37,607 bases of DNA from Planctomycetota bacterium (GTDB lineage: Bacteria > Planctomycetota > Phycisphaerae > WQYP01), in the NCBI GenBank assembly GCA_021805985.1, contig JAJZDN010000040.1:1-37607 (forward strand). Direction: 5' to 3'. A program made the translations under genes and the position numbers. Under the pieces are notes generated by a model, which made no database searches, was not told where the DNA came from, and worked only from the letters and a program-made list of their open reading frames with translations. Positions 1 to 37,607 of this stretch are shown here, in pieces (the stretch's first letter is position 1; each line of letters begins with the position of its first letter).

Positions 1-293
1 AGTCGGGATGCTTTTATGGTGCGTTCCACCACCGGCAAAGCCGGCGGCTTTGTGAAGTTTGCCCACACGGCCGTGTGGCCCGGAAATGTTGCCACGCCCA
101 GCCAACTGCATGATTTAGTCTCACTTGATTTAGCAGGGAAACGGATTTAGTATCTGTTGAACGTGCGGGAGTCTCTGCGGGGGACTTCAATTTCCCTATG
201 GCCGTATGGCGGCCATCGTCAAAAATTTAAGGATAGGCTTAGCAGCGGCTGGCGGGTCGGTAGACTTCTTGGCGCAGGAACGGAGAATTGCTG
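1..293. other. Intergenic; possible truncated repeat end, weak promoter
   Basis: No gene is supported here. Bases 87-97 (TGTTGCCACGC) followed by CC resemble, with one mismatch, the right end of the roughly 115-bp element at 27338-27452, preceded by a similar CCCGG context, so a copy of that element may begin before the window. The stretch 65-77 contains a small palindrome (CACACGGCCGTGTG). A candidate promoter for the first gene is TTGATT (125-130), a 17-base spacer, and TAGTAT (148-153); each box matches the consensus at only four of six positions. Confidence 0.4.
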
Positions 294-1580
294 ATGACCA
301 CGATGAATTCGCGCACCGGCACCGGAGCGGTTGCCGCGGCACCGGCCGTGCGGTTACTTTCCAAGATCACCTGTCCCCATTGCTGGAATATTTGCCATCC
401 CGAGGACATCCTCTGGATAAGCTCTCATCCAGATCTCATGGGTGATCCGGTGTTGGGAGCGGAACATCCTGCACGGTTTTTGCCCAGCCGCTTCACGGTG
501 GGCGGTCAGGCTTTGGACGCTTACGCGACAGTTTGCCACCGCATGGCCTGCCCGCGCTGCCACTTGCCTTTACCACGCGAGGTCATCGAAAACACGCCGC
601 TGTTCATGTCCGTCATTGGCGGCCCCGGCAGCGGGAAATCCAATTTTCTAGCCGCCATGGTCTGGGAATTACGGCAACGATTGCCCGCGGGCTTTTCTCT
701 TGCTTGGTCGGATATCGATGCCGCCGCAAATCATCTGATCAATGGATATGAGGAACAGCTTTTTCTGGCGTCCGACCCTGACGCGCTAACCTACATTGCC
801 AAAACGGAAGAGCAGGGAGATATTTACGATGTCGTAAAAATCGGGGGCCAGAGCACGGCATATACCCGTCCATTTCTGTTTTCACTTAAGCCGACACCGG
901 AGCATCCGCGCTTCAAATATTCCGCGGAGGTTTCCCGTGTGGTATGCGTGTATGACAATGCCGGTGAAAGTTATTTGCCCGGCGCGGACACGCCGGCGCG
1001 GCCTGTTACGCAGCATCTGGGCAAGGCCCAGATGATTTTGTTCCTTTTTGATCCGACGCAAGATCCGCGGATGCGAGCCCAGTGCGGCGCGTTCAGCAAT
1101 GATCCGCAAATTAAGGCAGGACGAAAAACCCTGCGACAGGAATCTTTGCTTAATGAGGCGGCCAGCCGTATGCGACGCTATGGCGGACTGGGGCCGCAGG
1201 TGCGAACCGACCGTCCTTTGGTCATTTGTGTAAGCAAATCCGATATCTGGGCACCGCTGATTGATGAGGACGTGATGAAAGAGCCTTATCTTCCCGCAGC
1301 CGATTCTTCCAGGATGCAGGTGGATATTGCTCGGATCAAACGCATATCGGGCAAGGTGCGGCAGCTATTGCTTACAACTACCCCGGAAATTGTCTCCATG
1401 GCGGAGGCTGTTTCCGGAACGGTAATTTATGTTCCGGTCAGTGCCTTGGGCCACGCCCCGGAGCCGCACCCCAATGACGCCAATCTGCTGGCCATTCGTC
1501 CGCGCGATATTCGGCCGCATTGGGTGACGGTGCCAGTTTTATACGCTCTGGCTCAATGGACCTCCAGCAAGTTGGTTTAG
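294..1580 (+). CDS. Zinc-ribbon P-loop GTPase, double-GTPase (DO-GTPase2-like) family
   Basis: Predicted 428-residue cytosolic GTPase. A zinc ribbon is split by about 55 residues: C27-x2-C30 (TCPHC) and C86-x2-C89 (ACPRC). It is followed by a Walker A loop GGPGSGKS (about residues 109-116), a YDNAGE segment in place of the usual DxxG switch, and VSKSD in the position of the NKxD guanine-specificity motif. This layout fits the TRAFAC-type double-GTPase family encoded beside GAP1 proteins in predicted bacterial conflict/signalling systems; the next gene is indeed a GAP1 protein. The ATG at 294 is chosen because GGAG at 282-285 sits 8 bases upstream; a TTG at 288 is also in frame. No signal peptide or membrane span is visible. 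The GTPase assignment is firm at the P-loop level; the exact subfamily is from recognition of pattern and context. Its role is inferred as the nucleotide-dependent switch of the cluster. Confidence 0.8.
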   Translation: MTTMNSRTGTGAVAAAPAVRLLSKITCPHCWNICHPEDILWISSHPDLMGDPVLGAEHPARFLPSRFTVGGQALDAYATVCHRMACPRCHLPLPREVIENTPLFMSVIGGPGSGKSNFLAAMVWELRQRLPAGFSLAWSDIDAAANHLINGYEEQLFLASDPDALTYIAKTEEQGDIYDVVKIGGQSTAYTRPFLFSLKPTPEHPRFKYSAEVSRVVCVYDNAGESYLPGADTPARPVTQHLGKAQMILFLFDPTQDPRMRAQCGAFSNDPQIKAGRKTLRQESLLNEAASRMRRYGGLGPQVRTDRPLVICVSKSDIWAPLIDEDVMKEPYLPAADSSRMQVDIARIKRISGKVRQLLLTTTPEIVSMAEAVSGTVIYVPVSALGHAPEPHPNDANLLAIRPRDIRPHWVTVPVLYALAQWTSSKLV

Positions 1581-1642
1581 ATGGTGCAGCGCAGGCTTCC
1601 GACGGATGCGGCGGTGGCAGCGAAACGGTGGAACGCAAAAGC

Positions 1643-4087
1643 ATGGGATTAGAACTCATTTACACCTCAGCCCGGAAGGGGCTTAAGCCCGGCAGCGTGG
1701 GCTTCTGCACGGTGGCCATGTCGCGGCAAATGCCACCCGCGCTGGCCGCGACGTTGGAATCTCTAAGCGGATACCGGCATTTATACACCGCCGGTAACGG
1801 GGACTATGCGGAAAACCCGGTGAATTTCTGCCATTATCTGGTTCCCGATCGCGGACGCGTGGCGCGGGTACTGGCGCGCATCGGGGCGGCACCGGCGGAC
1901 TACACGGGCCGAACCAACAAACTGGCCCATTTTTTAGTCTTGGATCCCGCAGAACTCGCTTTGGCCGGACCGGCATGGTTGCTGGGGCGTCCGGGCCTTA
2001 TGCAGGAACTGTGGCAGGGCGAGCCACGCTGGATTGACCCCCCGTTGGTGATTCCCAACGGCGATTCGCAAGCCGCCCGGTGTGCGGCGTGGGAGCGGGT
2101 CAACGGTGACGCGGGCTGGGCCGGCGAACTGCTGCGGCGATTTTGTGAGTGGCCCGATGCACCGGTGCACGTTGTGTGCAAACCTGGGACACCCACGCTG
2201 GAACTATTTGCCGAGGCGCTGGCGCTGCTGCCGCCCGACGTGCGCTGGCGGATTGGCTTTAGCACCTATTTCACGGGTATTCCCGCAGCCGGGGTAAAGT
2301 GCCATTGGCGAGGAATCATCGCAGGTACGGCGGCCGCGGAGGGGGCGATTGATCCCAAGTCCGTAATTGATCTTAGTCGCCCGTTGGGACGTGCTCCGGA
2401 TGGGTCATATAACGTTGCGGCGCGCGAAGGCCGAATCGTTGATCTTCCAACCGTGAGCTCTCCAGCGACTCCCAGGGAAACGCCAATCACACTGGCCGGG
2501 ACGCCGGAACTGTCGGAACGGAAAGCAGGCGGTACAAAGCCAATAGAAGCTGGTCTCCTGGATCTTGCGCCACTGGACGCCAAGCCCAGAGCCACACGAT
2601 TTTTTCATCCGCATAAACTGGATCAGCCCAATACGCAGCCGCACACCCGGCGGAAAAACCGTTGGATTTTACCCGCAGTTTTGGGAGCGGTAGCGTTTGT
2701 TATTGTTATGGCTTTAGGTGTATGGTTTGTACTTCCGCATTTGGAGTCCATGGGGCAATTGGGTCAGGCGATGCTCGTGACAGGCGGCCCCGGCCGCTCC
2801 ACCAAGACCGGCAGAAAAGTGCAAGTGCCTGCCAAGCCACCGCCGCACGGGCCTAAGGCGCTCGCACCGGCCGCGGCCCATCCAGGGGGGACGCCCGTGC
2901 CCACTACGGCGAAGGCTGGTGCTGCCAAAACAGTCGGCACGGCGAGACCCACGGCGGTTGCGACGCAAGCCGCAAAAGCCGAGAAAGTGGCAAATGTCAT
3001 GCCCAGCGCGCAGGCTCAATTTCTAGCGAATTCGCGCATGCCTCCGAGCGTGCTCAACGAACCGATTTTCGAGGGGACCTCTTCCGGGCTGGTCCCTCTA
3101 GGCCACCCGGCAAAGCCGATGTACGTCCGCGTGCGGGGGATCGAAAGTTTTCTGGTAAGGTTGCCGCCGGCGTTGCGACGAGGGACCTGGGCACTGAAAT
3201 TAGGCGATAAGCAAATAGCGATGAGAAGGCCCTACGTGCTCGAGTCGGCCAAGCCCACGGGCCGTCTTTACAGCGTGTGGTGGGTGCCGAATCCAGCGTC
3301 GGGAGCGGGGCTTGCCTCGGCATTCCCGCGCCGGCTGTGCACCATATCCGTAGCGAAGCGCGGCGGTCCACTGGAGGTCCAAGCCGAGAAGGTTGGCGGT
3401 CGGAATTCTCCTGATCAAATAGTGGTGGACGTGCGATTGATAAGCGGAAGGAGAGAGCGCATCCAGTTCCTTGCCCCCGGGAAAGCCTCCTCCAAGTATC
3501 TGAATCACTCGAAGGTAATTCCTCTGAGTTCGGAAACGCCAGAAGCAACTGAGATTGCATCCTCGCTCAAATCCTTATCGCGAATTTGTTTGGTAAAAGA
3601 ATCTCTGTACCCCCAAAGAGTGTACCCTCTAGGTAGGGCGGGGAAAAAGCGCAGATCTTTCTCGATTGGCCTGGCCGTCGGCACTGTTAGCGGTGCCAGA
3701 CGATGGGTGCTCAAATTTAATCTTGCGCACGGGAAAATATTCAATAATTTCGGGGAAATTGACGGAGCCCTGCACATACGGTTGGGCCATTGGACGCAGA
3801 AGACCGCTGGCGAGGCGCAAATTGTGGAACAGTACGCCAAGGATGTAGGAAACCGGGAAAAAAACGAGCCGGCAAAGCGCCAAACAAAAGACGTTATCCT
3901 GAGCGCTGAGAAGAATGATCTAAACAGAGCAGAGGGAGTTCTGGCGTCTGATGGCACTCGCAAGGCTCACGTCACCAGAGAACTGGAAAGGCTGAACGCA
4001 TTAAAGAGCATTACGTTCCGCGTCGACCTTTACCCCGGCGGCCCGGTGCTCGAGCGCTTTACGTTTAAGAGAAGGGGGAGCAAATGA
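1643..4087 (+). CDS. GAP1-N2 protein with transmembrane span and large outer domain
   Basis: Predicted 814-residue membrane protein. Residues 1-265 match the GTPase-associated protein 1 N-terminal type 2 pattern: ELIYTSARKGLKPGSVGFCT, then a GYRHLY block and WRIGFSTYFTGIP. A charged linker is followed by a single span at about 338-362 (WILPAVLGAVAFVIVMALGV), an Ala/Pro/Lys-rich stalk (about 383-452), and an outer domain ending in VDLYPGGPVLERF. The start at 1643 gives the canonical MGLELIYTSA beginning; longer in-frame starts at 1520 and 1556 overlap the preceding gene or lack a ribosome site. GAP1 proteins are predicted partners of double-GTPases; the adjacent gene supplies one. The fusion of GAP1 to a membrane span and outer domain is notable and suggests coupling of an outside signal to the GTPase, which is inference. 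Its stop overlaps the next start (ATGA). Confidence 0.78.
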   Translation: MGLELIYTSARKGLKPGSVGFCTVAMSRQMPPALAATLESLSGYRHLYTAGNGDYAENPVNFCHYLVPDRGRVARVLARIGAAPADYTGRTNKLAHFLVLDPAELALAGPAWLLGRPGLMQELWQGEPRWIDPPLVIPNGDSQAARCAAWERVNGDAGWAGELLRRFCEWPDAPVHVVCKPGTPTLELFAEALALLPPDVRWRIGFSTYFTGIPAAGVKCHWRGIIAGTAAAEGAIDPKSVIDLSRPLGRAPDGSYNVAAREGRIVDLPTVSSPATPRETPITLAGTPELSERKAGGTKPIEAGLLDLAPLDAKPRATRFFHPHKLDQPNTQPHTRRKNRWILPAVLGAVAFVIVMALGVWFVLPHLESMGQLGQAMLVTGGPGRSTKTGRKVQVPAKPPPHGPKALAPAAAHPGGTPVPTTAKAGAAKTVGTARPTAVATQAAKAEKVANVMPSAQAQFLANSRMPPSVLNEPIFEGTSSGLVPLGHPAKPMYVRVRGIESFLVRLPPALRRGTWALKLGDKQIAMRRPYVLESAKPTGRLYSVWWVPNPASGAGLASAFPRRLCTISVAKRGGPLEVQAEKVGGRNSPDQIVVDVRLISGRRERIQFLAPGKASSKYLNHSKVIPLSSETPEATEIASSLKSLSRICLVKESLYPQRVYPLGRAGKKRRSFSIGLAVGTVSGARRWVLKFNLAHGKIFNNFGEIDGALHIRLGHWTQKTAGEAQIVEQYAKDVGNREKNEPAKRQTKDVILSAEKNDLNRAEGVLASDGTRKAHVTRELERLNALKSITFRVDLYPGGPVLERFTFKRRGSK

Positions 4088-5322
4088 GCAGCAACTCTGG
4101 GTTCCTGATCCGGCACCATACAAGGGCGTGCACGTTCTTGGCCGCGGTAGCGTTGCTCTCGCCCGCAATGGTCCTCGCGCAATCCGCCGAACGGGCCGCT
4201 CCGACTGCCATTCCGGCGCAAGCTCCATCGGCAGGCGGTTCCCTGACGGTGGTCAATAAGCCGATTTTTGCTCCGCCGGTGGCGGGGGCACTTCTTCTCT
4301 CCGCTAACCCCCACCCGATCAGCGGGAGCGTGGTAGTTTCCGGAATTGAAAAGTTCCGAATTGTATTCCCCCCGGCTTCTCCGCAGGGGAAACTCACGAT
4401 CTCTGGGGTCGCAGTAGCTTCCCAAGGCCCGTGGAAACCGCAGCGCTGGTATGCGGTAAGCGCGCTGGGGATCCGGGCCGTTAAGCTGGGCATCCAGTGG
4501 CAGCGCACAATCCAAGGCATCGGTGCAGCTTCCACGCCACACTCCGTCCGCGCTGCGGATATCAGCATTGACGGCGTTAGCGGCACCTTTCAAATCTCCG
4601 CCGGTTCAGCGCTTGCAGCCGGAGGCGGAGACATTGGGCGGGGCCGGGGCTGTTTGGATCAGATGGTTGTGGAGGTACGCGCTAATAACGGGAACACCGA
4701 AAAGATTCAATTTCTCCCCGTAGCGCCGCAACACCGGGTCGTGTTGCTGGGGCTGTCAACGCCGGCTGCAATTCGTATTCATCTGCCTACCGCAATTGTG
4801 GCCGCAGGAACCGCCCCGCAATTATCATTGGCGGCAGCGAATGTAGACATGCGAAGTGGCGGGACATTTTACCGCGCCCACCGGAGCACCTCTGTTAATG
4901 GTCGCAGCCAAGTGGTGTGGGTCAACCTGGCACCCGGGGTGGCAGCACCATCGGGCAAGCCGGCATCGGGTAAGTTGATTCGGGTTTGGTTCCGCCTGAC
5001 GGGGCGGACCGCCAAGACCAACTACGCCGAAGCACGGCTGCTGGCGGCCACTTTTTATGTTCGACTGAAATCCGAAATGCGGGTGATCGCCCGCGCGCCG
5101 GTAAGTGTGTTTGAGAGTCAGGGGCTGGTTAAGATATATCGCAGGGACAAACGGCTTTTGGCGGAAGTAGTGACGCGCTACCGGCGGTTGCGGGCGCTAA
5201 GGAAACTTACGCTTTGCGTCGAACTTTACCCCGGCGGCCCGGTGTTGGAATCGATTACTTATGAAAAGCCCACGGCCGCAACGCGACCGGGGCTGGCCAA
5301 GCCCACCGGGCGGAGTCCTTGA
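4084..5322 (+). CDS. Secreted protein paralogous to GAP1 outer domain
   Basis: 412 residues, starting in an ATGA overlap with the preceding gene, so the two are translationally coupled. The N-terminus has a basic stretch followed by a hydrophobic segment FLAAVALLSPAMVLAQ, consistent with export (signal peptide or anchor, about residues 1-33). The body resembles the outer domain of the preceding protein in the same order: NKPIF against NEPIF, DQMVVEV against DQIVVDV, EKIQFLP against ERIQFLA, and CVELYPGGPVLES against RVDLYPGGPVLER near the C-terminus. No catalytic motif is recognised. It is best read as a tandem duplication that freed the outer domain as a separate secreted or membrane-attached subunit. 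Function unknown; it may form a complex with the GAP1 protein on the outer side of the membrane. Confidence 0.72.
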   Translation: MSSNSGFLIRHHTRACTFLAAVALLSPAMVLAQSAERAAPTAIPAQAPSAGGSLTVVNKPIFAPPVAGALLLSANPHPISGSVVVSGIEKFRIVFPPASPQGKLTISGVAVASQGPWKPQRWYAVSALGIRAVKLGIQWQRTIQGIGAASTPHSVRAADISIDGVSGTFQISAGSALAAGGGDIGRGRGCLDQMVVEVRANNGNTEKIQFLPVAPQHRVVLLGLSTPAAIRIHLPTAIVAAGTAPQLSLAAANVDMRSGGTFYRAHRSTSVNGRSQVVWVNLAPGVAAPSGKPASGKLIRVWFRLTGRTAKTNYAEARLLAATFYVRLKSEMRVIARAPVSVFESQGLVKIYRRDKRLLAEVVTRYRRLRALRKLTLCVELYPGGPVLESITYEKPTAATRPGLAKPTGRSP

Positions 5323-5375
5323 ATAAGGAACCCGGCTCCACGGACTGGAAGTTTTAGGACTCAAAGGGATTTTTT

Positions 5376-8282
5376 ATGGCAGAAGCACAGGAAGTGGTAG
5401 ACCGGTTGCGTGATGTGCTCCTGGCGCAGGATCAATCCGTGACGCCGGAACTCCGGGACTTGGCGGTCAGTTATGCCGAGCTTTGTCGCTCCGTCAATGA
5501 GCGCATCCGTCGTTGCTCACAACTGCTGCGGCAAAATCTGCGCACAGAAGCTGTGCACCTGGCGGAAGCCAATCCGAATGTTCTTGACCAATTGACGATT
5601 TTAGATTTTCCCGGCCGGGCCGACTGGCAGCAGTTGTGCGTGCAATACGGTTTTCCGGAAGCACCGCCGCTGGATATGGATTCCGCAGCGGCCATCAATG
5701 ATGCATACACTGCAGTGCAACCCGTTGCCGTGCTGTTAGCAAAACATCGCCTTTTGGCAATGGGCTTGGCTCCGCTGCCGTTGCGGCTTGCAGTGATGCG
5801 GGAGATCGCCCGGCTGGATACCACGGCCGCCTTCTGGGCCGATGACATCCGGCTTTTTGAAACCGCCCGGCTGGGAGAAATAAGAAAAATTTTAACATCG
5901 GGTAGTGCTGCCTCCACGACCGTAGAGAGTCTGCACAGTGAGCTAAGTAACGGATTATGGAGCGTACCGGTACCGGCGGACCTGATGCGCGAAGTCAACA
6001 CACGCATTGAAAAATTCCGCGATCAAGACGTGCAACGCGACATGCTGAAATTACTGCCCGAGCTGGACGCGGCCTACTCCGCTATGGACCAGGACGCGTG
6101 TCGAAAGTTGCTGTCGGATTGCGCTGTGGCTTTGCGGGGCCGCCGGCCGGAAGGTGAAATACAAGAGCGGCTCGAGGCGGTGCAATCATGGTTGCACGGG
6201 CTGGAGCAGGCCCGCACGTTGCAGCGCGACTTTGAGAGCGCATGCACGGCACTGGAACAAGCAATAGATACCGGAAAGGCCGCCGACATTATTGAGCAGG
6301 CGTACAAATCCACTACGCGATTCAGCCTGCCGATTTCGCTGGAGCTTGAGGGCCGCTACAAACAGACGATGGCCCGGCACCGGCGCGACGCCGAACGTCG
6401 GCGGAAAATGATCTATTTCACAGTGGCGGCAGCAGCACTGGTGTTGCTGGCGGCTATTGGATTATTTGCGTTTTTCACGTTTCGCGGCCACCAGGCCCGG
6501 GACTGGGATAAGGTGATTAAAACAGCCACGGCGGAAGTAACGCACACGGGCGATTTGCCGGTCGGGCAAAAAATTTTAGCCCTCTTGGCCAAACAACCGG
6601 GATATGTGCAGGCCGCACCGATCGTTGCGGCAGACGTTGAACAACTACAGACTGCTGTGACGGCGGAGAAAGCTCGGTCGGCACATTATAAGGCCCTTTA
6701 TCAACATGGGGCGCGGCTGCCGCTGGGCGGTGCGCGTGCACTTAAGCTCATGTCTGCGGCGCAGGCGATCGCGCTAAGGCCCGATGAGAAAAGTCAGGTG
6801 AGCCGATGGTTTCGTAAACGCCATGCCTATGACCAGCAGCGGCAGGCGCGGCGCGATCACGCGTTTAATCAGGCGGCCAGGTCCTTGCTGGATCAGGTGG
6901 ATTTGCGTTTAACCACCGGTGATATCCGGCGCGATCCTTATGCGGCTCAAAAAACTTTGCGGCAGTTGGATGGCCGGTTGAAATTACTGGTGGCGACCAA
7001 GGGCGTATCACAAAATCTTTATGCCGCTGAGACAGCTTCCGTGCGGGCCGCCCTGAGTCGGCGGAATGCGGCAATTTCCGGTGTCATTTCCGATGCGGCG
7101 GCTTATGCTCAAATATTAAGCCCGCCATTGACGGTGGGAGATTACATTTCCTCTCTTGCGGCTTACAAGAGCGCCCATCCGGATGGACGCTACCTATCAG
7201 TAGTGCAAGGATTCTTGGAAAAATCTGCCGCTTTGCGGGCCGTCGCTGCGTGGAGCGAATTACGCAAAAGCTGGGTGGGGAGTTTGTCCAATCCGCAGCG
7301 CAGTGAGGCCCAGGCACGCGTGGCGGCAATCGCGAAATACCTTACGAAGTTTCCCAAATCGCCGTTTATCCAAACCGCCAAACATTATTCCTATTATCTC
7401 TCTCAAGCTCTGGCCGCGACCGCCGCGGATGGACCCTGGTCGGGGCAGTTTACCGGAGTGCTGCACAATAAGTTGTTGCGCGGGCTGGATACACTTTCCA
7501 CTTCCGATGGGAAAACATATTTTGTTTTGCCCGGTACCGCAATCAGCAAAAATACCATAGGCAACGACAAGGTGCTTTGCTTTAAGGCGATTACTTCGGC
7601 GGACACCGGTTCGCGAGAGCTCATTGACCTTCCCTTGGGCGTATCGCTTACTTCGGATAAGCCGCTGCGCAGTCCGCAGGCGATATTATCCCGGCAGTTG
7701 GCCAACATGATTAACGCTATGTCGCTGGGCCAGTGGGACACCATCGGGTTTAGGGAAATACGCCTGCTCAAATCATCCTCGGCTAACCCCGTGGTAAGGG
7801 GGCTGCTGCTTTCGGATGTTATTTCGCTCAATAAGCCGTTTCTCTCTAAAAATGCATCGCGGGCTTTTTCGTCCACAGTTCGTATCTTGCACGCGTTGCA
7901 TTTGGAGAACGTCAATTGGTTGGATCCAGCCAAGACCGTGTCCTCCCATATTGCCCATGCGGTGCAGCGCGCCTTCAATGGCCTGCCGGACCTCAAGGCG
8001 ATGATTGGCGGGTGCCAGCAGGAAAACCAGGCCTTGGCACATGCGGTGGATTTGAACATTGTCAGGCTGGCTATATGCCGTAAAGCGGCCGCCGGGTACG
8101 CGCTTAGTTGTGCGCTGCCGCCGGCGAACGGGGATACTGCCTGGGTCGTGGTGGCGAGCAGTACGAAAGACCATCTGGAAAAAATCGGCGTGATGCGCTC
8201 TGGGAAATGGATTCTGGTACCGAAAACCGAATCCGGAATTTCCGACGGGGCCTTGGCATTTATTACGGGCGGCGGGGAATAA
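5376..8282 (+). CDS. Large single-span membrane protein of unknown function
   Basis: 968 residues with ATG at 5376 preceded by AAGGGA six bases upstream. Residues 1-340 are strongly helical and charged, without recognised motifs, and look cytosolic. One membrane span follows at about 344-368 (MIYFTVAAAALVLLAAIGLFA) after a run of arginines, giving a cytosol-inside topology. The remaining 600 residues are predicted outside: a helical region rich in Ala, Gln and Arg up to about residue 700, then a less charged C-terminal part starting with DGPWSGQFTGVL. No enzyme motif was recognised. It lies 53 bases after the secreted paralogue and 31 bases before the GYF_2 gene, so it is probably in the same operon. 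A scaffold or sensor linking outer and inner components is plausible but only inferred. Confidence 0.65.
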   Translation: MAEAQEVVDRLRDVLLAQDQSVTPELRDLAVSYAELCRSVNERIRRCSQLLRQNLRTEAVHLAEANPNVLDQLTILDFPGRADWQQLCVQYGFPEAPPLDMDSAAAINDAYTAVQPVAVLLAKHRLLAMGLAPLPLRLAVMREIARLDTTAAFWADDIRLFETARLGEIRKILTSGSAASTTVESLHSELSNGLWSVPVPADLMREVNTRIEKFRDQDVQRDMLKLLPELDAAYSAMDQDACRKLLSDCAVALRGRRPEGEIQERLEAVQSWLHGLEQARTLQRDFESACTALEQAIDTGKAADIIEQAYKSTTRFSLPISLELEGRYKQTMARHRRDAERRRKMIYFTVAAAALVLLAAIGLFAFFTFRGHQARDWDKVIKTATAEVTHTGDLPVGQKILALLAKQPGYVQAAPIVAADVEQLQTAVTAEKARSAHYKALYQHGARLPLGGARALKLMSAAQAIALRPDEKSQVSRWFRKRHAYDQQRQARRDHAFNQAARSLLDQVDLRLTTGDIRRDPYAAQKTLRQLDGRLKLLVATKGVSQNLYAAETASVRAALSRRNAAISGVISDAAAYAQILSPPLTVGDYISSLAAYKSAHPDGRYLSVVQGFLEKSAALRAVAAWSELRKSWVGSLSNPQRSEAQARVAAIAKYLTKFPKSPFIQTAKHYSYYLSQALAATAADGPWSGQFTGVLHNKLLRGLDTLSTSDGKTYFVLPGTAISKNTIGNDKVLCFKAITSADTGSRELIDLPLGVSLTSDKPLRSPQAILSRQLANMINAMSLGQWDTIGFREIRLLKSSSANPVVRGLLLSDVISLNKPFLSKNASRAFSSTVRILHALHLENVNWLDPAKTVSSHIAHAVQRAFNGLPDLKAMIGGCQQENQALAHAVDLNIVRLAICRKAAAGYALSCALPPANGDTAWVVVASSTKDHLEKIGVMRSGKWILVPKTESGISDGALAFITGGGE

Positions 8283-8313
8283 TGCAGCCCAGAAACAGCA
8301 AGGAGAATTTGTG

Positions 8314-9066
8314 ATGGCTGGTGAAACATTTTTTGTGCGCTCACGAGGCAAGGTGACCGGGCCTTACGATGTAACCGGGCTGCAGCGCCTGGCGAAACTG
8401 GGGATGTTATCTCGTGTGCATGAGATATCCACGGATAAACAGACATGGTCTTCCGCAGCTTCAGTTCCGGGAGTACTTCCGGAAGCTGCCCTGCCACGAG
8501 TTCCCAGAGTCCGTCCGGACCATAACGCTGCCAGTGCACCGTCAAACTCCTACGAGATGGTAGACCCACCGCCTATGGAGGCCCCGCCCGCGCCAAGCAG
8601 CCCGCCCGCCCCCCAACCGTCCGCCGGGAACGGACCAATGGGGGCTTGTGGAGCCTGTGGCAGAGTGATGGAGGCTGCACTTCTTATTAACGATCGCGGC
8701 TGGCTTACTTGTCCGTCCTGTTATCAGCGGACGGTTTCTGCCCCGACGCCCAGGGGGCAATCCCCGCTGGGCGAATCCCCGGTATATGAGGAACGTACGG
8801 AAAGTTACCACGGGTACGCTGTGGCTTCTTTGGTACTTGGAATTGCGGGCTTGGTGGTACCGTTTCTCGGGTTAATCTGCGCGCTCCTGGCTGTCGTGTT
8901 CGGCCCGGTTGCGCTACGTGGTAATCGCAGAATTGGCAGCCGTGACGGTAACGGGATGGCGCGATCGGGTCTGATTATGGGCATTATTAGTCTTTCGCTC
9001 TATGCGATCTGGTTCATCTTGGCAGGCATTGAGGCCGCATCCATGGCCCATCGTTTTCCCCACTGA
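8314..9066 (+). CDS. GYF_2 / zinc-ribbon / DUF4190 membrane protein
   Basis: 250 residues in three parts. Residues 1-55 form a GYF_2-like fold (FFVRSRGKVTGPYDVTGLQRL, then a TWSSAASVPG end), a module thought to bind proline-rich peptides. A Pro-rich linker (PPPMEAPPAPSSPPAPQP) follows. A small zinc ribbon has paired cysteines, CGACG and CPSC, about 25 residues apart. The C-terminus has two hydrophobic spans (YAVASLVLGIAGLVVPFLGL and SGLIMGIISLSLYAIWFIL) of DUF4190 type, so the N-terminal modules face the cytosol. The ATG at 8314 is favoured by AAGGAGA at 8300-8306; a GTG at 8311 is possible. As last gene of the + strand group it could dock the soluble GTPase or kinase at the membrane, since the cluster contains several Pro-rich linkers. 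That role is inferred. Confidence 0.75.
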   Translation: MAGETFFVRSRGKVTGPYDVTGLQRLAKLGMLSRVHEISTDKQTWSSAASVPGVLPEAALPRVPRVRPDHNAASAPSNSYEMVDPPPMEAPPAPSSPPAPQPSAGNGPMGACGACGRVMEAALLINDRGWLTCPSCYQRTVSAPTPRGQSPLGESPVYEERTESYHGYAVASLVLGIAGLVVPFLGLICALLAVVFGPVALRGNRRIGSRDGNGMARSGLIMGIISLSLYAIWFILAGIEAASMAHRFPH

Positions 9067-9094
9067 TATTTATCAGATTCCGATCGGCCGGAAT
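9063..9094. terminator. Possible convergent-gene hairpins
   Basis: Two short inverted repeats lie between the convergent genes ending at 9066 (+) and 9109 (-). CTGATA/TATCAG (9063-9076) overlaps the + strand stop codon, and ATTCCG/CGGAAT (9077-9082 and 9089-9094) encloses a six-base loop. Neither has a clear run of T. They may act weakly as terminators on both strands. Confidence 0.3.
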
Positions 9095-9108
9095 TATTCA
9101 TCGGCAAC

Positions 9109-10734
9109 CTAGATCTCCTTTAATCCTTCTACCAGCCTCCAAGCCGCTTCCGCCATCGCAAGTCTTCCCGCCGCACGCTCTATTGTGCTCTGACTATTCG
9201 CAAGCTCATGTTCGAATGCCCTGCGAACCGCCTCTCCTGCATCGATTCGTCGCATAATTTCTCCAACCATGCGTGTTCCCTTGACCATGGCTTCCTCTTT
9301 CAGCGCTGCAAATAGATTGTCCGGCAGCGCGGAGGCGGGCCGGAGGATCTCAGGTAGTCCAGACAACGACCGCAGTACGACTTCCGCATCCGCCCAGGAA
9401 CCCTTCGCGGCACTCTCGGCCCGCATGCGCAAGCGTTCATGCTCCCGGCAGAGCGGTGGCATTTGCTCTTGGGCGGCCTCCACCGCCCGACGGCGTCGCT
9501 CGACCTCGCCGCGTATCGCTCGCACCTCCTGCTCAAGGGGAATAATTCTCCAAGGGGATGCAGCGTTTAGCTTCAGGCAAGCGGCCTGGACGTGGCGGGG
9601 AAGTGGCGCAGGTGTTACCGCGATCTCGGGGACGCGGGCCGGTGGAAAAGGACGCAGGAGTTGCTCGGCCCTTTCGCGCAGTCCACGGGCCAATTCTTGC
9701 ACATGGGCATTAAGCCAGCAATGAATGCGCACGCCTGCAAACGGGTCGAATGGGTCTGGCTCCCGCGTGGCAAGTGCGCACCACGGACAGGTAGCCAGCC
9801 CCACAAAAAAAACGTGCCCAGGGTCGGCATTGCACCTGCGGATCCGCTTGAGCAGCATTTCCAGGGCCAGCCGCCATTGGCCAGCCGTCGGCCGCCCGAG
9901 GTACTGCTGCCCCACAAAAGCCCTCCTGAACAATGCTGTCAGCTCTGACGATGCCCCGTAGGCACCCGGTGGCGGAACCGCCCCATCGGGTAAGGATAGA
10001 ACGCAATTTCCGGAGCGGATCATATTCCCCATGCCCGGCGGCTCTGCGCCCCCGCCTGCTGCAGAATAAAACGGGTGTTTTCCGAGGTATAAAAGCTGGA
10101 ATAGGATAACCGCTAAACCGAAAGTGTCGTGCAGAGGGGTAAACCGAACGTTTCCAAGATTGCACCCCTGCAACTCCGGCGGCGTGTACTCCTCAACGCC
10201 GACACCAGATGCCGGATAGAACGTGCCATCCGCGCCGCGAAGCTGGAAGGAGTCACAGTCAACAAATTTGATCAGCCCCTTTGATGTTACTCGAAGGTTC
10301 CTCTGGTTCACATCTCCGATGACGATTCTATACAGGTGCAAGGTTTCTACGGCCGCCGCCAAGTTGCGGCCCACATAGACGAGAAATTGCCAGTCTTTGT
10401 CCGGAAAATATTTCGCCCGGGTTTTAGGTTGGTAGAGATCATGGATTTCCCGGCCACCCACAAAGCGCATCGTGAACCCGCACATCCGACCACCCGCCTT
10501 CTCCAGAAGGAGGGACTCCGGCCAGGCGGCAACGCCCCGTATCTGGTCTGCTGTGGCCGACAGCATCGCCCGCAGTTTAGATTCGAGGTTGCCGACCAGC
10601 CGATTTGGATGGTACAGCTTGGCTACGCGTGCCGGATATTCCGCCAGTTCATAGATTTCCCCCTCACCACCGGAGCCTACGCATTTGCCCAGGGTCAGCC
10701 GGTTGCCATGCTCATCCCAGTAGGTCGCCATCAT
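9109..10734 (-). CDS. Divergent serine/threonine protein kinase (COG4248-type)
   Basis: 541-residue cytosolic protein with a kinase fold. Visible motifs are the glycine loop GSGGEG (about 20-25), VAK with the ATP-binding lysine (K39), a catalytic loop IGDVNQRN with Asp 141 and Asn 146, and VDCDSF in place of DFG with the metal Asp at 159. HRD is replaced by IGD and the loop lysine by Asn, as is usual in the kinases coupled to TerY-like vWA proteins. A CPWC pair near residue 316 and a coiled-coil-rich C-terminus (about 400-541) follow, like COG4248 kinases. The start is set at 10734 because GGCAGG lies six bases before it; 10749 and 10731 are alternatives. The gene overlaps the PP2C 3' end by about 20 bases, so translation is coupled. 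Likely substrates are components of the neighbouring GTPase module (inferred). Confidence 0.82.
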   Translation of the reverse strand: MMATYWDEHGNRLTLGKCVGSGGEGEIYELAEYPARVAKLYHPNRLVGNLESKLRAMLSATADQIRGVAAWPESLLLEKAGGRMCGFTMRFVGGREIHDLYQPKTRAKYFPDKDWQFLVYVGRNLAAAVETLHLYRIVIGDVNQRNLRVTSKGLIKFVDCDSFQLRGADGTFYPASGVGVEEYTPPELQGCNLGNVRFTPLHDTFGLAVILFQLLYLGKHPFYSAAGGGAEPPGMGNMIRSGNCVLSLPDGAVPPPGAYGASSELTALFRRAFVGQQYLGRPTAGQWRLALEMLLKRIRRCNADPGHVFFVGLATCPWCALATREPDPFDPFAGVRIHCWLNAHVQELARGLRERAEQLLRPFPPARVPEIAVTPAPLPRHVQAACLKLNAASPWRIIPLEQEVRAIRGEVERRRRAVEAAQEQMPPLCREHERLRMRAESAAKGSWADAEVVLRSLSGLPEILRPASALPDNLFAALKEEAMVKGTRMVGEIMRRIDAGEAVRRAFEHELANSQSTIERAAGRLAMAEAAWRLVEGLKEI

Positions 10735-11518
10735 TCTTGTCCTGCCCATGCCCGCAGATCAGCACCAGAGAGCGGTCGTCATCGACCCGGCTTTCCATAG
10801 ATTCTGACCCCAGAAATTGGCGTAGCTGCCGTTCAATGACGCGGCGCGGGGTACTGCTGCGGATCGCGTCACGCAGTTGGGCGAACAGCGGGTAGAAAAA
10901 CGGCCGATGGGCCTTCTGTTCGCATAGGTTCAGCGCTATCGGACTTAAGCCATCGGTAAAAAGCGCTACCTCGGTAATGGGCGTGGCTCGCAATTCAAAT
11001 CTCAGATGCTCCTCGAAGCGGCTTTCCGTTAAAAAGCTTGTGGTGTTAACGAACTCTCCGTTTTCCGGCCAGAAAACGGGAGCATATTCGCCGCCACATC
11101 CTGCGACGATGACCGAATCGCCGATTTGGGCGAAGGCGCTGCTATCGGGCCCGAGCATCGCAAGCGCGATAGTCGTGGCGTAGCGCCGCATCGGGCGTCG
11201 GCGAGCATGGCGGGAGATCGCGCCTCTCGCCTGCTCGAACATCTCGAGAATCTGATCACGGCCGACATCGGCGGCTCCGGAGTGGTCTGCAACAAATCGT
11301 TCAGCCGAGTTAAGCAGTGCATCGCCGGCCGTCCTTGCACCAATTCGCCCGAACTCGGCGCTGCCCGCACCGTCCGCCACGACAGCTATCGCAATGGGCA
11401 CGCCCCTCGGTTGAACAAGGCGGCAACGGCAGTAGTCCTGGCAACGCTTACGGCCTTCCCTGTGTGCCCGCCCAGCCACGGCCGCAGTCCATGCGTGCCA
11501 ACGCCAAGGTCCGGTCAT
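10712..11518 (-). CDS. PP2C-type protein phosphatase
   Basis: 268 residues. PP2C motifs are in order: an N-terminal QD at residues 27-28 after GRAHREGRKRC, the metal-binding DGAG at about 49-52 (VVADGAGSAEFG), an IGDSVI strand, LFTDGL, and a C-terminal run of aspartates at about 246-248 (DDDRSLVLI). It should dephosphorylate Ser/Thr residues and oppose the kinase encoded directly downstream. The start at 11518 is chosen because it forms an ATGA overlap with the vWA stop codon and begins just before the conserved fold; a longer form from 11620 would overlap the vWA gene by 106 bases. A vWA-PP2C-kinase order is a known triad in TerY-linked systems. Confidence 0.85.
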   Translation of the reverse strand: MTGPWRWHAWTAAVAGRAHREGRKRCQDYCRCRLVQPRGVPIAIAVVADGAGSAEFGRIGARTAGDALLNSAERFVADHSGAADVGRDQILEMFEQARGAISRHARRRPMRRYATTIALAMLGPDSSAFAQIGDSVIVAGCGGEYAPVFWPENGEFVNTTSFLTESRFEEHLRFELRATPITEVALFTDGLSPIALNLCEQKAHRPFFYPLFAQLRDAIRSSTPRRVIERQLRQFLGSESMESRVDDDRSLVLICGHGQDKNDGDLLG

Positions 11519-12279
11519 ACTGCCTCCCAGTTCGAGGTGGCCGGCAGGCTCACCCTTTCGCTGCCACCCTCCCCGCCGGCGCGGGAATTTGAAACGGATC
11601 GCTGCGACCTGGAGAGCCATTGGAAAAGTTCGCGGAACCTCAATCCGGACAGCTTTTTTGGAATGGTGTTGGATAGTCCCGCAAGCATCCCCATATCTGC
11701 AGCGGCCCCAACCCCTATTGGAAAAAAGGCTATTGCTTTCTGCGATTCCAAACGGCGCAGACGCTCCGCGGCGATAGAGCAGTCATCGGTGGAGGACCCG
11801 TCGGTCAGCAGGAAGACCCAGGGGCGGTAGTAGTTGATGCGGTTGGCTCGGTATGACTGTTTGCGCCGCTCCACGGCATCCAAACCAGCGACGATGGCTG
11901 CCCCCATCGGTGTGTCGCCTTCGGGGCGCAGGATAGGCGGCACGAAATTGTCCACAGTTGTAAAGTCGCAGACGGTTTCGACCCGTCTGCCGAAGGTGAT
12001 GATGGACACCTCCACGCGCTTCGCGGCCAGGGGGTCCTCGGTGAGGGAGGCCTTGTAGAATTGCAGGCCCCCATTCAACTCTCCGATGCGCGTGCGCCCA
12101 CCAGAAGCCACCCTGAAAGTCTGGCCGTCCTCGGTGCAGCTGTAGCCCAAGTCCTGAAATTCCCCGCCCTCGATGGTGCCCATCGAGCCGGAGGTATCCA
12201 ATAGCAGCAGGCACGCGCAGCGAGGCTCGGGATTTTCGGCGAACTCAGCTCCGTGACCAAGGACGATTTGCGTGGCCAT
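11515..12279 (-). CDS. vWA domain protein, TerY-like
   Basis: 254 residues with a von Willebrand A fold. The metal-ion-dependent adhesion site is complete: D28-T-S30-G-S32, Thr 123 in GDTPMG and Asp 160 in LLTDGSSTD. It lacks a signal peptide and is probably cytosolic. Compared with ordinary TerY proteins, there is an insertion of about 30 residues between the DTSGSM motif and the following helix (ELNGGL), containing a Cys and several Gly. It is first in the vWA-PP2C-kinase operon. The ribosome site GGGGGA lies just before the ATG, and a good sigma-70-like promoter stands about 50 bases upstream. In the known triads the vWA protein acts as adaptor for phosphorylation-controlled assemblies; here it probably bridges the kinase/phosphatase pair to the GTPase module. 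Confidence 0.85.
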   Translation of the reverse strand: MATQIVLGHGAEFAENPEPRCACLLLLDTSGSMGTIEGGEFQDLGYSCTEDGQTFRVASGGRTRIGELNGGLQFYKASLTEDPLAAKRVEVSIITFGRRVETVCDFTTVDNFVPPILRPEGDTPMGAAIVAGLDAVERRKQSYRANRINYYRPWVFLLTDGSSTDDCSIAAERLRRLESQKAIAFFPIGVGAAADMGMLAGLSNTIPKKLSGLRFRELFQWLSRSQRSVSNSRAGGEGGSERVSLPATSNWEAV

Positions 12280-12326
12280 GACATTCCCCCAAAGGCAACC
12301 AAGTGTAGGTGGCGAAGATGCCCAGT

Positions 12327-12355
12327 ATTATGCCATTTACCCAGTGTGATCGCAA
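12327..12355 (-). promoter_or_regulatory. Candidate promoter of the vWA-PP2C-kinase operon
   Basis: On the - strand, TTGCGA (12355-12350), a spacer of exactly 17 bases, and CATAAT (12332-12327) form a good sigma-70-like promoter. The predicted start is near 12320, giving a leader of about 40 bases before the ATG at 12279, which has GGGGGA as its ribosome site. Confidence 0.5.
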
Positions 12356-12420
12356 GGGCGATTCTTGGCCGTGATTCTTGCCCGATTCTTGCTCATCTTA
12401 CACTTGCTCATCCTGCCTGG

Positions 12421-12449
12421 TTGCCACGGTTTTTCGACCGCAGTAAGAT
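12421..12449 (+). promoter_or_regulatory. Candidate promoter of the divergent secreted-protein gene
   Basis: TTGCCA (12421-12426), a 17-base spacer and TAAGAT (12444-12449) point away from the vWA promoter, which lies about 65 bases to the left. The predicted transcript starts near 12456, inside the strong AAGGAGG at 12454-12460. That favours the ATG at 12506 over the TTG at 12470. Confidence 0.45.
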
Positions 12450-12505
12450 ACTAAAGGAGGAAACATCGTTTGCGTCCCTGCGAGTTACTATTTGGGGAAA
12501 AGCCA

Positions 12506-13378
12506 ATGAAATTCAAACATATTTTTATCGCGGTTGTTGTGGCGGTGGCGGCAGTGGGTTACGGTTCCAGTCCTGCCTCATACGGCTCAACGCCTGCGTC
12601 GATCGCCTTTAACAAGGTCATGGGACCTGCGATTTTAAAGGCGGAGCTGGCGCTGCGAGCGCTTAACAAGAATTTCCCCGCCAATGCAACTGACGCGCAG
12701 CGTCAGCAATTGCATGCTCGGGAAGGTGCAATTCTTGCACGTCTGAAGAGCACACTTTTAAAGAAAAAAAAGCTGTCGGCAATATTTACGGTGACCAATG
12801 TCCTTGCGGACAATCCTAAAGGAAAATTCGAAGTCGAGGGAACCATCAAGTGGCATCAGCCTGCCGTGCGCAGCCGTGCCGTGCGCCAGGCTATTGCAAC
12901 AATCAATAAAACCTATGAATCCACCATGGAGACGATATCGGAGAACAGCTACAGCGGATATGCCGATCCGCGCGAGGGCAGGAGCCAGGACGTTCAAGCC
13001 GCTGCCGAGGTACGCCGTACCGAACTTCAAGGGATCGCCAGCGAGATCGCTCCCCCTCCGCAGCAAATATTTGTACGCGACGCCGATCATGGTGTGTTGG
13101 CTTGGAAAAAGGGACAAGTTCAGACCGTTTTTGGGAGAGTAACATCGGTGGAGGTCGGCCCTGTTTCGATCGGCGACTACGCCCACACCCAGGGCGATTA
13201 CGTGGCTTGCACGATCCGGATGCGCTGGATCGCGGCTCATGCGCCCCAGGCGGCCAAGGAACCAGCAGTGCCGAAACGGCCGTCATCACCTGCGGAATTC
13301 CAAATTATGCTCAAGGGCGGCTCAAAAATCCATGTGACCAGCTGCGCCAAACATGGACAACGAGAACGCAGGAGTTAG
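12506..13378 (+). CDS. Secreted protein of unknown function
   Basis: 290 residues from the ATG at 12506, which has GGGGA at 12494-12498 upstream. A TTG at 12470, nine bases after AAGGAGG (12454-12460), would add 12 residues. The N-terminus is a clear export signal (MKFKHIFIAVVVAVAAVGYG). The mature part is mixed helix and strand, with the segment KGKFEVEGTIKWHQPAVRS and a Lys/Arg-rich C-terminus. No family was recognised and no catalytic motif is apparent. The stop codon lies inside a tandem GGAGTTA repeat (13371-13391), so the last residues may vary between strains. Divergence from the vWA operon suggests, but does not prove, a link to the signalling module. Confidence 0.6.
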   Translation: MKFKHIFIAVVVAVAAVGYGSSPASYGSTPASIAFNKVMGPAILKAELALRALNKNFPANATDAQRQQLHAREGAILARLKSTLLKKKKLSAIFTVTNVLADNPKGKFEVEGTIKWHQPAVRSRAVRQAIATINKTYESTMETISENSYSGYADPREGRSQDVQAAAEVRRTELQGIASEIAPPPQQIFVRDADHGVLAWKKGQVQTVFGRVTSVEVGPVSIGDYAHTQGDYVACTIRMRWIAAHAPQAAKEPAVPKRPSSPAEFQIMLKGGSKIHVTSCAKHGQRERRS

Positions 13379-13391
13379 GAGTTAGGAGTTA
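13371..13391. repeat. Three GGAGTTA heptamers
   Basis: GGAGTTA occurs three times head to tail and is followed by GAAG. The stop codon of the preceding gene (13376-13378) lies inside the repeat. The same heptamer occurs four times at 37293-37320, again followed by GAAG. The flanking GAACGCAGGAG is also found near 37475. Confidence 0.85.
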
Positions 13392-13451
13392 GAAGGGTTT
13401 GGAAGGCGCGGTGAGCAATGACTTAACGAATTGAAGTTGGCGAACGGGATC

Positions 13452-13513
13452 TCACGAGAGCACCGGATGATAATCCGGTGGTTGATCTAATGCCACGAGC
13501 CAACCACCGGATT
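13452..13513. repeat. Hairpin and divergent copy of a dispersed repeat
   Basis: AATCCGGTGGTTG (13472-13484) and CAACCACCGGATT (13501-13513) form a perfect 13-bp stem with a 16-base loop. Its left part, GAGCACCG at 13458 onward through CCGGTGGTTG, resembles the end of the 64-bp inverted repeat at 35279-35342 and 36966-37029. No T run follows, so a terminator role is uncertain. Confidence 0.7.
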
Positions 13514-13518
13514 GGACG

Positions 13519-13623
13519 AGATTTCAGATTTCAGATTTCAGATTTCAGATTTCAGATTCCAGATTCCAAATTCCAGATTCTAAATTCCAAATTCCAGGTT
13601 CCAGGTTCCAGGTTCTAAATTCC
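13519..13623. repeat. Array of 15 heptamers
   Basis: Exactly fifteen 7-base units run head to tail with gradual change from AGATTTC (five copies) through AGATTCC and AAATTCC to AGGTTCC and AGGTTCT. No gene is seen from 13379 to 13680; this array, the hairpin before it and a C/G-rich run make up most of the gap. The complementary unit (CCTGGAA, TCTGGAA) recurs at 37141-37175. Confidence 0.9.
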
Positions 13624-13644
13624 CGGCCCCCCGGCCCCCGATTC

Positions 13645-13672
13645 TGGCCACGCGGCGGTGGCGGGATATAAT
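13645..13672 (+). promoter_or_regulatory. Candidate promoter of the PfkB-type kinase gene
   Basis: TGGCCA (13645-13650), 16 bases, then a perfect TATAAT (13667-13672). Only eight bases separate the -10 box from the ATG at 13681, so the transcript would be leaderless or nearly so. No ribosome site is visible before the ATG, which agrees. Confidence 0.5.
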
Positions 13673-13680
13673 CTTGGGCG

Positions 13681-14628
13681 ATGATGGTAAGAAATGTTAT
13701 TACAGTTGGATTGAATCCGGCGATTGATTGTGTGGTGCGGTGCCAGGGGTTTTTGCCAGGGGAGGTGAATTCCGGGCGGTTGGTGGCGCGGATCGCGGCG
13801 GGTAAGGCGGCCAATGTTACGCGGGCGCTGGTGTTGCTGGGGCAGGATGTGCGGGCCTGCGGTTTTTTGGGGGAGGGCGATTGGCCTTTCTTTAAGGAGC
13901 AGTTGCACAAACTTAGGCCTGGAGCAGTGGCGTGTCATTTTGCGCTTTTAATGCAGGCCACGCGGCAGAATATCACCATCCTGCACGGCGACACGGAAAC
14001 GCATATACGCCTTGCGGGCTTTGAGGTAAACAATACAGATATTGCGGCCATGGAAAAGGACTTGAAGGAAACAGTGCAGCCGGGAGATGCAGTGTTGTTT
14101 TCCGGTAGCCTGCCGGTGGGGCTTTCGCCGCAGCAGTTTGGTGATTTGCTGGACGTAGCGCTGGCTCTGGGGGGCATGGTGGCGGTGGATACAACGGGGG
14201 AGGCATTAACCCTGGCGTTACGCAAACGATTATGGATTGCCAAACCCAATGCCGAAGAATTGGCACAGGCTTGGGGAACTGGCAAACTGGAAACCGTTGC
14301 GGATATCACCGGGGCGGCTGCAAAACAAGCGTGCAAAGTGGAGAATCTGCTGGTAAGCCGGGGCCAACTTGGTGCGTTGCTGATTCGACACGGCGAATGC
14401 TTCACAGGCAGTATACCCACGGCGGAACCGGTGATACGCACGGTGGCATGCGGTGATCATTTGCTGGCGGGTTTTGTCCATGGCTTAGCGCAGGGGAAAA
14501 CGCCGATGCAGGCGCTGGGAATCGGCCTGGCGTTGGCAACCGCGCGTGCGGTTTCAGCGGATTTGGAAATTTTCGATTCAGCGAAATATTGCATGTTTCT
14601 GGAACAGGCGGTTGTAGCGCGGGTGTAA
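13681..14628 (+). CDS. PfkB-family sugar kinase (1-phosphofructokinase/hexose kinase type)
   Basis: 315 residues, a usual length for the FruK/LacC branch of the ribokinase fold. The N-terminal LNPAID signature, the AAGKAANVTRAL stretch replacing the usual GGKG-NVAR, and a C-terminal ACGDHLLAG carrying the catalytic Asp (about residue 259) are visible. The GAGD anion hole is changed to ACGD and AGGKG is shortened to AAGKA, so substrate handling may differ. It should transfer phosphate from ATP to a phosphorylated hexose or related sugar; the exact substrate cannot be read from sequence. No transporter or other sugar gene is adjacent. ATG ATG at 13681/13684 gives two possible starts, and the promoter lies so close that a leaderless transcript is likely. 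Confidence 0.85.
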   Translation: MMVRNVITVGLNPAIDCVVRCQGFLPGEVNSGRLVARIAAGKAANVTRALVLLGQDVRACGFLGEGDWPFFKEQLHKLRPGAVACHFALLMQATRQNITILHGDTETHIRLAGFEVNNTDIAAMEKDLKETVQPGDAVLFSGSLPVGLSPQQFGDLLDVALALGGMVAVDTTGEALTLALRKRLWIAKPNAEELAQAWGTGKLETVADITGAAAKQACKVENLLVSRGQLGALLIRHGECFTGSIPTAEPVIRTVACGDHLLAGFVHGLAQGKTPMQALGIGLALATARAVSADLEIFDSAKYCMFLEQAVVARV

Positions 14629-14874
14629 ATTAGCTGAACCTTATGGTAAACTGTTACGTATAATACTGGCGTTGGCACTGTGCTTCAGCAGATCATGGCC
14701 AAAAGCCGATAATATGCGGAAGAAAACAGGCATCTGGAAGAATCCAGTGTCCGAGAGATATAAAGAGCAAGAGGTTGAAGCGGTGTAACATGCCGCATTT
14801 TAGCTGTGACAGATGCGCGGACGGCGCATGAAAACGAATAAGTTTTTGTTGTTAATTTATATTTTGGTGAATTT

Positions 14875-16980
14875 GTGAGCCAGATAACCCCCACCCCAAG
14901 CGGTTCTTCGGTCCGGATTGGTGAAGTAGCTGCCCCCTTGCCGGAGCATAACCATTCGCATTCGGAACATTCTCATGCAGTCGATGGCATTGCCTGCGCC
15001 TGCGGCCATGACCATGAGGCCGGCCCGCAGGGCCAAGCGGTGGGGCATAGCCATTCCGGCGTGAGTTTACAATTGCAGCTTTCGGTTCTCGTGCCCACCA
15101 CGGTAGCGTTATTAATTTTAGCCGGTATTTTCTACCAGTTCCCCACGGAAATACCGATTGCCCGTGCGCTGGGTCTGTTGGCAGCACTGATTTCCGGCGG
15201 GCCAATTTTCTGGCAGGCGGCCAAGGGATTATCCCGCGGCAGAACCAATGTCAATGAACTCGTGGCGTTAAGCATTATCGGAGCCATTGCCTTGGGCTGG
15301 CTTATTGAGGCTGGCCTGGTGGCGTTATTGCTGCAGGTTGGTGCATTAATTGAACAGGTGGCCACGGAAAGCGCCCGCAACGCGGTGCTGGCCCTCCAGA
15401 ATCTGGCACCCGTACACGCCCGTGTGCGCCGGGGTGAAAAAGATGAAATTATCCCCGCTGAATCGCTGCGTGAGGGCGATATGCTGGTTATTGAACCCGG
15501 CGAACGCATCGCCGGTGATGGCACCGTGGTCACGGGTTCCACCAGCGTGGATGAATCCATGGTGACCGGGGAATCCATTCCGGTTGATAAGACCGCGGGG
15601 GGCACGGTTTTAGCGGGTACCATTAACCTGACCGGGTCGGTGCAGGCCCAGGTTACACGCGTCGGTGAACATTCGGCATTGGGTCAAACCATCGCTTTGG
15701 TGCGGCGGGCGCAGCAGTATCAGCCGCAGGTGATTCGTGCTGCTGATCGGTTTTTCTCCTTCTATACGCCGTTGGTGCTGATCTTGTCGGTGGTGGCATT
15801 TTGGGTTTCCGGGCAGCCGGGGCGCATGATCACCATGTGGGTGGTGGGTTGCCCCTGCGCGATGCTGCTGGCGTCGCCATTGGCTATTGTGGTGGCCCTG
15901 GCCCGTGCCAGCCGTAGCGGTATTCAAATCAAAGCCGGGCCGTTTGTGGAAGCGTCGGTGAATCTGGATACGGTGGTGTTTGATAAAACCGGCACGCTGA
16001 CCACAGGCAAATTTATTGTCCATAGCGTGCGTCCGGCGGAAGGCGTGGATGAAAGCCGATTGCTGGCTCTGGCGGCGGCGGTGGAAAATCGCAGCAGCCA
16101 TCCCTTGGCCAAAACAATCTGTTCTTATGTGCGGGATCGCGGGGTGGCGTTCCATGAAGCAGCCGATGTAAAAATTCTCGAAGGTCTTGGCGTGGAAGCC
16201 GAAGTAGATGGGGGAGTGACGCGCGCGGGGTCCCTTAAAATTCTTCCACCGGAATTAGCTGCCGGTGCGGGCAATGTGGAGGCTGCGGAATCGGAATTGC
16301 CGCTGGTGCCGGTGTATGTGATGCACGAAGGGCGCTTAATGGGGTCCATCTGCCTGACGGATGAAATTCGCCCCGAAGCGCGCCGCGCCATTAAGCATCT
16401 GCGGAATCTGGGTGTGAAGCGCATTGTCATGATGACCGGTGACCGCCGGAAGACGGCTCAAATGGTCGGCCGTGCGGTCGGCTGTGATGATATCTATGCC
16501 GAACTGCTGCCGGCGCAAAAAGAAGAATTAATTCGGCAGTTGCAACGCGGGGACCATGGCGTGGCCATGGTGGGTGAAGGTATTAACGACGCGCCATCTC
16601 TGGCGGCAGCTACGGTGGGCATCGCGCTGGGGTTGCGGGGTACCGATGCGGCCATTGAAGCGGCGGACGCGATTCTCCTGAAGGATGATCTTACCCGTAT
16701 TCCGTTGTTGATTTATCTGGCTCGTCAGACGCGTGTCGCGATTTACCAAAATATCGGATATGCTTTATTTTTCGCAATCTTCGCATTGGTAGCGGCGGCC
16801 TTCGGCCTGTTCGGCCCGGTGGTTGCGGCCCTGATTCACATGCTGGCAGTGGTTGTCATAGCGGTGAATTCGGTGCGGTTGGCGGGTGATGTCGGTGTGA
16901 ACCGCAAACCATTGCCCATTGGCGTACGCAAAAAAGCAGCGCCCGAGGGAATCGGTGCCCCGGTGCTGTCTCAGGCGTGA
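14875..16980 (+). CDS. P1B-type heavy-metal-transporting ATPase
   Basis: 701-residue pump starting with GTG at 14875. An N-terminal tail rich in His (EHNHSHSEHSH, then CACGHDHE and GHSHSG) replaces the usual HMA domain and probably binds metal. The core has the actuator loop TGES, a membrane CPC motif at 326-328, the phosphorylated Asp 370 in DKTGTLT, SHP of the nucleotide domain, MTGD, and GEGINDAP. In the last motif Glu 568 replaces the nearly invariant Asp of GDGxND. The final span contains AALIHMLAVVVIAVNSVRL, with a His where zinc and cadmium pumps have Asp. CPC with His-rich tail suggests export of Zn, Cd, Co or a related divalent ion; the exact ion is uncertain. The 246 bases before it hold no gene; an isolated TATAAT is at 14659-14664. 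Confidence 0.88.
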   Translation: MSQITPTPSGSSVRIGEVAAPLPEHNHSHSEHSHAVDGIACACGHDHEAGPQGQAVGHSHSGVSLQLQLSVLVPTTVALLILAGIFYQFPTEIPIARALGLLAALISGGPIFWQAAKGLSRGRTNVNELVALSIIGAIALGWLIEAGLVALLLQVGALIEQVATESARNAVLALQNLAPVHARVRRGEKDEIIPAESLREGDMLVIEPGERIAGDGTVVTGSTSVDESMVTGESIPVDKTAGGTVLAGTINLTGSVQAQVTRVGEHSALGQTIALVRRAQQYQPQVIRAADRFFSFYTPLVLILSVVAFWVSGQPGRMITMWVVGCPCAMLLASPLAIVVALARASRSGIQIKAGPFVEASVNLDTVVFDKTGTLTTGKFIVHSVRPAEGVDESRLLALAAAVENRSSHPLAKTICSYVRDRGVAFHEAADVKILEGLGVEAEVDGGVTRAGSLKILPPELAAGAGNVEAAESELPLVPVYVMHEGRLMGSICLTDEIRPEARRAIKHLRNLGVKRIVMMTGDRRKTAQMVGRAVGCDDIYAELLPAQKEELIRQLQRGDHGVAMVGEGINDAPSLAAATVGIALGLRGTDAAIEAADAILLKDDLTRIPLLIYLARQTRVAIYQNIGYALFFAIFALVAAAFGLFGPVVAALIHMLAVVVIAVNSVRLAGDVGVNRKPLPIGVRKKAAPEGIGAPVLSQA

Positions 16981-17081
16981 GTGTCTTTTTAACCAAAGTG
17001 AAACTTTTGCGGGAAGTGATCGGGTTGCGGGAAAGCGCCGCAATCTGCAACAGTATCAGCGGCTTGTAAGGAAATTCAGGC

Positions 17082-19157
17082 GTGAAGCGATCAATCACGG
17101 TAGCATTTTGGGTTTTGATGGGATTGCTGCTGGTCACAGTGACCTTGGCCATTGCCACATTCAAGTACGGGGCGGTTTGTTTCTGGGCGGCGATGTTCGC
17201 CGCTCTGGGACAGACGGTTCTAGCGTTTCTGGCCTGGTGGGGCTTACGCCTGGCGCGGCAGCAAGCTGCGCTCGTGGATGAGGCGGAGGCGGAAGCCAGC
17301 GTGAAATTTACGCCCCTGGCCCCGTTGGGCGCGTTTCACATGAGCTATTCCGATGAAACCGCCAGCTCAGCGGTGGCGGCACCGGCACCGGTGGCCCCGG
17401 AAGATATCACCACGCTGGATACCGGCTTTCAACGCGTGATTGTGGGTTTGTGTTCCCTGGGATTTCTGGTGCTTGCCGGCCTGATCGGGCTTTTGGTTTA
17501 TCGTGATTTCGCGGCAGTTTCGCCTGGACATGCCATTGTTATTTCTCCGGTTCCCCTGGATCCCGGTGCCGTGGTGGCCGCGGGTACGGCGTTATTAATT
17601 TATATCCTGCTGATTCCCTTTTCCCGCCCCCGGCCGGAAACCGAAGGTCTCGTTGATGCTTCTAACGGTATTGTCATTTTGGGCATTCCCGGTGCGGTAG
17701 TACTGCTGGCGGCGGTTATTGCAGTATGGGCCAAGGTGGATTATGCCAGTCAGACGGCAGCGATATTTATCGCTGCGGTGCTGGTGTTGCAGGCCTTTGA
17801 ACTGGGAATTAATTCCATCCGCAGCCATGGCGGAATCGTAGAACTGGACCAGGCCGGTGTGGATTTACAACAATTGCCGCTGGTTCCCATGCTTTCCAGC
17901 GGGTGGATCGTCGGTATCAAGGTGCTGGTTTCCGAAAGCATCGGCATGGCCAGCAGCGGCACGACGGTCGTCGCTATTTTTTCGCGGTTAATTCCGCGCA
18001 TTGTGATTGCGGCATTGATGTTTGTCGTGCTGTTAAGCACCATGCACGTTGTGCCGACCGGTGAGGTGGGTATTCTCCAACATCTGGGTGTGACAACGCC
18101 TGCGGATTTGGCGCATCCATTAAAGGCTGGGTTGCATATTTTGTGGCCATGGCCGATTGATAAACTGCAAGATGAACCGACGGATAAAGTCAATCTGGTA
18201 GTAGTTGGCTCGGAAGAGCGTGATAAAAACCTGCTGGGCAACAATGCGTTTTCGTTTTGGAGCCAGCATATTTCCATTCCGGATCAGGAATTTTTAACCG
18301 GGGATGTCAATCCGGACGGCAGCCCGGCGTCGCAGTTGCTTGATGGCTTTGTGGCGGCGTGGTGGCGGGTGAAAAACCCCGGTGAATTCTTTGATAATGT
18401 CTCAACCAGCAACATCATCGAAGTCGGTGGATTAACGGGTGCCGGATCTGCGCTGCATTTGCGGCGGATGGATTCGGCGTTGGTGCATCAGGTTCTTCTG
18501 TATGCTATCACGCGGGTATTTGCACAAAATACCCTTAAGCAGATCATGGAGTCCCAAGTTGGACCAGTATCCGAAAGCATTAAAGAGGCGATGCAGAAGG
18601 TGCTGGATCAGATGAAATCCGGTATTGTGATTTTGAGCGTGGAAATCAAAGATATTCATCCGCCCAAAGGTCAGACGCAAAATACCGCACAGGGAAGATT
18701 GTTAGGTCCGGCGGCAGCGTTTGAACATGTTGTCGCCGCGAGAGAGCGTGAACAGCGGTACGTTGACGAGGGGCAAACGGAAGCGTACGCGGATGTAGCG
18801 CAGGCGCAAGGCTATGCCAAGGGCCAACTATTGGCGGCGGACGGTTACGCCACCAAGGTTGTCAACATTGAACAGGGGCGAGCCAAGGCGCTGACGGTTC
18901 AGTCAAAGGCCTTTACGCAGGCGGCACCGGCGGCAATGTCCTGGGCGTTCTATCAGGCATTGGGCAAGATGTTCGGCCGGGTGAACAAGGTTGTGTTAGG
19001 CCCGGGCGTAACGCCGCCGGAAATTTGGCAGATCGGCCATCGGTCATCAGGCAGCATGATGGTGCCGCCGCCGTCCGGACCGCCGGGCGGCATGGGAACG
19101 CCGGGTGGGCCCGGTGGGCCTAATTCCCCTGGAAGTGCAAGCGGTGGGTCGCAATAA
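17082..19157 (+). CDS. Multi-span SPFH (HflK-like) membrane protein
   Basis: 691 residues from a GTG at 17082 with GGAA upstream. The N-terminal 330 residues hold several hydrophobic spans (for example FWVLMGLLLVTVTLAIATF and LGFLVLAGLIGLLVY), unusual for HflK, which has one. The SPFH domain starts near residue 315 with HVVPTGEVGILQHLG and continues through LHILWPWPIDKL, typical of HflK. A coiled coil rich in Ala, Glu and Gln (about 540-610) and a Pro/Gly-rich tail finish the protein. Family members form large membrane rings that organise lipids or control FtsH-type proteases. It heads a run of three SPFH genes and an ABC transporter, all on the + strand with short gaps, so it probably assembles with the other two. 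Confidence 0.82.
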   Translation: MKRSITVAFWVLMGLLLVTVTLAIATFKYGAVCFWAAMFAALGQTVLAFLAWWGLRLARQQAALVDEAEAEASVKFTPLAPLGAFHMSYSDETASSAVAAPAPVAPEDITTLDTGFQRVIVGLCSLGFLVLAGLIGLLVYRDFAAVSPGHAIVISPVPLDPGAVVAAGTALLIYILLIPFSRPRPETEGLVDASNGIVILGIPGAVVLLAAVIAVWAKVDYASQTAAIFIAAVLVLQAFELGINSIRSHGGIVELDQAGVDLQQLPLVPMLSSGWIVGIKVLVSESIGMASSGTTVVAIFSRLIPRIVIAALMFVVLLSTMHVVPTGEVGILQHLGVTTPADLAHPLKAGLHILWPWPIDKLQDEPTDKVNLVVVGSEERDKNLLGNNAFSFWSQHISIPDQEFLTGDVNPDGSPASQLLDGFVAAWWRVKNPGEFFDNVSTSNIIEVGGLTGAGSALHLRRMDSALVHQVLLYAITRVFAQNTLKQIMESQVGPVSESIKEAMQKVLDQMKSGIVILSVEIKDIHPPKGQTQNTAQGRLLGPAAAFEHVVAAREREQRYVDEGQTEAYADVAQAQGYAKGQLLAADGYATKVVNIEQGRAKALTVQSKAFTQAAPAAMSWAFYQALGKMFGRVNKVVLGPGVTPPEIWQIGHRSSGSMMVPPPSGPPGGMGTPGGPGGPNSPGSASGGSQ

Positions 19158-19234
19158 CTTCAGGCTGGAAAACCTCGGCCCAAGTTTATCAGGTTGACAG
19201 GAAAATTGAGTTACGGAATCCTTAAGGAAGTATC

Positions 19235-20179
19235 ATGCGTAAGTTAGCTATTGGAACCATCGTGGCGGTTGTGCTGGTCGTGCTGTTTTGCGAGCTATGC
19301 ACAGTTGTCGCCAAGCCGTATCAGAAGATATTGCTGGATCGATTCGGGAAAATTGTTTCACATCCCACGCGGATCTGCTACAACTGGTTTTTATGCTACC
19401 CGACGGACCGCGTGATTCGCCTGGACATGCGGCTGCATTTGTACCAAAGTGATAACCGCGAAGTCAGCACCAGCGCCGGCGAGCCGATCAGCATACGCAC
19501 CTTTGCACTGTGGAAAATTGTTGATCCTGTTCTGTATGTGGATCGGTTGCCCGGTGGTACACCCGCGGTTCAGCGGTATTTGGATAACAAGATACAAAGC
19601 GCCGTCCTTAAACAGATCGGGCATTACACGCTTGATGAAATGTTCAACGTGGATGTTAAGAGATTAAAAATGCAGCAGGCCGAGCGAAATATTCAGCAAA
19701 AAGTGGATATCGGCATGCAGTCGCTGGGTATTGATGTGGTGAAAGTCGGCTTTGCACGCATGACCTTTCCGCCTGATGTCGCCGCCCGCGTTTATCAGCG
19801 TATGACCGCGGAACGCAATAAAATCGCCAGCGAATACATTAATCAGGGGGAAAAGCAGGCCCAGATTACTATTGCTCAGGGGCGCGAGAAAGCCACAGAA
19901 ATTCGCAGTGCCGCCAGCAAACAGGCCGCCATTATTCGCGGACAGGCGGACGCCAGTGCCTACGCTATTTTGAATTCAGTACAGGAAACACCGCAGGCCC
20001 GGCAGTTTTATCGCTTCTGGAAATCGCTGCAATTGTTCCAGAATTCCATGGGCAATACCACCTACTGGGTCCTGACGCCCAACAATCCGGTGACCGAACC
20101 GCTTTTTGCCCAGCTGAAAATGGTGGAAGGCTCCGGAGCTAAAACGCTGATGAAATCGAAACCACAGGCGGCCAAGTAA
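19235..20179 (+). CDS. hflC: HflC-like SPFH protein
   Basis: 314 residues, close to the usual HflC length. One N-terminal span (TIVAVVLVVLFCELCTVVA) is followed by an SPFH domain and the characteristic coiled coil RMTAERNKIASEYINQGEKQ, then QAAIIRGQADASAY and a C-terminal FYRFWKSLQ region, all matching the HflC pattern. Start ATG has AAGGAAG seven bases upstream. HflC pairs with HflK around the membrane protease FtsH in other bacteria; no FtsH gene is in this window. It is flanked by two HflK-like genes, so a heteromeric ring of three different subunits is possible. Confidence 0.82.
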   Translation: MRKLAIGTIVAVVLVVLFCELCTVVAKPYQKILLDRFGKIVSHPTRICYNWFLCYPTDRVIRLDMRLHLYQSDNREVSTSAGEPISIRTFALWKIVDPVLYVDRLPGGTPAVQRYLDNKIQSAVLKQIGHYTLDEMFNVDVKRLKMQQAERNIQQKVDIGMQSLGIDVVKVGFARMTFPPDVAARVYQRMTAERNKIASEYINQGEKQAQITIAQGREKATEIRSAASKQAAIIRGQADASAYAILNSVQETPQARQFYRFWKSLQLFQNSMGNTTYWVLTPNNPVTEPLFAQLKMVEGSGAKTLMKSKPQAAK

Positions 20180-20239
20180 GGCTCGGCTTTTAATGCCCGG
20201 CCAATGGATTAGTACAGTAAGGTTCTCAGGAATGATCGC

Positions 20240-21385
20240 ATGACCCAGGTTGATGAACATCATAATTCTCATACGCATGATCACCATCATGACCATGAGC
20301 TGAACGTATTGCCCTCCGAGGTCCCGACAAGCCGCTGGACAAGTCCGCAATTTGTCCTGCTTTACTTTGTCATCGGTATCCTGATTGTCTGGATACTTAG
20401 TGGGTTTTATCAGGTGGGCGTGGGCGAAGTGGCGGTGGTGGAGCGGCTGGGACAATATGAAATGCTGCCCGGCGGTAAACACGCACTGTTAATGGAAGCC
20501 GGATTGCATTATCACATTCCCTGGCCCATTGACACGGTTCACATTGTTCCTCTGGAACGTGAACACCTGCTGGAAGTCGGCGATTTTAATTCCTCTCCTG
20601 CGGCCTCGGCCAATCTTGAGAAGGCTTATCTGCGGCGTGGATATTCCAAGCGGCTGCTGAATGCAATATTTAATCCATATCTGATCACCGGTGATAAAAA
20701 CATTCTCCATGCCCGCGTGGCTGTGCAATATCAGATATCGCATCCGCTGCAATTTATTCTCGCGGTTTATCAGCCGCCCGGCGGGTTGCCTAACCAGGCA
20801 TGGAATAAAGTTATGAGCCTGCTGACCGATCGGGAATTAATTCACAAACTCGCTTATGCCACTGTTGATGAAGCCCTGTACAGCGGCAAAACGGAGGTGG
20901 AGCAGGAACTCTACGACCCCGTTAAGCCCACGGCAGGGCTGCAACGCCTGGTCGGCAAGCTCAATCTTGGTGCCCAGGTGGAGCGCGTGGAACTTAAATA
21001 TATCCATTGGCCCAGCGCGGTCAACGCCGCATTTTCTGCTGTGCTCAATGCCCGCCAGCAGAAAAATCAGTTTCACCAGGATGCCAAAAAACAGTACAAC
21101 CAGTTGGTGATTCTGGCCAATGCGCAGGCCCAGACCATTTTGAATCAAGCCCAGGCCAAAGCCGCCACGACGGTGGATGAAGCTCAGGGCGAGGCCAATG
21201 CCTTCAGTCAGGTTCTTGCACAATATAAGCAGAATCCACGCGTTATTACGCTTAAACTTTTAAACGATACATTAAGCAATGTGATGAACAACGTGGGCCG
21301 GGTATTTTTCGTGCAGCCGCACCAGCAGATTATTCTGTCAATGCCGCCGCCGCCCAAAAAGGTTAATATTCAGTCAGCGCAGTAA
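20240..21385 (+). CDS. hflK: HflK-like SPFH protein with His-rich N-terminus
   Basis: 381 residues with ATG at 20240 and AGGA eight bases before it. The N-terminus is rich in His (EHHNSHTHDHHHDHE) and may bind metal, echoing the metal ATPase two genes earlier in the cluster. A single span (FVLLYFVIGILIVWILSGFY) leads into an SPFH domain (GEVAVVERLGQYE, then LHYHIPWPIDTVHIV) and a coiled coil with repeated Ala and Gln (about 270-330). A C-terminal FFVQPHQQIILSMPPP segment matches the HflK end. It should join the HflC-like protein in a membrane ring. The symbol is by family resemblance only. Confidence 0.78.
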   Translation: MTQVDEHHNSHTHDHHHDHELNVLPSEVPTSRWTSPQFVLLYFVIGILIVWILSGFYQVGVGEVAVVERLGQYEMLPGGKHALLMEAGLHYHIPWPIDTVHIVPLEREHLLEVGDFNSSPAASANLEKAYLRRGYSKRLLNAIFNPYLITGDKNILHARVAVQYQISHPLQFILAVYQPPGGLPNQAWNKVMSLLTDRELIHKLAYATVDEALYSGKTEVEQELYDPVKPTAGLQRLVGKLNLGAQVERVELKYIHWPSAVNAAFSAVLNARQQKNQFHQDAKKQYNQLVILANAQAQTILNQAQAKAATTVDEAQGEANAFSQVLAQYKQNPRVITLKLLNDTLSNVMNNVGRVFFVQPHQQIILSMPPPPKKVNIQSAQ

Positions 21386-21432
21386 GTTCGTGGCAAGCGT
21401 ACCCCTTTGCGGGGCTTATTCTGGAGTTATGG

Positions 21433-22305
21433 ATGGTTGCGGACAGTCAGGCAATTCAAACAAGACAGCTTTCCAAGGTTTATCCCGGCTTTTTCAAAAG
21501 TCAGCAAGTGCCCGCTTTGACAGAGCTGAATCTGCGCGTAGACCAGGGCCAAATCTTCGGCTTATTGGGGCCTAACGGAAGTGGTAAAACCACCACCATT
21601 AAATTATTACTCGGGTTGATCAATCCCACCGCCGGTGATGCGCTGGTGATGGGGCAACCCGCCGGTGATCAGGAAACCCGCCGACGTATCGGGTATCTGC
21701 CCGAAGAAAGCTATTTGTATCGCTTCCTTAACGCCCGTCAAACCCTGGATTTTTACGCCCGGCTCTTTAATATGAATCGGGCCGAACGGCGTCGTGCGGT
21801 GGATTATTATCTGGATTTTGTCGGTCTGGATCCCAGCGTCCGGGGGCGGAGAATTGGTACATATTCCAAGGGGCAGACGCGCCGTGTGGCTTTAGCGCAG
21901 GCCCTGTTAAATAATCCTGACTTAATTATTATGGATGAGCCGACATCGGGTTTGGACCCGGTGGGTATGCTGGAAATAAAAAACATGATCATGCGGCTGA
22001 AAGAAGCGGGAAAAACCGTTCTGCTTTCGAGCCACCAGTTGGCGGATGTTGAGGATGTTTGCGATCGACTGGTGATTTTATATCGCGGACGCATTGAACT
22101 GGAAGGCGCCCTGCGTGACCTGCTGGAGAAAAAGGACGTATTCCAGCTTTCCGCACGCAATGTCTCTGATGCGCTGCAGGCTAAACTGTCGCAAATCGCC
22201 GAGCAGGAAGGGGCCACGGAAGTTCGCACCGGTCGTGCACGGGTACGCTTGGAAGATTTATTCAAAGAGCTTGTAGCGCGCAAACGCAGCGGAGAACTCC
22301 GGTAA
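21433..22305 (+). CDS. ABC transporter ATP-binding protein
   Basis: 290 residues with all ATPase motifs: Walker A GPNGSGKTT (46-54), a signature variant YSKGQ (144-148), Walker B LIIMDEP with Asp 168 and Glu 169, and the switch His in SSHQLAD. It is of the type that energises ABC-2 membrane partners, and such a permease follows 53 bases later. The ATG at 21433 is just after another ATG in a different frame (21429). What it moves is unknown; export or membrane remodelling is typical for this class. Confidence 0.9.
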   Translation: MVADSQAIQTRQLSKVYPGFFKSQQVPALTELNLRVDQGQIFGLLGPNGSGKTTTIKLLLGLINPTAGDALVMGQPAGDQETRRRIGYLPEESYLYRFLNARQTLDFYARLFNMNRAERRRAVDYYLDFVGLDPSVRGRRIGTYSKGQTRRVALAQALLNNPDLIIMDEPTSGLDPVGMLEIKNMIMRLKEAGKTVLLSSHQLADVEDVCDRLVILYRGRIELEGALRDLLEKKDVFQLSARNVSDALQAKLSQIAEQEGATEVRTGRARVRLEDLFKELVARKRSGELR

Positions 22306-22358
22306 AAACGTTGGGCTTGTCCGTGGCTTACCGCGGTCGTCAGGAATGAAGTATTTAG

Positions 22359-24425
22359 ATGTTTGGATTATTACAACAGTTAGGCCCAAAAATTGCCGGA
22401 GCCGGAATCGCTCTGGGAACGGTTTACCATCCGCCGTCGCAGCACCACTATGTCACTATCTTCGCCGATGTGGTGATTGTGCTGTTGATTCTGGCCTTTG
22501 TGCTGACGGCTTTTCGGGATATCGCCCGCCTGGGGCGCGGTTTCTCGCGGGCTTGGGCCATCGGCCGCGTGACAATTTTCGAATCCTGGAATGCCCGCAT
22601 GTGGGCCGTGCCGCTGGTTTGGTTCGCGGTTTGCGTGCTGTTGGGTCTGCTGATTGTCCGCGGCTATGAGCCATCCGGCGTGGTCCGCGTTTACATGACC
22701 ATTTTTCTCCGCGCGCAGGCCTTAATTTTACTGGTTTACCTGGGGCTTCTGGCCTGCGTAACGCTGCCACGTGAACGGGAACGCCACACGCTGGTAACTA
22801 CCGGCAGCAAACCAATCTCCCGCCTGGAGTTGCTGCTGGGGAAGGTCATGGGGCTATCCGCCGCCGGTGCCATCATGCTGGCGATCATGATGATCCTTAC
22901 GTGGGGTTATATGAAAGTGGTGGATCTGAAAATCCGCCATGATGCTCAAGTGCTTTATGCCATGCAGAAAAAAAGCTATGACAACGTCCAGCGCCGTATG
23001 CCGCCGGATACCGGTGTGAAATACCTCGCTAAGCACGGCATGCTTCAGGCGCAGAATTATGTCTCCGGAATATTTGGCATCGCCGGCGGCGTGGACTACC
23101 GGACCAACCCTCCTACCCGGTTCCTGAAGGGCGGAAGTTCCGAAGTACTCTACTTTGAATTCCCATCGCTGCCGGCCACCGAGTATTACCGCCCCATGTT
23201 TGAGTTCCAGTTTCCTGTCGTGCATGCCCTGCCTTCCACCAAGCCGGTATCGATTGATGTTACGTTGGTCCAGCGCAGCAACCCCATGAATACCCAGGAA
23301 AAGACGTTGCCCCTGAATGCCGCAGGGCAGGCTTTCTGGATCCCGAAAAATCCCACGGCTTTTTTCAGTTATGGTAATCCTCAGACTGGGCAAATTTATA
23401 ATCCCGGGCCGGTGGTGGTGAAGGTAACCTGTCCGAATTTTGGCGTTTACCTGGGCATTGGTGATGGCTTACGGCCGCCGAATCATACCAGTTGCATGGC
23501 CGTGAGTTTAGACACCAACCGCACGCCGCACCACTCCGGTATGCTTGCGCCCAAAGCCAATCCGGTGATTACCGGATTTAAAGATAATGGCAAACAGGAA
23601 ATTGTCGGCCCCAGCGTTCGCCACCCGCAAATTAAGCCTGAAGTGGCCTCCTGGGATTTCCGCAATGTTGACCAGCAGCAAATCCCGATTGGTCCGCATG
23701 GCAATTTTACTGTTCACATGGTGATCAGTGTGGATAAACAATCCAATGAAGCGCGGGCACCGGTGGCGCAGGTTGTGGCTTACAATACCAGCGATCCACG
23801 CGATCGGCGGGTTCAATCTGTTTATGTCAACGAAAAGCGCATCACCACTATTAAGTTGCCCTCCACCCTGCTTGTGGCTGGTGATCTGATTATCAACCTG
23901 CGCAGCGAAGTGCCGGGCCACTGGTTTAAGGTCAAAGAAAATTCCATGATCATCATGCAGCCGCCATCGAGCTTTGTGTGGAATTTATTTAAAAGTGAAG
24001 CGATTATTTTCTGTGAAATCGTGCTGATTATCAGCATTGGCGTGACCGCCAGCACCGCGTTGGGCTGGCCGGTGGCCATGTTGACAGCCATGGTAGCGTA
24101 TATCCTGGGCAATCTGTTCCATTTTGTCCACGGGCTGTTTCAGTCGGGCGGCCTGCAGTTGTTTGATTTTGTTCAAGATGCCCGCATGAAACACATCTGG
24201 TACTATCAAATTGGATCATTTATTACCAATGTCATGGTGCACATCTTGTGGGTTGTTGTGCATCTGATGCCAGATTTCTCAAGGTATGATCCACTCTATT
24301 TTATCGTGCGATCCAAGGATATGCCTTTTGAAATTGTGTTCTTGGATATACTCTGGACGCTGGGGTGCGTTTTGCCTACCCTGGCGATCGGTTATCTGCT
24401 GCTGCGAAAACAGGAGTTGGCATAA
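22359..24425 (+). CDS. ABC-2 type permease with very large outer loop
   Basis: 688 residues. Four hydrophobic spans lie in the first 190 residues (for example VIVLLILAFVLTAF, VWFAVCVLLGLLIV, ALILLVYLGLLACVTL and IMLAIMMILTWGYM). A soluble region of about 340 residues follows, then three to four spans near the C-terminus (AIIFCEIVLIISIGVTAS, LTAMVAYILGNLFHF and an end in LLLRKQELA). The large soluble part, with several beta-rich blocks, is predicted to be outside. It is partner to the ATPase encoded just before and overlaps the next gene by one base (TAATG), so all three are probably made together. Confidence 0.82.
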   Translation: MFGLLQQLGPKIAGAGIALGTVYHPPSQHHYVTIFADVVIVLLILAFVLTAFRDIARLGRGFSRAWAIGRVTIFESWNARMWAVPLVWFAVCVLLGLLIVRGYEPSGVVRVYMTIFLRAQALILLVYLGLLACVTLPRERERHTLVTTGSKPISRLELLLGKVMGLSAAGAIMLAIMMILTWGYMKVVDLKIRHDAQVLYAMQKKSYDNVQRRMPPDTGVKYLAKHGMLQAQNYVSGIFGIAGGVDYRTNPPTRFLKGGSSEVLYFEFPSLPATEYYRPMFEFQFPVVHALPSTKPVSIDVTLVQRSNPMNTQEKTLPLNAAGQAFWIPKNPTAFFSYGNPQTGQIYNPGPVVVKVTCPNFGVYLGIGDGLRPPNHTSCMAVSLDTNRTPHHSGMLAPKANPVITGFKDNGKQEIVGPSVRHPQIKPEVASWDFRNVDQQQIPIGPHGNFTVHMVISVDKQSNEARAPVAQVVAYNTSDPRDRRVQSVYVNEKRITTIKLPSTLLVAGDLIINLRSEVPGHWFKVKENSMIIMQPPSSFVWNLFKSEAIIFCEIVLIISIGVTASTALGWPVAMLTAMVAYILGNLFHFVHGLFQSGGLQLFDFVQDARMKHIWYYQIGSFITNVMVHILWVVVHLMPDFSRYDPLYFIVRSKDMPFEIVFLDILWTLGCVLPTLAIGYLLLRKQELA

Positions 24426-25882
24426 TGTCATCCAATACTCCCTTGCCTGAACCAATTCGTCCCGCCGGAAACTCCGGCAAGCGCATGGGCCGCGTGCGCA
24501 GTGAAGCGCGGCGCGATCAGGTGATTTGCCTGGCCATCGCCGTAATTCTCCTGGCCGGTATATTTCTGATCCAATCGCCCTTGCGTTCCCGCCGTGCCAA
24601 GCTGGTCACCAATCACAATAAAAGTGTGGGCGATCTGATTATGACATTCCCCCGCCTGACCCTCGGCGGATTTCGCGGAATTCTAGCCATGGTGCTGTGG
24701 GAAAACGCGGAAAGTGACAAAAATAAACACGACTGGGTGCCGCTGGAAACCGATTACAACGCCATTGCCGCTCTGGAGCCTTATTTCGGCTCGGCGTATA
24801 TATTTAACGCCTGGAATATGTCGTATAATTTGTCCGCCCAATTCCATGATATGAACACCAAGTACAAATGGGTTCTCGATGGATTAATATATCTATATAA
24901 AGGCGAACATTACGTTCCCAATAATGCCAATATGGTCATGAATGAGGCCAATGACTTTTTCCTGAAGCTCGGCACCAGTTTTGAACGGCGCTATTACACC
25001 GCCCGCTGGCGTTATGATCTGGCGCACCTGTACCGGTATCAGCCGGGAAAGGTCAGCAGTCAGTTAAGCACGCTGGCAGAAGTGTATGACATTGTTCATC
25101 AGCCGCAATTTCATATCAAACTCTTGCCGCCGCGATCGGGTAGAGGGCCGCTGGGCCACGGCGTAGAAGTCAATGGCGTGCATTATCGCTATGGATTAAG
25201 CGTTTTCTATTTTGCCTATCAGGAATATCAGCGGGCACTGCATACAGTTCCAGGCCCTACGGACATGGGCCAGCAGGTGCTGGATTCCTGGCCTCCCATG
25301 ACCCTGCGCTGCTGGTGCCGCGATGATCTTTTCTACGCCCAGCGCGTCATGAATCGCATTTTCAATCTGGACTCCGAAACGCAGATGCTAAGGCGCTTCC
25401 CGGCGCGCGTGGAAAATGTGGATGATTGCTACCGCAATGTGAAAGTCAATGCACCCCGCTCCATTGAAGCGTTCAAAAAATATCTGGTCCAATATCCATA
25501 TCAGAAATATGTGCACACCCAGCACATCGTGGAAGTACAATACTATGAAGCCCTGGGCAAAGCGGAACACGAATTATTCCGTGGATTGGTAGCCTGGCAG
25601 AACAATAACCGCCGCTTCCGCCTGGGAGACGCTGCCGATCAAGACTTAGCGAAAGCCGTTGTATTGTATGACCAGGCTATTGCGGCTTATAACCATTATC
25701 TCGATGTGGCTTACCCCAATGAGCCTAACGGTATGGCCGACCCCAGCCGCAAGAGCGAACTTAAGTTCCTCAATGCCCTCCGCGCGCGGGTGGATGGTAT
25801 CCAGAGTTTCCGTCTGACCGCGCAGCATAATAAACCTGACCTAAGCTTCCTGGCCCCCGTAACGTTGTCGTTCAGCGACTAG
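24425..25882 (+). CDS. One-span protein partner of the ABC transporter, unknown
   Basis: 485 residues from the ATG at 24425, which overlaps the permease stop by one base; a longer frame upstream lies inside the permease gene and is rejected. A basic cytosolic N-terminus of about 35 residues precedes one span (VICLAIAVILLAGIFLIQSP), and the rest is outside. The outer part is rich in aromatic residues and helical, with repeat-like pairs (LEPYFGSAYIFNAWNMSYN; later FKKYLVQYPYQKYV) that suggest a TPR-like fold. No enzyme motif was recognised. Context says it is an auxiliary subunit of the ABC complex or of the SPFH assembly. Conserved in planctomycete-like genomes by impression only. Confidence 0.65.
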   Translation: MSSNTPLPEPIRPAGNSGKRMGRVRSEARRDQVICLAIAVILLAGIFLIQSPLRSRRAKLVTNHNKSVGDLIMTFPRLTLGGFRGILAMVLWENAESDKNKHDWVPLETDYNAIAALEPYFGSAYIFNAWNMSYNLSAQFHDMNTKYKWVLDGLIYLYKGEHYVPNNANMVMNEANDFFLKLGTSFERRYYTARWRYDLAHLYRYQPGKVSSQLSTLAEVYDIVHQPQFHIKLLPPRSGRGPLGHGVEVNGVHYRYGLSVFYFAYQEYQRALHTVPGPTDMGQQVLDSWPPMTLRCWCRDDLFYAQRVMNRIFNLDSETQMLRRFPARVENVDDCYRNVKVNAPRSIEAFKKYLVQYPYQKYVHTQHIVEVQYYEALGKAEHELFRGLVAWQNNNRRFRLGDAADQDLAKAVVLYDQAIAAYNHYLDVAYPNEPNGMADPSRKSELKFLNALRARVDGIQSFRLTAQHNKPDLSFLAPVTLSFSD

Positions 25883-25900
25883 CGATTCTTACGGCAAATT

Positions 25901-25928
25901 TTCAAAAAACGCTGGATCGGGCTATAAT
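25901..25928 (+). promoter_or_regulatory. Candidate promoter of mqnE
   Basis: TTCAAA (25901-25906), 16 bases and a perfect TATAAT (25923-25928). The -35 box is weak. The predicted leader is about 30 bases and contains GGAG before the ATG at 25965. Confidence 0.45.
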
Positions 25929-25964
25929 TCAGTGCCTTAGTTGTTGCGCACGGAGAAAAAGCTC

Positions 25965-27176
25965 ATGGTTCCTGTTGAATCGCCGACCTTAGCCCATACC
26001 GATACCGCTGGGTCGGCCCATCTACCCGCCAGTGTCGCTATTGATCTGGCGGATATTGCCGATCCGGCGCTACGCGGCGTGGCAGAAAAAGTCGCCTCTG
26101 GCCAGCGACTGGATTTTGACGATGGCATGGCCCTCTGGAATTCGCGCGATATATTTACCATTGGCGCCCTGGCCAATGCTGTACGGGAATCCATGCACGG
26201 GCGAATTGCCTATTACAATATCAATCGCCACATTAATTATTCCAATATTTGTGCCCTTTCGTGCAAGTTCTGCGAATTTCAGCGCAAACGCGGTGAACCC
26301 GGCGCTTATGAATATGATCTTGAGGAAATTTATCGCATCGCCGGGCAAGTAGATGCGGCCGGGGCTACGGAAGTTCATATTGTGGGGGGCCTGCACCCCT
26401 GGCTGCCATTTACCTGGTATCTGGAAATGCTTAGCGGTATCAAAAAGCGCTTTCCCCGCCTGCATCTGAAGTGTTTTACGGCCATTGAAATTGATCATTT
26501 TTGCCGTATTTCAAAGCTTTCCATCAAGGAAGTTCTCGAGGCGCTGCGTGAACATGGTTTAGGATCCATGCCCGGCGGGGGCGCGGAAGTATTTGATGAC
26601 CGGGTGCATGATGCGGTATTCAAAGGCAAACTGCGCAGCGACGGGTGGATGCGCGTACATCGCTGTGCGCATGAACTGGGAATAAAAACCAATGCCACCA
26701 TTCTTTATGGTCATGTTGAAACCCGCGCCCAGCGCGTGCAGCATTTAATTAAACTCCGTGAATTGCAGGATGAAGCCCCGGGCTTTCAGTGCATTATTCC
26801 ACTGTCCTTTATTCCCGATGGCAGTGAACTAGGACACCTGCCCGGCAATACCGGACTGGAAGACCTGAAAATGCTGGCCATTTCCCGCCTCATGCTTCCC
26901 AACTTTCCGCACGTCAAAGCCTTTTGGATTATGCAAAGCATGAAGCTTTCGCAAGTCAGTTTGAATTTCGGTGTAGATGATCTGGATGGCACGGTGGTCT
27001 GGTATGACATCACCAAGCGCGAAGGCGGATCAGGCAATAAACATCAGGAACAAACCGTCGAAGATATCCGCCGCCTGGTCGTGGAAGCCGGCTATATCCC
27101 CATCGAGCGCGATACCCTGTATCGCCGCGTGATCCGCAACGGAAGCGCCTGGCAGGTTGCCCAAGAGCCGGCTTAG
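25965..27176 (+). CDS. mqnE: Aminofutalosine synthase (radical SAM)
   Basis: 403 residues, the usual length. The radical SAM cluster is C96-x3-C100-x2-C103 (CALSCKFC) in the context NINRHINYSNICALSC, typical of MqnE and its relatives. GATEVHIVGGLHP follows, another signature of this enzyme. MqnE joins the enolpyruvyl precursor made by MqnA to adenosine from SAM, giving aminofutalosine in the alternative menaquinone pathway. No other mqn gene is in the window. The ATG at 25965 is chosen over a TTG at 25941 because GGAG is nine bases upstream. It probably has its own promoter and is not part of the ABC operon. Confidence 0.9.
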   Translation: MVPVESPTLAHTDTAGSAHLPASVAIDLADIADPALRGVAEKVASGQRLDFDDGMALWNSRDIFTIGALANAVRESMHGRIAYYNINRHINYSNICALSCKFCEFQRKRGEPGAYEYDLEEIYRIAGQVDAAGATEVHIVGGLHPWLPFTWYLEMLSGIKKRFPRLHLKCFTAIEIDHFCRISKLSIKEVLEALREHGLGSMPGGGAEVFDDRVHDAVFKGKLRSDGWMRVHRCAHELGIKTNATILYGHVETRAQRVQHLIKLRELQDEAPGFQCIIPLSFIPDGSELGHLPGNTGLEDLKMLAISRLMLPNFPHVKAFWIMQSMKLSQVSLNFGVDDLDGTVVWYDITKREGGSGNKHQEQTVEDIRRLVVEAGYIPIERDTLYRRVIRNGSAWQVAQEPA

Positions 27177-27181
27177 GCGAA

Positions 27182-27202
27182 AGATTTCAGATTACAGATT
27201 AC
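27182..27202. repeat. Three heptamers AGATTTC/AGATTAC
   Basis: One AGATTTC and two AGATTAC units run head to tail just after the mqnE stop codon. They are related to the array at 13519-13623. The remaining bases up to 27668 hold no gene; they contain the element described at 27338-27452. Confidence 0.7.
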
Positions 27203-27337
27203 GTCACGCGATATAGGATAAAGCGCAAACTGCGACATTCTCAACCAAGAACACGCGAGCTTTACTTCAAGACGGAGTTAGCACTTTTTAGCCCATGCCT
27301 GACCTTCAAATAAACGGGTGAAGGCAATAAATAAAGA

Positions 27338-27452
27338 GCGTGGCAATATTTTCGGGCGAGCGGCAAAATCGACGGCATAAATGCCGGCGCTGCGGGAATG
27401 GTCCGGCCTGGAAACCCGCACCCCAACGGCCCGCCCGGATTTATTGCCACGC
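27338..27452. repeat. 115-bp element with GCGTGGCAATA inverted ends
   Basis: The element begins with GCGTGGCAATA (27338-27348) and ends with its exact reverse complement (27442-27452). Read on the - strand it resembles 30817-30932 over most of its length, including ATGCCGTCGATTT and CCGAAA near the end. Short length, inverted ends and repetition fit a MITE-like or REP-like element; no gene is inside. Confidence 0.7.
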
Positions 27453-27668
27453 CCTAAATAAATAAAAGCAGCATTTTTTCTTGACTTCAACTCAATACCG
27501 TCTTAGTATTACCTGCACTTGTAGTGCAAAATGATCGGGCTGATGGATTACGCGAAGCAAAGCGAGCGCATTTGCAGTTTTGCGCCCAAGTCGCAGATTC
27601 AGTTCGATTAGACTTTGAGATCTTTGAATCGGACGGGCCGGCGGCTTCCTAGAAAATTGGAGATTTTT

Positions 27669-28754
27669 ATGGTCGCCAGAATTATTGGTTGTCTCCCTCA
27701 TGCCGCCTATGTATCAATCCGATCTTCGCTGATTGCCGCCTCGGCTTTTGCTGTCGCCCTGGCTGGGGTTGCAGGTATTGCCGCACCGGCCCACGCCCTG
27801 ACAATCGTGCCCACGTTTGACAGCTCCATTACCAGCAATTCAAACGCGGCCTCCTACGAGGGGGATATTAATAACGCGATTAACGCTATTGACAGTTACA
27901 TTGCCAACCCTGTCCAAGTTAACATTGATTTTAAAAATACAAGTACCGGCCTGGGACAAAGCAGCACGTTTTTTAACTCGCTGGCATATTCCACGTACGT
28001 CTCTAATCTTAATAGCAACGCAGCACCTTCACCGTACCAGGCGACAGCCAACGCCACGCTGCCTACGACCAACCCGGTTCCGGGAAATAACAGTTCCAGT
28101 GTTGATATTACCCTCCCGCTTCTGCGGGCTTTAGGGCACTCAAACCTGGGGAATAACGGCGGTAATTTCGACAGCACCATTTCACTGAATCTAAGCGACA
28201 TGAATCTCAATAGAACCAGTCCACAAAATTCCAGTAAATACGATCTACAGGCCGTAGCCGCACATGAGATCGACGAAGTATTGTCCATTGGCGGCAGTGG
28301 ATCCAACCTGAGCACCAATACAACAACAAATCAGACCGGTAATGTCCGCCCCTTGGATTTATTCCGCTTCAGCGGTAATGGTGTGCGGAGTTACAATCCC
28401 AGCACGAATATCTCCTCCTATTTTTCCATTAATAAGGGGCAAAGCAGCCTGGTGCATTTTAACCAGAACGGCAGCACGGATTCTTCCGACTTCGGCGATT
28501 GGGGCAACGGCGCTGTCCCTGCCGAAGCTCAACCGAACAATCCGCCGCAGGTACAGGACGCCTATGGCGATCCCGGCATTCCCGGACCAAATTTAGGCTC
28601 CAATGAACTGATCGCGCTGAACGTGGTTGGTTGGAACTTGACAGCCGCTGGCTTGGCGGTGGCGTCGTCCGCAGTGCCCGAGCCGGCAACCTGGGGGCTT
28701 CTGGCCATCGGTGCCATTGGGCTGCTGGCACGTCGTCGGAAATTTTCTGCCTAG
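27669..28754 (+). CDS. PEP-CTERM protein, metalloprotease-like
   Basis: 361 residues from the ATG at 27669, which has GGAG seven bases upstream. A signal peptide (LIAASAFAVALAGVAGIAAP then AHA) is followed by a body rich in Asn and Ser. The motif AAHEIDEVLSIGG (His 199, Glu 200) resembles the zinc-binding helix of PEP-CTERM metalloproteases of the NF038122 type, with Glu at the place of the second His of HExxH. The C-terminus VPEPATWGLLAIGAIGLLAR followed by RRK is a complete PEP-CTERM sorting signal, recognised by an exosortase that must be encoded elsewhere. Expected at the outer membrane or cell surface. Activity is not certain because of the changed motif. Confidence 0.82.
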   Translation: MVARIIGCLPHAAYVSIRSSLIAASAFAVALAGVAGIAAPAHALTIVPTFDSSITSNSNAASYEGDINNAINAIDSYIANPVQVNIDFKNTSTGLGQSSTFFNSLAYSTYVSNLNSNAAPSPYQATANATLPTTNPVPGNNSSSVDITLPLLRALGHSNLGNNGGNFDSTISLNLSDMNLNRTSPQNSSKYDLQAVAAHEIDEVLSIGGSGSNLSTNTTTNQTGNVRPLDLFRFSGNGVRSYNPSTNISSYFSINKGQSSLVHFNQNGSTDSSDFGDWGNGAVPAEAQPNNPPQVQDAYGDPGIPGPNLGSNELIALNVVGWNLTAAGLAVASSAVPEPATWGLLAIGAIGLLARRRKFSA

Positions 28755-28791
28755 GTCAGCTCGAATGCGATAAATTCTATGAGTTTTTTAG

Positions 28792-28825
28792 AAGGCCCCC
28801 TGACGTTCACGCCAGAGGGCCTTTT
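28792..28825 (+). terminator. Rho-independent terminator
   Basis: AAGGCCCCCTG (28792-28802) pairs with CAGAGGGCCTT (28813-28823) with one mismatch around a ten-base loop, and T's follow. It ends the PEP-CTERM gene 38 bases after its stop. It would read poorly on the - strand, where no T run follows. Confidence 0.8.
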
Positions 28826-28841
28826 GTTAGCGGTCTGTGAT

Positions 28842-29495
28842 TCACTGCGCCTTGGGATGATAGCCCACGGCATAGCGATAGAAAATTCGGGAAATGCGTC
28901 GCGCCAGGATAGTGACCATTTCAGATTGAACCGTCTGTGAACTTTGGCTTACCGCTGTCCCGGTGGGAACGCGGGCAGTTACGGACAACCCCGGCGAGCC
29001 GGTCTTGGGCCACAATCGCGTGCCATCGGCTTCCACAACTTTCACCTGGGCGTCGGCATTTCCTTTGGTGAGTTGGCCGGCGCTTTCAATGGTAACGTCA
29101 AAGCGCTTGACGTAGACATAAATAACGTCATTCGCATGGACCGCGCGGGCGATATCCGCAATCCCCATGGCATGGTATTTTTCCGGATTCCGGCGCTGCA
29201 GGGCCACAATTCGGTATGCCGGCACAAAACGATTCGCGCATTTGCGCTGATAAAGGGTTTGATTCACCAAGGTCATCAAAGTGGCCATGGCATGAATACT
29301 TATTTGGCTGCTGGCGGATGTATCAACCAGCACCAGAATACGATTTTTCTTGGGCAACTTATATAGCGCCGCATGGGAGCCGTTGCCGGCAATCAGATAA
29401 GCCAGTTCGCATCCGCCCAGGCTGAATGCAGAGGTAATCAGCATCGTGGCGATCAGTGCGGCCCGGATAGGCTGGATGTTAGTTCGCATAGCCAT
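28842..29495 (-). CDS. Lipoprotein, paralogue of the upstream gene
   Basis: 217 residues. A signal peptide ends in a lipobox SLGGC (Cys 29), so it should be lipid-anchored. The body contains RILVLVDTSAS, VIYVYVKRFDV and VKVVEADGTRLWP, aligning in order with VAIVVYEDAST, VVYIELLDYTV and INAQWP of the neighbouring lipoprotein. GGGGGA precedes the ATG. It overlaps the upstream gene by 17 bases, so the two are coupled. Function unknown; the DTSAS is not a full vWA metal site. Confidence 0.7.
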   Translation of the reverse strand: MAMRTNIQPIRAALIATMLITSAFSLGGCELAYLIAGNGSHAALYKLPKKNRILVLVDTSASSQISIHAMATLMTLVNQTLYQRKCANRFVPAYRIVALQRRNPEKYHAMGIADIARAVHANDVIYVYVKRFDVTIESAGQLTKGNADAQVKVVEADGTRLWPKTGSPGLSVTARVPTGTAVSQSSQTVQSEMVTILARRISRIFYRYAVGYHPKAQ

Positions 29496-30150
29496 TCCCC
29501 CGATTATGCCAGGTATAGAAACAGTGGGCCAGGTGGGTGCTGAAGCGCTGCAGCGTATTCATACGCACGGTATTGGCGTCGGTGTTATAACCGGGCAGCG
29601 GGCCGGATTTCGGCCATTGGGCGTTAATCGTGGTGTGAAACACATCGCCGTTGCCGGGAATTTTTGTGTTGTAAACCACGACGTGCGCCTTGATGTCCCC
29701 TTGCAGCACATAATTGGTCTTCTGGGAATGCACTGTATAATCCAGCAACTCAATATAAACCACGCGTGCAACCCCGAAATGCAGACCGATGGTTTTAACG
29801 GGCAAAACATCCCAATTCGGATTGGCGTTCTGATAATTCAGCACCAGGTGGTAATCCAAAATATGCGCTTTGGGAAGATGCTTTTTGAGACTCGCAGCCA
29901 CAAACGCGGAAACCTCCTGCTGGGCCTGCGGATACGTGAACATCGTGGACGCATCTTCATAAACCACAATGGCCACGCTCTGTTTTTCCAACCCGCGATA
30001 CTCTGGTTTGACCGCCACCCCAATGGTATCTTCTGCCGCCAACCCCAGAAATTGGCATCCCCCCGCACCCAGCGCTAACGCCAGCAGGGCCAGAATCGCC
30101 GTTGATCGTATCCAGTCTTTATGTCTGTGTTTATTAAAACCTGTCTTCAT
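29479..30150 (-). CDS. Lipoprotein of unknown function
   Basis: 223 residues. After a basic start a hydrophobic segment ends at GAGGC (Cys 32), a lipobox. The mature part has alternating strands and helices similar to the next gene's product, so they are ancient tandem duplicates. GGAAA stands before the ATG. It lies 97 bases after the DUF2752 gene, probably in one transcript. No enzyme motif was recognised; attachment to the inner or outer membrane cannot be told. Confidence 0.7.
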   Translation of the reverse strand: MKTGFNKHRHKDWIRSTAILALLALALGAGGCQFLGLAAEDTIGVAVKPEYRGLEKQSVAIVVYEDASTMFTYPQAQQEVSAFVAASLKKHLPKAHILDYHLVLNYQNANPNWDVLPVKTIGLHFGVARVVYIELLDYTVHSQKTNYVLQGDIKAHVVVYNTKIPGNGDVFHTTINAQWPKSGPLPGYNTDANTVRMNTLQRFSTHLAHCFYTWHNRGNGYAN

Positions 30151-30247
30151 GTAATTTTCCTGGCCAAATCACCGTCATGCCTGAATCTTCAGCACGCCGG
30201 CGGGGTTCATCATTCACGGGCGCTGCCGCAGGCTCCTGCTGGGAATT

Positions 30248-30751
30248 CTAACCGTGGTGGCGGAACCATGCACTCATAATAAGAATTTTATATCCCCAGG
30301 CACCTAAGATAATCGCCGCCGCGACCAGCAATATCTTCCACCAGTTCCAGGCAAACCAGAAAAACGTTGGCCCATACCATGTGCCAGTGGTCACCCCCAA
30401 CGCCCCGACAATCACCGCCGCCACCGCCAGAAAACCCACCATCGCTCCGCCCGGCTGCGTTGCCAATGCTGTCAGCCATTGCCCATGCGCCACATGGGTT
30501 ACGGCCGTGGTGTAGCCGCAGGTCGGGCAGGGCCAGCCATATTCCGTGTAAAATCCACACGGAGGAAGCCCCAACTGCGTATGCGTCGCCATTCCCATCG
30601 GGCTGGGATTTAAATACAGACCAATCGCCAGCATCGGCACAAAAATCAGCAGAAGAAATCCCGACCACAACCGTATCCGATGGCGATACGCCCACACATA
30701 AGGCCCGCTTAAGCCAACACTAAGTTCAGATGGTTCCATCGCCTGCGACAT
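30248..30751 (-). CDS. DUF2752 membrane protein
   Basis: 167 residues from ATG at 30751; a TTG at 30784 would add 11. Spans include LWSGFLLLIFVPMLAIGLYL, MVGFLAVAAVIVGALGVTTG and a C-terminal ILLVAAAIILGAWGYKI. Between the first two lies PCPTCGYTTAVTHVAHG, the CPxCG signature of DUF2752, a small membrane family of unknown role. The two lipoprotein genes follow on the same strand. A TATACT at 30764-30759 (- strand) ends only seven bases before the ATG and no ribosome site is visible, so the transcript may be leaderless. Confidence 0.75.
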   Translation of the reverse strand: MSQAMEPSELSVGLSGPYVWAYRHRIRLWSGFLLLIFVPMLAIGLYLNPSPMGMATHTQLGLPPCGFYTEYGWPCPTCGYTTAVTHVAHGQWLTALATQPGGAMVGFLAVAAVIVGALGVTTGTWYGPTFFWFAWNWWKILLVAAAIILGAWGYKILIMSAWFRHHG

Positions 30752-30816
30752 GTCAAAGAGTATACAAGACTTGGGCACCGGCAAACAGCGCGTGCCCCCG
30801 CGCGCAAAGAAGTTGG

Positions 30817-30932
30817 GCGTGGCAATACATCCGGGCAGGCCACGGGAGTGTGAGTTTTCAAGAAGAACTATTCTCTTAGCTCTGGCATGGATGCCGTCGA
30901 TTTCGCCGCTTGTCCCGAAATATTCCCACTGC
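30817..30932. repeat. Second copy of the GCGTGGCAATA element
   Basis: Starts with GCGTGGCAATA (30817-30827) and ends with a degraded TATTCCCACTGC. It is the inverse orientation of 27338-27452, with shared stretches such as ATGCCGTCGATTT. With the following direct repeat it fills most of the gap from 30752 to 31156, in which no gene is supported. Confidence 0.65.
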
Positions 30933-31027
30933 CCATGGATCCACTGCCCATGCCGAGCGCGGTAGCCCAGATCCGTGGTGGCTGGGAAAATGGGGTTGGG
31001 ATATACTGTTCTTCATTGAACGAGCTT

Positions 31028-31068
31028 AAAAGAGGGCCAAGCCATGACAATGACGGATGTCACCTTTT
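31028..31068. repeat. 41-bp direct repeat, copy A
   Basis: Matches 32739-32779 in 40 of 41 positions. It contains TGACA and TGTCA eight bases apart (an incomplete palindrome) and lies 88 bases before the start of the next gene. Possible operator or scar of a duplication. Confidence 0.85.
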
Positions 31069-31156
31069 CATGTGTCCGGCGTCCACTGCTGCGTTCACTG
31101 GTTGGACAAACTTCAGGAATGCAGCAGTATCATGGCTCTGTTGGGAGGTACATTTC

Positions 31157-32758
31157 ATGACCCCATCACCATTACCCATGGTCCCAGACCCCCAAGTGCC
31201 CGCCCGGCGTTTCCGTTGGGTGAGACCGACGATAACTTTAATGGTCGTGGTGGCCTTGCTTGGAGCGTTATGGTGGATCGGCGCAAAGCGGTTGCACGCC
31301 GTAGCCTGGAATATGGGCTGGCACGAAGGTGGCCTTTTTGCCAATCCAGCGATTTCGGCTTATCGCTCAACTACCCGAATACGCGCCTATGCGGGTCCGG
31401 CTCAGTTGCCGTCTTGGAAGGGCATGCCATGGCAGACGTGTGAGCCCGTTATCTACTATCAGAACGCAGCCCAAATACTTCCACCTCTGCGCACCGCCAA
31501 GGGGGCAAATTTACGGGGCCTTCGCCGCCAACCGCACGATTCTGCCACAGCTAACCGCAAGAAGGGCCAAGCCCATGCCGCTCCTGCCATGTCCACCGAT
31601 TACGTAGTCGGCGATCAATTCGATATCCTGCCTGTCGTATTCATAGGTGGAGGGCAGCAGGGATCGAAAGCAGTAACATTCCAAACCCAGTTCGTATCCC
31701 CACCGCGGACCATATATGAAAATGTGGGCCTGACCGTAGGAGGCCGCACGTCAGGCCGCACGGCGCATGCCTTGTCGCGGATGCTGCACATGCCCTTGCA
31801 GCACCGCATCGCTATGCGGTTGGGGGCGATGACCGTCACGGAGTCTGTCACAATGCCGGTGGCCAGGTTCGGCGTTGAGTACGCTCAGGCACTTGAGCCC
31901 ACCTATCAATGGAATGTTATCCAGCACCATAATATTCTGCCCGCCCCGCATTGTGAACGGCTCGGGCCGCCATCCTTAAATTTCTGCGTAAGCATCGGCC
32001 AAGACCTGATAGTTTCATATCACCATTCCGCCGGCGCAAAAATCCACGCCAATAGCAAGGACCAGGCCGCCCCGTTGTTGCGGCTTCACATGTCTATTAA
32101 GCCCCGTTCCCCGAAGCTGTTGCTGGCACGGGCCTGCAAGCTCATCCGCAAAGGGGCGGCCCACGGAGAGCTTGCAACATTCTTGGCCGGACCCTACGGA
32201 GGCGTGCGCGGCGGAACGGATTTCCAAAAAGCTGCCGCACTCTTGGGTGCTGCCGCCAGCGAGGCCAAGCGTGGCACACCGGGCAACGTGCCAGTGCATT
32301 TGGCCGCTCGGATTCAGGCCGATCAATGCTGGTTTCGGATTCTGCGTGTCGGCGACTACACCGGATCTTTGCGCACGCTGCAAAGCCTGTCCGCAGAATC
32401 GCCGGATGATCCGCAGATATTGCTTATGGTTGCGACACTCGAGGCCTCCCGGGAAAAAGTCCGAAAGCACGGCCCGGATTATGCGGCCGAACTGCAGATA
32501 ATTGCCAAGGCCACGCGGGTGGCACCCAGCTACGCCGCCGCCTGGTGGGTCGAAGGGCAACTCAACGCGCTTGCAGGCAACCGGTCGGCCGTTATCAGCG
32601 ACGACCGCAGATTCCTCGCCTTGGCGTCCCACATCGACATGTTCCCTTATCTATACGACTATCGCCTCATGGCGCAGCGTGTGGCGGCCACCCGGCAGTG
32701 GCTGGACGTTGTCAATCGAAGCGGCTCGGCCCCGAACCAAAAGAGTGCCAAGCCATGA
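31157..32758 (+). CDS. Membrane-anchored protein of unknown function, TPR-like end
   Basis: 533 residues from ATG at 31157, with GGAGG at 31144-31148 as a strong ribosome site. Frame extension upstream to 30887 covers repeat elements and is rejected. A short cytosolic N-terminus precedes one span (ITLMVVVALLGALWWIGA); the rest is outside. The middle has beta-rich segments; the last 150 residues are helical with Ala-rich pairs (for example DYTGSLRTLQSLSAESPDDP and PSYAAAWWVEGQLNALAGN) like tetratricopeptide repeats. No enzyme motif was seen. The stop codon lies inside direct repeat copy B, and the GH36 gene follows 122 bases later. Confidence 0.65.
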   Translation: MTPSPLPMVPDPQVPARRFRWVRPTITLMVVVALLGALWWIGAKRLHAVAWNMGWHEGGLFANPAISAYRSTTRIRAYAGPAQLPSWKGMPWQTCEPVIYYQNAAQILPPLRTAKGANLRGLRRQPHDSATANRKKGQAHAAPAMSTDYVVGDQFDILPVVFIGGGQQGSKAVTFQTQFVSPPRTIYENVGLTVGGRTSGRTAHALSRMLHMPLQHRIAMRLGAMTVTESVTMPVARFGVEYAQALEPTYQWNVIQHHNILPAPHCERLGPPSLNFCVSIGQDLIVSYHHSAGAKIHANSKDQAAPLLRLHMSIKPRSPKLLLARACKLIRKGAAHGELATFLAGPYGGVRGGTDFQKAAALLGAAASEAKRGTPGNVPVHLAARIQADQCWFRILRVGDYTGSLRTLQSLSAESPDDPQILLMVATLEASREKVRKHGPDYAAELQIIAKATRVAPSYAAAWWVEGQLNALAGNRSAVISDDRRFLALASHIDMFPYLYDYRLMAQRVAATRQWLDVVNRSGSAPNQKSAKP

Positions 32759-32779
32759 CAATGACGGATGTCACCTTTT
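32739..32779. repeat. 41-bp direct repeat, copy B
   Basis: Near-identical to copy A at 31028-31068, one mismatch. It carries the last codons and stop of the preceding gene and stands 101 bases before the GH36 start codon, a distance like that of copy A to its gene. Confidence 0.85.
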
Positions 32780-32880
32780 TGTTTTCTGGATCTTCAGGTT
32801 TGGGGCTTGAAATTTTGCCGCAGTTATGATGCGGTAGCAGCCCTATGGTTTTTCGTCAACACTTTTGAAAGGAATCGCAA

Positions 32881-35202
32881 ATGCATAGCCGGCGTGATAT
32901 TCTCAAAGGGGGCATCCTCTCTGCCACCGGCCTTGGCTTAGGAAGTAAGGCGACAGAAACCTCGGCGCATCAACTTCACATCTCCAACAAACTCCTCCAC
33001 GTGCAATTTGATCCCTCTACCGGGCAGCTTGCGATTGCTGCGGGAGGCCGGGTATTTGCAGTGGGCGAATTTATGGCTCCGGGTCACAGCGTCGGGAGCG
33101 TCGAAAGGCTGACAGACGAATCCTCCTTTGGCCCGGGGTGGGCTATTAACATTACTCCCGGGAACAATCGGATAGTGGTCAGAAACCAAACCCCATTTGT
33201 ACTGATACGTCGCGATCCGCGTTCAACTGATCCTCGGACTCCGGGAAACCATATTCCCGTATATTCACCTGCGTTGAACCTCCCCGGGCCCTCTCATGCG
33301 GTGCGGGTGCTGGGTGCAGGGGGGTTAGCTGAACCGCAGCATAATCCGGGACAACATGTTTTTACAGCCATCGCCAATCCCACCACACGCTCGGGTGTCG
33401 TCGCCGGGCTGGTGCAAATTGACGCGGCCAGCGGAGTAGCCTTCACCAGCGTTCACGACGGGAAAGTGGTACTGCACCTGCAGAATCAATACGGCAGCGC
33501 TATTCCTCCGCAACTCAAGGAATTTGACGGTGACTGGTGGGCGATCGGCTATTTTGACGATGTCCGGGAAGGACTGGAATTATGGGCTAATGAATTCACA
33601 CGGGTTAACCATGTTAAGCTCAAGCGTGGGCCTGTTGGCTATTGCACGTGGGCAACAGAAAAGCACGGCGGCTCGTCGGACCCCGCCGACCTTATCAGGC
33701 TGGCTGAATTCGAGTCCAAAAAATTCAGACCGTTCGGATTTAACTTTGTCCAGATCGACGATGGCTGGCAGGGTGGTAACGGCCGCAACGGCCCCGCCCG
33801 GCAATTCTGGCACGTTAATCCACACGGTCCCTACGCCAGTGGAATCAAGCCGGTGGCAGACAAACTTAAAACCATGGAGCTTGTTGCCGGCCTCTGGATG
33901 CTGCCATTCGGCACCGACTGGAAAGACCCGCAATGCGCCTTCCTTCTCCCCCTGGTGGTACGCAAAAAAAATGGTGAGCCTTACGAAACGGCTTGGGGCG
34001 GCACATCCTTGGATATGACCAATCCCAAGGCCCGAGACTTTGTCAGTAGCCTGATCAGCCGCGCTGTCAGGCAGTGGGGATTTGACTACCTCAAACTTGA
34101 CGGCATGTACACAGGTCTCGCTGTAAAACAGACGTACGCCAACATGAGCTACGTAGCCGACGACTATGGCGACGCCGTGTTTGCCGATAAAGATATGTCC
34201 AACATGCAAGCGGCACGATCAGGACTGCACACCGTACGGAAAGCCGCTGGTGAGGCGACGTTCATTCTCGGTTGCTGCACGCCCCAGAACCAGCGGTCCC
34301 TGGGTATGACCCTGGGATTAGTCGACGCCATGCGAATTGGTCCGGATAACGACCCCCAATGGAACGGAATGATGAACGGCGTATATGCCGGATCGCGCAC
34401 GTATTTCCTGAACGGCCGGGTCTGGTGGAATGACCCCGACACGATCTATGCGCGAAGTGCGGTCCCTCGACACGAATTCCTTTGTTACGGTTCTTGGGTA
34501 ACACTTGCGGGTTTTCTACAAATTTCCAGCGACTGGGCACCTGATTACTCTCAACAGCGTATTGCCGATCTGCAATGCCTGATGCCGTCCCACCAACTCA
34601 ACACGGTTCGCCCCGTCGATATTCTGGAAAATGATCCACCGCGCCTCTGGATATTGCGCTACACGGTCAGCGGGCAAGAACATCATGTGCTGGGCCTGTT
34701 TAATTGGGGCGGCACCTCATGGTCACCCCAGGTAAATGCCGCCGCTGTCGGATTGGATACAGCGGCTGATTACACCGCCTACGATTTCTGGGCTGATAAG
34801 CCTCTTTCCGGACTGGCCGATTTAGCCGCCCCCATTGCAGGGCACGCGTGTCGCATCATTGCCTTGCGAAAAGCCGCTTTAATCCCCCAGGTGGTCAGCA
34901 CCTCCCGGCATGTCACGCAGGGAGCGATCGACCTTCTGTCGGAGCATTTTGACGCCACATCCAACGTACTGTCGGGTACCAGCCTGCTCGTAGCCGACGC
35001 GCCGTACACCCTGCGGATTGATTTGGGGCTGAATTGGCACCAGATCTCCGTTCGCTTGGTAAACGCTGTAACCGCAGAACATGAAAACCCGGTGCGCTGT
35101 ACCTTCAAAACCAACCGCCAATGGGCATTTGTGCAGATGATCTCCCCGCAGAGCGGTCCAGTAAAGTGGCAAATGACCTTTCATCCCGTGACAGTGAAAT
35201 GA
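32881..35202 (+). CDS. GH36-type alpha-galactosidase-like enzyme, Tat signal
   Basis: 773 residues. The N-terminus MHSRRDILKGGILSATGLGL is a Tat-type signal with twin Arg, so the folded enzyme is exported. The barrel shows QIDDGWQGG, then KLDGMY with the likely nucleophile Asp 407, and RIGPDNDPQW with the likely acid/base Asp 489, the GH36/GH27 arrangement. Such enzymes release alpha-galactose or act on raffinose-type sugars; precise substrate unknown. AAAGGAA stands seven bases before the ATG. A C-terminal beta domain (about 620-773) follows, as usual. No transporter is adjacent. It shares an upstream 41-bp repeat with the preceding gene, suggesting common control. Confidence 0.85.
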   Translation: MHSRRDILKGGILSATGLGLGSKATETSAHQLHISNKLLHVQFDPSTGQLAIAAGGRVFAVGEFMAPGHSVGSVERLTDESSFGPGWAINITPGNNRIVVRNQTPFVLIRRDPRSTDPRTPGNHIPVYSPALNLPGPSHAVRVLGAGGLAEPQHNPGQHVFTAIANPTTRSGVVAGLVQIDAASGVAFTSVHDGKVVLHLQNQYGSAIPPQLKEFDGDWWAIGYFDDVREGLELWANEFTRVNHVKLKRGPVGYCTWATEKHGGSSDPADLIRLAEFESKKFRPFGFNFVQIDDGWQGGNGRNGPARQFWHVNPHGPYASGIKPVADKLKTMELVAGLWMLPFGTDWKDPQCAFLLPLVVRKKNGEPYETAWGGTSLDMTNPKARDFVSSLISRAVRQWGFDYLKLDGMYTGLAVKQTYANMSYVADDYGDAVFADKDMSNMQAARSGLHTVRKAAGEATFILGCCTPQNQRSLGMTLGLVDAMRIGPDNDPQWNGMMNGVYAGSRTYFLNGRVWWNDPDTIYARSAVPRHEFLCYGSWVTLAGFLQISSDWAPDYSQQRIADLQCLMPSHQLNTVRPVDILENDPPRLWILRYTVSGQEHHVLGLFNWGGTSWSPQVNAAAVGLDTAADYTAYDFWADKPLSGLADLAAPIAGHACRIIALRKAALIPQVVSTSRHVTQGAIDLLSEHFDATSNVLSGTSLLVADAPYTLRIDLGLNWHQISVRLVNAVTAEHENPVRCTFKTNRQWAFVQMISPQSGPVKWQMTFHPVTVK

Positions 35203-35217
35203 CCACCGAGGATTATC

Positions 35218-35270
35218 TAGGAGCCTCTCCGAGTAATCGCAATCCCGGCCATTACTCGGACAGGCTCCTA
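35218..35270. repeat. 53-bp palindromic element
   Basis: Left arm 35218-35237 and right arm 35251-35270 pair over 20 bases with one mismatch around a 13-base loop. The right 33 bases are the exact reverse complement of the first 33 bases of the 282-bp element at 35565-35846. It follows the GH36 stop by 15 bases and has no T run, so it is more likely a mobile-element remnant than a terminator. Confidence 0.85.
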
Positions 35271-35278
35271 CTGCTACG

Positions 35279-35342
35279 AACCAACCACCGGGTTGTCACC
35301 ACGGTGCTCCATGACACGATGCGCCCCAATGCGATAACGCAA
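35279..35342 (-). repeat. 64-bp inverted repeat, left arm
   Basis: Reverse complement of 36966-37029 with one mismatch in 64. It begins AACCAACCACCGGGTTGTCA and ends in GATAACGCAA. The related sequence CGAGGTTACGGGTT follows on the - strand (35367-35343), as it does beside the right arm. Confidence 0.9.
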
Positions 35343-35564
35343 CTGTAACCCGCAACCCGTAACCTCGCCCCCCCCCTTGACTCGCCCGTTTTGATGGTTA
35401 TTATCAAGTGAGGGGAAAATAGTTGACCACAAGAAGCGTGAAGGGGCTTCAGGTTTCAGATTTTAAAACCGTTGCGTTTTACCTGATGGCTCGGGCGGCG
35501 CACTTAAAGCTTTAAGAGATATTCAGAGCCGTGCTCAATACCCCCCAAGAAGTGGGGATTCGGT

Positions 35565-35846
35565 TAGGAGCCTGTCCGAGTAATGGCCGGGATTGCGATG
35601 GGTCTGAAATGTCCCGTATGCGCGGCGGAGGATCGAGCCGACTCTTAATAATGAGTCTGCGAGATCCGACAACAAAACAGGCGGGGCATTTCAGGCCCAC
35701 CCTGCGGGGCGGTGTGCTTTTTGGCCCCCCTCGGCGGCGCGGCTCCTCGGAGTACCATCCGTGTCAGGTACGCCATCGTCGCCGCTTCTTGATAGGAGCC
35801 AAAAATCACGCCGTCGCAACCCGGCGATTACTCGGACAGGCTCCTA
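35565..35846. mobile_element. 282-bp MITE-like element with hairpins
   Basis: Bounded by TAGGAGCCTGTCCGAGTAAT (35565-35584) and its exact reverse complement (35827-35846). Between these, 35599-35700 folds as an imperfect palindrome (GGGTCTGAAATGTCCCG against CGGGGCATTTCAGGCCC, and GACTC/GAGTC around TTAATAAT), and about 35705-35815 forms another (GCTTTTTGGCCCC against GGAGCCAAAAATC). No transposase is inside. TA at both ends would suit a Tc1/mariner-IS630-type target, but this is not proven. A structured RNA is an alternative. No gene is supported in 35203-36009. Confidence 0.65.
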
Positions 35847-36009
35847 GGTCGTTTTTTTGAAAGAGGGGCGGCAGGCCAAAAAAGGTTTTCCGCGGACAGG
35901 CTCTCGGTTGGGGCAATATGGTTGTTTTGTGGGTTCTCGGTTTCATTTTTGTCGGCCATTGCGGCTGGCGTGGAAAAGAGGCCAATTGTTTGTTTTACGG
36001 AGTAAAGTT

Positions 36010-36777
36010 ATGAAATCCATGAAGAACACGCTTATGTTGGCAATGGTTGCCGCAGGATGCGCAGCGGCCGGCACGGCCCAGGCGGGTGTGGTTGACATTC
36101 AGTTCCTGCTGACCGGTGGTAGCCCGGCCACGTCATTTAGTGGCAGCCAGGGCGCTTACACGGGCGATGGCCTGACCTCTCCGACTTGGAATGCTATCCC
36201 AGCGACGAGTGACGCCACCACTGGCTCGGCAAGCAATCTTACCGCCTCGGATGGCATAGCGACCACCGAGGGCGTCACCTTCACCAAGACCACCGGTTAC
36301 GTCAGCAGTTCCTCATATACCAACGCTCTGTTTCAGAGTTATTTGATATCCAACCCCGCAGGCAGCGGCCCGGGAACGGGGACAGTCACACTTAGTGGTT
36401 TGGCTGATGGTGGGAGCTATCAACTTTACCTGTATAGCGGGGACGGCGCGTACAATAATGCGATAACCGATTTCGCTGTCACCACGGGCACCGGCAGCCC
36501 GGCCGCAGGCAGCAATGCCGGCGTAGTCAACGTGAACAACGGGAACCTCGGCTTTACCGAAAATACCAACTACGTGGTTTTCAATGCCATTGCGAGTACT
36601 ACCGGTAACTTGGCAATAAGCTATACCGGCGGCACGCCGAGCCATGGTGAAGCCGATATCAGCGGTTTGCAGGTCATCAGCGGTGCGGCAGCGGTTCCTG
36701 CGCCAGCCACCCTCGCCCTGTTCAGCGCCGGCGCGTTAGGGCTATTGCTGGTGGGCCGAAAACGCAAGAGCGCCTGA
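36010..36777 (+). CDS. PEP-CTERM sorted surface protein
   Basis: 255 residues from ATG at 36010 with GGAG seven bases upstream; the frame is open to 35857 but that part is not protein-like. A signal peptide (NTLMLAMVAAGCAAAGTAQA) leads into a body rich in Gly, Ser, Thr and Ala with predicted strands. The C-terminus VPAPATLALFSAGALGLLLV followed by GRKRK is a PEP-CTERM variant with PAP for PEP. Exported, processed by an exosortase and probably displayed on the surface. No catalytic motif seen. It is enclosed between two 64-bp inverted repeats. Confidence 0.78.
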   Translation: MKSMKNTLMLAMVAAGCAAAGTAQAGVVDIQFLLTGGSPATSFSGSQGAYTGDGLTSPTWNAIPATSDATTGSASNLTASDGIATTEGVTFTKTTGYVSSSSYTNALFQSYLISNPAGSGPGTGTVTLSGLADGGSYQLYLYSGDGAYNNAITDFAVTTGTGSPAAGSNAGVVNVNNGNLGFTENTNYVVFNAIASTTGNLAISYTGGTPSHGEADISGLQVISGAAAVPAPATLALFSAGALGLLLVGRKRKSA

Positions 36778-36858
36778 AGCGGAGCTGCACAGCCTTCCTG
36801 GAGCATTCCCTGAAAGGCACCAAAACCAGCCACCGTAATTCCGAAAAAAAACAATCCC

Positions 36859-36897
36859 GCAGCCTGGGCTTAGTAAAAGCCCAGGCTGCTTTTTTTT
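36859..36897 (+). terminator. Strong rho-independent terminator
   Basis: GCAGCCTGGGCTT (36859-36871) and AAGCCCAGGCTGC (36877-36889) pair perfectly around AGTAA and are followed by eight T. An A run before the stem (36844-36852) would let it work on both strands. Confidence 0.95.
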
Positions 36898-36921
36898 CGG
36901 AGCGAGCACCCGCGGGGCGGC

Positions 36922-36952
36922 CGAGGTTACGGGTTACAGGTTACGGGTTACA
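36922..36952. repeat. GGGTTAC/AGGTTAC heptamers
   Basis: Four 7-base units, AGGTTAC and GGGTTAC alternating. The leading motif CGAGGTTACGGGTTACAG recurs at 37075-37092 and 37439-37456, and in a related form on the - strand at 35367-35343, often after a G run. Confidence 0.8.
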
Positions 36953-36965
36953 GGGACGCGGCGGG

Positions 36966-37029
36966 TTGCGTTATCGCATTGGGGCGCATCGTGTCATTGA
37001 GCACCGTGGTGACAACCCGGTGGTTGGTT
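36966..37029 (+). repeat. 64-bp inverted repeat, right arm
   Basis: Pairs with 35279-35342 (63 of 64). Together the arms enclose the 282-bp element, the PEP-CTERM gene and its terminator, a span of 1.6 kb between them. Confidence 0.9.
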
Positions 37030-37100
37030 GGGGTAACCGCGGATTACGCGGATAGCGCGGATGGAGGGGGGAGACGAGGTTACGGGTTACAGAGCGTGTC

Positions 37101-37236
37101 AGTAATTGCAGTAATTGCAGTATCATCAGTACATTCAGAACCTGGAACCTGGAATCTGGAATCTGGAATCTGGAATGCCGAACGTACTGCCAATACCGAT
37201 AGTATTGATAATACTGATAATACTGAATGTACTGAA
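37101..37236. repeat. 9-mer arrays in opposite orientation around a heptamer array
   Basis: Four 9-mers (AGTAATTGC twice, AGTATCATC, AGTACATTC; 37101-37136), five heptamers CCTGGAA/TCTGGAA (37141-37175), then five 9-mers in the opposite sense (37192-37236, for example AATACTGAT). CAGTACATTCAG occurs in the first and, inverted, in the second array, so the block could fold on itself. Confidence 0.8.
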
Positions 37237-37292
37237 GCCTCCCGTCCGTTAAGCTGGGTTAATCCGTTAAATCTGTGGATCCCCCGGGCCGA

Positions 37293-37320
37293 GGAGTTAG
37301 GAGTTAGGAGTTAGGAGTTA
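37293..37320. repeat. Four GGAGTTA heptamers
   Basis: Same unit and same GAAG continuation as at 13371-13391. No gene is supported from 36778 to the end of the window; the remainder is repeats, a nine-G run near 37430-37438, and unique sequence with nothing recognised. Confidence 0.85.
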
Positions 37321-37607
37321 GAAGTTTCTGGAAGCGCTGTCGCTTTCCCATTTCGACGGATGGAGAAGCACTGTAACGCCTGCCCCCCGTCGTGTCCGCC
37401 ATGCAGGCAAGGCGCCCGCGTTACACGCGGGGGGGGGGCGAGGTTACGGGTTACAGGGGACAGTGTTGCAGAACGCAGGAGCTAGGAGCTAGTACGACAG
37501 CGCTATAAAAACTCGTTATCTTTTTTCCTGCGTCTTCGGCTGGCGTAAGAAGCGGCGTTGCGTATCTGGTAGTAGGCACAACAATTAAGCAGCCACCGTC
37601 GGGTACG

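Follow-up and report, generated by a model that had tools for sequence, protein, structure and literature searches.

A planctomycete DO-GTPase/GAP1-N2 gene set linked to MotA/TolQ/ExbB-like genes, with a TerY-P-type cassette as variable cargo

In this study, a window of 37,607 nucleotides from a Planctomycetota bacterium (contig C195; genome size, 4.68 Mb) was analyzed, following up a prediction made from its letters. Eight open reading frames were found at positions 294–12279 in two convergent sets, as originally predicted: genes A to E on the + strand and H, G and F on the − strand. The intergenic gaps from A through E are 62, −4, 53 and 31 bases, the start of C overlapping the end of B in ATGA, and H, G and F overlap one another, an arrangement that fits two operons; the convergent genes E and F have 42 bases between them. 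Each half had been described as a known kind, and both have indeed been published (PMC7159879; PMC11090510).

Gene A (294..1580, +) was assigned by domain match, motifs and homologues. Its product scored 22.9 bits in hmmscan against a DO-GTPase2 cut-off of 27, and PF19993 gave no match at E ≤ 0.001 in the window genome; the DO-GTPase2 model was matched by 25 of 27 homologues of A, and P-loop, DNAGE and KxD show no variation. The protein itself carries the P-loop GGPGSGKS, DNAGE and KSD, with one N-terminal Zn ribbon (CPHC...CPRC), compared with an extra Zn ribbon on the homologues at loci L022, L023 and L025. Judged from its sequence, A is a divergent DO-GTPase2, that is, a TRAFAC-type DO-GTPase with a Walker B glutamate and an N-terminal Zn ribbon, encoded directly upstream of GAP1.

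Gene B (1643..4087, +) encodes GAP1-N2 (100.5 bits) and GAP1-M (50.1 bits; Pfam cut-offs 24) on one protein. For GAP1-C, no Pfam match was obtained past residue 245; that part is occupied by a single span at residues 346–364, identified by hydropathy, and about 450 outer residues that form a beta-rich domain with a C-terminal YPGGPV. This layout bears out the predicted joining of GAP1 through a membrane span to an outer domain, and some GAP1-N2 proteins are known to have a span and an outer domain in place of GAP1-C (PMC7159879). The double-GTPase-type and GAP1-N2 proteins foreseen on the + strand correspond, by Pfam, homologues and hydropathy, to a membrane-spanning DO-GTPase/GAP1-N2 system, an assignment that rests on the predicted core pair A and B.

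The product of gene C (4084..5322, +) is predicted to be exported or anchored, a signal or anchor being indicated by hydropathy. It is paralogous to the outer part of B, with 24–31% identity to the outer domain and YPGGPV in both, a copy that the original prediction overlooked; the structure model of the C/B outer domain (pLDDT 49) is too poor to interpret. Gene D (5376..8282, +), assigned by conservation and a structure model, encodes a conserved third component with a helical cytosolic part of about 340 residues, one span at 348–366 (hydropathy) and, beyond it, a long outer stretch of helices; its C-terminal part is alpha/beta. It has no Pfam family, and its model, which is mostly helical and confident (pLDDT 87.8), drew only generic helical hits in a Foldseek search of the PDB, none of them at E ≤ 0.001. 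Gene E (8314..9066, +) encodes a protein with a GYF-like domain, a Zn ribbon and two membrane spans, based on a DUF4190 match of 49 bits, weak GYF_2 and Zn-ribbon matches in Pfam, and hydropathy. No FNIII match was found by Pfam in B, C, D or E, such repeats being said to evolve fast and the C model being too poor to judge. None of A to E had a specific PADLOC match.

On the − strand, the predicted vWA–phosphatase–kinase triad was confirmed. Gene H (11515..12279, −) encodes a standalone vWA protein without an N-terminal signal (Pfam VWA, 36 bits) and with a full MIDAS (DTSGS, T, D), G (10712..11518, −) encodes a PP2C phosphatase (PP2C_2, 147 bits), and F (9109..10749, −) encodes a protein kinase, which scored 31.2 against the Pkinase cut-off of 31.7 and in which the glycine loop is preserved, as are the GDVNQRN and DCD residues needed for catalysis. 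The gene set of F, G and H and the complete MIDAS of the vWA protein resemble the well-known TerY-P triads (PMC11090510), in which vWA, PP2C and a Ser/Thr kinase share one operon, as these overlapping genes do. TerY-P kinases carry a C-terminal Zn ribbon or OB fold; in F, no Zn ribbon was found by Pfam, and a CPWC motif behind the kinase domain is the only possible trace of one; also unlike TerY-P loci, no ter, restriction or CoCoNuT genes adjoin F, G and H in the window.

The block runs on past base 1 of the window, where it was not visible to the earlier reader. The last 89 bases of contig C116 are identical to the first 89 of the window (1..89; exact suffix–prefix match), and at that end of C116 lie the motor genes belonging to this locus: Z, a Zn-ribbon membrane protein; X, a MotA/TolQ/ExbB-like protein; and two Y genes, all divergent from A. 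X lies 1.9 kb from the end of C116 and is 93% identical to its copy in the same-genus genome G007. This overlap and the position of X show that the window holds part of the locus only; the sister locus L021 has the same gene order, unbroken, and a divergent operon made up of X-Y-Y and Z is found upstream of A throughout this comparison within the family of the window genome.

X has 345 residues, and X of the sister genome scored 39.8 bits against MotA_ExbB (PF01618; cut-off 22.9). Both types of Y have one N-terminal span, one invariant aspartate and a coiled coil; MotB, ExbD and TolR likewise have one N-terminal span with an aspartate. No Pfam ExbD match was obtained for Y, and the alignment of its profile with true ExbD N-termini by hhalign had a probability of 1.8%. 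A true ExbD is supported by neither search, and Y is ExbD-like by place and topology only. PDB sequence searches with E, the profile of A and X gave no useful match.

The site of the block is empty in the same-genus genome G003, in which PPIase and pfkB lie 1 kb apart; here, they flank the whole block. Homology with the empty site stops at C116:63163 and restarts at window position 13652, the right edge of the insertion. Based on this evidence, the motor operon, A to E, the triad and gene I (12506..13378, +), an exported protein at the right end of the island in the window genome and G007, represent one insertion of about 19.5 kb; G006 has these flanks too, on a short contig. Base composition was uninformative as a mark of foreign origin, the G+C of the island (0.53–0.60) being close to that of the flanks (0.54), with similar GC3. 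G007 contains a related island with other cargo at a different place: in the stretch bounded by E and gene I, the place of the triad is taken by a DNA methyltransferase-like gene, so called from sequence motifs only, and an unknown ORF. F, G and H are a separate TerY-P-type signalling cassette, exchangeable cargo in a variable slot of the same island.

Using clustering and profile searches, the neighbourhoods of 80 named GAP1-N2 loci were compared, together with loci from genomes sampled evenly across the phylum. Among named loci whose flank suffices, A adjoins B in 70 of 73 and D adjoins B in 49 of 51; the figures for the phylum sample are 23 of 23 and 19 of 19. A comes before B, and D after it. 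GYF-like neighbours were present in 26 of 40 named loci. In 40 named loci, the sequence available downstream of B extends for at least 7.5 kb; X was found in 17 of these (22 loci when any position is counted) and was missing from the available sequence in the other 23, which makes the motor a common but not universal part of the module. Across the 80 named loci, X is nearly always accompanied by one or two Y genes, and the order A-B-D-E-X-Y1-Y2 in one operon recurs in Planctomycetota and Lentisphaerota, with A-B-D-X in Desulfamplus. At eleven GAP1-N2 loci of other types, lacking A or D, no X was found.

The linkage was quantified with PF01618 in 20 phylum-sample genomes and three from the family, the 20 having been picked because their GAP1 locus showed A, B and D, or a neighbouring module part. 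Of the 19 genomes whose GAP1 hit is over the cut-off, 13 have a MotA_ExbB gene no more than 10 kb away from GAP1-N2, where about 0.5 would be expected from 134 copies. G400 was left out of this count because its GAP1 hit is under the cut-off and on the other strand; with it, 14 of 20 genomes are linked, and the Poisson tail of 4e-16 computed on that figure overstates the significance owing to shared ancestry, although the linked genomes span several families. The 20 genomes contain 134 PF01618 copies (2–11 per genome), and the linked copies score about 35–46 bits, compared with up to 111 for the others. As the MotA/ExbB-type channel belongs to the conserved set, the idea of a transmembrane device is stronger than it was when first put forward. 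Gene linkage may also mirror shared mobility and not one complex.

These data indicate that a conserved trans-envelope apparatus probably has its GTPase half in A to E and its remaining half, X and two Y, just left of the window. From this well-supported anatomy, we infer a mechanism in which all these proteins would act as one complex. A would switch state at the inner membrane face, and B would read the state of A and pass the signal through its span to the outer domain that it shares with C. D may be the helical scaffold that holds the parts together across the membrane, and E, with its GYF domain, Zn ribbon and two spans, may serve as a docking protein that faces the cytosol. X and both Y proteins would conduct protons, providing a proton-driven motion or conductance that is allowed or stopped by the GTPase switch. 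The output could be surface work, secretion or the killing of an infected cell; we prefer surface or envelope work, and the Tad-pilus-like genes beside the module in G013 and G015 fit a surface role. A wider proposal, which could equally well hold or fail, is that PVC bacteria and Desulfamplus possess a family of GTPase-gated, proton-driven trans-envelope machines composed of a DO-GTPase, GAP1-N2, D, a GYF adaptor, an ExbB-type channel and two non-ExbD aspartate partners, paralleling the myxobacterial gliding motor with unrelated switch parts. The conserved channel motor and the spanning scaffold give a concrete, testable form to the mechanism, namely whether the GTPase state gates the motor.

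The DO-GTPase/GAP1 systems have been proposed as conflict systems from their gene neighbourhoods (PMC7159879), and the + strand set might accordingly be read as an anti-phage or suicide system, in which sensing outside or in the cytosol flips the GTPase, X and Y open a Zorya-like ion path and the infected cell stops. The patchy distribution, the island insertion and a slot that also houses methyltransferase and TerY-P-type genes are in line with such a role, and the closest PADLOC models of X are those of ZorA (30.4 bits). However, this match spans the MotA core only, X having 345 residues compared with 461–1063 in the ZorA models; ZorC, ZorD and ZorE are absent, A to E lack a specific PADLOC match, and the gene set is stable across phyla, without the variable effectors typical of conflict systems. 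We consider this reading rather unlikely. If the GTPase state does gate the motor, the conflict reading of this DO-GTPase/GAP1-N2 branch would need revision.

The original prediction had treated both gene sets as one device, whose triad could be supposed to phosphorylate and reset the GTPase/GAP1 membrane complex. The closeness of E and F and the arrival of both sets in one insertion agree with this, as does the same combination in about 10% of actinobacterial GAP1-N2 neighbourhoods, a theme described for actinobacteria only (PMC7159879). In addition, a kinase with a C-terminal GYF domain directly precedes A in G013 and G015, so phosphorylation may feed the system. The survey of relatives, however, found the two sets mostly apart, the outcome that the original prediction itself had named as making them unrelated neighbours. 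Among 61 relatives, the GAP1 protein was present in nine genomes and the vWA protein in three; same-genus G007 and the family members G018 and G025 have A to E and no triad (a contig end cuts the G025 locus within D), and other genes fill the slot in G007. The triad occurs in G010 without GAP1 (vWA 78% identical) and beside dynamin-like GTPases in G015. It was absent from the 80 named GAP1-N2 loci (other genomes, 1.17 Mb in total), in which no member exceeded 30 bits, and from the 24 phylum-sample loci, giving 0 of 104 loci, which are not fully independent because the two locus sets overlap in part of the family. The triad profiles were built from three triads, so that remote ones could escape, although even the most divergent of these (about 30% identity) was still detected by plain tblastn. 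Finally, among 392 genomes of the phylum, GAP1-N2 was found in 36, vWA in 20 and both in four, on the same contig only in the window genome. A single eight-gene device is therefore very improbable; a functional tie between the sets is possible in the window genome, but it is not conserved, and annotation of the module should leave out the triad beside A to E.

Also very improbable is that X and Y are an ordinary Ton/Tol-like motor that tends to sit near A to E, since, common as MotA_ExbB genes are (2–11 per genome) and although X and Y lie in a divergent operon outside that of A to E in the window's family, their linkage greatly exceeds chance (seen in 13 of 19 genomes, against an expected 0.5 or so), the linked X form a distinct low-scoring set and the Y partners are not classical ExbD.

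Among known systems, the GYF version of the DO-GTPase/GAP1-N2 systems published for planctomycetes, rich in GYF and membrane spans (Kaur et al. 2020, eLife; PMC7159879), shares with this locus the DO-GTPase with an N-terminal Zn ribbon directly upstream of GAP1, the C-terminal membrane span of GAP1, the GYF membrane protein and the patchy distribution. The present locus differs in D, for which Pfam has no family, and in a conserved set that includes a MotA/TolQ/ExbB-like channel and two aspartate proteins with one span each; the FNIII protein, not found here by Pfam, is a possible further difference. The main text of that paper names none of ExbB, ExbD, TolQ and MotA; no later paper on these GAP1-N2 systems and no experimental work on DO-GTPase/GAP1 systems were found in the literature searched. 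New here, with priority not certain, are the linkage to motor genes, the conservation of D, the completion of the locus and the finding that the triad is cargo.

The PVC vWA force-transducer loci (PMC12204202) also have a tolQ-like gene and a pair of unlike tolR-like genes; unlike this locus, they include a TPR gene, and their vWA is periplasmic and tethered to the membrane, with no DO-GTPase or GAP1 described, whereas H is standalone, lacks an N-terminal signal and is tied to a kinase and a phosphatase. This difference in gene set rejects them as the identity of the locus. Zorya shares a MotA-type channel with a partner and a possible use in defence, but membership is ruled out: X lacks the long ZorA tail, Y lacks the OmpA-type domain of ZorB, and ZorC/D or ZorE are absent.

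In the Agl-Glt machinery, one TolQ-type channel and two single-span partners stand under a GTPase, as proposed here, and GltJ has a Zn finger and a GYF domain, as does E. AglR, AglQ and AglS make up a motor of the TolQR type in Myxococcus, and the targets of MglA include AglR and GltJ (PMC3169522, PMC12288465). The Agl-Glt channel subunit has its counterpart in X, which is encoded outside the window on C116 and scores about 40 bits against PF01618. AglQ and AglS match ExbD/TolR, whereas the Y pair, with one span and an invariant aspartate, has no ExbD match; MglA is a small Ras-like GTPase, whereas this locus has a DO-GTPase with GAP1 and no Pfam match to MglA/MglB-type domains. The closest functioning parallel is the Agl-Glt motor of Myxococcus; the module may work like this motor, of which it is not a member by sequence. 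If the GTPase state does gate the motor, planctomycetes and their relatives would possess another envelope motor under GTPase control, built independently of Agl-Glt.

A 91-base element was found close to either end of the island, with copies at window 13447-13537 and at 64267-64356 of C116, the contig of the same genome that overlaps the start of the window. The two copies share 87% identity in equal orientation, and the element contains an inverted CACCGGAT/ATCCGGTG stretch; a relative of it is located at the left end of the related island in the congeneric genome G007 (C49:12337-12503). The 91-base element near the island ends is a possible recombination substrate.

A different, interspersed repeat of ~115 bases was observed in the right part of the window (27338-27453 and 30816-30935, 76% identity, opposite orientation). 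A further copy adjoins the empty site of G003 (L210:4193-4286), and G006, which has the same flanks, likewise carries the repeat (L211:3453-3571). Other genes of the window encode a P-type ATPase (14875-16980), followed by three SPFH/HflK-HflC-like membrane proteins in a row (17082-21385), and two exported proteins with a PEP-CTERM-like tail at the C-terminus (27615-28754 and 35857-36777).

Concerning the triad, the kinase of G010 (L029) has a C-terminal stretch that by eye resembles a helix-hairpin-helix and that the window kinase F (9109-10749) appears to lack. In G015 (C11, L030), a second, divergent triad has as neighbours a gene for a membrane peptidase-like protein and several that encode dynamin-like GTPases; this region looks like a further conflict or stress locus.

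In other genomes, the GAP1 module adjoins a Tad-pilus-like locus (FHA-CpaF, TadB, TadC) at L026 (G015) and L028 (G013), where genes for an FHA protein and a GYF-fused kinase lie immediately upstream of the GTPase gene. At L177 (G233), L178 (G402), and L184 (G437), one DO-GTPase gene (A) is placed between two GAP1-N2 genes (B) in the order B-A-B-D, D being the helical membrane protein, with the motor gene X downstream.
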